Origin: Amycolatopsis jejuensis | GTDB lineage: Bacteria; Actinomycetota; Actinomycetes; Mycobacteriales; Pseudonocardiaceae | Length of the DNA: 64,000 nucleotides | Reading direction: 5' to 3' | Assembly (NCBI RefSeq): GCF_000717335.1 | Contig: NZ_JNYZ01000008.1 | Span: 62,001-126,000 of the forward strand | Shown: positions 1-64,000 of the stretch, one piece after another | How the letters are laid out: each line of letters opens with the position of its first letter | Position numbering within the stretch: position 1 is the first letter of the stretch | Made by a program: the position numbers and the translations under genes | Notes under the pieces: generated by a model | What the model saw: the letters and a program-made list of their open reading frames with translations, nothing else | What the model was told of the DNA's origin: nothing | Databases searched by the model: none

Positions 1-956
1 AGCCGGTGCGCGAAACCCATGGACCACAACACTTCGAACGCCCCGAGCAGGTCCGGCAGGTCGGGATCGGTCTCCGTCACGGCGAACCCGGCAGCAGCCA
101 GGTCGGCCACCGCAGCAGCGACGACCGCGGCGACCTCCGGGTCGACCTGCACCCGGCCCAGCGCAGGCGAGAACGCCACCCGCACCCCGCGGACGTCCGG
201 CCAAGCGCGGTAGCTCTCCGTTTCCGCCCCATCGGCGGACGGGTCGCGGTGGTCCGGGACGGCGAGCACGTCCGTCATCGCGGCGACGTCGGCGACCGTA
301 CGGGCCATCGGTCCCGCGTGCGCGAGCGTTCCGAGGACACTCGGCGGGTACATCGGGATGCGGCCGTACGTCGGCTTGAAGCCCACGATCCCGCAGAACG
401 CCGACGGAATCCGGACCGACCCGGCGCCGTCGGTCGCCACCGACACCGCGCCCATGCCCGTGCTCACCGCCACCGCGCTGCCGCCACTGGACCCACCGGC
501 GGTCAGCGACGGGTCCCACGGATTGCGCGTGATGCCGTCGATTGCGTTGTCCGTGACGCCTTTCCAGCCGAACTCCGCCGTCGTGGTCTTGCCGAGCAGC
601 ACGAGCCCGTTCTCGCGCAGGCGCGCGGCAGCGGGGCTGTCGGTGTCCCACGGCTGCGTCGGATCGGTGCTCGGCGAACCGGCCAGCGTGGGCATTCCCT
701 GGGTGAGGAACAGGTCTTTGATCGACACGGGTACCCCGTCGAGGGCGCTCAGCGACCGCCCCTCGGACCAGCGTTGCTCGGCAGCTTTCGCCTGCGCCAG
801 CGCGCCTTCGTGGTCCACGTGCGCGAAGGCCCGGTACGCGTCGTTGTGCGTGTCGATTGCCTGCAGCGCCGCCCGGGTCGCCTCCACCGGAGACAGCTCA
901 CCCGCGGCATACGCGGCGCTGAGCTGGGCCGCGGTCAGCTTCGCGAGATCGGTCAC
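1..956 (-). CDS. Amidase signature family hydrolase (3' end beyond window)
   Basis: Amidase-signature enzyme that hydrolyses a C-N amide bond through a Ser-cisSer-Lys triad. The N-terminal ~318 residues are present; the C-terminus lies left of base 1. The Lys is seen in VSIKDLFL and the Gly/Ser-rich core in GGSSGGSAVA, followed by the GAGSVRIPSAFCG region that carries the nucleophilic Ser in this family. The GTG start (954-956) overlaps the stop of the upstream dehydrogenase gene as GTGA, so it is translationally coupled and last in a four-gene operon with transporter, aldo/keto reductase and dehydrogenase. The substrate cannot be read from sequence; the neighbours suggest catabolism of an imported amide- or carbonyl-containing compound. 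Confidence 0.88.
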   Translation of the reverse strand, partial: MTDLAKLTAAQLSAAYAAGELSPVEATRAALQAIDTHNDAYRAFAHVDHEGALAQAKAAEQRWSEGRSLSALDGVPVSIKDLFLTQGMPTLAGSPSTDPTQPWDTDSPAAARLRENGLVLLGKTTTAEFGWKGVTDNAIDGITRNPWDPSLTAGGSSGGSAVAVSTGMGAVSVATDGAGSVRIPSAFCGIVGFKPTYGRIPMYPPSVLGTLAHAGPMARTVADVAAMTDVLAVPDHRDPSADGAETESYRAWPDVRGVRVAFSPALGRVQVDPEVAAVVAAAVADLAAAGFAVTETDPDLPDLLGAFEVLWSMGFAHR

Positions 957-1747
957 CGGTCGTTCTCCGGATGCACCTCGCGGGCGAACCGCGGATTCCC
1001 GGCCAGCAACCCGCCGTCCACCGGAAGCAGCGCGCCGGTGATCCACGAAGCCTCGTCCGAGGCAAGGAAAAGCGCTGCGGTGGCGATGTCGTCAGTGGTA
1101 CCGACGTGCCCGAGCGGGTACCAGCTGCCGAGGCGCTCCAGGAGATCGGGGACGAGCTTCTCGCGCTCGTTCCAGACGTCGGTGCGGAACGTGCCCGGTA
1201 CCAAAGCGTTGGCCCGGATGCCGTCCGGCGCATGCTCGACGGCCAGATTGCGGGTCAGCGACTCGACCCCGGCCTTGGCCGCGCTGTACGCGGACGCGCC
1301 GACGTGCGTGTGCGCGTTCACCGACGAAATGTTGATGATCACGCCCTTGCCCTGGCCGATCATCGTCGGGAGCACCCGCTGGGAGCACAGGAAAGTGCCC
1401 TTCAGGATGACGTCGATGTCGCGGCTCCAGTCCTCGATGCGCGCGTCGAGGATACTGGCCGGATTCGACGTGAACGCGTTGTTCACCAGCACGTCGATGC
1501 GCCCGAACTCACGCACCGCCGCATTCCGCATCGCGTCGACGTCGTCCTCGCGGCGCACGTCGGTGCGGACGCCAAGGGCCTGCCCGCCCTGGTTCCGCAC
1601 CGACTTCGCGACCTCGCCGGCCGCCTCGCCGTTCGCGTCGGCGACCACTACCGCGGCCCCCTCGGCCGCGAAGCGGTGCGCCAGCGTACTGCCCAGCCCG
1701 GTCCCTCCTCCGCCGGTCACAATGGCCACCTGGTCCGTGAAACGCAT
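953..1747 (-). CDS. Short-chain dehydrogenase/reductase (SDR)
   Basis: Classical SDR of 264 residues, the usual size. Near the N-terminus it has a Rossmann motif of the TGGGGTGLG type, then a D in VVVAD, an NNAF variant of NNAG, and the catalytic Ser and YSAAK Tyr/Lys pair after ISSVNAHTHVG. It should oxidise or reduce a hydroxyl/carbonyl with NAD(P)(H) in the cytoplasm. A GAGG Shine-Dalgarno sits about 9 nt before the ATG. It lies 33 bp downstream of the aldo/keto reductase gene and overlaps the amidase start by 4 bp, so it belongs to the same operon. The PVDGG end is typical of SDRs; the last ~20 residues are a variable tail. Confidence 0.9.
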   Translation of the reverse strand: MRFTDQVAIVTGGGGTGLGSTLAHRFAAEGAAVVVADANGEAAGEVAKSVRNQGGQALGVRTDVRREDDVDAMRNAAVREFGRIDVLVNNAFTSNPASILDARIEDWSRDIDVILKGTFLCSQRVLPTMIGQGKGVIINISSVNAHTHVGASAYSAAKAGVESLTRNLAVEHAPDGIRANALVPGTFRTDVWNEREKLVPDLLERLGSWYPLGHVGTTDDIATAALFLASDEASWITGALLPVDGGLLAGNPRFAREVHPENDR

Positions 1748-1780
1748 AGCGCAAACCTCAGTCAGGTCAGTCGAGCAGGT

Positions 1781-2767
1781 TCAGTCGAGCAACGTCATCC
1801 GGTCCGGCGAGTACCGCTCGCCGGTGATCTGGTCAGCAGGTACCGCTTTCTCGATCGCGGCAATGTCCTCTTCGGACAGTTCCAGGTGCGCGGCCGCCAC
1901 GTTCTCTTCGAGGTATTTCCGCCGCTTCGTACCCGGGATCGGCACGACATCGTCGCCACGGCTGTGTACCCACGCCAGCGCCAGCCGGGCCGCCGTGACC
2001 CCGCGGTCCTCCGCCAGCGCTTCGAGCGCACGGACGAATTCCAGGTTCCGCTTGAGGTTCCCGGATTCGAACCGCGGCTGGGAAGTCCGCCGGAAGTCGT
2101 CCTTGTCGAAGTCGTCCGGCGAGCTGAACCGGCCGGTGAGGAACCCGCGGCCGAGCGGCGAGTACGGCATGATGCCGATGCCGAGCTCGCGGCACACCGG
2201 GACGACGTCGCTCTCGATCGACCGTTCCCACAACGACCATTCGGACTGCACCGACGTGATCGGGTGCACCGCGTGCGCCCGGCGGATCGTGTCGGCGGAC
2301 GCCTCGGACAGCCCGAGGTGCCGCACCTTCCCGGCCGCGACGAGCTCCGCCAGCACACCGACCGTCTCCTCGATGGGGACCTCCGGGTCGACCCGGTGCT
2401 GCTGGTACAGATCGATGTGGTCGACCCCGAGCCGCCGCAGCGATCCGTCGCACGCCTGCCGCACATACTCCGCGTCGCCGCGCACGCCGCGTTTCATCGT
2501 GTCATCGGACCGCACGACGCCGAACTTCGTGGCCAGCACGACCTGGTCGCGCCGTCCGGCGATCGCGCGGCCCACGAGCTCCTCGTTGGCCCCGTACCCG
2601 TACATGTCCGAGGTGTCGAGCAGGGTCACGCCCAGCTCGAGCGCCCGGTGCACGGTCGCCAGCGACTCGGTTTCGTCGGCGCCGCCGTAGAACTCGCTCA
2701 TGCCCATGCATCCGAGCCCCTGTTTGCCGACGGCAAGGCCGCCCAGCTGCCGAACAGGCAAGGTCAT
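1781..2767 (-). CDS. Aldo/keto reductase
   Basis: Aldo/keto reductase of 328 residues with a TIM-barrel fold and NADPH as likely cofactor. Visible signatures are [18 protein letters not shown] (catalytic Asp and Tyr), LATKFG (catalytic Lys), [18 protein letters not shown] (catalytic His) and the cofactor region near [16 protein letters not shown]. It is closest to the YakC/AKR13-like group of bacterial reductases. Its ATG overlaps the stop of the upstream MFS gene as ATGA, so the two are co-translated. Within the operon it probably acts with the SDR on the imported compound. Confidence 0.92.
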
Positions 2768-4173
2768 CCGGTTTCCTCCATGGTGTTGTGCCGGACCGGC
2801 GGCGCGGTGGCCGGAACCGGCTCGTTGATGTTCTTCCGGTGGGTTTCCGGCATCAGGAACACCGCCACGAACGTGATCACGCAAACCCCGGCCATGTAGG
2901 CGGCGACGGACACCGACGACCCGGTCGCGGCGTACAGCGAGGTCGCGATCAACGGCGCGAAGGCACCGCCCAGCACCGAACCCAGCTGCACTCCCAGTGA
3001 TACCCCGGAATAGCGGAGCCCGGTGGAGAACACCTCCGCGAAGAACGCGCCCTGCGGCCCGTACATCGTGGTGTGCATGAGGCCGAGCCCGATGATGAAC
3101 GCCGCCAGGATGACCACGCTCGACTTCGTGTTCAGCATCGGCCAGAAGCCGAACGAGAACACCGCCAGCATGCCCGACCCGGCCAGCAGCATCGTGCGCC
3201 TGCCGAACCGGTCGGACAGCGCACCGGACAGCGGCAGCAGCACGAGCTGCACGCCGGCCGCCACGAGCACCGCCAGCAGGATGGAATTCTTGGACAGGCC
3301 GAGGATCTTCGGGTTCGTGCTGTACGACACCGCGAAGGTCATGAAGAGGTAGTACGTCACGTTGATGCCGATGTACGCGCACGCGACCAAGGCGATCTGC
3401 CGGTAGTGCACCTTGAAGGCGCGGATGACCGGGGAACCCTTGACCTCCACGGCAGGCTCGGGCGGGAGGTCGGCCTCGGCCCGCTGCTTCTTGACCTCCT
3501 GCAGGTGCCGGAACGCGTCGGTGTCCTCGAGCTTGAGCTGCAGGTGGATGGCCAGCCAGATCAGCAGTGCGCTGACCAGGAACGGGACGCGCCATCCCCA
3601 CGATTCGAAGGCCGCGGGCGAGGTGACCCGGATGACCAGCAGGAACGCCAGGTTGCCGAGGATGATCCCGCCCGGCGCACCGGCTTGCGCGAAACTGGAG
3701 AAGTAGCCGCGGCGATGCGCCGGGGCGTTCTCCGTCGCGAGCAGCACCACGCCGCCGAGCTGCCCGCCCACCGCGATGCCCTGCAGGAAACGCAGCAGCA
3801 CCAGCAGGATCGGGGCGGCGACGCCGATCACCGAATGCGTCGGCAGCAGCCCGATCAGGGTCGAGGCCACCCCCATTCCGGCGAGTGCCCCGATCAGCGC
3901 GGTCTTACGGCCGCGCACGTCGCCGATGTGCCCGAAGAGCATGCCGCCGAGCGGACGGGCGACGAAGCCCACCGCGAACGTGGCGAAGCTGAGCAGGACC
4001 CCGGTCAGCGGGCTCTGTCCCGGGAAGAAGAGCTGGGGGAAGACCAGCGCCGCCGCCGTGCCGTAGATGAAGAAGTCGTAATTCTCGATGCTCGAGGCCG
4101 TCAGCGCCGCCGTGGCGACCTTGGCCATCTTGAGCTTCGGCGGCCCCGTTGCCGGATCTTGTGCTTGAACCAT
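2764..4173 (-). CDS. MFS transporter, metabolite:H+ symporter (MHS) type
   Basis: Twelve-helix major facilitator of 469 residues. The N-terminal [20 protein letters not shown] segment and the loop-2 motif [14 protein letters not shown] are characteristic of the MHS group (KgtP, ProP, ShiA), which import organic acids or zwitterions with protons. The ATG at 4173 is chosen because GGGAGGAGT lies just upstream; a farther in-frame ATG at 4212 lacks such a site. First gene of the operon with the reductase, SDR and amidase. The start lies about 50 bp downstream of two overlapping palindromes that could be an operator. Substrate unknown. Confidence 0.9.
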
Positions 4174-4223
4174 CCGCCCACTCCTCCCGCCCCGTTGCGA
4201 TGAGTTTGTCACCTGCGTGCCCT

Positions 4224-4245
4224 GTTTCGTCTAACGAAACGTTAG
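4224..4245. promoter_or_regulatory. Two overlapping palindromes upstream of the MFS-AKR-SDR-amidase operon
   Basis: GTTTCG-N5-CGAAAC (4224-4240) overlaps CTAACG-AAA-CGTTAG (4231-4245). They lie about 50-70 bp before the MFS start, where a repressor would act. The symmetric sequence resembles TetR-family operators, but no TetR gene is adjacent. Inference from symmetry and position only. Confidence 0.5.
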
Positions 4246-4344
4246 TACCACAGCGTGATATAGGTTTCTACAGGCCCAGACCGGTGCGGTCAAGGGGTCC
4301 GGCGAGGTCGGCGCAGGCTTTCGGCCCCCGCGACGAAGGTCCTC

Positions 4345-4515
4345 GTCAATTGCGTCGGACAGCAAAGGCGGCGCAGCAGCCTTCCAGGCAATCCGGAAAC
4401 TGGCCCGTCCGGCGGAGAAGTTCTGGTCATCGACAATCAGCCCGGAATCGGCACGAGCCAGGAACACACCCGAGGATTCGCCGACGCAGCCAAGAAAGAC
4501 CCCGGCGTCCAGCAA
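4345..4515 (+). pseudogene. Remnant of a sugar ABC transporter substrate-binding protein gene
   Basis: On the plus strand one frame reads ASDSKGGAAAFQAIRKLA up to about 4420, and the frame shifted by one continues VLVIDNQPGIGTSQEHTRGF then ADAAKKDPGVQ to about 4510. Joined, these match the middle of ribose/LacI-type periplasmic sugar-binding proteins (the DNxxGG..A and QExTxGFxDAxKKxPG blocks). One base appears to be lost at GAGAAG/TTCTGG near 4420. No start, signal peptide or C-terminal half is present nearby, so this is a decayed fragment. The rest of the 4174-4655 gap holds only the palindromes upstream of the MFS operon. Confidence 0.65.
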
Positions 4516-4655
4516 GCAGGTAAGACGGGAAAGTCACCATCGCCAGGTTCGACGCAGGCCCACCCGTGCACCCACGAAACCCAGCCCTGCACCCCGATAC
4601 GACGCCTGAACACGGTCACAATTCCGGCTTCGGGGTGCCCCCACGCAACAGTTCC

Positions 4656-6038
4656 TCAACGCCGAAGAACCCATCGCCACACCCGATCCCACCACCCAGG
4701 CCGCCGCCCGAAATACACATCCCCGCCGATATCCCGAGCCTGCACAACCTGCCCGGACACCGCCCCCGCAACCACATTCCCCTCCACCGGCTGCTCCCCG
4801 ACCGGCCGAACCACCCGGACGACATAGCCGGCCAACCCCGCCGTCCCCGCGGCAGTCTCCACCTCGGCCCGCCCCAAGGCCTCCCGAGCGGCAACCTCCA
4901 CCGCCCCGGCCAGCCCTGCCTCCCTCTTCTCCCCCGCCACCACCTCGGCCAGCTCGGCATCGACCTCCCGCAACTCCGCAGCCATCCGCGCCTCCCGGAC
5001 CCGCTGCTCCCGCCACTCGCCCTCCCGCCGACGGACCTCGGCAACCAGCGGATCCGCACTCTCGAGGTCCCACTCCACCCGCCCACCGAGAAACGCCCGG
5101 TCCGTAGCCGCGGTCACCGTGCCCACCCGCGTCGCGAGCCGCTGCCAGGACTCCTCCCCCGATCCGGCCACGTACCGGCGGATCTCGAACAACAACCGGT
5201 ACATCCCCTCCGCCGTACCCCGCGCACGCACCTCGGCCAGCTCCGCCTGCCATCGCACAACCAGCTCAGGATCGAGCCCGCCGACGGCCCCGAGCTGCTC
5301 AGCGAGCCCGTCGTACAGGTCTCGCATCCGGCGAGACCGTTCGGCCCCGATCCGGGCATCCAACGGCAACGGCCTCGGCCCGGCCCCCTCGACCGGCGGC
5401 AAAGCAGAATGTCGTGCCCGGAGCACCCGCCGCGTCGCCCGCAGTTCCGCGGCACGTTTCGTGTACCCCAGATTCGCCGCGACCTGTTTGCACAAGTCGT
5501 ACACCGACAGTTCCGACCGCGGCCGCAACCGCACGAGCACCGCAGCCGACTCGGCGAAGCTCAGCACCAGCACCGCGGGCAGCTGTGCCTCGGCAATGCC
5601 GAAGTACGTCGCACACCGCGAAACCGCCTCCGTCCACGCAGTGCGATGTTCCCGGGGAGGACGCGGCGGTTCGGCCATCCCGCGGCACGACGCATCCCTT
5701 GCCGCCGAACGGACGAAGCCGCTGGAGAACGCCCGATCACGGGCGCGGCTCGAGAACAGGCGCAGGTCGTGCATCGCCGCGGACTCGTGCACGAGGGTGC
5801 TCCGTTCCAGAATCGAGGTCACCGGCGGCACCCGCGCCCGCGGATCGGGGCTCAGCACCGCGATCAGCTGCCCGGTGACGTCGTGCACGCTGGTCCACTC
5901 GTCGGACAGCTCGTGCAGCTGCACCGGCGCGTCGGCAGTGCGGGCCAGCACCACGAGAAGCCCGGTGAACCCGGCCCGCTCCGCCCCCCGCACGACATTC
6001 GCCAGCAACCCGGCCGTCGTCGTCGGCGCAACCCACAT
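4656..6038 (-). CDS. Hypothetical protein with coiled coil and C-terminal GNVVxGxVxGxVVQARDI motif
   Basis: About 460 residues; family not recognised. The middle holds predicted helical, charge-rich segments (EVRRREGEWREQRVREARM and a following stretch) that look like a coiled coil. Near the C-terminus is GNVVAGAVSGQVVQARDIGG followed by a Trp-rich basic end. This alternating Gly/Val VVQARDI motif recurs at the edges of many actinomycete proteins of unknown role, often multi-domain or signalling ones. ATG at 6038 is favoured by length and composition, but the ribosome site (GGGGGC) is weak, so the start is uncertain. Single gene, no operon partner. Confidence 0.7.
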   Translation of the reverse strand: MWVAPTTTAGLLANVVRGAERAGFTGLLVVLARTADAPVQLHELSDEWTSVHDVTGQLIAVLSPDPRARVPPVTSILERSTLVHESAAMHDLRLFSSRARDRAFSSGFVRSAARDASCRGMAEPPRPPREHRTAWTEAVSRCATYFGIAEAQLPAVLVLSFAESAAVLVRLRPRSELSVYDLCKQVAANLGYTKRAAELRATRRVLRARHSALPPVEGAGPRPLPLDARIGAERSRRMRDLYDGLAEQLGAVGGLDPELVVRWQAELAEVRARGTAEGMYRLLFEIRRYVAGSGEESWQRLATRVGTVTAATDRAFLGGRVEWDLESADPLVAEVRRREGEWREQRVREARMAAELREVDAELAEVVAGEKREAGLAGAVEVAAREALGRAEVETAAGTAGLAGYVVRVVRPVGEQPVEGNVVAGAVSGQVVQARDIGGDVYFGRRPGWWDRVWRWVLRR

Positions 6039-6152
6039 GCCCCCATCGTGACCGACCCGGCTCCCCTGCACCAGGCCGTCAGCGGAGGCCCATCGCAACC
6101 GGCCCGGCGACACCACCGCGTCAGCCGAGCCCGCCCCGGCGGCACCAGCGGA

Positions 6153-6869
6153 TCAACCCCGCCCCTTCACCGCCGTATGCCGTCCCGCCACGAGGTCACC
6201 GATCCCCGAAATGTGCTCGTGCATCGCGGCCTCCGCGGCTTCCGGGTCACCGGCCCGGATCGCCTCCAGAATGCGCCGATGCCCGGCATGCGAAGAACGG
6301 CGACCCGACGCCGTGGCGTGCGACTCGCGGCGCAGCTCACCCAACCAGTCCTGCATCACCTCGACCATGCTCACCAGCAGCGGGTTCTGCGTGGCCCGCG
6401 CGACCAGCAGGTGGAACTTCTCGTCCAGGCGCACCGATTCCGCGGCCGAAATGCCCTCGCGGACCTCGTCACACGCGCGTTCGAGCTGCCGCAGATCCGC
6501 CGGGGTCGCGCGCAATGCGGCGCGGCTCGCCACCGACGGTTCCACCACCTGCCGCAGGTCGGTGACCTGCATCGGTTCCCGTTCGGCCTGGTTCAGTGCG
6601 CCCAGCAGCGACCCGACGCTCGCGCCCGGGCCAAGCACCACCGTGCCGCGGCCGGGTTTGCGGTCGGTCAGTCCCTTCAGCGTGAGCTCGTGCATGGCCT
6701 GGCGCACGGTGCTGCGCGACACGCCCAGCTTGGCCGCGATTTCCCGCTCCGGCGGCACTTTCTCGCCGACCTGGATCTCCCCGGTGACGATCAGCTGCTC
6801 GAGGTACGCGGCGACCTCGGTGCTCATGGACGAGGGGCGCAGCCCGGCTCCCGACCATTCGATCGCCAC
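6153..6869 (-). CDS. GntR-family transcriptional regulator (FadR/FCD subfamily)
   Basis: 238 residues: N-terminal winged helix with GEKVPPEREIAAKLGVSRST followed by VRQAMHELTLKGL, then an all-helical FCD effector domain containing the Arg/Asp/His-type ligand region. Start GTG at 6869 is preceded by AAAGGAGG. The start region overlaps a TTGG-N5-CCAA palindrome, suggesting autorepression. It lies 41 bp downstream of the TauE-like exporter gene and probably controls it and the divergent ureohydrolase-MFS pair, whose promoter holds a similar palindrome. FCD domains usually bind small carboxylates, often with a metal. Confidence 0.9.
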   Translation of the reverse strand: MAIEWSGAGLRPSSMSTEVAAYLEQLIVTGEIQVGEKVPPEREIAAKLGVSRSTVRQAMHELTLKGLTDRKPGRGTVVLGPGASVGSLLGALNQAEREPMQVTDLRQVVEPSVASRAALRATPADLRQLERACDEVREGISAAESVRLDEKFHLLVARATQNPLLVSMVEVMQDWLGELRRESHATASGRRSSHAGHRRILEAIRAGDPEAAEAAMHEHISGIGDLVAGRHTAVKGRG

Positions 6870-6879
6870 GGCCCCTCCT

Positions 6880-6892
6880 TTGGTCTGTCCAA
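6880..6892. promoter_or_regulatory. Candidate GntR/FCD operator overlapping its own ribosome site
   Basis: TTGG-TCTGT-CCAA is a 13-bp palindrome matching the TGGNNNNNCCA-type operators known for FadR-like GntR regulators. It ends 10 bp before the gntR GTG and touches the AAAGGAGG site, so binding would block the gene. A sister site lies at 7771-7781. Confidence 0.5.
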
Positions 6893-6910
6893 CAACCCAA
6901 CCCTACCAGG

Positions 6911-7675
6911 TCAGCCGCGGACGAACAGCACGATCGCGCTCGCCACCCCCAGCACGCACACGACGATCCGCAGCGCCCCCGCCGGCACCCGCCGCGCGAG
7001 CAGCCCGCCGGCGAACCCGCCCAGCCACGACATCACCAGCAGCACCGCGACGACCACCGGGCTCGCCTGCCCCGACAGCAGGTACACCCCGACCCCGGCG
7101 ACCACGATCACCAGCGACAGTACGCTTTTCAGCCCGTTGAGCCGCTGCAGCCCGTCCGGGATGAAGATGCCCAGCACCGCCAGCAGCAGCACCCCGAGCC
7201 CGGCCCCGAAATACGAGCCGTACACCGACGCGACGAGCACCGGCAGCTGCGTCACCAACCCGAGCCCGCCCGAGGTTTCCTTGCCCTGCCGCAAAGCCGT
7301 CACGCGCGCGGACAGCCACGGCTGCGCCCACAGCAACGCGGTCGACAGCAAGACCAGGTACGGCACGAGACGAGTGAAGGCCGCGGGCGGAGTGATCAGC
7401 AGGAGCACCGCGCCGACGATCCCGCCGACCACGCACACCGCGGCCAGCTGCCGCAGGCGCAACCGCTGGTCCCGGATTTCCGCACGGTAGGCGTACGCGC
7501 CGCCTGCGTAACCGGGCACGAGGCCGATCGCGGACGTGACGTTCGCCGGGATCGGCGGCAGCCCGACGGCCAGCAGCGCCGGGAACGTGAGCAGCGTGCC
7601 ACCGCCGGCCACGCTGTTCGCGGCTCCGGCGAGCACTCCCACAACCGCCACGATCAGCAATTTTGCCGCGTCCAC
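6911..7675 (-). CDS. TauE/SafE-family membrane exporter
   Basis: Integral membrane protein of about 254 residues with roughly eight hydrophobic helices. The opening VGVLAGAANSVAGGGTLLTFPALLAVG is the hallmark TauE/SafE repeat (Gly-rich, GG(G/S)). Family members move sulfite, sulfonates or other organic anions. The GTG at 7675 is preferred over GTG 7681 because GAGG lies 8 nt before it. Upstream of and probably co-transcribed with the GntR gene, divergent from the ureohydrolase gene. Confidence 0.88.
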   Translation of the reverse strand: MDAAKLLIVAVVGVLAGAANSVAGGGTLLTFPALLAVGLPPIPANVTSAIGLVPGYAGGAYAYRAEIRDQRLRLRQLAAVCVVGGIVGAVLLLITPPAAFTRLVPYLVLLSTALLWAQPWLSARVTALRQGKETSGGLGLVTQLPVLVASVYGSYFGAGLGVLLLAVLGIFIPDGLQRLNGLKSVLSLVIVVAGVGVYLLSGQASPVVVAVLLVMSWLGGFAGGLLARRVPAGALRIVVCVLGVASAIVLFVRG

Positions 7676-7770
7676 GGGCACATCCTCGGGGTAGGACCTC
7701 GGCGGCGGCCGTCCGCGCGGAAATCCCGCGTCTTGCGATCAGCGCCGCCCGGTGCTAGAACTTGGTGACT

Positions 7771-7781
7771 TGGTCCGACCA
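7771..7781. promoter_or_regulatory. Candidate GntR/FCD operator in the tauE-ureohydrolase intergenic region
   Basis: TGGTCCGACCA is a perfect 11-bp palindrome of the TGGNNNNNCCA type in the 184-bp divergent gap. It shares TGGTC...CCA with the site at the gntR start (6880-6892), suggesting both are bound by the GntR encoded next door. Confidence 0.5.
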
Positions 7782-7859
7782 TAGCACCAGATGCGCGAGC
7801 AGGTGAAGGTCCCGATCCCCGGGACCGGCCAACGTCCGAAAGCAGGTCGAGACAGCTTC

Positions 7860-8798
7860 ATGACGCATTCCCTTGACGATGCCCTCAGCGTCCTCAGCAG
7901 GTTCGAGTCCGGCACCTTCGCCGGGCTCCCCCGCCGCGCGCCCGGTGCGCGGGCCGCGATCCTCGGGCTGCCGTTCGACACCGGCACGAACGGCTTCCGG
8001 ATCGGCTGCCGGCAGGGCCCGGACCACGTCCGGCACAGCTGGCTGCCGGACCGCCGCTTCCTCTTCCATTCCGATGAAGACTTCCTGTCCGCACTCGGCG
8101 TGGTCGACCTCGGCAACGTCGCGCTCACGCCGAGCAAGATCGAGGAAGCCTTCGAACACATCGAAACCGCGACCACCGCATTGCTGGGAGCGGGTACGGT
8201 ACCCATCGCGATCGGCGGCGACGGTTCGGTGACGCTGCCTCAGCTCCGCGCGGCGCACCGGCAGCACGGGACGCTCGCGGTGGTGCACTGCGACGCCCAC
8301 ACCGACACGTCGGACGTCCCCGGCACCGGCCGGTACACCACGACCACCACCTTCCTGCGTGCCGCCGAGGAAGGCTTGGTCGACCCGGAGCTGACGTTCC
8401 ACCTCGGCGCGCGCGGCACCCTGTCCGCGCTCACCGGGACCCGCAGCAACATCTCCGGAGTGGGCCACCGGGTCATCCCGATGGACGACGTGGTGCGCCA
8501 GGGGGTCGCCGAGGTCGCCGAGGAGGTGGTCGCCGCGATCGGCGGGCGGCCGGTGTACCTGTGCTGGGACATGGATTTCTTCGACCCGTCCGCGGCACCC
8601 GGCGTCGCCATGCCGGAATGGGGCGGCGCGACCGCCCGGGAAGGGCTCGCGCTCCTGCGTGCGCTCGCTCCACTGCGGACAGTGCTCTTCGACCTCAACA
8701 CCGTCAGCCCGCCGCACGACATCCAGGGCCTCACCGGCAACCTCGCCGGCCGGGTCATCCTCGAATTCCTCGCCCAGCTCGCCACCCGCGTTTCCTGA
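7860..8798 (+). CDS. Ureohydrolase (agmatinase/arginase) family protein with an altered metal site
   Basis: 312 residues, the normal length for agmatinase/formimidoylglutamase-type enzymes, which cleave guanidino or formimino groups with two Mn ions. The DAHTD motif (residues 145-149) and WDMDFFDPSAAPG (Asp 237 and 239) are intact. The first motif, GGDHS in the family, reads GGDGS here (119-123), so one Mn-binding His is replaced by Gly. Activity may be altered or use one metal. The ATG at 7860 has only a weak ribosome site (GCAGG). Followed after 31 bp by an MFS transporter, which may import its substrate. Confidence 0.85.
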   Translation: MTHSLDDALSVLSRFESGTFAGLPRRAPGARAAILGLPFDTGTNGFRIGCRQGPDHVRHSWLPDRRFLFHSDEDFLSALGVVDLGNVALTPSKIEEAFEHIETATTALLGAGTVPIAIGGDGSVTLPQLRAAHRQHGTLAVVHCDAHTDTSDVPGTGRYTTTTTFLRAAEEGLVDPELTFHLGARGTLSALTGTRSNISGVGHRVIPMDDVVRQGVAEVAEEVVAAIGGRPVYLCWDMDFFDPSAAPGVAMPEWGGATAREGLALLRALAPLRTVLFDLNTVSPPHDIQGLTGNLAGRVILEFLAQLATRVS

Positions 8799-8829
8799 AT
8801 CCCCCCGCCTCACCGGAACGGAGCAGGCC

Positions 8830-10155
8830 ATGGCCGAAGCCACGAGCACCGGCACCGCGCACCGCCCGCAGCACCGACGTGCCGCTTGGGCCGCCCTGAT
8901 CGGGCAAAGCATCGAGTACTACGACTTCTACCTCTACGGCACCGCAGCCGCGCTGGTGCTCGGCAAGCTGTTCTTCCCGTCGCACGACCCGGCCGCGGGT
9001 ACGCTCGCCGCGTTCGCCACGTTCGCCGCCGGGTTCCTGCTGCGGCCGGTGGGCGCGATCGTGTTCGGGCATCTCGGCGACCGCGTCGGGCGCAAGAGCA
9101 TCCTCGTGCTCACGCTGATGCTCATGGGCGGCGCGACGATGTTGATCGGCTTCCTGCCGTCGTACGCGACGATCGGGGTGTGGGCGCCGATTCTGCTGGT
9201 GGTGCTGCGCTGCGTACAGGGCTTCGCGCTCGGCGGCGAATGGGGTGGCGCGTCGCTGGTTTCAGTGGAACACGCGCCGAAGGGCCGGGCGGCGTTCTTC
9301 GGGGCCATCCCGCAGCTCGGATCCCCGGCCGGGCTGATGCTGTCGTCGCTGATGGTGCTGATGTTCCAGGGCATGCCGGACTCGGTGTTCCTCGCCTGGG
9401 GCTGGCGGGTCCCGTTCCTGTTCTCCGGCATCCTGCTGGTCGTCGGGCTCGTGATCCGGTTGCGGCTGCAGGAAACCCCGGCGTTCGAGAAGGTCAAGAA
9501 GGCCGGGGAGCGCTCGCGGGTACCGCTGCTGGACGTCCTCCGCCTGGCGTGGCGGCCACTGCTGATCGGCATCGCCGCGGCCATGCTGACCAGCGGCGGG
9601 TACTACCTGGTCAACACGTTCACGATCACCTACGCGGTGAGCAAACTCGGGCTCAGCAGCAGTATCGGGCTGGCCGGGCAGCTCATCACCGCGGCGGTGC
9701 AGGCGTCGCTGATCCTGGTGGTCGGCCGATGGGCGACATACCGCAAACCGCGGCTGATCGCGTGTATCGGCTCGGCACTCGTGGCCGCGTGGGCGTTCCC
9801 GCTGTACGCGTTGCTCAACACCGGCACGCCGGGCTGGATCTGGTTCGCGCAGGCCGTGGCGACGATGTTCCAGACCGGACTGTGGGCGGTGCTGCCCGCG
9901 TTGCTGGCCAACCAGTTCCCGACGCATCTGCGCTACACCGGGATCTCGCTGTGCTACCAAGGCGCGAGCCTGATCGGCGGCTTCACCCCGGCGATCGCGA
10001 CGTTCCTGCTGGCGCAGACGAACGCGTCCTGGCCAGTGGCGACCCTGCTGCTGGGTCTGGGTGTGGTCAGCGCTCTCGGCTGCGCTGCCGCCCGCCGCAG
10101 CTCCGTCGACGCCGAGCCGAACACCACCGTCGCGGTGAACCCCGCCCGAGCCTGA
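8830..10155 (+). CDS. MFS transporter, MHS type
   Basis: 441-residue twelve-helix transporter. [17 protein letters not shown] in helix 1 and FGHLGDRVGRKSILVLTL after helix 2 mark the metabolite:H+ symporter group, the same type as the transporter at 2764-4173 but only distantly alike in detail. ATG at 8830 is preceded by a GGAG site. It lies 31 bp after the ureohydrolase gene, so the two are likely one operon handling a guanidino- or amide-type compound, controlled by the nearby GntR. Ends just before a 55-bp palindrome. Confidence 0.9.
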   Translation: MAEATSTGTAHRPQHRRAAWAALIGQSIEYYDFYLYGTAAALVLGKLFFPSHDPAAGTLAAFATFAAGFLLRPVGAIVFGHLGDRVGRKSILVLTLMLMGGATMLIGFLPSYATIGVWAPILLVVLRCVQGFALGGEWGGASLVSVEHAPKGRAAFFGAIPQLGSPAGLMLSSLMVLMFQGMPDSVFLAWGWRVPFLFSGILLVVGLVIRLRLQETPAFEKVKKAGERSRVPLLDVLRLAWRPLLIGIAAAMLTSGGYYLVNTFTITYAVSKLGLSSSIGLAGQLITAAVQASLILVVGRWATYRKPRLIACIGSALVAAWAFPLYALLNTGTPGWIWFAQAVATMFQTGLWAVLPALLANQFPTHLRYTGISLCYQGASLIGGFTPAIATFLLAQTNASWPVATLLLGLGVVSALGCAAARRSSVDAEPNTTVAVNPARA

Positions 10156-10165
10156 CCCCCTCGGC

Positions 10166-10192
10166 GTGAAGTCCGTGAAGTCCGTGAAGTCC
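10166..10192. repeat. Three tandem GTGAAGTCC 9-mers next to the 55-bp palindrome
   Basis: GTGAAGTCC occurs three times head to tail and runs into the left arm of the palindrome (GTCCGTGAAG...). It looks like slippage duplication of the arm end. Confidence 0.8.
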
Positions 10193-10243
10193 GTGAAGGG
10201 AACCATGAGGGAATCTGATTCCGTGATGGTTCCCTTCACGGAC
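10189..10243. repeat. 55-bp dispersed palindrome, copy 1 (likely bidirectional terminator)
   Basis: Arms GTCCGTGAAGGGAACCAT and ATGGTTCCCTTCACGGAC flank an asymmetric centre (GAGGGAATCTGATTCCGTG). It sits between convergent genes (MFS end 10155, ABC ATPase end 10252). Other copies are at 18370, 43764 and 50675. The long stem and convergent position fit a terminator, though its sequence conservation also suggests a mobile or REP-like element. Confidence 0.85.
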
Positions 10244-10251
10244 CGCCGGGG

Positions 10252-11121
10252 TCAGCCGGGGTGAGGGCAGGCGGGGCGGTCGGCGGCCATCAGCGGCGGG
10301 CGGGCGGCGAGGGTGCGGAGCCGCTCGCGCTGGACGGCCGGGTCGAGCACCGGGATCGCCTCGACCAGCCGCTGCGTGTAGGCATGCGCGGGGGCGGACA
10401 GCACCTCCGCCGCCGGGCCCGACTCCACCATCCGGCCGAGCCACATCACGCCGAGGTGGTCGCACAGTTCCGCGACGACCCCGAGATCATGCGACACCAT
10501 CAGGTACGAAACCCCGGTCTCCGTGCGCAATTCCTTCAGCAGCGCGATGATCTCCGCCTGCACCGACACGTCGAGGGCGGACACCGGCTCGTCGAGCAGG
10601 ACCAGCTGCGGACGGCGGGCGAGCGCGCGGGCGATGGCCACGCGCTGGCGTTGCCCGCCGGACAGCTCGTGCGGATGGACGTTCAGGTACTGCGCGGGCA
10701 GCAGCACTTTCTCCAGCAGGGCAACGAGATCGTGCTCGGTGGCCGGGTTCCGGGCGATCACCGACGGCTCGCGCAGGCTGTCGCGAATGGTCATCCGCGG
10801 GTCGAGCGACGTCATCGGGTCCTGGAACACGACGGCGATGCGATCGCGGAACGACGGGTTGTACGGCCCCGTCGTGTCCGCGAGCACGACCCCGTCGCAG
10901 GTGATCGTGCCGCGGGTGAGCCGTTCCAGCCCGAGGATCAGCTTGAGCACCGTCGTCTTCCCGGACCCCGATTCGCCCACGATCCCGTACGACGAACCGG
11001 CCGGGACGGTGAACGACACCCCGCACACCCCGTGCACGACCGCCGGTGCACCGCGGCGCAGCCACCGGGAACGCGAACGGTAGTGCTTGACGACGTCAGT
11101 CACGGTCAGCAGGTCAGCCAC
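10252..11121 (-). CDS. Peptide-type ABC transporter ATP-binding protein (DppF/OppF-like)
   Basis: 289-residue ATPase that powers peptide import. Walker A GESGSGKTT, Q-loop VFQDPMTSLDP, signature LSGGQRQRVAIARAL, Walker B LVLLDEPVSALD and the switch His in VSHDLGVV are all present. The C-terminal extension is a shortened oligopeptide-ABC domain. GTG at 11121 is chosen because CCGGAGGTG lies 7 nt upstream; the start overlaps the end of the fused permease-ATPase gene by 8 bp. Last gene of the seven-gene operon that begins with the dipeptidase homologue. Confidence 0.92.
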   Translation of the reverse strand: MADLLTVTDVVKHYRSRSRWLRRGAPAVVHGVCGVSFTVPAGSSYGIVGESGSGKTTVLKLILGLERLTRGTITCDGVVLADTTGPYNPSFRDRIAVVFQDPMTSLDPRMTIRDSLREPSVIARNPATEHDLVALLEKVLLPAQYLNVHPHELSGGQRQRVAIARALARRPQLVLLDEPVSALDVSVQAEIIALLKELRTETGVSYLMVSHDLGVVAELCDHLGVMWLGRMVESGPAAEVLSAPAHAYTQRLVEAIPVLDPAVQRERLRTLAARPPLMAADRPACPHPG

Positions 11122-12826
11122 GAGCAGCACCTCCGGCGGGGATCGTCGGCACGGTGCGCAGCAGCATCTGCGTGTACGCGTCCTGTGGATTCGCGAAGAC
11201 GTCCGCCACGGTGCCGCTCTCCCGGACCTGGCCATCCTTCATGACCACCACCCGGTCCGCGAGCCCGGCGACCACGCCGAGGTTGTGGGAAATGAAGAGC
11301 ATGCTCGTCCCGAGGCGTTCCCGGACGTCGAGCAGCGTGGCACACACCTGCGCCTGCACCGTCACGTCGAGCGCGGTCGTCGGCTCGTCCGCGATGATCA
11401 GCTCCGGGTCGTGGGCCAGCGCCATCGCGATCGCCACCCGCTGCCGCATTCCGCCCGACAGCTCGTGCGGATACTGCCGCAGCACGCGTTCAGGGTCCGC
11501 GATCGACACGAGGTCCAGGAGCCGTGCGCACCGGTCGCGGATCTCTCGCGCGTTCGCGCGGCCGTCCTCGTAGGAGTGCGCGAACTGCTGCCCGATCGAC
11601 AGCACCGGGTTCAGCGCGGTCGACGGGTCCTGCAGGATCATCGCGATCCGGGTCCCGCGCAGCTCCGCCCATTCCCGTTCGGACCAGCCCGTGCAGGAAC
11701 GGCCGTCGATGACCACGTTCCCGCCGACCACGCCGGGCGGCGGGACCATCCCGATCAGCGCATGCGCGGTGAGGGTCTTCCCCGAGCCCGACTCGCCGAC
11801 CAGCGCCACGGTCTCGTCCCGGTGGATGTCGAACGACACCCCGGCGACCGGCGTCGCCTGGCCGAACGAGACGGTCAAGTCCCGGACTGCCACCAAGGGC
11901 CCGTCCTCGACCGGGGCGGCGACCGTAGCCGGACGCGAACGGCGGCCGCGTGGCAGCAGATGCGAGATGTGCGAGCGGGGATTCATTGCGCGCCGCAAGC
12001 CTTCTCCGAGGTAGTTGGCGCACAGCACCAGCGCGATGATGAAGCCGCCGGGGAAGAAGAACAGCCACGGGCGCGAGTGGATCGTCGACTGCCCTTCGGC
12101 GACCAGCAGGCCGAGCGAGGTGTCCGGCGGGACCACGCCGAACCCCAGGAAGCTGAGGCTGCTTTCGGCGATGATCGCGCCGGAGAACAGCAGGGTCGCG
12201 GCGACGATGAGGTGGTCGCTGACGTTCGGCAGCACGTGCCGGACCAGGATCCGCACCCGCCCGGCGCCCATGGTCTCGGCCGCCTGCAGGTACGGCAATT
12301 CCTTGAGGTTCAGCACGACCCCGCGCACCAGCCGCGCCACGCTCACCCACATCAGCAAGGCGAGCACCAGCGACAAGGCGAGCCACGAGGTGCCGCCCGG
12401 CGGGACGATCGACCCGAAGAACGCACCGATCGCCAGCACCGGCAAGGTGAGCGTGAGGTCGACGAGGCGCATCACCACGTTGTCCGCCCACCCGCCGGAG
12501 TACCCGGCGACGAGCCCGAGTGCCACACCGAGCACGACCCCGAGCACGGTGACCGACCCGGCGATGGCCAGCGACTGCTGCAGCCCCCGCAGGACCTGGG
12601 CGAACAGGTCGCGGCCGAGCGTGTCGGTCCCCATCGGGTGCGACCACGACGGAGCCTGGGAGATGTCGTCGGACAGCTGCTCGAAGCGGTACCGCCAGAA
12701 CATCGGGACGACGATCGCGGTGAGCACGAGCAGCAGGATCGCGGACAGCGCGGCCAATGCGGACCGGTCACGCAGGAATTTCCGGGCGACCCCGTTCGGG
12801 ACCACGGCAGTTCGTTCAGGCGGCAT
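11114..12826 (-). CDS. Fused ABC permease (DppC-like) and ATPase (DppD-like)
   Basis: 570-residue single chain. Residues ~1-285 are a DppC/OppC-type permease: an N-terminal helix, then HPMGTDTLGRDLFAQVL and the EAA loop around ETMGAGRVRILVRHVLPNV. Residues ~305-570 are an ATPase with Walker A GESGSGKT, ILQDPSTALNP, signature LSGGMRQRV, Walker B LIIADEPTTALD and SHNLGVV. The fusion joins subunits normally encoded separately, so the importer is built from binding protein, one permease, this chain and one ATPase. The start overlaps the upstream permease gene by 11 bp. This fused form is known in actinobacteria but uncommon. Confidence 0.92.
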   Translation of the reverse strand: MPPERTAVVPNGVARKFLRDRSALAALSAILLLVLTAIVVPMFWRYRFEQLSDDISQAPSWSHPMGTDTLGRDLFAQVLRGLQQSLAIAGSVTVLGVVLGVALGLVAGYSGGWADNVVMRLVDLTLTLPVLAIGAFFGSIVPPGGTSWLALSLVLALLMWVSVARLVRGVVLNLKELPYLQAAETMGAGRVRILVRHVLPNVSDHLIVAATLLFSGAIIAESSLSFLGFGVVPPDTSLGLLVAEGQSTIHSRPWLFFFPGGFIIALVLCANYLGEGLRRAMNPRSHISHLLPRGRRSRPATVAAPVEDGPLVAVRDLTVSFGQATPVAGVSFDIHRDETVALVGESGSGKTLTAHALIGMVPPPGVVGGNVVIDGRSCTGWSEREWAELRGTRIAMILQDPSTALNPVLSIGQQFAHSYEDGRANAREIRDRCARLLDLVSIADPERVLRQYPHELSGGMRQRVAIAMALAHDPELIIADEPTTALDVTVQAQVCATLLDVRERLGTSMLFISHNLGVVAGLADRVVVMKDGQVRESGTVADVFANPQDAYTQMLLRTVPTIPAGGAARG

Positions 12827-13799
12827 GGCGGATCCTCGGGTCGATCACCAGGTAGAGCACGTCGGCGAGGAGGTTGCACAGCACGACGGCGACCCCGGCG
12901 ATCATCAGCCAGCCGAGGATCGCGTTCATGTCGCGGTGCGAGATCGAGTCCAGCAGGAAGGCACCCATGCCCTCCCACTGGAAGACGGTCTCCGTGACGA
13001 TGGCCCCGGAAACGAGCACCGGCAGCTCCAGCGCGACCACCGTGACGATCGGCACCAGGCTCGTCCGGACCGCGTAGCTGCGGATCACCCGTTTCCGCGC
13101 GAGCCCGCGGACGAGGGCGAACTTCACGTGGTCGCCCTGCAGGCTTTCGAGTACCGCACTGCGCTGGTACCGGCTCCAGATCGAGAAATGCACGAGGCAC
13201 AGCACCAGCGTCGGCAGCACCAGGTGTGCCGCGGTGCCGAAGAACTGGTCCCAGAACCCGTCGGCGGCGGCCACCGGCCCGGCGCCGACGGTCGGCAGGA
13301 CGTTCTCCCCCACCGCGTCGTTGAGCAGGATGCCCGCCTGTTTGGCGATCACGGTGAGCCAGAACGACGGCAGCGCGAGCAGCAGGAACGTCAGCGGCGT
13401 GAAGAACCGGTCGAACCACCGTCCCCTGCGCACCGCGGCTGCGGTACCGGCGACGAGGGCCAGCACCAGGGCGAGCACGAGCGCCACGACCACGAGCCGG
13501 AGCGTGACCCCGACCCGGGTCGTCAGCTCGGTGAAGATGTCACGGTTCACCACGACCGACGGCCCGAAATCGCCTTGTACCAAGCGGAGCAGCCAATGCA
13601 GGTAGCGAACGGCGAGGTTGTCGTCCAGTCCGAGGCGCACGGCTTCGGCGTCCAGTACCGACTGCGGTACCGGCGGCTGGTGGTCGCGCAGCTGGGCGAG
13701 CGGATCGCCGGAGGCCGCGACGGCCACGAAGATCGTCATCGACGCCAGCAGCAGGATGCCCAGCGCACCGAGGGCGCGGGCGACCAGGTAACGGATCAT
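12816..13799 (-). CDS. Peptide-type ABC transporter permease (DppB-like)
   Basis: About 327 residues with six membrane helices. The N-terminal MIRYLVARALGALGILLLAS helix and GDFGPSVVVNRDI motif are typical of DppB/OppB, and the EAA loop is near LKLALVRGLARKRVIRSYAV-like sequence with the C-terminal YLVIDPRIR motif. ATG at 13799 is preceded by GAAGGG. It is 13 bp after the C45 acylase gene and overlaps the next gene by 11 bp. Together with the fused chain it forms the membrane channel of the importer. Confidence 0.9.
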   Translation of the reverse strand: MIRYLVARALGALGILLLASMTIFVAVAASGDPLAQLRDHQPPVPQSVLDAEAVRLGLDDNLAVRYLHWLLRLVQGDFGPSVVVNRDIFTELTTRVGVTLRLVVVALVLALVLALVAGTAAAVRRGRWFDRFFTPLTFLLLALPSFWLTVIAKQAGILLNDAVGENVLPTVGAGPVAAADGFWDQFFGTAAHLVLPTLVLCLVHFSIWSRYQRSAVLESLQGDHVKFALVRGLARKRVIRSYAVRTSLVPIVTVVALELPVLVSGAIVTETVFQWEGMGAFLLDSISHRDMNAILGWLMIAGVAVVLCNLLADVLYLVIDPRIRHAA

Positions 13800-13812
13800 C
13801 GGAACCGGCCCT

Positions 13813-14892
13813 TCACGATCGGACCGGGTTCCGCTCGCACGGATGGCCGAGCCAGCCCTCCAGGACCCCTTCCGGCCAGGTCGAAACCGTGCCGCACTGG
13901 GTCCGGTTGCCTTGGGCACTCACCGCGTGGTGGCGGCAGATGCCGAGGCCGTCCCCGGCTCCGTGGTCGGCCAGCAGCGCCCAGATCCCTTCTGCGCCAT
14001 GGTCTTCCTGCCCGGCCAGACTGGCCATTCCCAGTTCCGCCCGCGTGTAGGTGGACGGGTACTCCTCGCGGGTCGGCGCTTCGCTGACCAGTGCGGGGGC
14101 GGAGAAGTGGTTGGTCGCGACGGCGGCACGACTGACGGCGGGGAGGATTTCGGTGCGGCCAGGGCAGTATTCGATCCGCCGGGCCTGCTGCTGCGCATCG
14201 ACCGCGGTGACGATGAGGTTCGTGACCGACCTCGCCGCTTCGAGCTCCTCGGCGAGCGCCGCCGTGTCCACGCAGTCCCGGGTCATCCCGGCCAGGTCGA
14301 CGATGAGCCAGTGATCGGCGAGCTCCTCGATGTCGATGGTCGTGGACTTGGCCCACACCCCGGTCGACGCCCACATCAGCCCCGCCGAGTTCAGCCCGGC
14401 CGCGGGCATCGTGACCGCACCCGCGTGCATCAGCTCGACGGATTCGGCGCCGTCCGGATGCCACCGGTGCAGGAGGACGTTGGTCATCGCATTGGGCAGA
14501 TCGCGGGTTTTCCCGAGGGTGCTCGCGGACTCGTGGGTGGACAGCAGCACGGTGCATTCCAGCGGCAGCAACGTGGCGACGAGGTACAGCGGCACGTTGA
14601 GGTGGACTAGGTCGGTGCGGTCGATGCCGCTGCCGGCGCTCAGGCCGTCGATTTCGTCGGCCAGCTCGGGCCGCTGGTCCATGGCGAAGGCGAAGTTCCG
14701 TTCCACGAGCCCGTCGTAGTCCCACGTCCGCCCGAGGGTCGTGATCCGCTTGCGTTCGGCGTACATCTCGGCGACGTTGGCCCGGATCAGCCCGGCGAAT
14801 GCCCGGCCGTGCTGGAATCCCTGCCGGTAGGCGTCCCCGTCGACGGTGATCGACGGCATGGCGCCGCTCGCCCGCAGGCGTGGAGCGGTCAT
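13813..14892 (-). CDS. C45-family autoproteolytic acyltransferase/hydrolase
   Basis: 359 residues, related to acyl-CoA:6-aminopenicillanic acid acyltransferase (peptidase family C45), Ntn hydrolases that process themselves before a Cys nucleophile. The expected Cys is C113 in LECTVLLST, preceded by the family's conserved N-terminal region (GFQHGRAFAGLIRANV). It has no signal peptide, so it is cytoplasmic and could cleave or transfer acyl groups on imported N-acyl peptides or beta-lactam-like compounds. ATG overlaps the binding-protein stop as ATGA. Placement between binding protein and permease shows its substrate comes in through this importer. Confidence 0.85.
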   Translation of the reverse strand: MTAPRLRASGAMPSITVDGDAYRQGFQHGRAFAGLIRANVAEMYAERKRITTLGRTWDYDGLVERNFAFAMDQRPELADEIDGLSAGSGIDRTDLVHLNVPLYLVATLLPLECTVLLSTHESASTLGKTRDLPNAMTNVLLHRWHPDGAESVELMHAGAVTMPAAGLNSAGLMWASTGVWAKSTTIDIEELADHWLIVDLAGMTRDCVDTAALAEELEAARSVTNLIVTAVDAQQQARRIEYCPGRTEILPAVSRAAVATNHFSAPALVSEAPTREEYPSTYTRAELGMASLAGQEDHGAEGIWALLADHGAGDGLGICRHHAVSAQGNRTQCGTVSTWPEGVLEGWLGHPCERNPVRS

Positions 14893-16529
14893 TGCGCACC
14901 GGCCCAGTTCTCGACGTTCACGGTGATGCCGTACTTGCTCGGGTTGAGCTCGATCCCGGTGACGCCCTTGGGGTACACGATCATCCGCGGCGCCGGGAAC
15001 AGCGGCAGCACGACCAGGTCGGCGAGGAGGATCTTGTCGACGTCGTTCATGGCCTTGACGAGAGTCGCGGGATCGGTGGCCGCGTACGCCGTGGCGAACA
15101 GCTCGTCGACGCGGGCGTTGTGATAGCCGAAGTTCCGGCCGCCGTCCGAGCCGTACCACTGCTGGACCGAGATCGGGCCGAGGTCGAGCGCGGTGCCGGT
15201 GACCATCAGGTCGAACTTGCCGTCGAAGATCGTCGAGGCGTACCGGTTGGCGTCCAGCGACTGGATGGCGACCTTCAGGCCGAGCGGCGCGAGCTGCTGC
15301 TGGACGATCTGCGCGGTCTCGACCCGTGACGAGTTCGCCGCTTCGGTGACGAAGACCAACGGCGGGATGTCGGCGCCGCCGGGACCGCGAAGTGCGCCGT
15401 TGTTCTGCGTGTACCCCTTCCCGGCGAGGATCTGCTTGGCTGCCGCCAAGTCGCCGCGTCCGACGCCGACCGCCGCCAGATTGTCGTGGTACGCCTCGAT
15501 TCCGTCGATGTTCTGGCCGGGGACGTACACGGCGCTGTTCATCGCGGGGACATTCGGCGCCACCGGCGTGAGGGTCCGGGCCCGGATGCCGTTCAGGTCG
15601 AGGGCGGTGGCGACGGCCTTGCGCAGATCGGGGTCGCGCAGCGGGCCGCCGCTGGTCTGGATGCCGAGGTGCTGGTAGGTGAGCGAGGGGCCGACGCGGG
15701 TCTCGACCTTGGCCATGCCCTTCAGCTGTTCGATGGTGTCGACCGACGGCGCGGCCGACATGACGTCGATTTCGCCGTTGCGCAACGCGGTCAGCTGCTC
15801 GTCGACACTCTTGATCTCACGGAAGACGACGGTCTCGTACCCGGTTTTGGTGCCGTACCAGGCTTCGTTGCGGCTGAGCGTCAGCGAGACGCCCGGCTGG
15901 TACTCCTTCACCTGGTACGGACCGCCGGTGACCTTGGGCTGGTTCTTGGTGAAGCCGTCGTTGAACGACTGCGCCATCGAGCCGTACTGCTTGGCCACGT
16001 GCGCCGGGAGCAGGAAGGTGAACAGCGATTGCCACTGCGAGAACGGTTTGTCGAAATGCACCTCGGCGGTCTTGCCGCCGTCCTGCGCAACGACCTTCGA
16101 TATCAAGGTGTAGCCCTCGGTGAAGGCGGCCTTGCATTCCTTGCACACCTTCGGGTTCTGCACCGACCAGGTGTACTCGAAGTCGGCGGCGGTGATCGGG
16201 GTGCCGTCGGACCACTTCGCCTGGTCCTTGATCTTGTAGGTGACGACCATCGGGCTGGTCGAAGTGATTGCGGCGCTGGCGAGCAGCGCGTCGTTGAGCT
16301 TGAGGCTGGTGTCGGCCTGCGGGAGGAAGGGATGCGGGTACAGCGGCCATTGCTGCTGCCGCTGGATGGTGGTGTCGCCGGTCGCCGACAGCGGGTTCCA
16401 GTCGCGGATCCCGCTGGTGTCCGCGACGACGATGCTCGTGCGGCCCGCGGCGGGCGACCCGCCCGATCCGCAAGCCACCATCGTCAGCGACGTGGTGACG
16501 GCGCACACGCCGGCCAGCCATTTCTTCAC
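14889..16529 (-). CDS. Peptide ABC transporter substrate-binding lipoprotein (SBP_bac_5)
   Basis: 546-residue extracytoplasmic binding protein. It starts with a lipoprotein signal, MKKWLAGVCAVTTSLTMVAC, ending in the lipobox VAC with Cys at about residue 20. The SBP_bac_5 fold is shown by KWSDGTPITAADFEYTW and the DLRKAVATALD region. It would be anchored to the outer face of the membrane and hand peptides or modified amino acids to the permeases. Gap of 102 bp before it (16530-16631) holds a GGGAGC ribosome site and no obvious palindrome. Stop overlaps the acylase start. Confidence 0.92.
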   Translation of the reverse strand: MKKWLAGVCAVTTSLTMVACGSGGSPAAGRTSIVVADTSGIRDWNPLSATGDTTIQRQQQWPLYPHPFLPQADTSLKLNDALLASAAITSTSPMVVTYKIKDQAKWSDGTPITAADFEYTWSVQNPKVCKECKAAFTEGYTLISKVVAQDGGKTAEVHFDKPFSQWQSLFTFLLPAHVAKQYGSMAQSFNDGFTKNQPKVTGGPYQVKEYQPGVSLTLSRNEAWYGTKTGYETVVFREIKSVDEQLTALRNGEIDVMSAAPSVDTIEQLKGMAKVETRVGPSLTYQHLGIQTSGGPLRDPDLRKAVATALDLNGIRARTLTPVAPNVPAMNSAVYVPGQNIDGIEAYHDNLAAVGVGRGDLAAAKQILAGKGYTQNNGALRGPGGADIPPLVFVTEAANSSRVETAQIVQQQLAPLGLKVAIQSLDANRYASTIFDGKFDLMVTGTALDLGPISVQQWYGSDGGRNFGYHNARVDELFATAYAATDPATLVKAMNDVDKILLADLVVLPLFPAPRMIVYPKGVTGIELNPSKYGITVNVENWAGAQ

Positions 16530-16631
16530 GACAAGCTCCCATTCGCCGAGTGGAATTCTTTTCCGGCGCGCGGCAATGATCGGGCGCAGCCGGAATGGCC
16601 CCCTTTGGAAAAAATTCCCCCCGAAGTTACT

Positions 16632-17306
16632 TCAGTCTTTTGCGACCCTTTTCAACACAGCCTCCTTGTAGTCCTGAAGCCCGTCGAAGACGACGGCGCG
16701 GGCCCCTTCCGGATTGTGTTTCCGGATTTCCTCGATCACGTCGCGGTGCATTTCGAGGGATTGCCCGAGTCGTTGGTCGATCGGCACCAGTGAGCGAAAC
16801 GGCAGGCTGCGGTACCACAGCGATTTGCCGATTTCCGCGGACACCGCATTGCGCGAGGTGAGGTAGATCTTGAATTTCAGCGGTTCGAGCGCGACCCGGT
16901 AGTCCCGGCCACCTGCCCCGGCCGCGGCGAGCAGCTGCGCGAGCAGGTCGTCGAGGGCTGCGAGGTCTTCTTCGGTGGCGTGGCGCGCGGCCTGCTCGGC
17001 GAGGTAGCCGTCGATGAGCGCGCGGGTGTCGTACAGGGCAATGCAGTCCTCCGCGGTGAACCGGGAGACGAAGGCCTGTTTGCGCGAAGGCCGTTGCACC
17101 AGGCCGTCGGCGGCCAGCAACGCAATCGCTTCGCGGACCGGAGACCGGCTGACCCCGAGCTGCCGCGCGATCCCCGCCTCGCTCAGCGTGACGCCGGGCG
17201 CCAGGTCACCCTCGTAGATGCGGGTGCTGAGCTGCGCGGCGATCCGCTCCGCCAGCGATTGGTGCTGCAGCCCGAGGTCCAGGCTGCCGGTGTCGCCCTC
17301 TGTCAT
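16632..17306 (-). CDS. GntR-family transcriptional regulator (FCD subfamily)
   Basis: 224 residues. The winged helix is at about 20-80 (SLAERIAAQLSTRIYEGDL, IARQLGVSRSPVREAIALL) and a helical FCD-like domain follows. ATG at 17306 has GGGAG upstream. It lies 11 bp after the dipeptidase-homologue gene and before the binding protein, so the regulator is inside the operon it probably controls. Its likely operators are the two CTGTCGACAG palindromes at 18328-18351, which fit the GT-N-AC core seen in GntR sites. Confidence 0.9.
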   Translation of the reverse strand: MTEGDTGSLDLGLQHQSLAERIAAQLSTRIYEGDLAPGVTLSEAGIARQLGVSRSPVREAIALLAADGLVQRPSRKQAFVSRFTAEDCIALYDTRALIDGYLAEQAARHATEEDLAALDDLLAQLLAAAGAGGRDYRVALEPLKFKIYLTSRNAVSAEIGKSLWYRSLPFRSLVPIDQRLGQSLEMHRDVIEEIRKHNPEGARAVVFDGLQDYKEAVLKRVAKD

Positions 17307-17317
17307 GACTCTCCCGC

Positions 17318-18325
17318 TCAGAAGTTGGCCGCGCACGCCCGATGCGCGTTCCGGCCCTTGATCTTGTCGATCGTATCCGGGCCATAACCGCGGGCCGTCA
17401 GCTCGGCGAGGATGTTCTTGGTGTCGGCCGGCGTGGGAATGTCCCGGGTGTTCGCGATCTCGGCCCGGAAGGTGTCGCCGCCGAGCGGGATCTCCGGATA
17501 GGCTTCGCCGAATTTCCTGAGCATTTCGGGCGTGTACCGCCGCTCGTCGGAAATGTCGGTACCGATTGCGACGACATCGTCACCGGCCAGCGAGCAGATG
17601 TAGTCGATGTGCCGGAGATAGTCGTCGAGAGTGCTGCCTTTGGTGGCATATTCGGGGGTGAGGAACAACGATTTCCCGGCAATTCCGATCACCCCGCCCG
17701 TTTCCGCCAGCGCGGTGATTTCCCGGTCGGTTTTGTTGCGCACGCAGTCGACGAGCCCGCGCGCCGCGGAATGCGTGGCGATCACCGGCTTGGCCGACCG
17801 CTCGATGATGTCGAGGGAGGTGCGTTCCCCGACGTGCGAAATGTCGAGCACGATCCCCAGATCGTTGCAGATGCCGACGAGGTCGCGCCCGAACGAGCTC
17901 AACCCGACACTGCCCGCCGTGGGCTCGCCGCAGCCCTCCCCGGCGAGGGTCCGGCGCTGGTAGGTCGGCTGCAGGAAACGCAGGCCCATGGAGTGGTAGG
18001 CCTCGATCATGTTCAGGTCACCCTCGAGCGGGTCGATGCCCTGGAAGCCCATGAAAATCGCGGTGCGCCCGTCGGCCTGGGCCTTCAGCGCATCGCCGGA
18101 CGAGTACGCCTGAAAGACCGACGGCGTGTCCCGGTAGAACCGCTGCCACCGGACGATCGACTGCATCGCCCGATGCATCCCGTCCGTGGCGGCGACGGTG
18201 TGGTTGATCGCGTTGACGGTGGACTTCGCCAGTTTCCCGGCGTAGACCGCGTCCGCGTATCCGTCGTCGGTGGAGTCCAGCAGGTTCCAGAACGGGCTCG
18301 AGTCCAGAGCAGTCGCGGTCGGCAT
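17318..18325 (-). CDS. Membrane dipeptidase (peptidase M19) homologue with altered metal ligands
   Basis: 335 residues, similar to renal-type dipeptidases. DISHVG and ATHSAARG supply the two conserved His ligands and GTDISD the Asp region. Two usual zinc-site elements are changed: the N-terminal DGHND (HxD) is absent, the protein opening with LDSSPFWNLLDS, and the bridging Glu of the GxEG motif reads GFQG. It may therefore be inactive as a zinc dipeptidase, or a divergent subgroup with another role. First gene of the peptide importer operon, behind two palindromes, with no clear ribosome site (AGCTATG), so possibly read from a leaderless transcript. Confidence 0.82.
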   Translation of the reverse strand: MPTATALDSSPFWNLLDSTDDGYADAVYAGKLAKSTVNAINHTVAATDGMHRAMQSIVRWQRFYRDTPSVFQAYSSGDALKAQADGRTAIFMGFQGIDPLEGDLNMIEAYHSMGLRFLQPTYQRRTLAGEGCGEPTAGSVGLSSFGRDLVGICNDLGIVLDISHVGERTSLDIIERSAKPVIATHSAARGLVDCVRNKTDREITALAETGGVIGIAGKSLFLTPEYATKGSTLDDYLRHIDYICSLAGDDVVAIGTDISDERRYTPEMLRKFGEAYPEIPLGGDTFRAEIANTRDIPTPADTKNILAELTARGYGPDTIDKIKGRNAHRACAANF

Positions 18326-18327
18326 AG

Positions 18328-18351
18328 CTGTCGACAGTACGCTGTCGACAG
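18328..18351. promoter_or_regulatory. Two tandem CTGTCGACAG palindromes before the dipeptidase/ABC operon
   Basis: Two identical 10-bp palindromes, 18328-18337 and 18342-18351, are separated by 4 bp, so their centres are 14 bp apart. The nearer one is 2 bp from the ATG at 18325. The GTCGAC core fits GntR-type operators, and a gntR gene is second in the operon. Strong candidate for autoregulation by operator occupancy over the start. Confidence 0.65.
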
Positions 18352-18369
18352 TGTGTAGGCAACGGTCAA

Positions 18370-18424
18370 GTCTGTGAAGGGAACCATCAGGGAATCTGAT
18401 TCCGTGATGGTTCCCTTCACGGAC
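18370..18424. repeat. 55-bp dispersed palindrome, copy 2
   Basis: Same element as at 10189, with one arm change (GTCTGTGAAGGG). It lies 5 bp past the end of the sigma-factor gene (stop 18430) and just before the operators of the next operon, a fitting place for a terminator that insulates the two. Confidence 0.85.
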
Positions 18425-18429
18425 CGCGG

Positions 18430-19344
18430 TCAGGAACCGCCCATCAAGGTGCGGAGGCGGGTGAGCGCGCGGTATTGCGTGACGCGGACGGCTCCGGCCG
18501 AGATGCCCAGTGCGGCGGCCGTTTCGGTGGCAGTCATGCCGACGATGATCCGCAGCCGGAGCACTTCCTGGTACAGCGGTGGCAGTGACGCGAGCATCTG
18601 CCGCACGCGTGGTTCCAGCTCGCTGACCGGTGACCAGTGCTCGTCGATCCCGGCCGCGCGGAAGGCGTCGGCGACCTTGTTCGCCGCGATGGAGCGCACC
18701 AGGTACAGGAACGAACCGCCGCGTTTTTCGAAGTCCGGCAAGCTCTTCAGGACGGTGAGGCACACCTCCTGTGCGATGTCGTCGGCGGAGACGCCGGTGA
18801 GGTCGCGATCGCCGATCCGGGCGCGGCAGTAACGCACGGCGGTCGGCCGGATGAGCTTCAGCAGCGCGGCGATCGCGTCCGGATCACCGGTGCGGGCAGC
18901 CGCGACTGCCTGGTCGAGCTCCTTCGGGCCCGGCACGCCTTCGCCGCGCGTGACCTCGGCGGCCGCGCGCAGCCGGGTGGCGACCGCGACCGTCCCGTCG
19001 CCGGTGGGGATGCTGTCGACGTGGAGGTCGGTGGCCAGGATCCGGTCGACCTCGGCGTCGCTTTGTGCCTGCACGGTGACCACTTCTTCGTCGACCGCTT
19101 CCGCGGCCGGTCCGCAGATGCTCAGCAGCGACTGTGCCTCGACGATCCCCCGGTCGGCCGCGTCGCGCAGCCAGCGCCGGGCCTCGGCGGGGTCGTCCTG
19201 CGAGAGGTGCCACACGCCGATCTTGAAGCTCCGGTAGGACACCTCCGCCTCGTCGAGGAGCGTGGGCCGGTGCCCGGCAGCGTTTTCCGTGGTGGCCTGG
19301 TCGATCAGCTTCGCGACGTCGAGCCACGCGGTTTCGTTCTTCAC
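18430..19344 (-). CDS. Sigma-70-like factor with Sel1-like N-terminal segment
   Basis: 304 residues. The C-terminal half is a sigma factor: region 2 around DLTGVSADDIAQEVCLTVLK and FLYLVRSIAANKVADAFRA, and region 4 around LPPLYQEVLRLRIIVGMTAT then ETAAALGISAGAVRVTQYRA. It resembles the SigD/ShbA-like group. The first ~140 residues are unusual and include one Sel1-like repeat, EARRWLRDAADRGIVEAQ (about 55-71), which normally mediates protein contacts. Start GTG overlaps the upstream sigma gene stop as GTGA with GGAGGT ahead. No anti-sigma gene is adjacent, so the extension may be the built-in control. Confidence 0.85.
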   Translation of the reverse strand: MKNETAWLDVAKLIDQATTENAAGHRPTLLDEAEVSYRSFKIGVWHLSQDDPAEARRWLRDAADRGIVEAQSLLSICGPAAEAVDEEVVTVQAQSDAEVDRILATDLHVDSIPTGDGTVAVATRLRAAAEVTRGEGVPGPKELDQAVAAARTGDPDAIAALLKLIRPTAVRYCRARIGDRDLTGVSADDIAQEVCLTVLKSLPDFEKRGGSFLYLVRSIAANKVADAFRAAGIDEHWSPVSELEPRVRQMLASLPPLYQEVLRLRIIVGMTATETAAALGISAGAVRVTQYRALTRLRTLMGGS

Positions 19345-19904
19345 TGGCGCACCTCCGGCGTCGTCGCGTACCCGGACAGCCACCGGGACTTCCGCAGCTC
19401 ACGCAGCCCGACCTTCTGCGCGTATTTCACATCGTTGGCACTGCAGCCGAGCAGCGCCGCGACGATCGTGATCTCCAGGTCGTCCAGGAACCTCAGGACG
19501 AGCACAGCACGCTGGCGATGGGGCAGCTCACGCAGTGCGTTCTGCACGTCGATCCGGTCGATCAGCGGATCGGCGAAGTGGTGCTGCCACAACGCATCCG
19601 CCGCCGCGGCAATGCCTTCGTCGCTGTCGATCCGGTCGACGGGCTTGCGCTTGCGCCGGCGGAACTCGTTCGCCATCCGCTGCTTGACCGTGATGAACAG
19701 CAGCCGTTCGGGTTCGGCCAACGAGCCGCGCTGCTGCCAGCTCTTGATGAGAGCGAGGAACGCATCGCTGACGATCGCCTCGGCGTCCGCGCGGGGGAAT
19801 CCGTGCCTGCCGACCATGGCGAGCGCGCGTTCCCCGTGCCGGTCGGCCAGCTCCTCGACCGCGCCGGGCGCATACGGGACGGTATCCAGGTCATGTTCGT
19901 TCAC
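19341..19904 (-). CDS. ECF-type sigma factor
   Basis: 187 residues with sigma region 2 (GFPRADAEAIVSDAFLALIK, RLLFITVKQRMANEFRRRK) and region 4 (LPHRQRAVLVLRFLDDLE then VAALLGCSANDVKYAQKVG). It should direct RNA polymerase to a small promoter set. GTG at 19904 is selected because GGAGGGCTTG precedes it; a GTG at 19937 has no ribosome site. Coupled by overlap to the Sel1-sigma gene, so two sigma factors are made from one message. Confidence 0.87.
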   Translation of the reverse strand: MNEHDLDTVPYAPGAVEELADRHGERALAMVGRHGFPRADAEAIVSDAFLALIKSWQQRGSLAEPERLLFITVKQRMANEFRRRKRKPVDRIDSDEGIAAAADALWQHHFADPLIDRIDVQNALRELPHRQRAVLVLRFLDDLEITIVAALLGCSANDVKYAQKVGLRELRKSRWLSGYATTPEVRQ

Positions 19905-19990
19905 CAAGCCCTCCGGTTTCGTCACCCGGTACTCCACCGGGGAGGCCCGTGACGATGAACTGCTGGCGGAAAATGCCCGGAACGTTCAGG

Positions 19991-20413
19991 TTACGCGATC
20001 ATCAGCCCCATCACGGCGACCATTGCGGCGTTCCACGGGTCGCGGAGGGGATGGCGGACCTCCAGGAGCAGTTTCCCGGCGAGCCAGCATCCGAGCAGCA
20101 CCAGGGCGGCTCCACTGGCGGGGGCGGCGCCGGATCCGCCGGACATTCCTGGCATGCCCGGCATCGGCAGGGCGAGCATCACCACGGCCATCCCGGCGAG
20201 GTCGTAGACCCCGTGGTGGCGGACCGGAGCGACCTCCTCGGTGCGCGCCAGCCAGATCGCAACCCCACCCAGCGTGACGAACCAGACCGGTGGCGAGAGC
20301 GGTGCGATGGGCACGAGGTGCATGGTCACCATCGCAACCGCCATGACGACATGCGGCACATGCCGCCGCCAGGTCGCGCCTTCCAGCGCCCGCGACGCTG
20401 TCACACTGCGCAT
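19991..20413 (-). CDS. Small membrane protein, possibly DUF5134-like
   Basis: About 140 residues with four hydrophobic segments (MAVAMVTMHLVPI, VWFVTLGGVAIWL, LAGMAVVMLALPMPG, ALVLLGCWLAGKLLLEV). There are His residues near helix ends (RRHVPHVVM, HLVP, RHHG) and a Met/Gly/Pro stretch PMPGMPGMSGG. It resembles actinobacterial DUF5134 membrane proteins, an assignment I hold loosely. The start ATG at 20413 has a poor ribosome site, and GTG further up is possible. Upstream of the sigma pair by 86 bp; relation to it unclear. Confidence 0.65.
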   Translation of the reverse strand: MRSVTASRALEGATWRRHVPHVVMAVAMVTMHLVPIAPLSPPVWFVTLGGVAIWLARTEEVAPVRHHGVYDLAGMAVVMLALPMPGMPGMSGGSGAAPASGAALVLLGCWLAGKLLLEVRHPLRDPWNAAMVAVMGLMIA

Positions 20414-20466
20414 CACACACCGCCCGATCACGTCACCTGCCGCACCACCATCCCGCCGAACCGGCC

Positions 20467-20498
20467 CTGGCGGCACACCCGAGTGGGCGTGCCGCCAG
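20467..20498. terminator. Hairpin between amine oxidase and membrane protein genes
   Basis: CTGGCGGCAC and GTGCCGCCAG form a perfect 10-bp stem with a 12-nt loop. It lies downstream of the amine oxidase stop and before the small membrane protein gene; probable second terminator, without U-tract as usual in actinobacteria. Confidence 0.55.
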
Positions 20499-20652
20499 CG
20501 ACGAATGCCCTGCCCGGATCACGTCGCCGTCGGCCAGGTCTGAGCCGGGACCACGAACCGGCCGATCGCACCTGCGAAACCGGCCCCGAAGCGCGAAGAC
20601 CGGCCGTGCCGAACCGGCCCCGGCGCGCGAAGAACCAGGGCAGCCCCGCAAA

Positions 20653-20672
20653 TGCCCGCACCGGAGCGGGCA
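20653..20672. terminator. Hairpin just after the amine oxidase stop
   Basis: TGCCCGC-ACCGGA-GCGGGCA, a 7-bp perfect stem, begins 11 bp past the stop of the amine oxidase gene (20683). Likely its terminator. Confidence 0.5.
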
Positions 20673-20682
20673 CCCCAGGGGG

Positions 20683-22584
20683 TCACCCTTCGTGGTGGCA
20701 GTGTCCCGAGGTGTTCGGCGGGATGTCCAGCGTCGGGTTCCGCGGGAAGAAACCCACCGGTTTCAGGGTGAAACCCGCGTAATCCACGGGCATCACCGGC
20801 CAGTCCTCCGGGCGCGGGAAGTGCGTCAGGCCGAACGTGTGCCACAGCACGATGTCCTCGCCGTCCACCGTGCGGTCCGCAGCCGTCCACGAGGGTAGGC
20901 CCGCCCCGCCGGGGTGCTGGTTCACGAAATCGCCTGCGGGGTAACGTTCGCCGGCCGCGTACCGGGTCACCCACAGATGGCGCGTCGCGAAGGTGGCGCG
21001 GGAGTGGATCACGGACGACTCGTCGGCGAGCAGGGTCGGCTGCCCTTGCGGGTACAGCGCGTACCCGACGTTGCGGCCCAGCCGGTTCTGCCGTTCCGGG
21101 TTGACGATCTGCCACACCCTCGCCCGGCTCTGGTCGGCCAGCCGCTGCGCCTCCCCCTCGGTGCGCAGCCGCGTGCGGCGTTCGGTGAAAGCGTTGCCGT
21201 ACGGGTTTTCCGGGCCGATCGGGACCGCCGCCGCTTCCACCTCGTCGACGGCGTTGCGCGGGCCGTCCACCATCATGTCCAGCCGGGCGGAGAACAGGTG
21301 CTGGTGGTACGGCGCGCCGAGGCCCGGGGCGACCTCACTCGCGTACGGATGCCCCTCCCCCGGATACGCCGACGTGAACACGATCCCGGTCGCCTTGGTT
21401 TCGCATTCGATGGTGCCGTCGAGATAGAGGTACCAATAGAAACCGTAATCGTAATTGCCCACCGTGGTGAAGAACGAGACGACCATCCGCCGCTGCCGGC
21501 GCGTTTCGTGCGAGCCGGTGAACAGGTCGCTGTGCTTCCACAGTACGCCGTAATCCTCCTCGTGCAGGCAGATCGCGTTGCGGAGGACCTGCGGCTGCAG
21601 CTGGTCGTCGGCGATCACGGCGTCGAGGTAACGGATTTCGCCGAGACAGTCGCAGCCGAGTTCGAGGGAATTGGCGTAGCGGGCGAACATGTATTCGCCG
21701 CAGTCGAAGTAGTTCTGCCAGAATCGTACCGGCGACGGATCGGCGTACGGCACCACCATTTCCGCAATCGACGCGCGGTACACGATCGGCCGCCCGTCGA
21801 ACGAGATCTGGTGCAGCGTCAGGCCTTCCCGTTCGTTGAACCCGATCCGCAGCTCCCAGTTCTGCCACCGCAGCAACCCGTCCTCGACGGTGAACCCGAC
21901 TCCCTCGGGCTGGGTGATCTCGATCGGCTTCAACGTGGTGCGGGCGGGGCCGGTCTGTGCCGGGTCGTCGAAGTTGCCGGGTTCGGCGGGCACCGGGTAC
22001 GTCCGATGGTCCAGCACCTCCAGCACCTCGTGCGTGGTCAGATCGACGTACGCGACCAGCCCGTCCACCGGACGCGCCCACGGGTGGTCCTTCTCGTGCT
22101 CCTGGTGGAAGCCGAGCGTCCGGACCACGCGGCGCCCCGCCTCGGCCGGGAAGTACGAGCCCGCGGACAGCGGCACGACCCTGACCTGAGCCGGGTCGAG
22201 TCCGCGTCCAGCGAGCGCGGTCCGCCATTCCTCGTGCCCGGACAGGATTTCCTCGATCAGCTCGAACTCCGTGTCGATGATCGGCAGCTGCCCGGTCCGC
22301 GCGGGGTCGAGGTCTGTCACACTGTCCACAGTGGACCGCGTGACCGACACGACGACGTCCCGCGACCCCCCGGTCGGCAGGTCGAGCAGCAGCGCCCGGA
22401 ACCGGCGATCCACCGGCGCCGACGAAAGCACGACGGACTTCTCCGGTTCCTCCGGCCCGAAGTAGCAGCAGCGCACAGTGTCGGTGAGCAACCCGGCTTC
22501 GGTGAGGATCTCCCGGACCGCGTGTACCTCCTCCTCGCGGACCGGGTGCAGCGCGTGGCCGGTGGTGGGTTCGGTCATGGTCAT
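20683..22584 (-). CDS. Copper-containing primary-amine oxidase
   Basis: 633 residues, normal for bacterial amine oxidases that convert primary amines to aldehydes, ammonia and H2O2. The TPQ cofactor precursor is Tyr378 in TVGNYDYG. Copper ligands are seen as PYHQHLFSARLD (HxH) and the third His in FGLTHFPRPEDWPVMP. No signal peptide is seen, so it is cytoplasmic, as in Arthrobacter phenylethylamine and histamine oxidases. ATG at 22584 is preceded by CAGGAG. It is 14 bp after an amino-acid/amine permease gene, which presumably brings in its substrate. Confidence 0.95.
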   Translation of the reverse strand: MTMTEPTTGHALHPVREEEVHAVREILTEAGLLTDTVRCCYFGPEEPEKSVVLSSAPVDRRFRALLLDLPTGGSRDVVVSVTRSTVDSVTDLDPARTGQLPIIDTEFELIEEILSGHEEWRTALAGRGLDPAQVRVVPLSAGSYFPAEAGRRVVRTLGFHQEHEKDHPWARPVDGLVAYVDLTTHEVLEVLDHRTYPVPAEPGNFDDPAQTGPARTTLKPIEITQPEGVGFTVEDGLLRWQNWELRIGFNEREGLTLHQISFDGRPIVYRASIAEMVVPYADPSPVRFWQNYFDCGEYMFARYANSLELGCDCLGEIRYLDAVIADDQLQPQVLRNAICLHEEDYGVLWKHSDLFTGSHETRRQRRMVVSFFTTVGNYDYGFYWYLYLDGTIECETKATGIVFTSAYPGEGHPYASEVAPGLGAPYHQHLFSARLDMMVDGPRNAVDEVEAAAVPIGPENPYGNAFTERRTRLRTEGEAQRLADQSRARVWQIVNPERQNRLGRNVGYALYPQGQPTLLADESSVIHSRATFATRHLWVTRYAAGERYPAGDFVNQHPGGAGLPSWTAADRTVDGEDIVLWHTFGLTHFPRPEDWPVMPVDYAGFTLKPVGFFPRNPTLDIPPNTSGHCHHEG

Positions 22585-22598
22585 GACGGGCTCCTGTC

Positions 22599-24029
22599 TC
22601 AGGCGGGAAGGGTGACGAGCAGGTGGCGGCGGGTCAGCGAAAGGCCCGTGCCGAGGGCGAAAACGGCGACCAGCACGAGCCCGATCGCAGCGGCGAGCCG
22701 GTCGGACCCGCCGATCAGGGTCGGGAAGTTCGCGACGGTCAGGCCCAGTGCGCCGAGCAGCCCGGCGAGGCCGAGCACGGGCGCGATGACGGTGTGCCAC
22801 CACCGGCGGTCCACCGTGGAACGGCGGAAGAAGACCAGCACCGCCAAGCACGTCAGTGCCATCAGTACCAGGACGCCGAGCGTCGCGGTACCGGCCATCC
22901 AGGCGAACACCTGCGTGACCGGGTCCATCCCGGCCAGCGCGAAGAGCACCAGCAGCACCACCGCACTCGCCGACTGCACCACGGACGCGACGTGCGGCGA
23001 ACCGTGCCGCACATGGCTGCGGCCGCACGAGGCCGGCAGCGCACCGGCGTTCCCGAGCGAGAACGTGTACCGCGCGATCACGTTGTGGAACGACAGCAGG
23101 GCGGCGAACAGGCTGGTCACGAGCAGGATCTGGACGACGTCCCCGCCCGCCTCGCCCAGATATCGCGTGACGGACGTGATCAGCATGCCGCCGGGGTCCT
23201 GGTTGGACTGCGTGATCGCCTCGCCGTCGCCCCAGGCCGAGATGAGCGACCAGCTCGACAGCGTGTAGAAGCCGCCGATCAGCAGCAACGCGAGGTAGGT
23301 CGCACGCGGCACGGTGCGTTCCGGGCGGCGGGCTTCCGAGCGGTACACCGCGGTCGCCTCGAAACCGAGGAAACTCGCGATGGCGAACATGATCCCGATC
23401 CCCAGCGAACCGGAGCCGACCTGCGCGGGCTGCAGGAACGCCGTCGACAATCCGTGTGCGCCGCCGCGGATGTTCACCACCGCGTCGAAGACGAGCACGA
23501 TGCCGACCTCGCAGATCAGCAGCACCCCGAGCACCTTGCCGGACAGCTCGATGTGCCGGTACCCGAGCGCGGACACCATCGCCAGCGCACCCAGCGCGTA
23601 CAGCCACCAAGGCAGCGATGGGCCGCCGTACTGCGCGACGAGGCCGGACAGGGTCGCGCCGAGGTAGCCGTACACCGCCAGCTGCACCGCGGTGTACGTG
23701 GCCAGCGCGAGGAAGGCCGAACCCAGGCCCGTGCTGCGGCCGAGTCCTTTGTGGATATACGTGTAGAAGGCCCCCGCGTTCGGCACGTGCCGGGTCATGG
23801 CGCAGAATCCGACCGCGAACAACAGCAGAACGGCGCAGCACAGCACGAACGTCGCCGGGAAGCCCGCTCCGTCGCCTTGCGCGATGCCGAGCGGTACGGC
23901 TCCGGCGATCACCGTCAGCGGCGCGGCGGCGGCCACGACCATGAACACGATCGACCCGACACCGAGGGTGCCGGACAGCGTTCCCGGCGGGGCTCCGGTG
24001 GCGGGGGCGGTCGTCGGCGAAGGGTCCAT
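22599..24029 (-). CDS. APC-family amino acid/amine permease
   Basis: 476 residues with about twelve membrane helices. The N-terminal GTLGVGSIVFMVVAAAAPLT helix, TRHVPNAGAFYTYIHKGLGR and ASFLGFEATAVYRSEARRPE motifs place it with APC transporters of the YhdG/ethanolamine-like type. ATG at 24029 is preceded by GGGAGGACGAG. It forms an operon with the copper amine oxidase and most likely imports a primary amine such as tyramine, phenylethylamine or a polyamine. Divergent from a second APC permease across a 31-bp tandem repeat. Confidence 0.92.
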   Translation of the reverse strand: MDPSPTTAPATGAPPGTLSGTLGVGSIVFMVVAAAAPLTVIAGAVPLGIAQGDGAGFPATFVLCCAVLLLFAVGFCAMTRHVPNAGAFYTYIHKGLGRSTGLGSAFLALATYTAVQLAVYGYLGATLSGLVAQYGGPSLPWWLYALGALAMVSALGYRHIELSGKVLGVLLICEVGIVLVFDAVVNIRGGAHGLSTAFLQPAQVGSGSLGIGIMFAIASFLGFEATAVYRSEARRPERTVPRATYLALLLIGGFYTLSSWSLISAWGDGEAITQSNQDPGGMLITSVTRYLGEAGGDVVQILLVTSLFAALLSFHNVIARYTFSLGNAGALPASCGRSHVRHGSPHVASVVQSASAVVLLVLFALAGMDPVTQVFAWMAGTATLGVLVLMALTCLAVLVFFRRSTVDRRWWHTVIAPVLGLAGLLGALGLTVANFPTLIGGSDRLAAAIGLVLVAVFALGTGLSLTRRHLLVTLPA

Positions 24030-24126
24030 CTCGTCCTCCCGGGGGTACGGATGGGAAGAGACGGTCACCCGCGGCGGCCCGCGGTTCAACGGCCGGACCC
24101 GGGCCGCCGGGAAAACCGGGCGGGGC

Positions 24127-24258
24127 ATTCCCGTTCCGCGACACCGGGCCGGGCCGGATTCCCGTTCCGCGGCACCGGGCCAGGCGGCATTCCCGTTCCG
24201 CGACACCGGGCCGGGCCGGATTCCCGTTCCGCGGCACCGGGCCGCACGGCATTCCCGC
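24127..24258. repeat. 31-bp tandem repeat, four full units plus a partial fifth
   Basis: Units begin ATTCCCGTTCCGCG at 24127, 24158, 24189, 24220 and 24251 (partial), a constant 31-bp step. Units alternate between GACACCGGGCC and GGCACCGGGCC endings, so the array also has a 62-bp higher order. It fills the 347-bp gap between two divergent permease genes. 31 bp is close to three helical turns, so proteins bound to each unit would lie on one face. The rest of the gap (24030-24126, 24259-24376) shows no other pattern. Confidence 0.8.
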
Positions 24259-24376
24259 AGCCGGAGAACGCGGGTACCGGAATTCTCATTCGAGCTTCCG
24301 CGGCTGGGCCGGACCGGCCGTCGCGGGTTATCGTGCCCCGGCACCCTTTGCGCCGAGCAGCACCGGGAGGCCGGCG

Positions 24377-25855
24377 ATGGCGGACCACCGGCGGCCCGAC
24401 CTGGCAGCGTATCCCGAGCTCGCCGCGGCAGCGACGACCGGACCGCACCGGCTGCGCCGCCACTCCCCCGTCGACGGGCTCGACCGGCGCAAGCTCGGCC
24501 TCGCCGAGGTGCTCGGGCAGTCCGTTTCCGCGACCGCGCCGACCGCGGCGATGGCCGCCACCCCCGCCATCGCGGCGGTCACCGCCGGGCGGGCCGCGTT
24601 CTGGTCGTTCGTCGTGGCCACCGTGCTCGCGCTGCTCGTGGGTACCTGCATCGGCCAGTTCACCCGGCGGATGGCCGCCGCCGGTTCGCTGTACAGCATC
24701 ACCGCGAAGGGCCTCGGCCCTTCGGCCGGGCTCGCGTCCGGCGGTGCGCTGCTGCTGGGGTACGGCGCGCTCACCGCCGCCGCGTTCACCGGGGCGGCCG
24801 CTTATCTGGCCGCGCTGCTGCCGCCGGGATGGCCGGTGACGCTGCCGCTCGTGGTCGTGGTGACCGCGGTGGCGACGGTGCTGATCGCCCGTGGCGTGCG
24901 GCTGTCCACACGGGTGGTTTTCGTGGTGGAAGCGGTGTCGATTGCGATGATGCTGGTCATTTTCGTCGCGCTGCTGATCCGGACCGGCCAGTTTTCCCAG
25001 CTCGGCGTGCCACCCTTCGAGCTGCGCGGGGTGGCGTCCGGGGTGCTGCCCGCGCTCGGTGCGTTCATCGGGTTCGAAGCCGCCGCCGCGCTCGGGGTGG
25101 AGGCGCGGCGGCCGTTCCAGACGGTCCCGCGGGCGGTCGTGTGGACCGCGTACGGCTCGGGCGTGCTGTACCTCTTCGCGTGTTACGTCCAGGAGCTCGG
25201 TTTCGCGACGACGCCCGGCGGTCTGGCCGGACAGGGCGAACCGGTGGCAGCGCTGGCGGTCGCGGCCCATCTGCCGTGGCTTTCCGCGCTGCTCAAGGTC
25301 GGGATTGCGATGTCGTTCTTCGCGTGCGCCTTGGCGACCGGGACCGGGCTGGTCCGGGTGCTGTTCTCGATGGGGCGCGAAGGCGTGCTGCCGCGGACGT
25401 TCGGCTCGGCGCATCCGAAGTTCCGCACCCCGTACGTCGCGATCGCGGTCGCCATGCCGACGGCGGGCGTGATCGCGGTGGTGCTGCTGGTGTCCGGGCC
25501 CTCGTCGGCGCAGGTGCTGCAGGTGCTGCTGACCACCGCGGTGTTCGGGTACTTCGTGGCGTACCTGCTGGTCTGCGTGGCGGCGCCGGTGTTCCTGCGC
25601 CGGATCGGCGAGCTGACGCCGGGCCCGGTGCTCGCGGCGGCGATCAGCTCGCTGGTGCTGGTGGCGGTGCTGGGATTCTTCGTGACGTCCGGGGTGAGCG
25701 GGCGGATGCTGCTGGTCTGGGCCGGGCTGGTGGTGGTCGCCGGGGCGTGGTTCGGCTGGCTGCTGCTGCGGCGTCGCGCGCAGGTCGCCGAGGTGGGCAT
25801 CTACGACGAAACGAGCCGCGACGACCTGCTCGGCGCATCGCAGGACGCCCGCTGA
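24377..25855 (+). CDS. APC-family amino acid/amine permease
   Basis: 492 residues, about twelve helices. KLGLAEVLGQSVSATAPTAA in helix 1, RMAAAGSLYSITAKGLGPSA and GAFIGFEAAAALGVEARRPF are APC hallmarks, and LFSMGREGVLPRTFG is the conserved loop. It differs from the permease across the divergent gap, so the locus has two transporters. Stop overlaps the IclR-type regulator ATG by one base (TGATG), so the two are co-expressed. Confidence 0.9.
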   Translation: MADHRRPDLAAYPELAAAATTGPHRLRRHSPVDGLDRRKLGLAEVLGQSVSATAPTAAMAATPAIAAVTAGRAAFWSFVVATVLALLVGTCIGQFTRRMAAAGSLYSITAKGLGPSAGLASGGALLLGYGALTAAAFTGAAAYLAALLPPGWPVTLPLVVVVTAVATVLIARGVRLSTRVVFVVEAVSIAMMLVIFVALLIRTGQFSQLGVPPFELRGVASGVLPALGAFIGFEAAAALGVEARRPFQTVPRAVVWTAYGSGVLYLFACYVQELGFATTPGGLAGQGEPVAALAVAAHLPWLSALLKVGIAMSFFACALATGTGLVRVLFSMGREGVLPRTFGSAHPKFRTPYVAIAVAMPTAGVIAVVLLVSGPSSAQVLQVLLTTAVFGYFVAYLLVCVAAPVFLRRIGELTPGPVLAAAISSLVLVAVLGFFVTSGVSGRMLLVWAGLVVVAGAWFGWLLLRRRAQVAEVGIYDETSRDDLLGASQDAR

Positions 25856-26607
25856 TGACGCCGAGCGGGGGGTCGGCGCCCTTGTCGGGACGGCAGCCGC
25901 GGGCGGTCCGCAGTGCGCTGGCCGTGCTCGAAGAGGTGATCGCCGCCGGTCCCGGGGTCACCGCGAAGGAGATCTCGGCGGCCTTGCACCTGCCGCCCGC
26001 GACCACGTACCGGCTGCTGAACCTGCTGGTCGCGGAGGAATATCTGGTGCGGCTGCCCGACTTGCGCGGCTTCGCGCTCGGCCGCCGGGCCAGCCGCCTG
26101 ACGGTACCCGCGGCGACCCTGCCGTGCACCGCCGCCCGGACGGTGGTGGAGCACCTGCGCGGCATGGTCCGGTGGGGCGTGCACCTGGCGTCGTTCACCA
26201 CCGGACGGCTCACCCTGGTCGACCCCGATCCGGACCACCCGCCGACCGACGAGGCGACCCTGTCGCGGTACCCGCATGCATCCGCGCTGGGCAAACTGCT
26301 GCTGGCCGAACAACCCGACTGGCGTGCGCTGGTCCGCGACCTGCGCGGGTTCACCGGGAAAACCCTGATCGACTCCGGCCGCCTTGACCGCTCACTGGCC
26401 GAAACGGCGAAAACCGGCGTGGCCCGGCAGTGCGGCGAACTCCGTCCGGACCGCGGCTGCGTGGCCGTCCCGGTCCGCGACACCGCGGGGCGCTTGGTCG
26501 CGGGGCTGGCGCTGTGCGGTCCACCGCCGCGGATCGCGCAGCTGGACGAGGCTCTGTTGACAGCTTTACAGGAACACGCGCGGCGGCTGGGGCCGTTGCT
26601 TGCGTGA
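25855..26607 (+). CDS. IclR-family transcriptional regulator
   Basis: 250 residues. An N-terminal winged helix (about 15-75) includes VRSALAVLEEVIAAGPGVTA and EISAALHLPPATTYRLLNLL, followed by the IclR effector domain with YPHASALGKLLLAEQ and the CGELRPDRGCVAVPV strand. It is coupled to the permease gene and is the only regulator next to the amine locus, so it likely controls both divergent units, perhaps through the 31-bp repeats. Activator or repressor cannot be told from sequence. Confidence 0.9.
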   Translation: MTPSGGSAPLSGRQPRAVRSALAVLEEVIAAGPGVTAKEISAALHLPPATTYRLLNLLVAEEYLVRLPDLRGFALGRRASRLTVPAATLPCTAARTVVEHLRGMVRWGVHLASFTTGRLTLVDPDPDHPPTDEATLSRYPHASALGKLLLAEQPDWRALVRDLRGFTGKTLIDSGRLDRSLAETAKTGVARQCGELRPDRGCVAVPVRDTAGRLVAGLALCGPPPRIAQLDEALLTALQEHARRLGPLLA

Positions 26608-26681
26608 GCCGGTTGCGGCGGGTGTGGTGAACTGCTCCGGTGCGGGCCGGTCGACGCCACGCGGGAGGCATTACCGGCATG

Positions 26682-26697
26682 CGCCCGAACCCGGGCG
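26682..26697. terminator. Possible hairpin between convergent iclR and methyltransferase genes
   Basis: CGCCCG-AACC-CGGGCG is a 6-bp stem in the 117-bp convergent gap. Weak candidate terminator; nothing else stands out in the gap. Confidence 0.3.
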
Positions 26698-26724
26698 TGC
26701 ACTCGCCCAAACCTCCGGCATCCC

Positions 26725-27453
26725 CTACCCGGGACGAGTCGCGGCTGCAACGAACACCGGAACCGCCACCAGCAACCGGCCAGCCTTGGCGCGGGCGGTC
26801 TGCTCCGCAATCCACCCGTCCACCTCACCGCCGCTGACCGCCCCCGACGGCTGAGCCAGCCCGCGCACCATCGGCAGCGCCGCCTCCCCGGTGAACACCG
26901 CCGTCCGCACCGACGCCGTGACGTCCGTGAACCCGCCGTCCACCAGCAGGGCCCGGAAGGACCGGGCGGCGCGCGGGCTGGTCACCCGCTCGGCTCGGGC
27001 CCGAATGATCCGGCGGGTCAGCCCTGGCGCGTCCGAGTCGATGACGAAGGCCTCCCAGTCCTGGCCGGACAGCACGATCCGGCCCGACGGCATCAGCACC
27101 CGAAACGCCTCGGCGACGGCGCCAGGCAGGTCAGCGACCTCATGGAACACCTTGTCCGCCCGGTACCCGGCCACGGCGCCGTCCGCGAGGGGCAGCGATT
27201 CCGCCGTGCCGGGGCGGAAATCGACGTCCGGGCGGCGCAGGCGGGCGGCCGACAGCATGGCCGGATCGGGGTCCACGGCCAGGACCCGGGCCCCGCGGTC
27301 GGTGAGTTCCCCGGCCGCGCGGCCCGCGCCGCAGCCGACGTCCACCACCGTCGCTCCGGCGCGGAGGCGGAGCAGATCGTAAGTGGCAGCGCGGAATTCG
27401 GCCGCGCCCGGCTGGGCGTCGGCGAGGTCGAGGCGGTCGAGCAGAGTGGACAT
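26725..27453 (-). CDS. Class I SAM-dependent methyltransferase
   Basis: 242 residues. SAM-binding motif I is VVDVGCGAGRAAGEL, followed by VLAVDPDPAML (motif II Asp), GTAESLPLADGAV and RVLMPSGRIVLSGQDWEAF. It resembles UbiE/small-molecule methyltransferases (Methyltransf_11); substrate unknown. The ATG at 27453 or 27462 could be used; neither has a strong ribosome site. It is divergent from a MerR regulator with only about 30 bp between, so the regulator probably controls it through the palindrome there. Confidence 0.88.
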   Translation of the reverse strand: MSTLLDRLDLADAQPGAAEFRAATYDLLRLRAGATVVDVGCGAGRAAGELTDRGARVLAVDPDPAMLSAARLRRPDVDFRPGTAESLPLADGAVAGYRADKVFHEVADLPGAVAEAFRVLMPSGRIVLSGQDWEAFVIDSDAPGLTRRIIRARAERVTSPRAARSFRALLVDGGFTDVTASVRTAVFTGEAALPMVRGLAQPSGAVSGGEVDGWIAEQTARAKAGRLLVAVPVFVAAATRPG

Positions 27454-27468
27454 ACCCGCCATGCTGCG

Positions 27469-27488
27469 ACTTAATGTGCACATGAAGT
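27469..27488. promoter_or_regulatory. 20-bp palindrome between methyltransferase and merR, over the merR start
   Basis: ACTTAATGTGCACATGAAGT is a near-perfect palindrome around ATGTGCACAT, AT-rich against the local background. It includes the merR ATG (27482-27484) and lies 7-16 bp upstream of the two possible methyltransferase starts. MerR proteins bind such long dyads between -35 and -10. Confidence 0.55.
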
Positions 27489-27946
27489 CAACCGAGCTCA
27501 CCATCGGCGAGGTGGCCGACCGCTTCGGCCTGGCCACGCACGTCCTACGGCACTGGGAGTCGGTCGGCCTGCTCGCCCCGGCCCGTTCCGCCGCGTCGCG
27601 GCGCCGGTACAGCGCGGACGACCTCATCCGGATCGCGGTGATCCTGCAGGCCAAGGAGATCGGCTTCCCGCTCGGCGACATCCGCGAACTGCTCACCGCC
27701 CGCGAACCCGGGCAGCGCGCCGGGCTCCTGCAGCGGCGCCGGGCCGAGGTCACCGCCTGGATCGCCGCTGCGCAAGCGTCCCTCGAGATGCTCGACTGCG
27801 CCCTCGCCTGTACTCACGACGACCTCGCCGCCTGCCCGCATTTCCAGGCCGCCGTCACCGCTCGCGTCAAGCACCCACCCGCGGATCCGTCGACACCACC
27901 GGCGCCTCCCGCCCCACCCACGGGTCGCCGCCGAAGCGGGACGTGA
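27482..27946 (+). CDS. MerR-family transcriptional regulator
   Basis: 154 residues. The N-terminal MerR winged helix is clear (LTIGEVADRFGLATHVLRHW, RRYSADDLIRIAVILQAKEI) with a helix for dimerisation. A Cys/His group follows (DCALACTHDDLAACPHF), a possible metal or thiol sensor, then a Pro-rich tail. The last 80 bp overlap the convergent GMC oxidoreductase gene. Start ATG lies inside a palindrome, so autoregulation by occlusion is likely, or translation begins at an in-frame ATG 21 bp earlier (27461). Confidence 0.88.
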   Translation: MKSTELTIGEVADRFGLATHVLRHWESVGLLAPARSAASRRRYSADDLIRIAVILQAKEIGFPLGDIRELLTAREPGQRAGLLQRRRAEVTAWIAAAQASLEMLDCALACTHDDLAACPHFQAAVTARVKHPPADPSTPPAPPAPPTGRRRSGT

Positions 27947-29630
27947 AGATCTTCTCCGCCGTCCGCGTCGAAAGCGCCTGCATGCTCAACGTCGGGTTCG
28001 CCCCGCTCACGCTGTTCGGCAACGCGGAGTTGTCGGCAATGTACAGCCCGTCCACCCACCGCGCGGCGCCGTTCTCGTCCAGCACCGAATTCGTCTCCGA
28101 ATGCCCCATCCGCATGCTCGACTGGACGTGCAGGATGATCGGCGCCCAGTCCATCCGGTACACCTTCGCCGCCCCGGCCGCACGGGCGATCTCGACCGCG
28201 CGGTGTACCAGGAACTCGCGGTTCGCCACCGTCCGCGCGCTGCGGTTGCGCTGATGCATCTCCAGCTTCGCGATGGACCCGTGCTCGTCGGCGGGCAGCG
28301 CGGACAGTGAGGTGCGGTTCTGGGCCTCGACGTCGTCGTCGGTCATGATCAGCATCGCGAACATCCGGTCGATGCCGTGTGTCATCACGTCTTTCAGTTC
28401 GTTGCCCAGCACGCGCCCGGCCGGGCCGTCCCAGGTTCCGGTGGGGCCACGGCCGTTCGCATACGCACCGCGGATTCCGCTGTCGGACATCGCCATCGTG
28501 AAACTCAGCAGCGCGGGCGGAATCCCGACGTTCATCACGCCGCCGCGGCCCGGCCAGTCCGAACGCGCCGACGAGCCGGTCCCCTTGCTCGACCCGGTGT
28601 ACTCGTCGAAAGTGCCGAACACCCAGTCGAAGTGGTGGTCGGTGTACCCGCGGCCGACCCAGTCGTTCGGGTTCGGCAGCCCGCTGTTGAGCCACAGCCG
28701 CGGATTTTCCGTGCAGCCACCGGCAAGGACGACGACCTTCGCGTCCTCCCGGTGCTTCTCGCCGGTGGCGCCGACCCGCCAGGTCACCCCGGTCGCGGTG
28801 GTCTTTCCGTTGCGCTGCTCGGTGTGCACCTGCGTGACGAACGCGTCGGTGCGCAGTTCGACCCGCTTGCCGCCGGGCGACCAGCGGTCGGCGGTCAACG
28901 CCATCGGCACGTAACTGTTGTCGGTGGACCGCTTCGCGATCTGGTTTCGCGGCGCCTTGACCGGATGACTGCAGCCGATGATGCAGTACCCGCAGAGCGT
29001 GCAGCCGGTCGACTGCGGGTACGCCAGCCGCAGCTCACGGTCGTTCCCGGCGACCTTGCCCGCGAACCCGCCCGGCTGCAGGATCGCGTTTTCCTGCGGG
29101 CGGAAGGAGTTCCGCGTGGTGGTCTTGCCGGTCTGCACCGGCAGCCCGAGGTTTTCGCAGCCGCGGAAGAACACTTCCTCCTTGGTGCCCATCGCGGCGG
29201 TCTGCACCGGCAGCGTCGCCTCGACCCACTCGTAGTAGGGCACGAATTCCTCGTAGCTGAACGGAAAGGGATGCGCTACGTCGTAAGCGTTCCGGTCCGC
29301 GCCCGCGTATCCGGCGAACGAACCCGGGTACGCACGCGGGCAGTTGCCGAAGTAGTGCTGGGTGGTCCCGCCGACGCCGGACAGCTGCCACAGGAACGAA
29401 TTCTGCGGCGTTTCCCGGTACCACGCGGGTTTCGCCCGGTCCGCGGGGCCGAAGCGGAGGAATCCGGTGAGCGGGTTGTTGGCGTCGTTCTCGTAGTGCG
29501 TCCACTCCTTGTCCAGGTCGGCGTGCCGTGGTCCACCTTCCAGCAGCAGCACGTCGAGGCCCTTCGCCGCGAGCTCCTTCGCCACGACCGGGCCACCGCC
29601 GCCCGCCCCGACCACGATCACGTCCCGCAT
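27867..29630 (-). CDS. GMC-family FAD-dependent oxidoreductase with four-Cys cluster
   Basis: 587 residues. FAD-binding GAGGGGPVVAKELAAKG at the N-terminus, ARWVDGLYIADNSALPNSVS near the C-terminus with the catalytic His in ILHVQSSMRMG, and NPTLSMQALSTRTAEKI mark the GMC fold. A GCTLCGYCIIGC cluster (Cys 210, 213, 216, 220) is like that of long-chain alcohol oxidases and gluconate/sorbose-type dehydrogenases, where it may bind an iron-sulfur or other metal centre. Start overlaps the stop of the Tat-signal protein gene by one base (TGATG). No own signal peptide, so it may be exported bound to that partner. Confidence 0.9.
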   Translation of the reverse strand: MRDVIVVGAGGGGPVVAKELAAKGLDVLLLEGGPRHADLDKEWTHYENDANNPLTGFLRFGPADRAKPAWYRETPQNSFLWQLSGVGGTTQHYFGNCPRAYPGSFAGYAGADRNAYDVAHPFPFSYEEFVPYYEWVEATLPVQTAAMGTKEEVFFRGCENLGLPVQTGKTTTRNSFRPQENAILQPGGFAGKVAGNDRELRLAYPQSTGCTLCGYCIIGCSHPVKAPRNQIAKRSTDNSYVPMALTADRWSPGGKRVELRTDAFVTQVHTEQRNGKTTATGVTWRVGATGEKHREDAKVVVLAGGCTENPRLWLNSGLPNPNDWVGRGYTDHHFDWVFGTFDEYTGSSKGTGSSARSDWPGRGGVMNVGIPPALLSFTMAMSDSGIRGAYANGRGPTGTWDGPAGRVLGNELKDVMTHGIDRMFAMLIMTDDDVEAQNRTSLSALPADEHGSIAKLEMHQRNRSARTVANREFLVHRAVEIARAAGAAKVYRMDWAPIILHVQSSMRMGHSETNSVLDENGAARWVDGLYIADNSALPNSVSGANPTLSMQALSTRTAEKIFTSRFGGDPWVGREAPVVSTDPRVGA

Positions 29631-30505
29631 CAGTTCGCCACCTTCTTCCGGCCCTGGTAGTAGCCCTTGAGTTCGTCCCAGCCGTGCACGACGCCGTCCG
29701 GCTGGTACCCGGTGAGCTGCCAGCCGACCGGGCGCGCGCGGAGGGTCTTGGACTGCGGGTCGTAGACGCTCCACTCGTTGTAGCTGCCGTAGGCGGAGAA
29801 TTCGAGCAGCGCACCGGCGAGGAACCGCAGCACGCCGGACAGCGTTTCGGTGAACGGCGGCGGGACGTTCGCGTCGAGCGTGGCCAGCAGATCCGGGTCC
29901 GGACCTTCGAGCTGTTCGAACACCCGGCATTTGTCCCGGTAGGACAGCCGGGCGAACGGCGACAGGAAAACGCCGTTCACCGCGGCCGGATTCACCTGCG
30001 TCGCGGTGAGATTGAGCAGCATTGCGACCACCGAGGACAGCGGTAACGTCGCGTCATTGCGCAGGACGGTGGCGAGGGCGTCGTCCAGGGTCGTCACCGG
30101 TGGGAGCGGGAGCGGAATGCCGGTGCCGCTCAGCCCCGCGGCGAGGCCCTGGCCGAGAGCTTTGCCGAGCTGGTCCGGGAACGGCACGAAATCGTCCAGC
30201 GACGCGATCATGAAATCAGTCGCCTTCGCCTCCATCGCCCCGGGCTCGCGGCGCGGCGTGCCCTGCGCGCGGGAGTACGCATCCGGTCCGGGACACGTCA
30301 TCACGACCAGCCCGTTCAGCGTGTCGCGCGCCAGTTCCGCGAGCACCGGCCGGAGCAGGCCGACGACATCATCCACTGTGGACGCCCCGGCCAGCGGTGC
30401 CTGGCCGCGCGCCAGCGGGCCGACCAGCCCACCGGCGGCCAGCGCGGCACCGAGCACGCCGATGCGGGCGAGGAACGTGCGGCGGTCGGATTCGGGTGCG
30501 GTCAC
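29630..30505 (-). CDS. Twin-arginine-signal protein paired with the GMC oxidoreductase
   Basis: 291 residues. The N-terminus holds a Tat signal: RRTFL followed by the hydrophobic stretch ARIGVLGAALAAGGLVGPLA. The rest has no catalytic motif I recognise but resembles small/gamma subunits of membrane gluconate or alcohol dehydrogenases by position and by the signal. GTG at 30505 is selected with GGAGAT ahead; a farther in-frame start would spoil the signal. Its likely role is to carry the GMC subunit out through Tat or anchor it. Confidence 0.75.
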   Translation of the reverse strand: MTAPESDRRTFLARIGVLGAALAAGGLVGPLARGQAPLAGASTVDDVVGLLRPVLAELARDTLNGLVVMTCPGPDAYSRAQGTPRREPGAMEAKATDFMIASLDDFVPFPDQLGKALGQGLAAGLSGTGIPLPLPPVTTLDDALATVLRNDATLPLSSVVAMLLNLTATQVNPAAVNGVFLSPFARLSYRDKCRVFEQLEGPDPDLLATLDANVPPPFTETLSGVLRFLAGALLEFSAYGSYNEWSVYDPQSKTLRARPVGWQLTGYQPDGVVHGWDELKGYYQGRKKVAN

Positions 30506-30630
30506 GGCATCTCCAGCAGTACGGGACGAGGGTCCGCCAAGCATTCCCGTCCGCCCGCCGCGGAACATTGGCAGTTCTTACTCCATTCGGCCCAGTTCGG
30601 TGGGCAGCTGCCCAACCGGCGGCCGGTGGT

Positions 30631-31815
30631 TCAGGGGACCAGCAGGGCGAGACGCAGCAGCAGCCCATCGCGCTCGTCGGCCACCGAGCGGCCGGTCAGC
30701 TGCTCGATCCGGGCGATCCGGTGCAGCACCGTGTTGCGGTGACAGTGCAGTTCGGCGGCTACCTCGGCCGCGGACCCGTCGTGCCGGAACCACGACCGCA
30801 GCGTGTCCACGAGCACGGCCTGTTTGTCACCGGCGAGCGACGGCAGCGCGCCGAACGCGCGCCGCCGGATCTGCTGCGCCACCGCCGGGTTCGCGGCGAG
30901 CAGCACCTCCGGCAGCCGCTCCTCGAACGCCACGACCTGCGGCTGCTGCGCCGGGACGGTGTCCGACGCGAGCTGCGCCATCCTAAACGCGGACGCCACC
31001 TCCGCCAGCCCGGCGACCTCGGCGGACACCCCCGCAGGCCGATCGACGACGGCCCGCAGCCGCGCAGTGAGCCGCTCGACCGGCGCGTCACCCAGCAAAA
31101 CCAGCCCGACGTCCTGGTCCGAGCGCGGGCACCATTCCGACCGGAACCCGTGCACGGCGAGCGCATCCCGCGGCGGCCAGGGCGGCGCGGCCGACGCCGT
31201 GTCGCGCCGCACCACCGCCACCACGAACCGGCCGTCCGCAGGCAGTTCCAGCAGGGTGCCCGCCTCGATCGCGACCTCCGGGTCCGCCCCGCGGCCGTCG
31301 AGGAGACCGTCGAGCATCGCCTGCCGCCGCTCGATGCTGCGGCGCATCGCGGCGGTCTCCTGCACGCGGTACTCGGCACTCGCGGTCTGCGACATCGTGT
31401 CGATCAGTTCGAGGACGAGCACCGCGCTGTCCAGCAGCTCCCCGATCGACTCCGGGCGGCGACTGCGGGCCTGCTCCACCAGCGCCGCCCACAGCACCTC
31501 GGTACCGAGCCGGTAAGCGTGCAGCAGCGATTCGAGGGGAAACCCGGCCTGCGCCCGCTGCCGCGCGGTGTGCCGGGCCGCGTCCCGGAAATCCACCCCC
31601 GGCGGGACCCGGTCCGCGAGGAACTGGGTGCAGCGGGTGAGGTTGTCGTGCAGCGACCTGGTCAGCTCGGCGGGAGTGACCGCTGCGGTCGTGCGGTAGG
31701 TGTCGTCCTTGGCGAGCAGGACCTCGTGCAGCCGGTCGGTCAGCTCGGGCACGCGATCGAGCAGGCACGCGGCGAGCTCGCGCAGGATCGGTGGCTGCGT
31801 TGCCACGCTCGTCAT
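30631..31815 (-). CDS. PucR/CdaR-type transcriptional regulator
   Basis: 394 residues. A C-terminal HTH_30 helix-turn-helix is clear: SWFRHDGSAAEVAAELHCHR and NTVLHRIARIEQLTGRSV. The middle GGDEF-like domain and N-terminal helical region fit the CdaR/PucR group that controls sugar acid, purine and alcohol genes. ATG at 31815 has GAGGTGG upstream. It is 125 bp upstream of the Tat/GMC pair in the same direction and most likely controls it. Confidence 0.87.
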   Translation of the reverse strand: MTSVATQPPILRELAACLLDRVPELTDRLHEVLLAKDDTYRTTAAVTPAELTRSLHDNLTRCTQFLADRVPPGVDFRDAARHTARQRAQAGFPLESLLHAYRLGTEVLWAALVEQARSRRPESIGELLDSAVLVLELIDTMSQTASAEYRVQETAAMRRSIERRQAMLDGLLDGRGADPEVAIEAGTLLELPADGRFVVAVVRRDTASAAPPWPPRDALAVHGFRSEWCPRSDQDVGLVLLGDAPVERLTARLRAVVDRPAGVSAEVAGLAEVASAFRMAQLASDTVPAQQPQVVAFEERLPEVLLAANPAVAQQIRRRAFGALPSLAGDKQAVLVDTLRSWFRHDGSAAEVAAELHCHRNTVLHRIARIEQLTGRSVADERDGLLLRLALLVP

Positions 31816-31960
31816 GCCCACCACCTCGTCAGCGCTGACCGGCCCGCCGGGTGTGGCCAGTGTGCGGGGCCGCCCCGGTCCCCGCCGGACGACAACCCTC
31901 ACGAAGGTGAGTGAACATTCCGTGATTTAGGCGATTACGGTCAGTGTCCTTCGTGGGTGA

Positions 31961-32845
31961 TCACAACCGCCGCGGATGGAACGCGTCGGAGATCGAAGCC
32001 ATCGGAGACTCCGCAGGCCACACCACCGTCGTACGCGACCACAACGGCTCATCCGCCAACCGCACCAACCGGACATCCTTGCGTTGCGCCGCCGTCCGAT
32101 GCAGCACCGTCACCGCGTGGCTCGACGCGACGAGTGCCTCCGCCGTTGCGCGGTCGGCGCCGAAATGGCGGAACCGCGGGGAAAATCCCGCCCGCTCGCA
32201 GGCCAGGCGCAGGCTCAGCCGCAGGCCGGAGGCGGCGTCCGGTGGGGCTACCCAGTCCTCGTCCGCGAGTTCGGCCAGGTCGACCTCGTCGCGGCCGGCG
32301 AATCGGTGTACCGCGCCCAGTCCGATCACCAGCGGCTCCACGCCCAGCAGGCGGCCGTCGAACTCCTCGTGGCCGGCCGGGGGGACGTCGGGGTAGTCGG
32401 TGAGGACCGCGACGTCCAGCTTTCCGTCGCGGAGCATGTCCACCACGGTGGCGGGGGTGGCCTCGATGTAGGTGATCTGGTCGCGGTCGGGCAGCAGGCG
32501 GCGGACCTCCGTCGCGATCACCGGGACCCACGGGTTGTCGCCGCCGCCGAGGCGCAGTTCCGAATGCTCCTGCTCGTCCGGTACCAGCAGTTTCGCGGTG
32601 GCCATGAGGTCGGCGAACCCGCGCAGCAGCTCCTCGGCCCGCAGGATCACGTGCCTGCCCAGCTCGGTCGGGACGACCCCGTCGCGGCTGCGGTCGAAAA
32701 GCGGCGCGCCGAAGCCCTGCTCGATCCGGCGCAGCTGGGCGGTGAGCCCGGACTGGGCCACCTTGAGCCGCGTCGCCGCCCGGCTGATCGCGCCTGCTTC
32801 GGCGACCACGACGACGATCCGCAGGTGGTGCAGTCCGAGATCCAC
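31961..32845 (-). CDS. LysR-family transcriptional regulator
   Basis: 294 residues. HTH at the N-terminus (LHHLRIVVVVAEAGAISRAA, TRLKVAQSGLTAQLRRIEQG) and the substrate-binding domain with an LGGGDNPWVPVIA-type opening. Start GTG at 32845 has GTGAGGT ahead. It is last in the three-gene set flavodoxin oxidoreductase, DHA2 exporter and LysR, 7 bp after the exporter, and could control both this operon and the divergent 3,4-AHBA-type cluster. An ATAAC-N6-GTTAT palindrome lies in that gap. Confidence 0.9.
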   Translation of the reverse strand: MDLGLHHLRIVVVVAEAGAISRAATRLKVAQSGLTAQLRRIEQGFGAPLFDRSRDGVVPTELGRHVILRAEELLRGFADLMATAKLLVPDEQEHSELRLGGGDNPWVPVIATEVRRLLPDRDQITYIEATPATVVDMLRDGKLDVAVLTDYPDVPPAGHEEFDGRLLGVEPLVIGLGAVHRFAGRDEVDLAELADEDWVAPPDAASGLRLSLRLACERAGFSPRFRHFGADRATAEALVASSHAVTVLHRTAAQRKDVRLVRLADEPLWSRTTVVWPAESPMASISDAFHPRRL

Positions 32846-32852
32846 GGGTACC

Positions 32853-34334
32853 TCACTGTGAGCCGGGGCGGGGGAACACGAAAACGGTGATCAGGACCCC
32901 AGCGGCGGTGAGCAGCACGGTCCAGCCCGCGGTGACGGACATGGCGTGCAGATAGGCATGGTCGGCGAGCGCGGCCACCTCCGGACGGCCGAGCGCCTTC
33001 GCCCCGGCAATCGACTGTGCGGCCCGATCCTGCTGGTCCGGCGGCAATCCCGGCACCGCAACCCCCTGCCGGTACCCGGCGGCGAGGATCGACCCGAGTA
33101 CCGCGACCCCCAGCGTGCTGCCCAGCGGCCGGGTCACCGAGTTGACCGCCGCCCCGGCCCCCACCATCGACCCGGGCAGCGCCGTCATCATCTGTTCGGT
33201 CAGAGCGGGCAGCAGTACCCCGATTCCCAGCCCCTGCACGAAAAGGAGCAGGATGAACCACACCAGGGCAGTGGACTGGTCCAATAGCAGGTACGCCGCA
33301 TACGTCGCCCCGGTGGCGGTGAGCGCGGCCGCGACCGTCAGCCGCGCGCCGAAACGGCGGACCAGCGCCGGAGACATCTGATTGCCCGGAATGATCCCCG
33401 CCGCCGCAGCCACCATCACGCCGCCTGCGGCCAGGGTCGACAGCCCACGCACGCCCTGCAGGTAGAACGCGCAGTAGTACAGCTGACCGGCCAGGCACAG
33501 GAAGGCCAGCAGCAACACGGCGCTGCCACCGCCGAACGCGGCCCGGCGGAAGAGCTTGAGGTCGAGACTCGGCTTGGCCGAGAACCGTTGCTGCACCACG
33601 AAAGCAATCAGCAGCAACACCCCGATCGCCAACGCGGCGAGCACGTCGAAGCCGAACCTGCCGTCGCCCGCCTCGACGATCCCGTACACGAGCGCGGCCA
33701 GCCCTACCCCGGACATCACCAGGCCGAGCGGATCGAGCGGCCGCTGCCCGTGCCCGCCGCGCCCGGGTACCACGAGCACGACCCCGATCAGGCAGGCCAC
33801 CGCCACCGGCAGGTTGACCAGGAAGATCGACCCCCACCAGAACCGCGCGAGCAGCAGCCCGCCCAGCACCGGGCCGAGCGCGACCGCAATCCCGCCGGAC
33901 GACGCCCACACCGCGATCGCGCGCGAACGTCCGGCCGGGGTGCTGCAGCGGGTCACGACGGCCAGCGTCGCCGGGGTGACCAGCGCGCCACCCGCCCCCA
34001 TGAAGCACCGCGCCACGACGAGTTCCGTTGCAGTGGCGGAGAATGCGGCGACTGTGGCCGACCCCGCCAGCACCAGCAGGCCGCTGACCAGCGCGGCCCG
34101 CGGCCCGATCCGGTCGGTCAGGGCACCGCCGACCAGCGCGACGGCGGTGAACACCAGGGAGTACGAGCTCACCGCCCAGGTCAGCTCGGTTGCGCTCGCA
34201 CCGAGGCCGCGGACCGGGTCGGCCAGGGATTCGACCGCGATGTTGACGATCGTGTTGTCCAGCAAGACGAGCATCTGCCCGGCCACCGCGACGGCGACCG
34301 CCCAGCGGGACCCGGTGGTGACGGCAGTGATCAC
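32853..34334 (-). CDS. DHA2-family MFS drug exporter (EmrB/QacA type)
   Basis: 493 residues, about fourteen helices, the DHA2 size. Motifs include LLDNTIVNIAVESL in helix 1 (motif D1), LTDRIGPRAALVSGLLVLAG (motif A) and GPVLGGLLL (motif C for antiporters). It exports drugs or secondary metabolites with protons. GTG at 34334 is 4 bp past the upstream stop with a weak ribosome site, so translational coupling is likely. Position against the plus-strand cluster suggests self-protection or product export. Confidence 0.9.
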   Translation of the reverse strand: MITAVTTGSRWAVAVAVAGQMLVLLDNTIVNIAVESLADPVRGLGASATELTWAVSSYSLVFTAVALVGGALTDRIGPRAALVSGLLVLAGSATVAAFSATATELVVARCFMGAGGALVTPATLAVVTRCSTPAGRSRAIAVWASSGGIAVALGPVLGGLLLARFWWGSIFLVNLPVAVACLIGVVLVVPGRGGHGQRPLDPLGLVMSGVGLAALVYGIVEAGDGRFGFDVLAALAIGVLLLIAFVVQQRFSAKPSLDLKLFRRAAFGGGSAVLLLAFLCLAGQLYYCAFYLQGVRGLSTLAAGGVMVAAAAGIIPGNQMSPALVRRFGARLTVAAALTATGATYAAYLLLDQSTALVWFILLLFVQGLGIGVLLPALTEQMMTALPGSMVGAGAAVNSVTRPLGSTLGVAVLGSILAAGYRQGVAVPGLPPDQQDRAAQSIAGAKALGRPEVAALADHAYLHAMSVTAGWTVLLTAAGVLITVFVFPRPGSQ

Positions 34335-34338
34335 CTGG

Positions 34339-34956
34339 TCACCGCGCGGCGGCTTCCCGGTTCGCCAAGGCCAGCCGTCCGGCCACCACGATCCGCACCT
34401 GCTCCCCGACCCGGCGGCCGAGGTGTTCCGCCGTCCGCAGATCCGATTCGTGCATGGCCTCGGGTTTTTCGTCCACATTGGACTGCGCGGCCGCGCCCGC
34501 GAAAAAGCCCAGCCGGTTCACGTCGGATTCGGCGCCGGAAACGCGGTTCCAGCCCGCCGGTAAACCCAGGTTCACCCAGGTCATTCCGTGTTGCGCGGCG
34601 AGGGTCGCGAAATAGCCGAGCGTTCCGGATTTGTCGCCCGCTTTGGCACCGGAGTTCGTGAAACCGGCGGCGAGTTTGTCGTGCCACCGGCGCACGAACT
34701 GCCGACGGCTGCTGGCTTCCGCGAAGGCGTGGAATGCCGCCGAGGCCGTGCCCATGTACGTCGGCGCCCCGAAGACGATCGCCGCCGCCTCGTCCAGTTT
34801 CCCCCACTGCGCCGGGGTCATCTCGGTGACCGGGACGGGGACGACTTCGATGTCCGGCACGGTTTCCAGCCCGGATCCGACCGCCGCGGCCAGCCTCGCC
34901 GTGTGCCCGCGCCCGCCGTGGCAGGCGATGGCGACGGTGATCTGCAACGACGGCAC
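34339..34956 (-). CDS. Flavodoxin-fold NAD(P)H oxidoreductase (WrbA/FMN type)
   Basis: 205 residues. The N-terminal VAIACHGGRGHTARLA phosphate loop and IVFGAPTYMGTASAAFHAF flavin-contact segment are flavodoxin/WrbA features, with GTLGYFATLAAQHGM after. It probably reduces quinones or quinone-imines using FMN and NAD(P)H, useful with redox-active aminophenols. GTG at 34956 is preceded by GGGAGG. First gene of the exporter-LysR set, divergent from the 3,4-AHBA operon. Confidence 0.85.
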   Translation of the reverse strand: MPSLQITVAIACHGGRGHTARLAAAVGSGLETVPDIEVVPVPVTEMTPAQWGKLDEAAAIVFGAPTYMGTASAAFHAFAEASSRRQFVRRWHDKLAAGFTNSGAKAGDKSGTLGYFATLAAQHGMTWVNLGLPAGWNRVSGAESDVNRLGFFAGAAAQSNVDEKPEAMHESDLRTAEHLGRRVGEQVRIVVAGRLALANREAAAR

Positions 34957-35032
34957 TGGGGACCTCCCTGACGTTTCCGGGCACGTGCGGCGAGGCTAGC
35001 CGGGAAAAATCAGGAAATTCTCAGAGCCGGGC

Positions 35033-35048
35033 ATAACCGCGGAGTTAT
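35033..35048. promoter_or_regulatory. Palindrome in the divergent promoter of the 3,4-AHBA cluster
   Basis: ATAAC-CGCGGA-GTTAT, 16 bp, sits in the 180-bp gap between the flavodoxin gene (34956) and the first biosynthetic gene (35137). Spacing and symmetry resemble LysR-type boxes, and a LysR gene is in the adjoining operon. No strong ribosome site is seen before 35137. Confidence 0.45.
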
Positions 35049-35136
35049 CGGAAACTGTCGCTGCCGCACCGCGATGCGTTACGGCAGCCTGGGGGAACCC
35101 AACCGCAAGCCCCGGAGCGGAAGTGAACCAGCCTCC

Positions 35137-35943
35137 ATGAGAAATGCAGGAAAAGCATTCCGGCTGCGGCGGCTTTCCCCGCCCGGCGACGGCCGGTATC
35201 TGTTCGTCCCATTGGACCACAGCGTGTCCGACGGACCGGTGGTCCCGCAGCACCGCTGGGACGGCCTGGTCCGCGCACTGGCCGCCGGGGGTGCCGACGC
35301 GGTCGTGGTGCACAAAGGCCGGGCCAGGGCACTGGATCCGGCGCTGCTCGGGCAGTGCGCGGTGATCGTCCACCTCAGCGCGGGCACCTCCCTCGCCGCC
35401 GACGCCGACGCCAAGGTACTGGTCGGGGACGTCGAGGACGCGGTGCGGCTCGGTGCGGACGCGGTCAGCGTGCACGTGAACATCGGATCGCACACCGAAC
35501 AACGGCAGCTGAGCGACCTCGGCGTCGTGGCGAGCTCGTGCGAGACGTGGCACATGCCGCTGCTGGTGATGATCTACCCGCGTGGCCCGCGGATCGCCGA
35601 TCCGCACGATCCGGCGCTGCTCGCGCACCTCGTGAACATCGCGGCGGATCTCGGCGCCGATCTGGTCAAGACCTCGGTCACCCGCTCCCCCGGGCAGATG
35701 GCCGAGGTGGTCGCCAGCTCGCCCATTCCGGTGCTCGCCGCCGGCGGGCCGTCCGACGGCTCCGACCTCGCGGAGTACGGCGCGGCCCTGATGGCGGCGG
35801 GCTGCCAGGGTCTTGCCGTCGGCCGCCGCGTCTTCACCGCCGCCGAGCCGGCGCAGGCCGTCGCGCAGCTCGCGAATGTCGTCCACCCGGCCGTCCTCGC
35901 GGCCGGAACCTCGTACCCGACCGTTCGGAGTGGTGCCGCATGA
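35137..35943 (+). CDS. griI-like: DhnA-type aldolase: 2-amino-4,5-dihydroxy-6-oxo-7-(phosphooxy)heptanoate synthase, GriI-like
   Basis: 268 residues. A class I aldolase of the DhnA/ADH-synthase family: VPLDHSVSDGP (Asp27-His28) and the Schiff-base Lys178 in DLVKTSVTRSP. In grixazone and asukamycin pathways the homologue GriI joins aspartate-4-semialdehyde and dihydroxyacetone phosphate to a C7 amino sugar that GriH closes to 3-amino-4-hydroxybenzoate. The next gene is a GriH homologue, which makes this role far likelier than an archaeal shikimate one. ATG 35137 chosen by homology; no good ribosome site. Stop overlaps the next ATG (ATGA). First gene of the ten-gene operon. Confidence 0.88.
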   Translation: MRNAGKAFRLRRLSPPGDGRYLFVPLDHSVSDGPVVPQHRWDGLVRALAAGGADAVVVHKGRARALDPALLGQCAVIVHLSAGTSLAADADAKVLVGDVEDAVRLGADAVSVHVNIGSHTEQRQLSDLGVVASSCETWHMPLLVMIYPRGPRIADPHDPALLAHLVNIAADLGADLVKTSVTRSPGQMAEVVASSPIPVLAAGGPSDGSDLAEYGAALMAAGCQGLAVGRRVFTAAEPAQAVAQLANVVHPAVLAAGTSYPTVRSGAA

Positions 35944-37037
35944 AATTCGCCTGGATCGACCTTCGGAGCACCCCGGCGGAGCAGCGCGAGGCGGTGGTCG
36001 ACGCCGCCATCCACAGCAGGCTCGCGGGCGTCCTTTCCGACGACGCGGCCGTGCTCGCCACCTTGCCGCCCACCATCACCGGCGTCTTCGTCCCGGGCAG
36101 CGGCACCGAAGAACGCGTGCCGGGACGGGTCACCGTCACAGAAATCGCCGACCGGGGCGAGCTGGACCGGCTGCCGCAGTCTCCCGAGAACGAGACCGCG
36201 GGCTGGGTCGACGTCCGCGACGACCGGACGCTCCAGCTCGCGTGCGCGGCCGCCGTCGCACTGCCGTACACCGTGGTGCGCTTCGCCGATCCGACCAAGA
36301 TCCCGCTGGAGATCGTGCTCGCCGCAGCCGACCGGGCACCGGGCAGCCTGGTCACCGTCTGCGCGGACCTCGAAGAGGCCGGGATCGTGCTCGACGTGCT
36401 CGAACGCGGGTCCGAAGGCGTCCTGCTGGCCCCGGCGAACGCGGCCGAGGTGTTCGCGCTGGCGCGGCTCCTGGGAGCGGCCTCCCCGGAGGTTCCGCTC
36501 ACCACGCTGACCGTCGACGGCATCGAGCATCTCGGCCTCGGTGACCGGGTCTGCGTCGACACGTGCTCGCATTTCGCCGAGGACGAAGGCATTCTCGTCG
36601 GGTCGTTCTCCACCGGATTCATCCTGTGCTGCAGTGAAACCCATCCGCTGCCGTACATGCCGACCCGGCCGTTCCGGGTCAACGCGGGCGCGCTGCACTC
36701 GTACGTCCTCGGCCCGGACAACCACACCAACTACCTCAGCGAGCTGCGCTCCGGCGGCACCGTGCTCGCGGTGAACGCCGAGGGCCGTACCCGCCGCGTG
36801 CTCGTCGGGCGGGCGAAGCTGGAATCCCGGCCACTGCTGATGATCACCGCGCACGCGGGTGACGGGACGGTGGTCAGCCTCACCGTGCAGGACGACTGGC
36901 ACGTGCGGGTGCTCGGGCCCGGCGGGAAAGTCCGCAACGTCACCGAACTCCAGCTCGGGGACGAGCTGCTCGGGCACCTCGCCACCGACCAGCGGCACGT
37001 CGGCCATCCCATCGGTGAGTTCTGCAAGGAAAGCTGA
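35940..37037 (+). CDS. griH-like: DHQS-II-type enzyme: 3-amino-4-hydroxybenzoate synthase, GriH-like
   Basis: 365 residues, archaeal-type 3-dehydroquinate synthase II fold. The family patterns VDTCSHFAEDEGILVGSFST, PTRPFRVNAGALHSYVL and NYLSELRSGGTVLAV are clear, as in GriH, AsuA2 and NspH. With GriI it turns a C7 amino keto phosphate into 3-amino-4-hydroxybenzoic acid, releasing phosphate and water. ATG overlaps the griI-like stop; the stop overlaps the next ATG by one base (TGATG). The pair supplies the aromatic building block of the cluster. Confidence 0.88.
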   Translation: MKFAWIDLRSTPAEQREAVVDAAIHSRLAGVLSDDAAVLATLPPTITGVFVPGSGTEERVPGRVTVTEIADRGELDRLPQSPENETAGWVDVRDDRTLQLACAAAVALPYTVVRFADPTKIPLEIVLAAADRAPGSLVTVCADLEEAGIVLDVLERGSEGVLLAPANAAEVFALARLLGAASPEVPLTTLTVDGIEHLGLGDRVCVDTCSHFAEDEGILVGSFSTGFILCCSETHPLPYMPTRPFRVNAGALHSYVLGPDNHTNYLSELRSGGTVLAVNAEGRTRRVLVGRAKLESRPLLMITAHAGDGTVVSLTVQDDWHVRVLGPGGKVRNVTELQLGDELLGHLATDQRHVGHPIGEFCKES

Positions 37038-38431
37038 TGGCCGCACACCGGATGGGAGACCTGGTCAGCGAGCTGTTCGCGGCCCGGCCCGGCGATCTGC
37101 CGTACCTGGTCCACGCGCACGGATCGGTGTCACGGGCCGCGCTCGACGCCGATTCCGCCGAGGAAGCGGCGGTGTTCCGTGCCTACGACATCGGGGAAGG
37201 ATCGACGGTCCTGCTGCAGATTCCGCCCAGCTGCACGCAGGTGGAAGTGCTGCTCGCGCTGTGGCGGGTGGGTGCGCAGGTGCTGCTGGTCGACCATCGG
37301 CTCACCGGCGCGGAAGTCGACCAGCTGCGCCGGTTGTGCCGTCCGCAGTTCCTGGTGCGCGGCGGGGTCGCGGGCAAATCGGTGCTCGGCTTCCAGGAAC
37401 GGTACGAGCTGGTCACCGCTCGCCTTCCCGGCGGGCGGGCGGCGGACAGCGCGCACCGGCTCGTGCAGTTCAGCTCCGGGTCCACCGGCGTGCCCAAGGT
37501 GATCGGCCGGACGCCGGAGTCGGTGGCTGCGGAGATCGCCCGGTTCGCCGCCATCCCGGGGATGCCGGTGCAGGGCGAACGGGTGCTGCTGCTCAGTTCC
37601 ACCGCGCACAGTTTCGGCCTGATCGCGGGACTCCTGTACGCGCTGGCGCACGGCGTCACCGTGGTGTTCGCCCCGCGGGTGTCGGCGCGCGACATGCTGG
37701 CCACCGCAGCGGAAAACGACGTCGCGGCCATCTTCGGCACGCCATTTCACTACGAGCTGCTCACCACGGCCGCGTCGGTGCCGCCGCTGCCGAAGCTGCG
37801 GGTCGCGGTGTCCGGCGGCGAGCTGATGGTCCCGGCGGTCGCCGAAGCCTTCCGGGAACGGTTCGGCGTCGGGATCGGCGAGTCGTACGGCACCACCGAG
37901 ACGGGCGTGATCGCGATGGACACCGCGCCTGCGCACCGCCCGTCGGTGGGGCCGCCCGCGCCGGGCATCGAGGTACGGATCGCCGACGGAGAGCTGGAAG
38001 TGCACCTGCCGGACGGTTCGCCGTATCTGCACGGGTCCGGCGGCGACCGCTATGTCGACAGCTGGCTGCGTACCCGCGACCGCGCCGAAATCACCGCCGA
38101 CGGCACGGTCTCGCTGCTGGGCCGCGGTGATTCCCTCGTGGTGGTCGGCGGACTGAAGGTCGACCTTCTCGAAGTCGAGGCCGTGCTGCGCGAGCACCCC
38201 GGGGTCACCGAGGCGGTCGTCGTGCACACCGGCACGATCGAGGCGTACGTCTCGGTTTCCGCGGCGGGACCGTCCAAAGTGGACCTCTTGCGCTGGTGCC
38301 GGGAACGGCTCGCCGCGTTCAAACATCCCAAGCTGCTGCACGTGCTCCCGGCGCTCCCCCGCACGTCCAACGGCAAGCTCGTCCGGCACGCCGGTGCGCT
38401 GCGTGCCGCCGAACCGGCCGCCGCCCGCTGA
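37037..38431 (+). CDS. Stand-alone adenylating enzyme (ANL superfamily), likely 3,4-AHBA activating
   Basis: 464 residues, short for an AMP ligase. The P-loop FSSGSTGVPKVIG (145-157), ESYGTTETG (motif A5) and PRTSNGKLVR (A10 Lys) are intact, so it can adenylate a carboxylate. It likely loads 3-amino-4-hydroxybenzoate onto one of the two following carrier proteins, as AsuA3 does in asukamycin. The substrate is inferred from its place right after the griIH pair. Starts one base into the griH stop; 22 bp before the first carrier protein. Confidence 0.85.
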   Translation: MAAHRMGDLVSELFAARPGDLPYLVHAHGSVSRAALDADSAEEAAVFRAYDIGEGSTVLLQIPPSCTQVEVLLALWRVGAQVLLVDHRLTGAEVDQLRRLCRPQFLVRGGVAGKSVLGFQERYELVTARLPGGRAADSAHRLVQFSSGSTGVPKVIGRTPESVAAEIARFAAIPGMPVQGERVLLLSSTAHSFGLIAGLLYALAHGVTVVFAPRVSARDMLATAAENDVAAIFGTPFHYELLTTAASVPPLPKLRVAVSGGELMVPAVAEAFRERFGVGIGESYGTTETGVIAMDTAPAHRPSVGPPAPGIEVRIADGELEVHLPDGSPYLHGSGGDRYVDSWLRTRDRAEITADGTVSLLGRGDSLVVVGGLKVDLLEVEAVLREHPGVTEAVVVHTGTIEAYVSVSAAGPSKVDLLRWCRERLAAFKHPKLLHVLPALPRTSNGKLVRHAGALRAAEPAAAR

Positions 38432-38453
38432 CCTCCCCACGAAAGGCCCGAAC

Positions 38454-38726
38454 ATGCCCGTCAACCTCGAAACCGAGATCCGCGAGTTCGTCCTCACCAC
38501 GCTGGCCAAGGACATGAACCATCCCGTGCCCGAGGGCTCGGCCGGCGACGACAGCCCGATGGGCGCGGGCGGGATCGACCTCGACTCCCTCAGCCTCATC
38601 GAGCTGACCATCCGGCTGGAGCAGCGCTTCGGCGTCGAGTTCCCGGAAACGAGCATCGAGCCGTTCGGGGCGATGACGCTGCAGGAACTGGTGGCCGACC
38701 TGGTGCAGCGCGGGGCTTCCGCATGA
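38454..38726 (+). CDS. Acyl carrier protein
   Basis: 90 residues. GGIDLDSLSLIELTIRLEQR carries the phosphopantetheine Ser45 in a D-S-L context, and the four-helix ACP pattern is complete. AAAGG ribosome site before ATG 38454. The stop overlaps the ATG of a second carrier protein (ATGA). It would hold either the 3,4-AHBA starter or the growing chain as a thioester. No phosphopantetheinyl transferase gene is in the window. Confidence 0.9.
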   Translation: MPVNLETEIREFVLTTLAKDMNHPVPEGSAGDDSPMGAGGIDLDSLSLIELTIRLEQRFGVEFPETSIEPFGAMTLQELVADLVQRGASA

Positions 38727-38980
38727 CCGCAGAGCTCACCACGAGCGCCGTGCGCGACCTGCTGCAGGACGAGAAACTGGTGGCGCATCTCCCGGCCGAG
38801 CTCACCGACGACACGGAGCTCACCTTCGATTCGCTCAGCCTCGTGTGGCTGCTGCACCTGGTCGAACAGCGGCACGGGCTGGTGGTCCCGCCGTCGGACG
38901 AGGCATTCGCCGAATGCACGTCCGTGCGCGGGATCACCGAGTGGCTGCAGGGCGTGCAGGCGGGCCGCGATGAGCCGTGA
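38723..38980 (+). CDS. Second acyl carrier-like protein
   Basis: 85 residues. ELTFDSLSLVWLLHLVEQRH contains a D-S-L motif (Ser37), so it can be phosphopantetheinylated, but it differs much from the first carrier (different helix 1, Trp in helix 2). Two unlike carriers beside two adenylating enzymes suggest each pair handles a different acid. Overlaps both neighbours: ATGA at the start and 11 bp into the ketosynthase gene. Confidence 0.82.
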   Translation: MTAELTTSAVRDLLQDEKLVAHLPAELTDDTELTFDSLSLVWLLHLVEQRHGLVVPPSDEAFAECTSVRGITEWLQGVQAGRDEP

Positions 38981-40094
38981 GGTAGTGGTCACCGGCTTCG
39001 CCGTGCACACGGCTTTCGGCGGTCGCGTTGCGACGCGGGACGGCGTATTCGGCGGCGGTTCGGCCTTCTCGCCGGTCACGCGATTCGACACGGCGCCGTT
39101 CCGCGCGTCCGCAGCGGCAACCGACGGCACCCCGGGGCCGGGTTCGCTGCGGGACGCGCTGAATGCCTGTGCCGCCGACGCGGCAGCCGGGTTGCCCGAT
39201 CGCGAGGACACCGCCGTACTGCTCGGCACGGCCGGGGACTTCACCGGGGTAACGGGATTCTGGCGGTCCGGGACCGCGGCGGGCGACACGGTGCCGGTCC
39301 GGCTGGCCGACCTGGTCGCCGAGCACCTCGGCGCGCGCGGGCCGCGGCTTGCGTTCACCAACGCGTGCGTCGCGTCCGCGGTCGCGATCATGCACGCGTG
39401 CCGCCTCATCGCCAGCGGACGGCTCGATTCGGCCGTCTGCGCGGGTGCTTACCTGGTGGAGGAAGAGAACTTCGCGAAGTTCGACTCCGGCATGGCGTTC
39501 TCGCGCGACGGCGTGGTCCGGCCGTTCAGCGCGGGCCGGAGCGGGTTGTTGCTCGGCGACGGCGTGGCGGCGATCCTGCTGGAGGCAGGCGACACCGCAC
39601 GGCGCCGGGGCGCCCGGCCGCTCGCCGCAGTGATCGGCTGGGGGATGGCTGCCGACGCGCACCACATCGCCCGGCCGCACCCGCAGGCCCACGGGCTGGC
39701 GTCCGCGGCACGGCAGGCGCTGCGCCGCGCCGGGGACCCGGACGGCCGCTGGGTCGACTACGTCAACGCGCACGGCACCGCGACCAAAGCCAACGACCCG
39801 GCCGAAACCACCGGTCTGCGCACGGTTTTCGGCAACCGCCCGGTACCGGTCAGCTCCACCAAAGGCGCGACCGGGCATCTGCTGGAGGCAGCCGGTGCCG
39901 TCGAGTTCGTGATCACGCTGATGGCCATGCTCGACGGGGTGCTGCCGCCCACCGCCGGGTACACGAAACCGGATCCCGCGTGCGACCTCGACGTCGTACC
40001 CAATCAGGCGCGCCGCGCGGACGTGTGGCGGGCGCTGACCGTGAACGCGGCCTTCGGCGGCGCCAACACCGCGTTGCTGCTGGAGCGCCGATGA
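38970..40094 (+). CDS. Beta-ketoacyl synthase (FabF/type II KS-like)
   Basis: 374 residues, shorter than FabF (about 410). Catalytic triad intact: Cys133 in FTNACVASAVA, His268 in NAHGTATKAND and His303 in STKGATGHLLEAAGA with Lys298. It should condense an acyl starter with a carrier-bound extender. It sits between two carriers and a shortened KS-like partner, similar to a KS/chain-length-factor pair. Relatives are found in aryl polyene and manumycin-type clusters. Overlaps the upstream carrier gene by 11 bp and the next ATG by 4. Confidence 0.88.
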   Translation: MSREVVVTGFAVHTAFGGRVATRDGVFGGGSAFSPVTRFDTAPFRASAAATDGTPGPGSLRDALNACAADAAAGLPDREDTAVLLGTAGDFTGVTGFWRSGTAAGDTVPVRLADLVAEHLGARGPRLAFTNACVASAVAIMHACRLIASGRLDSAVCAGAYLVEEENFAKFDSGMAFSRDGVVRPFSAGRSGLLLGDGVAAILLEAGDTARRRGARPLAAVIGWGMAADAHHIARPHPQAHGLASAARQALRRAGDPDGRWVDYVNAHGTATKANDPAETTGLRTVFGNRPVPVSSTKGATGHLLEAAGAVEFVITLMAMLDGVLPPTAGYTKPDPACDLDVVPNQARRADVWRALTVNAAFGGANTALLLERR

Positions 40095-40675
40095 CCGATC
40101 TCCGCTTGCAGGTGCTGGCTTCGGGGCTCGCCACGCCGCACGACACCGACGACGCCCCTGCACTGACCGGCTTCATCGAGTCCGAGTTCAACCCGCTCGT
40201 GCACCGGGTCGCGTGGCAGTGTCTCAGCGGCCGCGACCTCGACGGTGCCCGCACCGCTGTCGTGCTGGCCAGCCGATTCGGCGACGCGACCACCGCGGAC
40301 GTCGCCAGCCGTCAGCTCGTCGCCGGGCGCGTGCACAACGCGCTGCTGTTCATGCAGGCCACCGCGAATGCGATTCTCGGTCACGTGAGCCTGCAGTTCT
40401 CTCTCACCGGACCGCTGATGTCGTTGTCCGCCAACGATTCCGCGGACGAGCTGCTCTCCGTCGCCGATCTGCTGCTCGACGACGGCGACGTGGACCACGT
40501 GTTGCTGATCAACGTGGAGCTGGCTGCCGGGGACCGCGTCGAGGCCGTCTGTGCCGAGCTGGGGAGCACGCCGCCGTCCGAAGATCGGGCCGCCGGAGTG
40601 CTGGTCAGCCGGGGTGCCGAACCGCTTGCCGACCATCGCCGCCTGCTCGACCTGACCCCAGGAGTCCTTCGATGA
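40091..40675 (+). CDS. Short ketosynthase-like protein lacking the catalytic Cys (chain-length-factor-like)
   Basis: 194 residues, matching the N-terminal KS-like domain (PF13723-type, as in chain-length-factor proteins of aryl polyene clusters). The FNPLVHRVAWQCLSG and TAVVLASRFGDATTADVASR blocks align, but where KS have the active Cys (TACAS) this reads SLSANDSADE, so an Asp near residue 116 takes its place. It cannot condense by itself and most likely dimerises with the KS just upstream. It lacks the C-terminal thiolase half. ATGA overlap on both sides. Confidence 0.8.
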   Translation: MTDLRLQVLASGLATPHDTDDAPALTGFIESEFNPLVHRVAWQCLSGRDLDGARTAVVLASRFGDATTADVASRQLVAGRVHNALLFMQATANAILGHVSLQFSLTGPLMSLSANDSADELLSVADLLLDDGDVDHVLLINVELAAGDRVEAVCAELGSTPPSEDRAAGVLVSRGAEPLADHRRLLDLTPGVLR

Positions 40676-42309
40676 TCACCAAGGAAGACCGTGCCCGGAT
40701 ACTGGCCGACCGGGAGCTCGGCGCGGGCAACGTGCTGCACCGGGTCAAGGAATACGGGTACCCGCTGGACGAACCCGCATTGTGGACCGGCGGGACCTGG
40801 CTCGCGCCGGACGGGACGCGGCCGGAGGTTCTCACGCTCGGCGAGCTGCACGAGATCGTCGAGACCTATGCGGGCTGGTTCCACGCGCAGGGGGTGCGGC
40901 CGCGCGATCCGGTGGCGATCCAGACGTTCTCCAGCACCGAGTTCGCCGTGAACTACCTCGCGCTGACGTCGCTGGGCGCCATTCCGTCGTTCGTCAACGG
41001 GAATCTGCGGCCGGAGATCGCGCGGGAGTACATCCGCCGCCAAGGCGTGGCCGGAGCAGTCGCCGACGACACGCATCACGGCGATCTGGCCGAGCTGGGG
41101 CTGCGGTTCTGCGTGACCGCGGCGGACGTCCACCGGGAGCCGCTGCCGGGCACGTACCCGTACCGCCATCACGCCACCGACCCGATCATCATCTCGCATT
41201 CCTCGGGTACCACCGGGATGCCGAAGGCCGTGCCGCACACGCACGAAACCCTGCTGTACGCCCAGTTGTACCGGCTTCGGCTGTCCATCGGGGCGGGGAT
41301 GGGGCGGCTGCTCGTCGCGCTGCCCGGGTCACACAATGCGGCCATTTCGGTGATGCTGTTCGGGTTCCTGCTGCGGGCGCCGGTGCGGATGCTGTCCAGC
41401 CAGCGCGGCGCCGACGTACTCGACGCGATCGAGGAATTCAAGCCCACCACGGTGTTCGCGTTCGCCGGTACCTACGGCGAGATGGCCACGAGTGACCTGA
41501 GCAAGCGGGAGATGTCCAGTATCGAAGCCTGGTACAACACGGGTGACGCCGCGCACGAGGCACACGTGCGCGCGTTGATCGCGCAGGGCAGCCACGAAAC
41601 TGTGGGCCGGGATCTCAAGCGCCACCGGGCACCCGGGTCGGTGTTCACCGACGGGCTGGGGTCGTCGGAGACCGGGTACTCGCTGTTCCACAATGGACAC
41701 CACCTGGGCAGCGAGGCGTACGGGCGGTGCATCGGCAAGCCGATCAGCTTCGCCGAGGCCGCGGTGCTGTCCGAGGACGGCCGCCCGCTGCCGCCGGGGG
41801 AAATCGGGCGGCTCGGTGTCCGGTCGCCGACGCTCACGCCGGGGTACTGGAACGATTCGCTCGCCTTCCACCGGCTGCGGCTGGGCGGGTACTGGCTCAC
41901 CGGCGATCTGTCCTATCGGGACGAGGACGGCAACTTCTACCACCTCGACCGCGCGCCGGACGCGGTCCGTACGGCGGCGGGGATCGTGTTCAGCACGCGG
42001 ACCGAGGAACTGCTGCTGCGTGAACTGTCCGAACTGGACGATTGCACGGTGGTCGCGGTGGCGCCGGACGGCGTCGACGCCAGCTGGGACGGCACCGGCG
42101 AGGGCGAGGCGTACGTGCTGCTCCAGGTCGCCGATGGGGATGCCGACTGGACTCAGCGGGTCAACGACGTGCTCGCCGCGCATGGTTTCCCCTTGGTGGC
42201 CAAGGCGTTGCGGCTGAATGCGGAGGACGTGACCAAGGGCGCGACCGGGAAGGTGCTCAAACGGGAGCTGCGGGAGCGGTTCCGGGTCGCCGGCGGGGAG
42301 GTCCGGTGA
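40672..42309 (+). CDS. Second AMP-dependent acyl ligase (ANL superfamily)
   Basis: 545 residues. P-loop SHSSGTTGMPKAVPH (175-188), DGLGSSETGYS, GYWLTGDLSYRDEDGNFYHL (hinge Asp region) and the TKGATGKVLKREL C-terminal Lys are present. Full-length, unlike the first ligase, and only distantly like it, so it should activate a different acid, perhaps a fatty or second aromatic acid, to a CoA or carrier thioester. AGGAG ribosome site with ATGA overlap onto the KS-like gene; GTGA overlap with the next. Confidence 0.85.
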   Translation: MITKEDRARILADRELGAGNVLHRVKEYGYPLDEPALWTGGTWLAPDGTRPEVLTLGELHEIVETYAGWFHAQGVRPRDPVAIQTFSSTEFAVNYLALTSLGAIPSFVNGNLRPEIAREYIRRQGVAGAVADDTHHGDLAELGLRFCVTAADVHREPLPGTYPYRHHATDPIIISHSSGTTGMPKAVPHTHETLLYAQLYRLRLSIGAGMGRLLVALPGSHNAAISVMLFGFLLRAPVRMLSSQRGADVLDAIEEFKPTTVFAFAGTYGEMATSDLSKREMSSIEAWYNTGDAAHEAHVRALIAQGSHETVGRDLKRHRAPGSVFTDGLGSSETGYSLFHNGHHLGSEAYGRCIGKPISFAEAAVLSEDGRPLPPGEIGRLGVRSPTLTPGYWNDSLAFHRLRLGGYWLTGDLSYRDEDGNFYHLDRAPDAVRTAAGIVFSTRTEELLLRELSELDDCTVVAVAPDGVDASWDGTGEGEAYVLLQVADGDADWTQRVNDVLAAHGFPLVAKALRLNAEDVTKGATGKVLKRELRERFRVAGGEVR

Positions 42310-42785
42310 CCGATCCGGAGACGATGGAGGTCTACCGGCAGTGGTGGCTGCACGACGCCCGCTGGTACCAGGGCGTCGCGAAGCGGTTCGGGCCCGAGGT
42401 GGCGAACGAGATCAACGCCGAGGCGCTGCGGTTCGTCGCCACGCAGGTCGGGAAGCGGGTGGCGCGGCAGCACGGCTTGCCGTCCGGGATCGAGGAGCTG
42501 CGGGACCGGTATGACACGTGCGCGTCCCGGATGTTCCCGGAGGAACTGCGCAACGGCGGGGTCGAGGTGCTCGGCGACGATCTCGTCGAGCTGACCATGC
42601 GGCAGAACTTCGCCGTGACGATGGTCCGGATGGCCGGTTCGCTGGACGGCTACGAATGCCCGTGCACCGACATCCACGCGGGCTGGTCGGAGGGACTGGG
42701 CGTCGAACTGGCGGAGAACCGCGCGACCGGCTGCCTCCGCCACGGCGACCGCGCGTGCCGGTTGCTGATGCGGGTCCGGGACTGA
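42306..42785 (+). CDS. Small Cys/His-containing protein of unknown function
   Basis: 159 residues; family not firmly recognised. Opening YRQWWLHDARWYQGVAKRFG is Trp/Tyr-rich; the C-terminus holds GYECPCTDIHAGWSEG and ATGCLRHGDRACRLL, where CxC...H...CxxHGDxxC recalls V4R-type or DUF6125 proteins and ATC-hydrolase-like small domains. It may bind metal or a small aromatic ligand. Coupled on both sides (GTGA, TGATG), so it is part of the cluster. A tailoring or ligand-binding role is a guess. Confidence 0.7.
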   Translation: MTDPETMEVYRQWWLHDARWYQGVAKRFGPEVANEINAEALRFVATQVGKRVARQHGLPSGIEELRDRYDTCASRMFPEELRNGGVEVLGDDLVELTMRQNFAVTMVRMAGSLDGYECPCTDIHAGWSEGLGVELAENRATGCLRHGDRACRLLMRVRD

Positions 42786-43663
42786 TGCGGATCGCAGTGG
42801 CCGGAGCGACGGGGGTCGTCGGCCGTGCTTTGGTACCGGTGTTGCGGGCGGCCGGACATCACGTGACCGCCCTGGTCCGCGACCCGGCTTCGGTGGACGC
42901 CGATGCCGTCCTGACCGCCGACGCCCTGGACCCGTCCGCCGTCCGCGCCGCGGTGGCGGCCGCGCGGCCGGAAATCCTGGTGCATCAGCTGTCCGCGCTG
43001 CGCAGCCCGACGGCTTTCGAGTCGACGGCCCGGTTGCGCAGGGAGGGCACCGCTTCCCTGATCGCCGCGGCCCGGGAAGCTGGTGTGCGGCGGGTGATCG
43101 CGCAGAGCATCGCTTTCGCCCATGCGCCGGTCGGTGCCCTGGTGGTCGACGAGGACGCCCCCCTGTACTTGGACGCGCCCGATCCTGGCTGGGCGATGAC
43201 GGTCGGGGCGGTCGCCGATCTGGAACGGCAGGTGTTGTCGGTCGGCGGTACCGTCCTGCGCTACGGCGCGTTGTACGGCACGGGAACGCAGTACTCGCTC
43301 GACGGCCCGTTCGCGACCGCCCTGACCCGCGGCCGGTATCCGCTGGCCGGTGACGGTGCCGGGATGACGTCGTTCCTGCACGTCTCGGATGCTGCCCAGG
43401 CCGTCGCCGCGGCCGTGGAAAGTGCGGCGACGGGGGTCTTCCACATCACCGACGACCACCCGGTCCCGGCGTCGTCGTGGCTACCGTCGTTCGCCGCCCG
43501 GGTGGGTGGGCCGCCGCCGCGGGTCCTCCCGGCGCCGATGGTGGAGCGGATGCTGGGCTGGCCGGCGGCCCACCAGATGACCGCACAGCGAGGCGCCGCG
43601 AACACCCGTGCCCGTGCCACGCTGGGCTGGCACCCGAGCCGGGTCCCGGAGTGGACGACCTGA
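42785..43663 (+). CDS. NAD-dependent epimerase/dehydratase-like (extended SDR) protein
   Basis: 292 residues. The Rossmann motif GATGVVGRALVPVLRAAGHH is intact. The YxxxK motif expected in extended SDRs is not seen: the segment after the first Ser has AQSIAFAHAPVG and later LRYGALYGTG, so it is an atypical or NmrA-like member. It probably performs a redox or isomerising step on the cluster product. ATG overlaps the previous stop by one base; ends 100 bp before the third 55-bp palindrome. Confidence 0.85.
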   Translation: MRIAVAGATGVVGRALVPVLRAAGHHVTALVRDPASVDADAVLTADALDPSAVRAAVAAARPEILVHQLSALRSPTAFESTARLRREGTASLIAAAREAGVRRVIAQSIAFAHAPVGALVVDEDAPLYLDAPDPGWAMTVGAVADLERQVLSVGGTVLRYGALYGTGTQYSLDGPFATALTRGRYPLAGDGAGMTSFLHVSDAAQAVAAAVESAATGVFHITDDHPVPASSWLPSFAARVGGPPPRVLPAPMVERMLGWPAAHQMTAQRGAANTRARATLGWHPSRVPEWTT

Positions 43664-43763
43664 ACCCACCCACGCGAACCTTCCCCAGCCCACCGCCCCG
43701 CCCCCGCCGGAACGCTTCCGCGCACAGCTGCCGCTCAACGGCCCGAACCCTCCCCGCCCCCAT

Positions 43764-43818
43764 GTCCGTGAAGGGAACCATGAGGGAATCTGATTCCGTG
43801 ATGGTTCCCTTCACGGAC
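43764..43818. repeat. 55-bp dispersed palindrome, copy 3
   Basis: Same element as copy 1, including the asymmetric centre in the same orientation. It lies between the convergent end of the 3,4-AHBA cluster (43663) and the hydrolase gene ending at 43863. Confidence 0.85.
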
Positions 43819-43862
43819 TTCGAACCCGGCCCCGCACCAGCCGGGTGGGCGGGGCAGGCGGG

Positions 43863-44759
43863 TCAGGTGTGGTGCTCCGAGCACAGGCAGGCCACCCCGC
43901 GGCCGATCCACTCGTGCCCTACCCAGTCCGGGTGCAGCTTGGTCACCACCTCGGCCACCTCCGCGGCGATCGTCTCGTCGTCCAGCGCCGAGTCGCGGCG
44001 GCGCCAGGTCTCGTCGCGGAGCACGGTCAGGTAGTCGCGGACCTCGGCGAGCAGCTCCGGGCCCGCGACGTCACCGTGGCCGGGCACGACCGTCTTCGGG
44101 CGGTCCGCGGACAGCCGGTCCATCACCGAGATCCAGCCGGTGCCGGACGCGTCGGTGTCGTGCGGCGGGAACCACGGGAAGAACGAGAACTGGCTGTGCT
44201 CGACGAGGTCGCCGGTGAAGAGGACGTCCGCGTCGGGGACCGTGATCACTTGGTCCCCCTTGGTGTGCGCGCGGCCGGTGGGCCGCAGCCGGACCACGCG
44301 GCCGCCGAGGTCGAGGTCGTGGTGGTCCCCGTCGTACACGACGTCCGGCGTCGCCAGCTCGACCCCCTCCAGCGCCCGCGCGACCGGCTCGCCGAGGCCG
44401 CGGAACATCGCCAGGTAACCCTGCCCCTTGGCGGCCAGGTCGTCGGCCTGCACGCGGTTGACGACGTACGTCGCCTCGCCCGCGAACACCTCGGCACCGA
44501 AGGCGTGCTCGGGGTGGAAATGCGTGGTCGTCAGGTAAAGCTTGCGCCCCTTCGCGTACTCGGCCGCGAATTCGAGCACCTTCGCCGCATTCGCGCGGCC
44601 GATCCCGGTGTCGACCACCAGCACCGCCTCGGACCCGCCGATCACGCCGATGTTGGGCACCAGCTGGACGCGCCGGTCCGGGATCACGACGAGGTCGCGG
44701 GCGAGCTCGCGGACCTCTGAGGTCTGGACATCCGGGTCGGGGTAAGGGTATTCAGGCAT
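43863..44759 (-). CDS. Metallo-beta-lactamase-fold hydrolase
   Basis: 298 residues. Metal motif reads TTHFHPEH, i.e. HxHxEH where HxHxDH is usual; the other ligands follow at GRAHTKGDQ, LFTGDLVEH and VVPGHGDV. It belongs to the general MBL hydrolase superfamily; role unknown (lactonase, thioesterase or glyoxalase-like are possible). GAGGAG lies before ATG 44759. It is transcribed away from the methionine aminopeptidase gene with a stem-loop region in between. Confidence 0.87.
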   Translation of the reverse strand: MPEYPYPDPDVQTSEVRELARDLVVIPDRRVQLVPNIGVIGGSEAVLVVDTGIGRANAAKVLEFAAEYAKGRKLYLTTTHFHPEHAFGAEVFAGEATYVVNRVQADDLAAKGQGYLAMFRGLGEPVARALEGVELATPDVVYDGDHHDLDLGGRVVRLRPTGRAHTKGDQVITVPDADVLFTGDLVEHSQFSFFPWFPPHDTDASGTGWISVMDRLSADRPKTVVPGHGDVAGPELLAEVRDYLTVLRDETWRRRDSALDDETIAAEVAEVVTKLHPDWVGHEWIGRGVACLCSEHHT

Positions 44760-44833
44760 GGGAACGGCTCCTCGGAAGCACTTCTGGTCTGCTTCCAGCC
44801 AAGCCGCGTTCGCCGCGCCCGTCCAAGATCGAT

Positions 44834-44880
44834 CGGGTTGGCCCGATACCGAACGGGTATCAGGACTGTCGGGCAACCCG
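44834..44880. terminator. Nested inverted repeats between map and MBL genes
   Basis: Outer arms CGGGTTGGCCCGA and TCGGGCAACCCG pair with one bulge; inside them GATACC-N5-GGTATC (44845-44861) is a second palindrome. The outer stem could end map transcription; the inner one could be an operator for the MBL gene. Inference from symmetry. Confidence 0.5.
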
Positions 44881-44932
44881 CGGCCGGTTCCTTCACGATC
44901 GCCCCACCAGCGCGACCCGGCACCCGGGCGTC

Positions 44933-45736
44933 CTAAGTAGACGGACCCCGTCCGGTCGCCGGGATTTCCCCCTCGCGCCGGGTGAGGACCACCGGGTCGC
45001 CCTCGGTGATCGCGATCGTGTGCTCCGAATGGGCGGTGCGGGAGCCGTCGGCGGAGCGGATCGTCCAGCCGTCGTCGTCGTAGATGATCCGGTCCGTCGT
45101 GCGGGCGAACCACGGCTCCAGCGCCAGCGTCAGGCCAGGGCGGAGCTTCATCCCGCGGCCCGGCCTGCCCTTGTTGGACACGTGCAGGTCCTCGTGCATG
45201 GTGCGGCCGATGCCGTGCCCGCCGAACTCGGTGTTCACCGGGTACCCGTATGCGCTGGCCACGTCGTAGATCGCGGCCGAGATGTCGCCCATCCGGTTGC
45301 CGGGGCGCGCGACGTCGATCGCCGCCTCGAGCGCTTCCTCGGTGGCGCGCACGATCCGCAGGTCTTCCTCGGCAGGATTCCCGACGACGACCGTGTGCGC
45401 CGAATCGGCCGCCCAGCCGTCGATGGTGACCGCGAAATCGGCGGTGAGCACGTCCCCGTCGCGCAGGACGTAGTCGTGCGGCAACCCGTGCAGCACCGCG
45501 TCGTTCACGGCGAGGCAGATGACATTGCGGAACGGCCCCTTGCCGAAGGACGGCGAGTAGTCCCAGTAACATGACTCCGCCCCGCGCCGCTTGATCATGC
45601 CGCGCGCGTGCTGCTCGAGGTCCAGCAGATTGACCCCGACGTCGGCCATCCGCGTGACCGCGGTGAGCACCTCGGCGACGAACCGCCCGGTCACGTGCAT
45701 GCGGTCGATCTCCGCAGGCGTCTTCAGTTCGATCAC
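44933..45736 (-). CDS. map: Type I methionine aminopeptidase
   Basis: 267 residues, the bacterial size. It removes initiator Met using two metal ions bound by Asp100, Asp111, His174, Glu207 and Glu238, all seen in order (DFAVTIDGWAADSAHT, GGHGIGRTMHE, ALEPWF, SEHTIA). His83 in LHGLPHD matches the substrate-binding His. GTG at 45736 has GAGG 6-7 nt ahead. Actinomycetes usually have a second map near the S10/spc ribosomal operon; this one stands alone and may be an extra copy. A CGGTAT-N4-ATACCG palindrome lies upstream. Confidence 0.93.
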   Translation of the reverse strand: MIELKTPAEIDRMHVTGRFVAEVLTAVTRMADVGVNLLDLEQHARGMIKRRGAESCYWDYSPSFGKGPFRNVICLAVNDAVLHGLPHDYVLRDGDVLTADFAVTIDGWAADSAHTVVVGNPAEEDLRIVRATEEALEAAIDVARPGNRMGDISAAIYDVASAYGYPVNTEFGGHGIGRTMHEDLHVSNKGRPGRGMKLRPGLTLALEPWFARTTDRIIYDDDGWTIRSADGSRTAHSEHTIAITEGDPVVLTRREGEIPATGRGPST

Positions 45737-45759
45737 GCAAGCCTCACGTCGTTCCGTAC

Positions 45760-45775
45760 CGGTATTTCTATACCG
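45760..45775. promoter_or_regulatory. Palindrome upstream of map
   Basis: CGGTAT-TTCT-ATACCG lies 24 bp before the map GTG and about 110 bp before the divergent DUF885 gene. AT-rich centre in a GC-rich background. Candidate operator or promoter. Confidence 0.4.
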
Positions 45776-45887
45776 CGACCGTAGCATGACCCAGGACCCG
45801 CAGCACCCACCTCCCAGTGTTCATCAGTGGCGAATCAAGTTCAGTACAGCTAGACTCGCCGCGGTGACCACAACGGGAGGTTCGTAC

Positions 45888-47504
45888 GTGAGCGCTGCAC
45901 CGGGAACCGTCACCGCGATCGCCGACCAGCTGGTGCAGGACCTGGCGGCCGTGGAACCCGATGCAGCGGCCGCCATGGGGGCCGAGCCGGAGTCGATCAT
46001 GCCCGCGCTCGCGCCGGAGGACTTCGCGGCCCGCCGGGCGGCGCACGACCGGGCGGCGACCGCGCTCGCCCACGCCGTGGTCCAGCCTGGCGAGGAGGTT
46101 CTGACGGCGGCGCTCGCGGAACGGCTCGAAAGCGAGATCTCGCTCGACGAAGCCGGCTTCACGCGGTCACTCCTGGCCCCACTCGCCACGCCGGTGCACG
46201 CCGTGCGCGCAGTGTTCGACCACCTCCCCCGCGGCACCGACGCCGACTGGGACCGGATCGCCGCCCACCTGGACCGGGTACCGCGCGCGCTGGCCGATTA
46301 TGCCGCCACGCTCCGGGAAAGCGACCACGTCGTCGCCCGCCGTCAAGTGCTCGGCGCGGCTGCCCAATGCGAAACCTGGATCGGGCCGGACGCCTATTAC
46401 CACCGGCTCGCCGCCGCCCGGCCCGGCCTGGAAACGGCTGCGGACAACGCCACCCGGGCCACCGCCGGGTTCGCCCGCTTCCTGCGCGAAGAACTGGCGC
46501 CCCGGGCACGAGAACGTGACGGCGTGGGCCGGGAACTCTATTCGGTGACCGCCCGCGCATTCCTGGGCGACGACGTCGACCTCGACGAGACCTACGAGTT
46601 CGGCTGGCACGAGCTGACCCGGATCACCGAAGAAATGCAGGCAGTGGCAACGGAAATCGGTGCTTCGTCGATCGAAGAAGCCGCAGCTGCCCTCGACGCG
46701 GACCCGGCACAGACCCTCACCGGCCACGATGCACTGCTGCACTGGCTCGACCGCCGCGTCGCCGAAACGGCCGAAGCCACCGACGGCGTGTTCTTCGATC
46801 TCCCCGCCCAGGCGCGGCGTCCCGAATGCCGGATCAGCGACGCGTCGGCCGGGGTGATGTACTACAGCGCCCCGGATCCCGGTTTCACCCGGCCCGGGCG
46901 GGTGGTCTGGTCGCCCGCGAAGTCGACGCACATCTGGCGTGACGTGACCACTGTGCACCACGAAAGCATTCCCGGGCACCATCTCCAGATCGCCACCGCC
47001 CTCGCCGAACCCGGGCTGCACCCGTGGCAGCGCGCGCTCGCGAACGTGCACGGGTACGCCGAAGGCTGGGCGCATTACGCAGAATGGCTCTGCGCGGAAC
47101 TGGGTTTGCTGCGCACTCCCGGCGAGCATCTCGGGATGCTGTACGGCCAACGCTGGCGCGCCGCCCGCATCGTGCTCGACCTGGGATTGCACCTGGATCT
47201 CCCGATCCCGCCAGGACAACTCGGCGACGCCGACCGGTGGACGCCGGACCTCGCGGTCGCGGTGCTGCGGGCGGCTTCCGGGATGCCGGAGAAACCGGCA
47301 CGGTTCGAAGTGGAGCGATACTTCGGATGGCCCGCGCAGGCACTCTCCTTCCGGATCGGCGCCCGACTGTGGCAGGAAATCCGCACCACAGCCGAGCGAC
47401 GTCCGGGCATCACGGTACGAGAATTCCACCGCGAAGCACTACGACTGGGCCCACTCGGCCTACGCCCCCTGCGGGAAACCCTGCTCGCCCGAAACCTCAG
47501 GTAA
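45888..47504 (+). CDS. DUF885-family putative zinc peptidase
   Basis: 538 residues. The DUF885 signature HHESIPGHHLQ (357-367) carries the HExxxGHH zinc pattern, followed by YAEGWAHYAEWL, typical of this family. Members look like secreted or cytoplasmic gluzincin-like carboxypeptidases/oligopeptidases; no signal peptide here. The GTG at 45888 is chosen because GGGAGG stands 7 nt upstream; an in-frame GTG at 45864 lacks it. Converges on and overlaps the TIGR04076 gene by 8 bp. Confidence 0.88.
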   Translation: MSAAPGTVTAIADQLVQDLAAVEPDAAAAMGAEPESIMPALAPEDFAARRAAHDRAATALAHAVVQPGEEVLTAALAERLESEISLDEAGFTRSLLAPLATPVHAVRAVFDHLPRGTDADWDRIAAHLDRVPRALADYAATLRESDHVVARRQVLGAAAQCETWIGPDAYYHRLAAARPGLETAADNATRATAGFARFLREELAPRARERDGVGRELYSVTARAFLGDDVDLDETYEFGWHELTRITEEMQAVATEIGASSIEEAAAALDADPAQTLTGHDALLHWLDRRVAETAEATDGVFFDLPAQARRPECRISDASAGVMYYSAPDPGFTRPGRVVWSPAKSTHIWRDVTTVHHESIPGHHLQIATALAEPGLHPWQRALANVHGYAEGWAHYAEWLCAELGLLRTPGEHLGMLYGQRWRAARIVLDLGLHLDLPIPPGQLGDADRWTPDLAVAVLRAASGMPEKPARFEVERYFGWPAQALSFRIGARLWQEIRTTAERRPGITVREFHREALRLGPLGLRPLRETLLARNLR

Positions 47505-47811
47505 GATCGTCCGCCTCAAGGACCCGCGTGCCGATCCGCTCGATCCGCATCACGACCCGTTCCTCCGGATCCGGGCAGCAGACCAGCGAATCCCGCTCCA
47601 GCCAGTCCGCGTCCGGGAGCCGACGTTGTTTCGCGGGCAGCAACGGCAGCACCGACTGCAGGGCGTACACACAGAAGTGCTTCCCCGCCGGAATGCGCAG
47701 CTCGGCGCTGTTCACCAGTTCGAACCAGTCCCCCACCGCAAGGCCGCACACCGACCGGCCCTCGATCCGCTCGACCGTGACGCGCAGGTCGTACAACTCC
47801 ATCTCGGCCAT
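47497..47811 (-). CDS. TIGR04076-family small protein
   Basis: 104 residues. The pattern GDWFEL...LRIPAGKHFCVYALQ, then SVLPLLPAKQRRLPDADWLE, matches the TIGR04076 family, which has no proven function. In this copy the usual CP dipeptide is FC and a CC pair follows (LVCCPDPEER). ATG at 47811 (MAEMELYDLRV) or 47802 are both possible. It lies 4 bp downstream of the luciferase-like gene, so it belongs to that operon. Confidence 0.78.
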   Translation of the reverse strand: MAEMELYDLRVTVERIEGRSVCGLAVGDWFELVNSAELRIPAGKHFCVYALQSVLPLLPAKQRRLPDADWLERDSLVCCPDPEERVVMRIERIGTRVLEADDLT

Positions 47812-47815
47812 GTCG

Positions 47816-48802
47816 CTACTTCGCTTCCTTGACCGCGGGCAGTACCCGCTTGCCGAGCAGTTCGACGCCGTCGTCGTCGGAAAGGCCGTGCGGGGTCCCG
47901 AATTCGATCCGGCTCGCCCCGGCCTCGACCAGCGTCGACGCGCGCGCGGCGATCTCCTCCGGCGTACCGGCGAAGGCGTACCGGTCCAGCAGGTCGTCCG
48001 GCACCAGCCGTCCGGCGGCCTCCGCGTCGCCTGCCGCCAGCGCGGCCCGCAGCGGCACCAGAACCGCGTCCGGCACCTCCACCGTGACGTCCAGCGCCGC
48101 GACCACGTCGAGGTACATCGCGACCTCCGTGCGCGCCCGCGCCCTCGCGAGCGCCCCGATCTCGTGCACCACGGTGACCGCACCGGCGACCAGCCCGACG
48201 GCCGTTCCCCCGGCCGCATCCAGTTCGCCGCGCGCGTACCGCACCATGTCCGGGTTCGCGCATCCGCCGAGCTTCACCTCGTCGGCGACCCGGGCGGCCA
48301 GCGCGAGACCCCGCGGACCCCAGGTGCCCAGCAGCACGTCGAGCCCGTCGCGGGCCCGCGGGTACTGCAGTGCGGTGCCCGCCGACAACGGGAAAACCTC
48401 GCCGGGGTAAGGGGAATCGTCACCGCGCAGGAGCCGCCGGATCACCTCGACGCTCTCCTCCAGCGCCCGCAGCGGACGCGCCGGGCGCACCCCGACCCGG
48501 TCGAGCCAGGCGCCCCGGGTGAGCCCGACGTACGCCCGCCCGCCCGAAGCCAGGTCGAGCGCCGCTGCCTGTCCGGCGATTTCGAGGGGGTGCACCAGGA
48601 ACGGGTTGAGGCAGGCGGCGCCGAGCCGGACCCGGTCGGTGACCCGGGCCATTTCCAGGAGCGGGAACAACGACGGCTGGAACCCGAAGTCGTGGAAGAC
48701 CGAAACGCCGTCGAAGCCGAGCAGTTCGGCCTTGACCGCGAGCCGCGCGTAGTCCGCGGCGGTCTTGTCCGTCTGGAAGCCGAGGCTGACCGACGTGCTC
48801 AC
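47816..48802 (-). CDS. Luciferase-like (LLM class) flavin or F420-dependent oxidoreductase
   Basis: 328 residues. The TIM-barrel bacterial-luciferase fold is shown by AVKAELLGFDGVSVFHDFGF, DRVRLGAACLNPFLVHPLEI, AYVGLTRGAWLDRVG and the C-terminal FAGTPEEIAARASTLVEAGA. Actinobacterial members often use F420, e.g. 5,10-methylene-H4MPT reductase-like enzymes. GTG start overlaps the XRE-cupin stop as GTGA, so regulator and enzyme are co-expressed. Confidence 0.87.
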   Translation of the reverse strand: MSTSVSLGFQTDKTAADYARLAVKAELLGFDGVSVFHDFGFQPSLFPLLEMARVTDRVRLGAACLNPFLVHPLEIAGQAAALDLASGGRAYVGLTRGAWLDRVGVRPARPLRALEESVEVIRRLLRGDDSPYPGEVFPLSAGTALQYPRARDGLDVLLGTWGPRGLALAARVADEVKLGGCANPDMVRYARGELDAAGGTAVGLVAGAVTVVHEIGALARARARTEVAMYLDVVAALDVTVEVPDAVLVPLRAALAAGDAEAAGRLVPDDLLDRYAFAGTPEEIAARASTLVEAGASRIEFGTPHGLSDDDGVELLGKRVLPAVKEAK

Positions 48803-49335
48803 GGTACCGGCGGGGTGACGGCGAGCAGGTACACCGACACCTTCGGGCTCTCGTTGCAGAACCGGTGCTCCAGCCGCGAATCGAACGTGAGCGCCTCGCC
48901 GGTGGCCAGCACGTGGCGCTCCCCGGAGACCTCCACCACGACCTCGCCCTCCAGCACCACGATGCATTCGGTGGACTCGTGCCCGCGCGGCTCGGCCGAG
49001 CTGACGTCGCCGGGCTGCATCGTGGCGCGCAGTACCTCGAGGTCGCCCCGGCCGGGCGTGAGCCGCTCGTAGGTGATCTCGCCGGTCGGCGCCGTGAGCT
49101 GCATCCGCTCGCCGGGCCGGGAAAGGTGTACCAGCGGCGCGTTCGGCTCACTGAACAATGTGGACACTTCGGCCTTGAACACCGTGGCCAGCTTGCGCAA
49201 AGTCGCCAGGCTCGGGTCGGTGACCCCGTTCTCCAGCTGGCTGAGCAGCGCCGGGGACACCTCGGCCTTCGCGGCGAGTTCCCGGAGCGTCAGCCCATGG
49301 CGCATGCGCAGTTCGCGCAATCGTTCGCTCAACAT
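48799..49335 (-). CDS. XRE-family regulator with C-terminal cupin sensor
   Basis: 178 residues. Helix-turn-helix at about 5-60 (LRELRMRHGLTLRELAAKAE, VSPALLSQLENGVTDPSLAT) and a cupin domain (HESTECIVVLEGEVVVEVSG) that senses a small ligand. Such HTH-cupin proteins usually control nearby amino acid, amine or sulfonate genes. It is divergent from the amidohydrolase across a 118-bp, AT-rich region with an ACTATAG/CTATAGT inverted repeat, a likely operator. Confidence 0.9.
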   Translation of the reverse strand: MLSERLRELRMRHGLTLRELAAKAEVSPALLSQLENGVTDPSLATLRKLATVFKAEVSTLFSEPNAPLVHLSRPGERMQLTAPTGEITYERLTPGRGDLEVLRATMQPGDVSSAEPRGHESTECIVVLEGEVVVEVSGERHVLATGEALTFDSRLEHRFCNESPKVSVYLLAVTPPVP

Positions 49336-49392
49336 CGTGCGATCTTCTCCGAGCTCCTCAGGCGAAGGACGCGCCTCTTATCGTCGATCGCA

Positions 49393-49426
49393 ACTATAGC
49401 AATACTAAACACTATTCGTCTATAGT
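49393..49426. promoter_or_regulatory. AT-rich inverted repeat between xre-cupin and amidohydrolase genes
   Basis: ACTATAG (49393-49399) and CTATAGT (49420-49426) flank AATACTAAACACTATT-type sequence. The region is far more AT-rich than anything around it. It is 58 bp from the xre start and 28 bp before the amidohydrolase ATG, fitting promoter and operator for both. Confidence 0.55.
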
Positions 49427-49453
49427 GAACACCGTCGCCGACCAGGGAGTGTC

Positions 49454-50653
49454 ATGAGCGTCACCGTCCTTTCGCACTGCACCGTCGTAGACGGGGTTTC
49501 CGAAGAGCCGCACCGGGACACGAGCATCCTCGTCCGCGACGGCCGGATCGCCGCCGTCGGGGCGGCGGAAGTGCCCGCCGGAGCACGGGAAATCGACCTG
49601 CAGGGCAGCTACGTGACCGCCGGGCTGCTGAACATGCACACCCACCTGTCGCTGTCGCTGCCCGGGCCGGGCGGCGACGCGGTCAGCGGGCTTTCGGCAC
49701 CCGAGCTCGCGCTGTACATGGCTTGGGGCGCCCGCAAAACGCTCCACGCGGGGGTCACCACCGTGCGGTGCGTCGCCGAGAAGGACCACGTCGATTTCGC
49801 GCTGCGCAAGGCGATCGAGGACGGCTGGCTGCCCGGTCCGCGGATCTTCACCGCGGGCCGCGCCCTCGTGTGCTCCGGCGGCCACGGGCACGAGGGCACC
49901 GACACGCTGGAATGCGACGGCGCCGACGATTTCCGCCGCGGTACCCGCAGGCAGATCGCCGCCGGTGCCGACCTGGTGAAGGTGATGATCTCCGGCGGGA
50001 TCGCCGGGGAACACGAGGCCATCGACACCCCGCAGCTGACCGCGGACGAGATCGCCGCGGTCGTCGAAACCGCGCATGCGTGGGGCCGCAAGGTGACCGC
50101 GCACGCCGGTCCGGCGCCGATCATCGAGGAAGCGGTGCGCCTCGGCCTCGACTGCGTCGAACACGGCTACGAGCTCACCGAACCGGTGGCACGCCTGATG
50201 GCGTCGCACGGCACGGCACTTGTACCTACGCTGATCGTCACGCGCTGCAAGGGATTCTTCGACGAGCTGGGCGTGCCGGAATGGATGCAGCAGCGGTCCC
50301 TCGGCGCCGGGCCGCGGCACGAGGAGAGCTACCGGCTGGCGCTGGCCGCCGGGGTGGAGACGATGCTCGGCAGCGATCTGCCGCCGTTCCACGAGGTCGA
50401 CGGGACGACCGCCACGGTGCGCGAACTCGAGTACATGGCCGCTTTCGGGCTGACCCCGCTGGACGCCCTGCGCGCCGCGACGATCGTCCCGGCGCGCTGG
50501 CTGGGTGCCGGCGAATCGCTCGGCACGGTGGAGGCAGGCAAGCACGCGGACCTGATCGCGATGGACGCCGACCCGACCCAGGACGTGTCGGCGCTGCGAT
50601 CGCTGCATTGGGTGATGAAGGGCGGCGAGGTCGTCCGCTCCGACCGTTCCTGA
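49454..50653 (+). CDS. Metal-dependent amidohydrolase (imidazolonepropionase/prolidase-like)
   Basis: 399 residues. Binuclear site of the amidohydrolase superfamily: MHTHLSL (HxH), bridging Lys in LVKVMISGGIAG, His in VTAHAG, His in CVEHGYEL and Asp in GSDLPPFHEV. It resembles the Xaa-Pro-dipeptidase-like subset that cleaves N-acyl or cyclic amino acid derivatives. GGGAG precedes ATG 49454. It is followed by the fourth 55-bp palindrome and then a DUF1028 gene and a peptide ABC locus, suggesting a shared pathway for modified peptides. Confidence 0.9.
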   Translation: MSVTVLSHCTVVDGVSEEPHRDTSILVRDGRIAAVGAAEVPAGAREIDLQGSYVTAGLLNMHTHLSLSLPGPGGDAVSGLSAPELALYMAWGARKTLHAGVTTVRCVAEKDHVDFALRKAIEDGWLPGPRIFTAGRALVCSGGHGHEGTDTLECDGADDFRRGTRRQIAAGADLVKVMISGGIAGEHEAIDTPQLTADEIAAVVETAHAWGRKVTAHAGPAPIIEEAVRLGLDCVEHGYELTEPVARLMASHGTALVPTLIVTRCKGFFDELGVPEWMQQRSLGAGPRHEESYRLALAAGVETMLGSDLPPFHEVDGTTATVRELEYMAAFGLTPLDALRAATIVPARWLGAGESLGTVEAGKHADLIAMDADPTQDVSALRSLHWVMKGGEVVRSDRS

Positions 50654-50674
50654 CCCTGCCCCGCTACCCCCGCG

Positions 50675-50729
50675 GTCCGTGAAGGGAACCATCACGGAAT
50701 CAGATTCCCTGATGGTTCCCTTCACGGAC
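50675..50729. repeat. 55-bp dispersed palindrome, copy 4 (opposite orientation)
   Basis: Same arms as copies 1-3, but the centre reads CACGGAATCAGATTCCCTG, i.e. the reverse complement. It lies between two genes in the same direction (amidohydrolase end 50653, DUF1028 start 50753). Confidence 0.85.
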
Positions 50730-50752
50730 CGCACAGATCCGGAAGGTGCACC

Positions 50753-51475
50753 ATGACGTGGTCGATCATCGCGCGTGACCCGGCGACCGGGGCCTTCGGC
50801 GCCGCGGTGGCGACGAGGTTCGTCGCCGCTGCCGGGCTGTGCCTCAACGTGGCGAGCGGGGTCGGCGCAGTCGCCACCCAGGCCACGATCAACCCGACTT
50901 ATGGACCACGCGGCCTGCGGCTGCTCGCGGACCGCCCGGCGCCCGCCGTCGTCCGCGACCTGTGCGCCACCGACCACGGACGCGATCACCGGCAGGTACA
51001 CGTGGTCGACGTTACCGGGGAGACCGCCGCACACACCGGTCCGGCATGCGGGCCGTGGTCCGGCCACACGACGCGGCCCGGTGTGTCGGTGGCCGGAAAC
51101 GTCCTGGCCGGGCCGCAGGTGGTCGAGCAGACCCTCACCGCGTACCTCGACGAGGACCGCCCGTTCCCCGAGCGCCTGCTCGCCGCCCTGCAGGCAGGCC
51201 AGGACGCCGGCGGCGACGCGCGCGGCCGCCAATCGGCGGGAATCCTGGTGTACGGCAAGGAGGAGTACCCGGACCTGTCGCTGCGCGTCGACGACCATCC
51301 CGACCCGATCGCGGAACTGCACCGGATCTACGGGCAGTGGCTGCTGGATTTCGCCGCCGCGCGCACGTACATGGCCACCCGGGAGGACCCGGCGGGGGTC
51401 TACGATCCGGAAGTTCTGGATGCGGAACTCCGGCGCCGCCTCGCCGACCCGGCCGCACGGACCTATCCGGTCTGA
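50753..51475 (+). CDS. DUF1028-family protein (Ntn-hydrolase-like)
   Basis: 240 residues. Opening TWSIIARDPATGAFGAAVAT and SAGILVYGKEEYPDLSLRVD are diagnostic for DUF1028, thought to have an Ntn-hydrolase fold, with Thr or Ser at the N-terminus after Met removal (MTWS). Function unknown; it often lies next to peptide ABC transporters and amidohydrolases, as here. GGAAGGTG precedes the ATG. Its last bases take part in a short direct repeat copied about 180 bp downstream. Confidence 0.88.
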   Translation: MTWSIIARDPATGAFGAAVATRFVAAAGLCLNVASGVGAVATQATINPTYGPRGLRLLADRPAPAVVRDLCATDHGRDHRQVHVVDVTGETAAHTGPACGPWSGHTTRPGVSVAGNVLAGPQVVEQTLTAYLDEDRPFPERLLAALQAGQDAGGDARGRQSAGILVYGKEEYPDLSLRVDDHPDPIAELHRIYGQWLLDFAAARTYMATREDPAGVYDPEVLDAELRRRLADPAARTYPV

Positions 51476-51691
51476 GCAGCGTCGGCGCACCGCGATCACC
51501 GCCGGAAGTTCAGCACCCGGCCCTCGGCGGCCGCGTGACCGCCCGAAACACCCGGAGTGGCAACACCCGCTCCGGCACGACCTGAGACAACCCACAGCAG
51601 CGGCAACCCGGCAGCCCCCGGAAACCGAGCACTGCACCGGACCCACCCGGCCTGAGCAGCCTCGCGCACCGCGATCACCGGCGGAAGTTCC
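51456..51691. repeat. Imperfect direct repeat, ~57 bp, two copies 180 bp apart
   Basis: A segment at 51456-51512 containing TGAGCAGC...CGCGATCACC..CGGAAGTTC recurs at 51636-51691. The first copy covers the end and stop of the DUF1028 gene; the second sits just before the end of the ATPase gene. The 224-bp convergent gap between (51476-51699) has no gene, and appears made of duplicated 3' sequence. Confidence 0.7.
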
Positions 51692-51699
51692 GCGCGGAC

Positions 51700-53718
<2,019 letters not shown>

Positions 53719-53751
53719 GGCTGCCTCCTTCCTGACGTTCTGCGGTAAACG

Positions 53752-54687
53752 CTAACCGGCAATGGTGATCACCTGGGCGTCGTGGGCCAGGCCCACTTCG
53801 CCGGAGAACCGGCTCGCGAGGGCTTTCCGGAAGGCGTCCTCGACATCCGGGCCCAGCGAAACCGAGCCGTAGTACAGCTCGGACACCGCCACCGTCGCCG
53901 CATTGGCCCGGAACGGCGGCAAATGCGTGGCGAGAATGCGTTTGACCCCCGCGTCGCGGCCGAATTCGCTGAGCGTGGTCGGCGCGCAATGACCGCGTTT
54001 ACCCCGGCCCAGCGACACCGTTTCGGCCATTCCGGGATCGGGGATGGCGCATTCGTGGATGAGCAGGTCCACTCCGGACGCGAGCGGGATGAGGTCCGGC
54101 GTCGGCGTGCAGTCGCCGCTGACGTACACCGAACCGTACTTCGACGTGACCCGGTAAGCGAGGCTCTTCTTGCCGGATTCCGCCGAGTAGTGCTCGGTTT
54201 CCGCACACGTCACGGTGATTCCGTGGTCCTCGTAGATCACTCCGGGCTCGATGTCCTGCACCGTCACCGGCACGTCGGGCAGCACCTTCGACGTCATCGC
54301 CCGCACGAATCCGACGTCCGATTCGTGCGCGCCGTGAATGGCGCCGTCCGACATCGCGACCGTTCCCTGCGGGCCGTACACCTGCATTGCGTCCTGCCGT
54401 CCCGCGATCCAGCTGGAAATCACGAAATAGCCGTAGCTGCCGATGTGGTCGAAATGGTGGTGGGTGAAGAACAGGGCGGACACGGTGGCCGGGTTGACGC
54501 CAGCTTTCAGCAGGTTCTCCGTCACCATCCGGCCGCAGTCGAAGAGCAGCACCACGCCGTCCACGATCACCGCCTGGCTGGCCCCGCCCCGGACGGGATC
54601 CGGCAGCGCCGAACCGGATCCCGTGATGACGACGTGCATTCCCCGCTTGAATTCCTCCGGCAAGGACGCACTCCGGATCTCCGGCAT
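53752..54687 (-). CDS. RNase Z-like metallo-beta-lactamase-fold hydrolase
   Basis: 311 residues. FFTHHHFDHIGSY holds the HxHxDH site; VSGDCTPT gives the bridging Asp, LLIHECAI and ILATHLPP further ligands, as in RNase Z and arylsulfatase AtsA-like proteins. tRNA processing is unlikely for this one, given its place between binding protein and ATPase genes of a peptide importer; it may cleave an imported ester, lactam or sulfate. ATG at 54687 has AAAGGAGACATC upstream; an in-frame ATG at 54705 has none. Confidence 0.86.
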   Translation of the reverse strand: MPEIRSASLPEEFKRGMHVVITGSGSALPDPVRGGASQAVIVDGVVLLFDCGRMVTENLLKAGVNPATVSALFFTHHHFDHIGSYGYFVISSWIAGRQDAMQVYGPQGTVAMSDGAIHGAHESDVGFVRAMTSKVLPDVPVTVQDIEPGVIYEDHGITVTCAETEHYSAESGKKSLAYRVTSKYGSVYVSGDCTPTPDLIPLASGVDLLIHECAIPDPGMAETVSLGRGKRGHCAPTTLSEFGRDAGVKRILATHLPPFRANAATVAVSELYYGSVSLGPDVEDAFRKALASRFSGEVGLAHDAQVITIAG

Positions 54688-54710
54688 CGATGTCTCCTTT
54701 TCCATGTCGT

Positions 54711-56549
54711 TCACGAAACGAAGTACCAGTCTTCGGGGTAGATCCCGCCGCCGACACTCTGCGGAGCCACCCCGCGCAGATTGTTCGCGACGGCGGTCAG
54801 CTGCGACACCTGGTTCGGCTGCCAGACGACCGGCAATTGCTCGGCCACGTAGTCGGCATAGGTGTGCAGCACCGAAACGCCGCCCTCGCGAATCGTCTTT
54901 TCGATATTGGTGTCGGTGATCTTGTCCGAATAGCCGTTCTTGTTCCCGCCCGCGCCACTGAGGAACAGGTGCTCGCCCGTGGGATAGCCGAGGAAACCGT
55001 AGCCCGAGCCCCAGTTCAGCATTTGCCAGCTGCACGCGCTGTCGGCCGGTTTGCACGGAACCAGCGCGCCGAGTACCGCGCTGTGCGTGCCACCGGACAG
55101 GTTCAGCACGATCCCGGCCTTGGACTCGTCCGATTTCAACGCGGCCATCGCCTGGTCAAGCACTGAGGAGCCGCTGATGTAGTTCAGGTTGAATTCGAGC
55201 TTCTGCCCGGCCTGGATACCTTCACCGCATTGCCCCGGACCGGTTCCGGGCCGTGCGCAGAAGCTCGCCCCGTCGGTCTTCACCGTCCAGCCGTTCTGTT
55301 CCAGCAGCGCGGTGGCCTTTTCGACGGAGAACGGGTACGGATTCTGCTTTCCCTTGTCCGACATCAGATCACTCTTCGGCAGCGCCGGGACCGGCCCGGT
55401 GGTCGGATAACCGTACCCCTTCATCGGGCCGTCGATGATCGCCTGCTGGTTCACCAAGTGCTGGAAGGCCTGGCGGAAATACAGCTGCCGGAAGATCGGC
55501 CCGGCGACCGGATTGTTGAAGTTCCACTCGAAGAAATTGATCCGGTACTGGATCCACGGGACCATGTAGTAGTTCGCCGCCACCGGATTGGGCCCGGCCA
55601 CCGTCGGATCCTTGGTGGGCGATGTGATGTTCTGCGCCGGAATGTACCCCACGTGCACGGCATTTCCGCCCGCGCGCAGCACGTTGTATTCCGCGCCGTC
55701 GGTGGTGAACGGGGCGTACTGGAGCTTCGCCAGTTTGGGCTTGTCCGGTCCGGAGTACGCCGTATTCGGCACCATGGCGATGTGCCCGTCGGCGTTGAAC
55801 TCCGAGAGTTTCCACGGTCCGTTCACCACTGACCACAGTCGACTCTTCGCATAGCTGTCCACGTCTTTGGCCTGGCCGTAGAGATAGTCGTACACCGCCG
55901 GGCATTTCGCCACGTCATGGGCACAGTCACTCGGTCCGCTCGCGGTGCGGTCCCACGCGCGCGGCATGGGCGTGATGAGGGTCAGCTGGGTGGCGGTGAA
56001 CCATTCCGGCGAATACTGGTGGTCGAGGGTCAACGTCATCGTGGTGGGGCTGTCGACCTTCACCGACGTGACATTGTCCGGAAGGGAACCGCGCGAGTAT
56101 TGCGACCACTGTGCTTTCTTGGCCTTGATCATGTTCAGCCAGAACATCACGTCCGTGGTGGTGACCGCACTTCCGTCGGACCATTTGTACGGCTTGAGGG
56201 TGATCGTGACGGACTTCCCGTCCGGCGCATACTGCGGCGCGTTCGCGAGACCTTTCTTGTCGCTCACGGCGGGCGACTGGCCGTCGCCGAACACGTACAG
56301 CGGGCGGTACATGAGCTGCTGGAACTGCAGCAGGTTCAGGTTGCTGGAGTGGACCGGGTCGGCGAACGGCCAGATCCAGTCCGGCGCGCTCGACGCGGGC
56401 AGCGCGAACACCGCCGTGCCGCCGGGAGCCGGGGTACCGCCGGTCGGCACGCTGGAACCCGTCGGCGCACCGGCATTTCCACTGCACGCGGCCAGCACCA
56501 GGGACGCCGTCGCGGCGAGGGTGAGCACCCGGAACTTCTGTGTTCTCAT
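54711..56549 (-). CDS. Peptide ABC transporter substrate-binding lipoprotein (SBP_bac_5)
   Basis: 612 residues, larger than the first binding protein. Lipoprotein signal MRTQKFRVLTLAATASLVLA precedes the lipobox Cys in LAAC (residue 22), then a Gly/Pro/Thr linker. Fold motifs include KWSDGSAVTTTDVMFW and RQLYFRQAFQHLVNQQ. It collects a peptide-like ligand for the two permeases upstream. GGAGGAAG lies before ATG 56549. Only 23 bp separate it from the RNase Z-like gene. Confidence 0.92.
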   Translation of the reverse strand: MRTQKFRVLTLAATASLVLAACSGNAGAPTGSSVPTGGTPAPGGTAVFALPASSAPDWIWPFADPVHSSNLNLLQFQQLMYRPLYVFGDGQSPAVSDKKGLANAPQYAPDGKSVTITLKPYKWSDGSAVTTTDVMFWLNMIKAKKAQWSQYSRGSLPDNVTSVKVDSPTTMTLTLDHQYSPEWFTATQLTLITPMPRAWDRTASGPSDCAHDVAKCPAVYDYLYGQAKDVDSYAKSRLWSVVNGPWKLSEFNADGHIAMVPNTAYSGPDKPKLAKLQYAPFTTDGAEYNVLRAGGNAVHVGYIPAQNITSPTKDPTVAGPNPVAANYYMVPWIQYRINFFEWNFNNPVAGPIFRQLYFRQAFQHLVNQQAIIDGPMKGYGYPTTGPVPALPKSDLMSDKGKQNPYPFSVEKATALLEQNGWTVKTDGASFCARPGTGPGQCGEGIQAGQKLEFNLNYISGSSVLDQAMAALKSDESKAGIVLNLSGGTHSAVLGALVPCKPADSACSWQMLNWGSGYGFLGYPTGEHLFLSGAGGNKNGYSDKITDTNIEKTIREGGVSVLHTYADYVAEQLPVVWQPNQVSQLTAVANNLRGVAPQSVGGGIYPEDWYFVS

Positions 56550-56578
56550 TGTTCTTCCTCCACTTGCGGGATGCACCG

Positions 56579-57490
56579 TCATCGGCGCTGAAGACGGACT
56601 TCGAAGGCGTCCCGGAGGCTGTCGCCGATGAAGTTGAAAGCGACCACGGTCAGTACGATGGCGATACCCGGCGGGAAGATCAGCCACCAGTAACCGACCG
56701 CGGTGTATTCGATTCCGTGCGAGAGCATTCCGCCCCAGTCGGTGGCCGGCGGCGGAATGGACAAGCCGAGATACGCGAGCGAGGCAATGGTCAGAATGGC
56801 GTCGGCCACCTGGAAAGTCGCGCTCACCACGATGGTGCCCATCGCGTTCGGCAGAATGTGCCGGAGCACCGAACGCGTACCGGTGCCGCCCATCACGCGG
56901 ACGGCCTGCACGTATTCGCGGACCCGCAGCGAAAGGGTTTCGCCGCGTACCAGCCGCGCGGTGCCGAGCCACGAAACCGCCGCGACCACGATGATGAGCA
57001 CGACCTTGCCCGGCCGGAACACCGACGCGAGGAAAAGGAGCAGGAACAACGCGGGAATGGCGAGCATCCCGTCGACGATGCGCATCATCACCGCGTCGAC
57101 GACCCCGCCGAAATACCCGGCGACGGCACCCCACAGGCTGCCGAGAATGGTGGCCAGCACGGCCGCCGCGAGCCCGACCTCGATCGACGTCTGCCCGGCC
57201 AGCATGAGGCGGCCGAGCTGGTCGTAGCCGACCTGGTCGGTGCCGAGCGGATGCCCGCCGCCCGGCGCGAGGTTGGCCGCCCCCAGGTCGGTGTGCACCT
57301 GGTCGGTGGAGTACAGGAGCGGGCCGAGGAAGCAGAACAGCACCAGGCCCAGCACGATCACGAGCCCGGTGAGGGCGAGTTTGTTCTGGGCGAACACTTC
57401 CCCGCCGCGCCGGAGGAGGCCGGGCTGCGCGGTGTGCATCTCGGCCGATCCGTCCGGTGTGGACGGTACGGGACTGCGTCGTCTGATCAT
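56579..57490 (-). CDS. Peptide-type ABC transporter permease (DppC-like)
   Basis: 303 residues. The N-terminal helix LALTGLVIVLGLVLFCFLGP, then HPLGTDQVGYDQLGRLMLAG (DppC motif) and the EAA loop VRVMGGTGTRSVLRHILPNA are present, with six helices in total. It pairs with the DppB-like permease 19 bp upstream to make the channel. GT-rich linker at the N-terminus is variable. Confidence 0.92.
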   Translation of the reverse strand: MIRRRSPVPSTPDGSAEMHTAQPGLLRRGGEVFAQNKLALTGLVIVLGLVLFCFLGPLLYSTDQVHTDLGAANLAPGGGHPLGTDQVGYDQLGRLMLAGQTSIEVGLAAAVLATILGSLWGAVAGYFGGVVDAVMMRIVDGMLAIPALFLLLFLASVFRPGKVVLIIVVAAVSWLGTARLVRGETLSLRVREYVQAVRVMGGTGTRSVLRHILPNAMGTIVVSATFQVADAILTIASLAYLGLSIPPPATDWGGMLSHGIEYTAVGYWWLIFPPGIAIVLTVVAFNFIGDSLRDAFEVRLQRR

Positions 57491-57509
57491 CGTCGTCGTC
57501 CTTCGCCGG

Positions 57510-58463
57510 TCAGGCCCGCGTGTACCGCACGCGTGGATCGAGCAGTGCGTATGCGAGGTCCGCCAGCAGTGACCCGGTGACGGTGGCGATCCCGACGATC
57601 AGGCTGAAGCCCAGCAGCACCGGGTAGTCCTGGATCTGCGCCGACGTCCAGAAAAGCAGGCCCATTCCCGGATAGTTGAAGACGGATTCGGTGATGAGCG
57701 TGCCGGACAGGATGCCGGGAAGGCTGAGCCCGAGAATGGTCACGATCGGCGCGAATGCGTTGTGCAGCACGTGCCGGAAGAGGATCCGGCCTTCGCCCGC
57801 GCCTTTCGCCCGCGCCGTGCGGACGTAGTCCTCGACCAGATTGTCCATGATCGCCGAACGGGCATAGCGGCTGTAATGCGCGACGGACACGAGGGTGAGC
57901 GTCGCGATCGGCAGGAACAATCCGATCGGCTGGCTGAGAACGCCGAGCAGCGAACTCGCCTGCGGAGCTTGCGCGGGGAACCAGTGCAGTTCCACCGCGA
58001 AGCCGAGAATGAGGACCAGGCCGAGGAAAAAGGCCGGGGTGGAATAGAAGATGAAGGCAAGGCCGGTGAGGAGGTAGTCCGCGAACCGGTTCCGCCGCAC
58101 CGCCTGGAAAACGCCGAGCGGCACCGCGATGAGCACCGCGAGCAGGGTGGCGACCCCGGTGAGCAGCACGGTTTTCGGCAACCGGTCGGCGAGCAGCGAC
58201 GTGACGGACTGGTTGAGCTTGTACGAATATCCGAGATCGCCGTGCAGGAGCTGGCCGAGCCATTTCCCGTACTGCACGGGCAACGGCTGGTCGTACCCGT
58301 TGGCCTGCACGAACTGCGCGACCTGCTCCTCGCTGGCCTGCGGCCCGAGCATCGCCCGCGCCGGCCCGCCGGGCAGCACGTGCAGCAGGGCGAACACGAT
58401 CATCGACACGAGCACGACGACCACGAACGCCTGCAGCACCCGCCGCACGAGATAACCCGTCAC
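57510..58463 (-). CDS. Peptide-type ABC transporter permease (DppB-like)
   Basis: 317 residues, six helices. VTGYLVRRVLQAFVVVVLVS is the first helix; GDLGYSYKLNQSV and the EAA loop TARAKGAGEGRILFRHVLHN follow, ending in YALLDPRVRYTRA. GTG at 58463 is preceded by GGGAGGTG. First gene of the operon permease B, permease C, binding protein, hydrolase, double ATPase. A GTCCAC-N5-GTGGAC palindrome lies 81 bp upstream. Confidence 0.92.
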   Translation of the reverse strand: MTGYLVRRVLQAFVVVVLVSMIVFALLHVLPGGPARAMLGPQASEEQVAQFVQANGYDQPLPVQYGKWLGQLLHGDLGYSYKLNQSVTSLLADRLPKTVLLTGVATLLAVLIAVPLGVFQAVRRNRFADYLLTGLAFIFYSTPAFFLGLVLILGFAVELHWFPAQAPQASSLLGVLSQPIGLFLPIATLTLVSVAHYSRYARSAIMDNLVEDYVRTARAKGAGEGRILFRHVLHNAFAPIVTILGLSLPGILSGTLITESVFNYPGMGLLFWTSAQIQDYPVLLGFSLIVGIATVTGSLLADLAYALLDPRVRYTRA

Positions 58464-58543
58464 CGGCGCGCACCTCCCCGCGCCCCCAGGCCCCCGAATC
58501 GTGTTGGTTCCACGCGGTATCCGTTCTCTGAGCCCGAAGGTGC

Positions 58544-58560
58544 GTCCACTGTAGGTGGAC
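58544..58560. promoter_or_regulatory. Palindrome upstream of the second peptide ABC operon
   Basis: GTCCAC-TGTAG-GTGGAC, 17 bp, 81 bp before the permease GTG. Position fits an operator; no regulator gene is directly adjacent. Confidence 0.45.
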
Positions 58561-58836
58561 AACGTTCAGCTCAGCTTAAACTGGCTACCCGGGCCAGGCA
58601 AGCCCGCGTTGCGGACCTTCTCGTTCTCGCCGACACGGCAGCGGCGGCGTCGGCTTTGGACGAGGAGACATCCGGGGGCAGATTCGGCCGCCCGACCCGG
58701 GGTGGAATCACGCGCACCTCCGGGCACGTGCTCAGGGCGCATGCCCGGCGGACCTCACCGGCGTCCGCATCGCCTCGAGGATTCAGCGCCGCTCGGGCAC
58801 CAGCCGAACCGCCTACCCGGCAGCGCCGCCCACCCT
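58561..58836. other. Intergenic stretch without recognisable gene
   Basis: 276 bp between the operator-like palindrome and the phenylacetate-CoA-ligase-like remnant. Frames stay open on both strands by base composition only; no family signature, ribosome site or repeat was seen. Confidence 0.5.
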
Positions 58837-59500
58837 TCAGCGGCGGTCGATCGTCCGCCGCGCCTTGCACACCTGCGGTTCGAACGTCCGCTCCGGAAGC
58901 AGCCGCACCCGGTCCGGATCATCAGCTTCGCCTTCAGCGCCGCGGCCAGGTCGGCCGCGCGGCGTCGGCGGTTCCCGGGTCGGCGGCCGTCTCGATCTCC
59001 ACCGTCAGGTCGTCCGGATCGCCGGCCCGCTCGACCACGATCCGCCCGCGCTCAGGTGGCCCTGCACCACTGCGTCGACCGCACCCGGGTAGGCGTTCGC
59101 GCCGCGCGGGAACGTGCGCCCGCACGGGCATGGGTCCTCCGACAGCACCGCCAGGTCGCCCAGATTTGCCGAGATCGTCTCGCGGGCCGACGCCACGCTG
59201 CCACCCGGCTCGCCCGCCACGATCACCACCCGCAGGGCGCGCGCGACAAGCCCAGCCCGAGTTCGATGGCCCGCCTGCCGAGATGCAGCGCGTACGACGG
59301 CGTCGCCACCAACGCGTCGGCGCGCACCTTCAGCAGATGCTCCAGCTGCTGGTCCTGGACTCCGGCCGCCGACGGCCGGCTGGTCGGCCACCAGCATCTT
59401 GTTCGTGATCACCGGGACCTTCGCGGTGAAATCAGCCAGCGATGCCACCTCCCGCGGGCCGACAGTGTTCGACGGACCTCAGAACACACCCGCGCGGCCA
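58837..59500 (-). pseudogene. Degraded phenylacetate-CoA ligase-like (PaaK family) gene
   Basis: Read on the minus strand, pieces in different frames line up with PaaK-type ligases: VASLADFTAKVPVITNKM; HLLKVRADALVATPSYALHL then GRRAIELGL; ALRVVIVAGEPGGSVASARE; DLAVLSEDPCPCGRTFPRGA and NAYPGAVDAVV; VERAGDPDDLTVEIETAADP; VRLLPERTFEPQVCKARRTI. The order is right but frames change several times, the P-loop/core segment between AGEPGG and DLAVL is missing, and the CPCGRTF block runs straight into NAYPGAVD. An ancestral stop is at 58837-58839. Clearly dead. Confidence 0.75.
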
Positions 59501-59524
59501 GCTTGTCAAGACTAAAAGCGAACA

Positions 59525-59540
59525 AGTAGTCGCAACTACT
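59525..59540. promoter_or_regulatory. Palindrome upstream of the TPP enzyme gene
   Basis: AGTAGT-CGCA-ACTACT, 16 bp, 113 bp before the ATG at 59653, in an AT-richer stretch. Candidate operator for the TetR regulator encoded after the enzyme. Confidence 0.45.
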
Positions 59541-59652
59541 GTCACACCGGCGAGAAGCCTGCTAGCGTCGGAACACGCCAGACTGCCGACAATCCGCGGC
59601 GGCTGCTCAGCACAAAGCGACCAATAGTTCGCGAAACTTTCGGGAGAACCGC

Positions 59653-61578
59653 ATGACCACGCTCCATCCCCCGTCGCCCGCCGCCCGGCATCCGCACCGC
59701 ACCGGTGCGCGCGAGGTGGCGCAGGCGCTCGTCGAGAACGGGGTCACGGACCTGTTCGGCATCCACGGGTACATCAACCCGGTGATCGAGGAGGCGGTCC
59801 GCCTCGGCGCACAGATGTGGCACTTCCGGCACGAGCAGGCCGCCGGGTTCGCCGCCGAGGCGTACGGCCGCATCGCGCGCAAACCGGGCGTCTTCTTCGT
59901 GTCGGCGTCCGCGGGGATGGCGAACGCACTCTCGTCGCTGTCGCAGGGGATCGGCACCCGGAGCCCGATGGTGCTGCTCGTGGGCCAGCACGGCACGGCA
60001 GGCGACCACCTCGGAATCCTCCAGGAAGGCTATGCCGCCGAGGCGTTCCGCACGGTCGCCAAGTGGACCCACCGGCTCACCGACTGGGAGCTCAACTCCT
60101 ACTGGGTACACAAGGCTCTCGTGGACGCGACCACGTACCCGGCGGGCCCGGTCGTCCTCGAGATCCCGCTGAACAACCAGTGGGCACAGGGCGAAGCGGT
60201 GCAACGCAAGTACGTCCCGGGCACCGGGACCCTGCGCGAGGTACCCCGGACGCAGGCCGACCCGGCCCGGATCGCCCGTGCCGTCGACGTACTGGCGGCG
60301 GCCGAGCGGCCGCTGGTGATCGCGGGTGACGGCGTGTACTGGTCCGGCGGCGACGCCGTGCTGGCCGAGCTTTCCGCGTACCTTGCCGCCCCCACCGGGG
60401 CCCGGCGCACCGCCCGCGGCATCCTCAGCGAGAAGGACCCGCTCGCCTTCTCGTCCGGTTACCGCGGGCCGCTGCTGCGAGAGGCCGACGTCGTGCTGCT
60501 GGCCGGGCTGCGCGCGGGCGAGCTCGAATCGTGGTTCGAAGCACCGGACTGGCCCTCGCCCGCCACCACGCGCTACCTGCAGGTCCAGGACAGCGCCGAC
60601 GAGCTGTGGTGGGGCCTCGACGCCGAGGAGACCCTGCTCGGCAGCAGCGGTCTCGTGCTCCGCCAGCTCCTGGACGGCCTCAAGGCCAAGCGCGGCACCG
60701 ACGAACCCGTGGCGCGCCCGGAATGGCTGGCCCGGCTGGACTCCGCGCGCACCGGGTTCCGCGCGAAGCGGCGCGACCAGCTCGCCCGGGTGAGCGGCCG
60801 TACGCCGATCCACACCGCCGAACTCGCCCAGGCGATCGCCGACGAGGCCGACGAAGACGCCACCATCATCTACGACTCCTACCAGGGTTCGCTGTACCTC
60901 ACCGACGCGATCGAGGCGATCCGGCCCGCCCAGGTACTCGACGCGGGTCCGCGGGTCGCGCTCGGGCAGGGTGTCGGCATGGCTTTCGGCGCCGGAATCG
61001 CCCGTCCCGGAACGCAGATCATCAGCCTGATCGGCGACGGCGGCATCGGGCTGGCCGGAATGGACATCGAAACGCTCGCCCGGTACCGGGTCCCGGCGGT
61101 GCTCGTGGTGCTGAACAACAGTTCCTGGGGCGGGAACTCGCTGATGCGCGAGGATCTCCAGCCGGACATCGGCTCGTGGGACATGACCCCGGGACTGCGC
61201 TACGACCAGGTTTTCGCGCCGTTCGGCTGTCACGTCGAACACGTCGAAACGGCCGCGGAACTGCGGCCGGCACTGCGCCGCGCGCTCGATTCCGGCAAAG
61301 TCGCGGTGGTCGACGTGGTCGCCGATTCGGAAAGCGTCGAAGCGTCCCTCCCCTGGCTCCGGCTGAAAATCGGCGAATTCCATTCCCGTGGTCTCGACGA
61401 CCTTCCGGAAAGTGTCCGCAAGCACTTCCGGGTGCTGTCGAAGATCGAGGCGTTGCGGCTGCACAAATCCGCACTCGACAACGGGACGCGGATGGAGCTG
61501 GCGTTCGTCGCGGCACTGTGCGGGCACGACGAGGAGGACCTGGCGAAGCTGGCCGAAGCCACCGGATACCGGTACTGA
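59653..61578 (+). CDS. Thiamine pyrophosphate-dependent enzyme (acetolactate synthase/oxalyl-CoA decarboxylase-like)
   Basis: 641 residues. Cofactor-activating Glu61 in WHFRHEQAAGFAAEAYGRI and the TPP/Mg motif GDGGIGLAGMDIETLARYRV ending in VVLNN (about 460-490) are intact. A PYR, middle and PP domain order is normal, but about 60 residues follow the PP domain, more than in acetolactate synthase. Substrate unknown; 2-oxo acid or acyl-CoA decarboxylation or ligation is expected. GGGAGAACC precedes the ATG. Followed after 86 bp by a TetR gene, which likely regulates it. Confidence 0.9.
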   Translation: MTTLHPPSPAARHPHRTGAREVAQALVENGVTDLFGIHGYINPVIEEAVRLGAQMWHFRHEQAAGFAAEAYGRIARKPGVFFVSASAGMANALSSLSQGIGTRSPMVLLVGQHGTAGDHLGILQEGYAAEAFRTVAKWTHRLTDWELNSYWVHKALVDATTYPAGPVVLEIPLNNQWAQGEAVQRKYVPGTGTLREVPRTQADPARIARAVDVLAAAERPLVIAGDGVYWSGGDAVLAELSAYLAAPTGARRTARGILSEKDPLAFSSGYRGPLLREADVVLLAGLRAGELESWFEAPDWPSPATTRYLQVQDSADELWWGLDAEETLLGSSGLVLRQLLDGLKAKRGTDEPVARPEWLARLDSARTGFRAKRRDQLARVSGRTPIHTAELAQAIADEADEDATIIYDSYQGSLYLTDAIEAIRPAQVLDAGPRVALGQGVGMAFGAGIARPGTQIISLIGDGGIGLAGMDIETLARYRVPAVLVVLNNSSWGGNSLMREDLQPDIGSWDMTPGLRYDQVFAPFGCHVEHVETAAELRPALRRALDSGKVAVVDVVADSESVEASLPWLRLKIGEFHSRGLDDLPESVRKHFRVLSKIEALRLHKSALDNGTRMELAFVAALCGHDEEDLAKLAEATGYRY

Positions 61579-61664
61579 TCCGGCCGGGTTGCCGTCCCGG
61601 GAAGCGCGCCGGTGCTAAGCTCCGCACCGGCGTTTTCCCGATCCCGAAGCGAGTGCGAGACCCC

Positions 61665-62291
61665 ATGTGCGCGAAACCACGGCGACGGTCGCGGAAGTCC
61701 GTCGAACGGCTGGACGTGATCGTCCAGGCGGCGTCCCGCGAGATCACCGAGCACGGCTACGACAACCTGTCGGTGTCGAGCATCGCGAGCGCGGCCGGGC
61801 TGAGCGTGGGCGGGATCTACCGCTACATCACCACGAAAGCGGACCTGCTCGTGATGGTCTGCAAGAACATCTACGACGGTGTGCGCGAGGAACTCGGCGA
61901 AATCGCCGCGGGCGGCGGTCCGGTCGAGGAACGGCTGGCCGCGGCGATTGATTTCTATCTGCGGGAATGCGAAGCGAAACGGTCCCAGGTCGCGATGGTG
62001 TATCGCGAATACCGCCGCCTTCCGGAGGACGCGCAGCGCTTTTTCATGCAACGCGAGCAATCCATCGCGGACGTTTTCGCCGACCTCGTCCGGGCGGGCG
62101 TGAAGGACGGCACTTTCCGCTCGGTGGACGCGACTGTGCTGTCGTTCGACATCGTACTGCTCGGGCATTTGCCGTCGTTCAAGAACTGGGCACTCCGCGG
62201 GGTCGTCACGAGCGAGGAACTGCGCCGGGAGCAGATCGCCCTGATCCTGAGCCGGGTGCTGTATCCGGGCGAGGTGCTGCCCTCCTCGTGA
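61665..62291 (+). CDS. TetR-family transcriptional regulator
   Basis: 208 residues. N-terminal HTH: VQAASREITEHGYDNLSVSS and IASAAGLSVGGIYRYITTKA, then a ligand-binding helical domain with YREYRRLPEDAQRFFMQREQ. ATG 61665 is taken from the HTH spacing; the ribosome site is modest. It probably represses the TPP-enzyme gene upstream, with AGTAGT-N4-ACTACT as possible operator. Its stop codon lies within the left arm of a strong hairpin terminator. Confidence 0.9.
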   Translation: MCAKPRRRSRKSVERLDVIVQAASREITEHGYDNLSVSSIASAAGLSVGGIYRYITTKADLLVMVCKNIYDGVREELGEIAAGGGPVEERLAAAIDFYLRECEAKRSQVAMVYREYRRLPEDAQRFFMQREQSIADVFADLVRAGVKDGTFRSVDATVLSFDIVLLGHLPSFKNWALRGVVTSEELRREQIALILSRVLYPGEVLPSS

Positions 62292-62315
62292 GCAGGACTG
62301 CTGCTCACGAGGAGG
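62281..62315. terminator. Bidirectional terminator: perfect 15-bp stem, 5-nt loop
   Basis: CCTCCTCGTGAGCAG-GACTG-CTGCTCACGAGGAGG is a perfect inverted repeat between the convergent TetR (stop 62289-62291, inside the left arm) and NTF2-like (stop 62323) genes. It serves both directions. Confidence 0.9.
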
Positions 62316-62322
62316 GGCGGGG

Positions 62323-62763
62323 TCAGCTCGCGGTCCCGGAGAACAGCTCGGCGATCCGCTCCGCGGGCATGCGTTCGGCGTTGGTGTCGGCGTGCCGGTG
62401 GATCATCTTCCACGTCCCGTCCGTGCGCCGGAAGAGATGGGTCACGCGGACGTGGAACTCGGTCGGCGCGGCCGCGCCCGTCCCGGTCACCCGTCCGTGT
62501 TCCACCCCGACCGCGTAGCCGAGGTCGCCGCTGTGCCCGGACCTGAGGTTCTCGTACCTCAGCGTGCCTTCGCTGAACCGCGCCAGCGCCAGCGCCGCCC
62601 GGTCGTGGATCTCCGATGGCTGCTGCAGTGCGCCGCCGAACCCGCCGAACAGGGTGAAGTCGTCCGCCAGTCCCGATTCCTCGGCCAGCTTGCCGACGCT
62701 GCCGCCCAAATCCATCGTCCGGCTCTCGAACCGCCGCATCATGGCTGCGAACTCTTCGCTCAT
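62323..62763 (-). CDS. NTF2-like/SnoaL-type small protein
   Basis: 146 residues of the nuclear-transport-factor-2 fold used by SnoaL-like cyclases and DUF4440 proteins. The C-terminal EFHVRVTHLFRRTDGTWKMI then HRHAD motif is characteristic, and a hydrophobic N-terminal helix covers the pocket. It may catalyse or just bind a small hydrophobic compound. AGAGAGGAAC precedes the ATG. It is 37 bp after the MBL-fold gene and shares its operon. Confidence 0.83.
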   Translation of the reverse strand: MSEEFAAMMRRFESRTMDLGGSVGKLAEESGLADDFTLFGGFGGALQQPSEIHDRAALALARFSEGTLRYENLRSGHSGDLGYAVGVEHGRVTGTGAAAPTEFHVRVTHLFRRTDGTWKMIHRHADTNAERMPAERIAELFSGTAS

Positions 62764-62800
62764 CAGGTTCCTCTCTCTTCGTCGGGGTGCTCCCCGACCG

Positions 62801-63820
62801 TCAGGGCAGGCCCAGCCGGCGGCGCAGCCCGGTGGTGTCGACGGGGGCCAGCCCCCCGCCGGTGAGCTGCCAGCCGTCCAGGTACCGCTGCGGTACGTGC
62901 AGGCTCGCGCCCGCGCGCGCCGCGGTGTCCTCGATCGCCGGGCTGGAGAACTCGCTGTCCGGGCCGATTCCGTCGTGGAACGGTGCGAAAATCGAGTCGA
63001 AGTGGTGCGGAATGAAGACCCGCGGCCGCAGCAACGGCATCGCCCCGGCCACCGACTCCTCGGCGTCCGGCAAGCCCATCCCCGGCCCGATCCACAGGTC
63101 GACACGCTCGATCCCGGCGTCGGCCATCGCGTCCCGCAGGTTGTCGAACGGACGGCCGTGATCGACCCCGTCGACGACGACCGGCCGCTGCGGATCGCCG
63201 ACCGCGCTCGCGTCGATGACGAACCAGGTGAGCCGCGTTTCGCCGGTGTGCCAGGAAAACAGGTAGCCACGGGACCCGCCGCCGTTGGGGAAAGCGTCGA
63301 GGGCACCGGCGTACAGGCCGCCGGTTTCCGGGTCCGGCACCGGTACCGCGGCGAGCTCCCGCGGTTCGCTGATCTCCGGGGCGACGTCCGCCAGCCCGTG
63401 ATCCCACCGCACGACCCACACCTCGAGACCGTCGGCCAGCACGAGGTGTTCGCCACCGGAGACCTCGGTGCACTGCCCGGCCGGGATGCCCTGTGCCAGT
63501 GCCTGGTACTTCGTCGACCGCGACCCGACCACCCGCGCGCCGGTCAGCTCCGCCACGGCGGCGACGTCGAAAGTGTGGTCGAAATGGCTGTGCCCGGTGA
63601 ACACGTAGCCGATCCCGCGCTCGCCGGATACGGCCGCGACGACGTCGGCGACGGTTTCCTTGTCCGGCACGCGCGGCGCCCGAGCGTGGTCGAACTCGAT
63701 CGGGCCGCCGTAGAACTCCTCCTGCGGGATCCGGGAGAAGTAGGCGTTGTACAGGATCTGCGTGTCCCCGGCTTCGAAGAGCCAGTTCGCCACCCCGAGC
63801 CAGGTCAGCCGTAGCGTCAT
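62801..63820 (-). CDS. Metallo-beta-lactamase-fold hydrolase (UlaG/lactonase-like)
   Basis: 339 residues. FTGHSHFDHTFD gives the HxHxDH site, IDASAVGDP and IPHHFDSIFAPFHDG further ligands. It resembles the UlaG/lactonase branch with an open barrel and a long C-terminal lid. ATG 63820 overlaps the stop of the upstream amidohydrolase as ATGA, so the two act together, probably opening a ring and then cleaving an amide or the reverse. Confidence 0.88.
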   Translation of the reverse strand: MTLRLTWLGVANWLFEAGDTQILYNAYFSRIPQEEFYGGPIEFDHARAPRVPDKETVADVVAAVSGERGIGYVFTGHSHFDHTFDVAAVAELTGARVVGSRSTKYQALAQGIPAGQCTEVSGGEHLVLADGLEVWVVRWDHGLADVAPEISEPRELAAVPVPDPETGGLYAGALDAFPNGGGSRGYLFSWHTGETRLTWFVIDASAVGDPQRPVVVDGVDHGRPFDNLRDAMADAGIERVDLWIGPGMGLPDAEESVAGAMPLLRPRVFIPHHFDSIFAPFHDGIGPDSEFSSPAIEDTAARAGASLHVPQRYLDGWQLTGGGLAPVDTTGLRRRLGLP

Positions 63821-64000
63821 CGGCGCACATCCTTCGCGACGGTACCCCGTTGCAGCACCAGTACGACGTCGTCCGGGCGGTTGAACAGCTCCGGGTCGTC
63901 CAGCGGATTTCCGGCGAACGCGGTGAGGTCTGCGTGCTTTCCCGGTTCGATCGTGCCGGTTTCCCCGGCGATGCCGAGGATTCCGGCATTGTCACGGGTC
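63817..64000 (-). CDS. Amidohydrolase, C-terminal end (5' part beyond window)
   Basis: Only about 60 residues are inside the window. They read GETGTIEPGKHADLTAFAGN then PLDDPELFNRPDDVVLVLQR, the C-terminal GxIExGKxADL(I/T) composite domain of imidazolonepropionase/prolidase-type amidohydrolases. The start lies right of base 64000. Stop TGA (63817-63819) overlaps the MBL-fold gene start. Confidence 0.85.
   Translation of the reverse strand, partial: TRDNAGILGIAGETGTIEPGKHADLTAFAGNPLDDPELFNRPDDVVLVLQRGTVAKDVRR

Follow-up and report, generated by a model that had tools for sequence, protein, structure and literature searches.

The window, which is the whole 64,000-nt stretch of Amycolatopsis DNA analysed here, harbors ten plus-strand genes between positions 35137 and 43663, together with three divergently transcribed neighbors and a palindrome. 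The individual features are as follows.

31961..32845, minus strand: LysR-type regulator, CmaR counterpart (Pfam LysR_substrate/HTH_1)
32853..34334, minus strand: predicted MFS exporter, CmaF/AvaF counterpart (MFS_1, DHA2-like; position conserved)
34339..34956, minus strand: WrbA/FMN-reductase-like protein G, CmaG counterpart (FMN_red; WrbA-like PDB 3d7n)
35033..35048, no strand: palindrome ATAAC-N6-GTTAT, putative CmaR operator (conserved in G-I gaps)
35137..35943, plus strand: I, aldolase of 3,4-AHBA formation, GriI/AvaI/CmaI-like (DeoC; BagB/FevI model; NF005556)
35940..37037, plus strand: H, 3,4-AHBA synthase, GriH/AvaH/CmaH-like (BagC/FevH model; DHQS-II family)
37037..38431, plus strand: A1, ANL acyl-ACP ligase predicted to load 3,4-AHBA (AMP-binding and C domain)
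38454..38726, plus strand: A2, carrier protein, for the malonyl extender by homology (PP-binding)
38723..38980, plus strand: A3, carrier protein, for the starter by homology (PP-binding; W42, H45; DSLSLVWLLH)
38970..40094, plus strand: A4, ketosynthase with intact catalytic motifs (ketoacyl-synt N and C)
40091..40675, plus strand: A5, short chain-length factor (CLF) without the ketosynthase active-site Cys (PF00109; alignment; tree)
40672..42309, plus strand: A6, ATP-dependent aryl-amine diazotase (NF058622; AVAA6_STRSQ)
42306..42785, plus strand: B, AvaB/CmaB counterpart with a predicted V4R/Bet3 fold (conservation; structure model; fold matches)
42785..43663, plus strand: A7, NADPH-dependent diazo-denitrifying reductase (NF058621)

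The ten co-directional, mostly overlapping genes of the initial annotation are all returned by a codon-score gene caller. Its training set of 18 window genes included six of the I-A7 operon, for which it is therefore no independent check. Eight of the nine junctions overlap, by 1-11 bp, the exception being a 22-bp gap between A1 and A2 (38431/38454). Gene order, family membership, motifs and palindrome conservation are all directly observed. The order I-H-A1-A2-A3-A4-A5-A6-B-A7 is exactly that of the ava and cma clusters; among 72 related loci, 55 keep the order and direction of all ten genes and a further 13 keep the order with genes missing (6 of the 13 at a contig edge), a conservation greater than chance. 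The family content is as first described: a DeoC-type aldolase, a member of the DHQS-II family, a pair of ANL proteins, two carriers, a ketosynthase, a short ketosynthase-like protein, a 159-aa Cys-containing protein and an 'epimerase' that binds NAD. Pfam identifies no ketoreductase, dehydratase, acyltransferase, thioesterase or oxidase among the ten, as had been claimed, but the adjoining FMN-protein gene is the counterpart of cmaG.

The pair of genes for 3,4-AHBA synthesis, I and H, is a feature of cma- and ava-type clusters. I scores 282 bits against the BagB/FevI model (cut-off 500) and 296 against NF005556 (cut-off 241). H scores 406 bits against the BagC/FevH 3,4-AHBA synthase model, under that model's cut-off of 750, versus at most 236 against the DHQS-II equivalog models, which speaks against a place in the shikimate branch; the mixed DHQS-II family model gives 520.8 (cut-off 375). 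The acyl-ACP ligase A1 (59-68% identity across the 55 complete ten-gene loci) and two carriers, of which A3 alone bears a Trp/His pair, are likewise of the cma/ava type. Such a pair has been reported for CmaA3 in excerpts of PMC10777205, and is found in 65 of 66 A3 proteins and in 0 of 66 A2 proteins, using a pattern that replaced a first, overly strict version (1 of 66) after inspection of the sequences. A third shared feature is the coupling of an intact-motif ketosynthase, A4, with a CLF, A5, that lacks the active-site Cys. A4 is complete, as originally described, with CVAS (C133), NAHGTAT (H268) and TKGATGH; a like loosening of the ketosynthase patterns raised recovery from 1 to 68 of 71, the misses being L027 (a fragment), L064 and L072 (wrongly extracted). 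A5 had been called Cys-less, which holds for the active-site position by alignment but not for the protein, where Cys44 and Cys154 occur elsewhere; a PDB search by sequence found no chain for A5. The proposal of a type II-like assembly line that is primed with 3,4-AHBA and makes a short product is supported.

The two remaining enzymes of the operon require renaming. The supposed second ANL adenylating enzyme, A6, is an aryl-amine diazotase, scoring 1097.9 bits against the AvaA6 model NF058622 of NCBIfam (cut-off 975) and sharing 68% identity with AVAA6_STRSQ, and the 'epimerase-like' protein, A7, is a diazo-denitrifying reductase (NF058621, AvaA7 model of NCBIfam; 428.9 bits, cut-off 400). A diazotase above cut-off is present in 6 of 80 Amycolatopsis genomes, this one included. 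With these identities the amine is probably lost and a second acid becomes unnecessary; of the short product first envisaged, the single extension has a precedent in cma, and the joining to a second acid is not needed.

Protein B shares 66-80% identity across the 55 complete ten-gene loci, with C72, C118, C120, C143 and C151 invariant. Its structure model (pLDDT 92.5) confidently predicts the V4R/Bet3 fold of phenol sensors for the AvaB family; the fold is also matched to H-NOX domains (Foldseek) and BcsD (VIA-align), so that phenol binding does not follow from the fold by itself. Phenol sensors hold phenol, and Bet3 holds a fatty acyl group. By sequence, the B profile found no PDB chain (best E 1.1), and the sole PDB match of B alone, 9y83 (E 0.013), was taken as chance. 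AvaB has a stimulating role that is called unknown in excerpts of PMC10777205, and the model provides a structural hypothesis for it.

The divergent genes allow the cluster to be assigned more narrowly. In 22 other loci a CmaR counterpart is likewise transcribed away from the operon, and G has relatives of 59-71% identity in 23 other loci. CmaG- and CmaR-like genes are present at the cluster and an AvaA8-type ketoreductase is absent, the sole A8 match in the window (34%) lying at 1010, far outside; AvaA8 is also found in none of the 22 other R/G-type loci within the fetched flank. Judged by these sequence matches, R, F and G place the cluster in the cma subtype, although they are no strict mark of lineage, as L133, a locus from the same genus, carries the nitrous-acid genes E and D while the 5 kb beyond its I gene give no match to R, F or G. 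Following the proposal, in excerpts of PMC10777205, that the cmaG product is a ketoreductase, G is proposed as the beta-keto reducing partner; a stand-alone type II system free of ketoreduction was rejected because G adjoins the operon. Of 23 R/G-type G-I gaps, 19 contain the palindrome (the window and 18 others); it occurs nowhere else in 1,482,960 bases of 73 loci, in none of 100 shuffles of the window and as one perfect site in the whole genome. It is probably the CmaR operator, and provides a subtype-specific handle by which such clusters could be located or activated. Further left (26725-31902), genes for PucR, a GMC oxidoreductase and a methyltransferase were rejected as members: PucR and GMC have no match in ava/cma-type loci, save for a single PucR match of 31% in the distant L064, and for the methyltransferase only eight loci give matches, of 36-38% and several kb outside the operon. 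As the R/G loci cover only 1 to 2,764 bases beyond R, this flank comparison is a weak test, which weakly disfavors a conserved PucR gene beside R, and less so the GMC and methyltransferase genes.

On sequence comparison, the ten genes and their three divergent neighbors represent an Amycolatopsis member of a diazotization-dependent cluster type, recently described in bacteria, whose pathway makes a phenolic acid like those of plants. The best explanation of the whole, to which we assign a probability of about 0.9, is a cma-subtype cluster that would lead from 3,4-AHBA to p-coumaric acid via diazotization and deamination. The enzymatic steps, chain length, product and regulation that follow are modelled on the characterised ava and cma systems. 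H and I would form 3-amino-4-hydroxybenzoate, which A1 would load onto carrier A3, and A4/A5 would extend the 3-amino-4-hydroxybenzoyl starter with malonyl-A2, most likely once. G and a dehydratase recruited from the fatty acid pathway would convert the beta-keto group to an alkene, with B assisting. Using ATP and nitrous acid, the latter coming from outside the cluster, A6 would diazotize the free 3-aminocoumaric-type acid, and A7 would replace the diazo group by hydride, the amino group being lost as nitrogen gas. The likely product is therefore p-coumaric acid, which the MFS protein would export, whilst the LysR protein would control the divergent promoters via ATAAC-N6-GTTAT.

The same cluster type may instead produce another chain length, such as avenalumic acid (two extensions) or a homologue, set by a third-clade CLF; this is a possibility to be taken seriously, if well short of probable. 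In the CLF tree, which has unresolved deep forks and carries long-branch warnings, A5 groups with P0122, P0124 and P0128 in a clade separate from those of the Kutzneria (cma-like) and ava-type CLFs, and for this reason a single extension is not assured. A third CLF clade with other suggested chain lengths is also reported in excerpts of PMC10777205. Against this, the 194 residues of A5 fall within the range of R/G-type CLFs (165-207 in 21 of 23 loci) and not of A8-type CLFs (224-307 in 34 loci), these lengths being approximate as the starts were set by script, and R, F and G are marks of the cma subtype. All trees were quick searches with SH-aLRT support only and no bootstrap. The A5 and A6 trees omit L004, L027, L072 and L074 (partial or badly extracted), and the E and D trees omit rows of 400 aa or fewer and of 300 aa or fewer, respectively (L118 being among the rows omitted). 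The drawn root of the D tree is spoiled by a truncated L028 row with an end branch of 9.28.

Nitrous-acid supply also bears on the product. No E or D gene occurs in the 64,000-nt window, and excerpts of PMC10777205 include both in the published cma cluster; since 72 of 134 ava-like BGCs are likewise without them in that source, their absence is compatible with the cma/ava type. Within the genus, E and D are linked (L132, L133, L134), on another contig (the genome of L044) or not found (the window), and A7 is variably present (missing from L135), making nitrous-acid supply a testable question. L006, whose contig stops some 150 bp past A7, was excluded from this judgement of linkage; that of L063 ends about 1.2 kb after A7. 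An unlinked nitrosuccinate-lyase-like gene at C12:92709 scores 624.4 bits (cut-off 650), where a linked D scores 649.9. No protein of this genome falls inside the AvaE clade, the E-like C9 and C22 lying outside it in the tree, so diazotization may run short of nitrous acid or depend on some other supply of nitrite. The search for such sources covered NarG, with sub-cut-off matches only, and NO synthase, with no match in the genome; the palindrome, occurring once, indicates no unlinked nitrite gene. It is conceivable from the unlinked E/D, the outlying C9 and C22 and the NarG and NO synthase results that usable nitrous acid is absent and that the cluster yields the amino phenolic acid 3-aminocoumaric acid as its end product, with A6 and A7 as idle relics. 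This appears distinctly unlikely, given that both are of full length and exceed their equivalog cut-offs, that A6 is also full length in the nearest relatives, P0002 and P0003, and that the lyase-like gene is present. A combined proposal that we consider doubtful is a nitrite-fed cluster without its own nitrous-acid synthase, in which B would be a metal-site V4R/Bet3 protein that holds the phenolic acyl chain, much as phenol sensors hold phenol or Bet3 a fatty acyl group, and thereby presents or releases it for the short type II synthase. Finally, a cluster without counterpart whose product is an AHBA-extended or two-acid amide, as two ANL proteins, two carriers and no thioesterase might suggest, is highly improbable, and this pathway was rejected, given the exact match to the characterised cma and ava gene sets.

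Several known systems share parts of this gene set. The AmcB, AmcF and AmcG models of cispentacin (carrier, ketosynthase and CLF-like; NCBIfam) match A2, A4 and A5, in the last case through AmcG, all below cut-off; to our knowledge the cispentacin cluster has no diazotase or AHBA genes. The 3,4-AHBA genes of grixazone, bagremycin and ferroverdin resemble the I/H pair, with the models below their own cut-offs, whereas the rest of those clusters presumably differs from that of the window. The spi cluster of spinamycin, which has a fused SpiED, is similar in its aryl polyene product and its AvaA6-type diazotase (SpiA7), but is set apart, in the parts of its description used, by a hydrazide product and no 4-hydroxy group. 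The ava cluster of Streptomyces sp. RI-77, which makes avenalumic acid (excerpts of PMC10777205 and PMC11705231), has I, H, A1-A7 and B in common with the window, including the close A6, but carries a FabG-like A8 and AvaC (PMC10777205, in excerpt). CLFs are longer in A8-type loci, and G and R are present in the window. The cma cluster of Kutzneria albida, which makes p-coumaric acid (Kawai et al., PMC10777205, in excerpt), shares the I-to-A7 order, the R/F/G genes and the lack of AvaA8; it differs in that the window is without linked E/D and has a CLF that appears to fall outside the clade of the Kutzneria CLFs examined, for which K. viridogrisea (L020) and four other Kutzneria loci (L018, L019, L021 and L063) stood in for K. 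albida. The initial annotation had seen no obvious known counterpart, a call that is refuted because the same gene set is tied to known products in cma and ava, and its correction adds an Amycolatopsis member to the cma subtype.

The ten genes of the operon were recovered at 35137-43663 by a codon-score gene caller trained on 18 genes of the window, six of them from the operon itself, and eight of the nine junctions share 1-11 bp, the exception being A1/A2, where 22 bp intervene; the near-continuous overlap described in the initial annotation is thus confirmed. Pfam and NCBIfam scans identify the encoded proteins, in order, as a GriI-type aldolase (I), a GriH-type protein of the DHQS-II family (H), an ANL protein (A1), two carrier proteins (A2 and A3), a ketosynthase (A4), a short KS-like protein (A5, the CLF), a second ANL protein (A6), a Cys-containing protein with sub-cut-off similarity to DUF6125/ATC_hydrolase (B) and an NAD-binding protein (A7). 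The features on which the argument turns are the following.

31961-34956, divergent from the operon: LysR (R), MFS (F) and FMN-type (G) genes
35033-35048: palindrome ATAAC-N6-GTTAT, one perfect copy within the 180 bp that separate G from I
40672-42306, + strand: A6, second ANL protein; NF058622, 3-aminoavenalumate diazotase, 1097.9 bits (cut-off 975)
42785-43660, + strand: A7, NAD-binding protein; NF058621, 3-diazoavenalumate denitrifying reductase, 428.9 bits (cut-off 400)

The identity of the cluster is settled by A6 and A7, since these match the diazotase and denitrifying reductase models. A6 is 68% identical to AvaA6 (AVAA6_STRSQ) of the avenalumic acid (ava) cluster, and its nearest solved structure is 8ztz/9ijf ("Putative AMP-binding enzyme"; residues 1-538, 875 bits), which we guess may be CmaA6. 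In the published account, the p-coumaric acid (cma) operon of Kutzneria albida runs I-H-A1-A2-A3-A4-A5-A6-B-A7-E-D and is accompanied by cmaR (LysR), cmaF (MFS) and cmaG (FMN oxidoreductase) (PMC10777205). The window's genes follow this order from I through A7, so that, with A6 and A7 above their cut-offs, the proposal of an assembly line with no obvious known counterpart falls. The cluster is a sound cma-type cluster, of a kind previously described, and its interest lies in its CLF, its absent nitrous-acid genes, the palindrome and the predicted fold of B.

Relatives were collected by a diazotase-profile scan of genome contigs, which gave at least 79 loci; 72 of these were classified together with the window, and seven, with only a 23-28% match, were set aside. 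All ten genes recur with order and direction unchanged in 55 of these 72 loci, a further 13 keep the order with genes missing, and four (L064, L070, L071 and L073) are different clusters. R and G occur in 23 of the 73 loci, window included, and an AvaA8-type ketoreductase (A8) in 34, with G and A8 together in none; the remaining 16, several of them cut by contig ends, have neither A8 nor the R/G pair. Among 80 genomes of the genus, six, including this one (10.1 Mb, 136 contigs), encode a diazotase above cut-off. The genus is taken to be Amycolatopsis; one of its genomes, G108, matches at 100% the E and D of L014, a locus of Amycolatopsis xylanica. Four loci were fetched from these genus genomes: E, D and A7 are all present in L132, L133 and L134 and all missing from L135; R, F and G were not found in the 5 kb beyond I of L133.

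In several otherwise ava/cma-like loci with a diazotase (L003, L007, L013, L030, L068 and L135) the fetched flank contains nothing that matches A7, and their products might retain the diazo or amino group. A7 is missing from L039 too, at a point where the contig ends. In L064 (Crossiella) the diazotase-like gene (55%) adjoins an AvaE-like gene (58%) at 10001-13419, and the only A4 match (34%) lies several kb off. L071 (Brasilonema, cyanobacterial; 8753-14139) has a diazotase-like gene (37%) near I and H homologues (38 and 49%) and lacks matches to A4 and A5. L070 (Paenibacillus oenotherae, Bacillota; 2126-12457) combines A1 (40%), a diazotase-like ANL protein (39%; 431.8 bits, below cut-off) and A2-A5 with a trans-2-enoyl-CoA reductase, OsmC, a FAS1-like dehydratase and a second KS-like protein; matches to I, H, B and A7 were not found in the cluster, which possibly represents a new type II system that forms a diazo group. 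The present genome also holds a second 3,4-AHBA locus (C11:404563-414731; L126 564-10732), whose H and I are about 50% identical to those of the window and which encodes a KSIII-like protein, two carrier proteins, a C-A-PCP NRPS protein, a thioesterase, a P450 and an ANL protein; it looks like a separate AHBA-peptide pathway.

The palindrome stands between G and I in 19 of the 23 R/G loci (missing from L003, L007, L014 and L063), in none of the 34 A8 loci, and nowhere outside G-I gaps in 1,482,960 bases of the 73 loci; 100 shuffles of the window gave no match. The pattern was picked after viewing these gaps, with its absence elsewhere as the control, and the 19/23 figure is therefore descriptive. 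The genome holds one perfect copy, and one-mismatch copies at two other places (C21 and C43), which are no excess over the 15 of the backward control. LysR boxes have the form T-N11-A. Because the palindrome resembles this form and the cluster has a divergent LysR gene, it probably serves as a CmaR operator, the binding being inferred.

No nitrous-acid genes, E or D, were found within the window. Among the 23 R/G clusters, E and D are linked in 11 and were not seen in 12, window included, of which L006 is not judgeable and L063 only partly so, as their contigs end; a published survey gives 72 of 134 clusters without E/D (PMC10777205). The top D-like gene of the genome (C12:92709-94049, 54-57% identity) scores 624.4 against the nitrosuccinate lyase model (cut-off 650), with the linked D of L014 at 649.9 and that of L068 at 663.5. 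The top E-like proteins (C9:144635 and C22:20819, 33-41%) form a clade (support 100) with proteins from four other genomes, outside a 41-row set (support 92, under the tree program's star) to which the linked E proteins belong. Neither NarG above cut-off nor an NO synthase was found in the genome. Across 30 genomes searched at 1e-60, E was returned in 26 and D in 28, a threshold that also admits C9/C22-type and D-like paralogues. Four genomes (G017, G020, G021 and G023) have a diazotase cluster without E/D and, on different contigs of draft assemblies in which distance is not proven, E-like and D-like genes (both 57-60%), in line with nitrous-acid supply from elsewhere.

By script-set starts, 21 of the 23 R/G clusters have a CLF of 165-207 aa (exceptions L074, 221, and L030, 290), against 224-307 aa across the 34 A8 clusters. 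In a tree of 70 rows, with poor deep-fork support and long-branch warnings, A5 of the window falls together with P0122, P0124 (Amycolatopsis ultiminotia) and P0128, in neither large clade. A6, in a quick tree of 72 rows, belongs to an 18-row set, with SH-aLRT support of 95, that is separate from the Kutzneria and ava groups. The Trp/His pair reported for CmaA3 (PMC10777205) recurs as the pattern DS[LM]x[LI]xWxxH in none of 66 A2 proteins and in 65 of 66 A3 proteins, that of L070 deviating.
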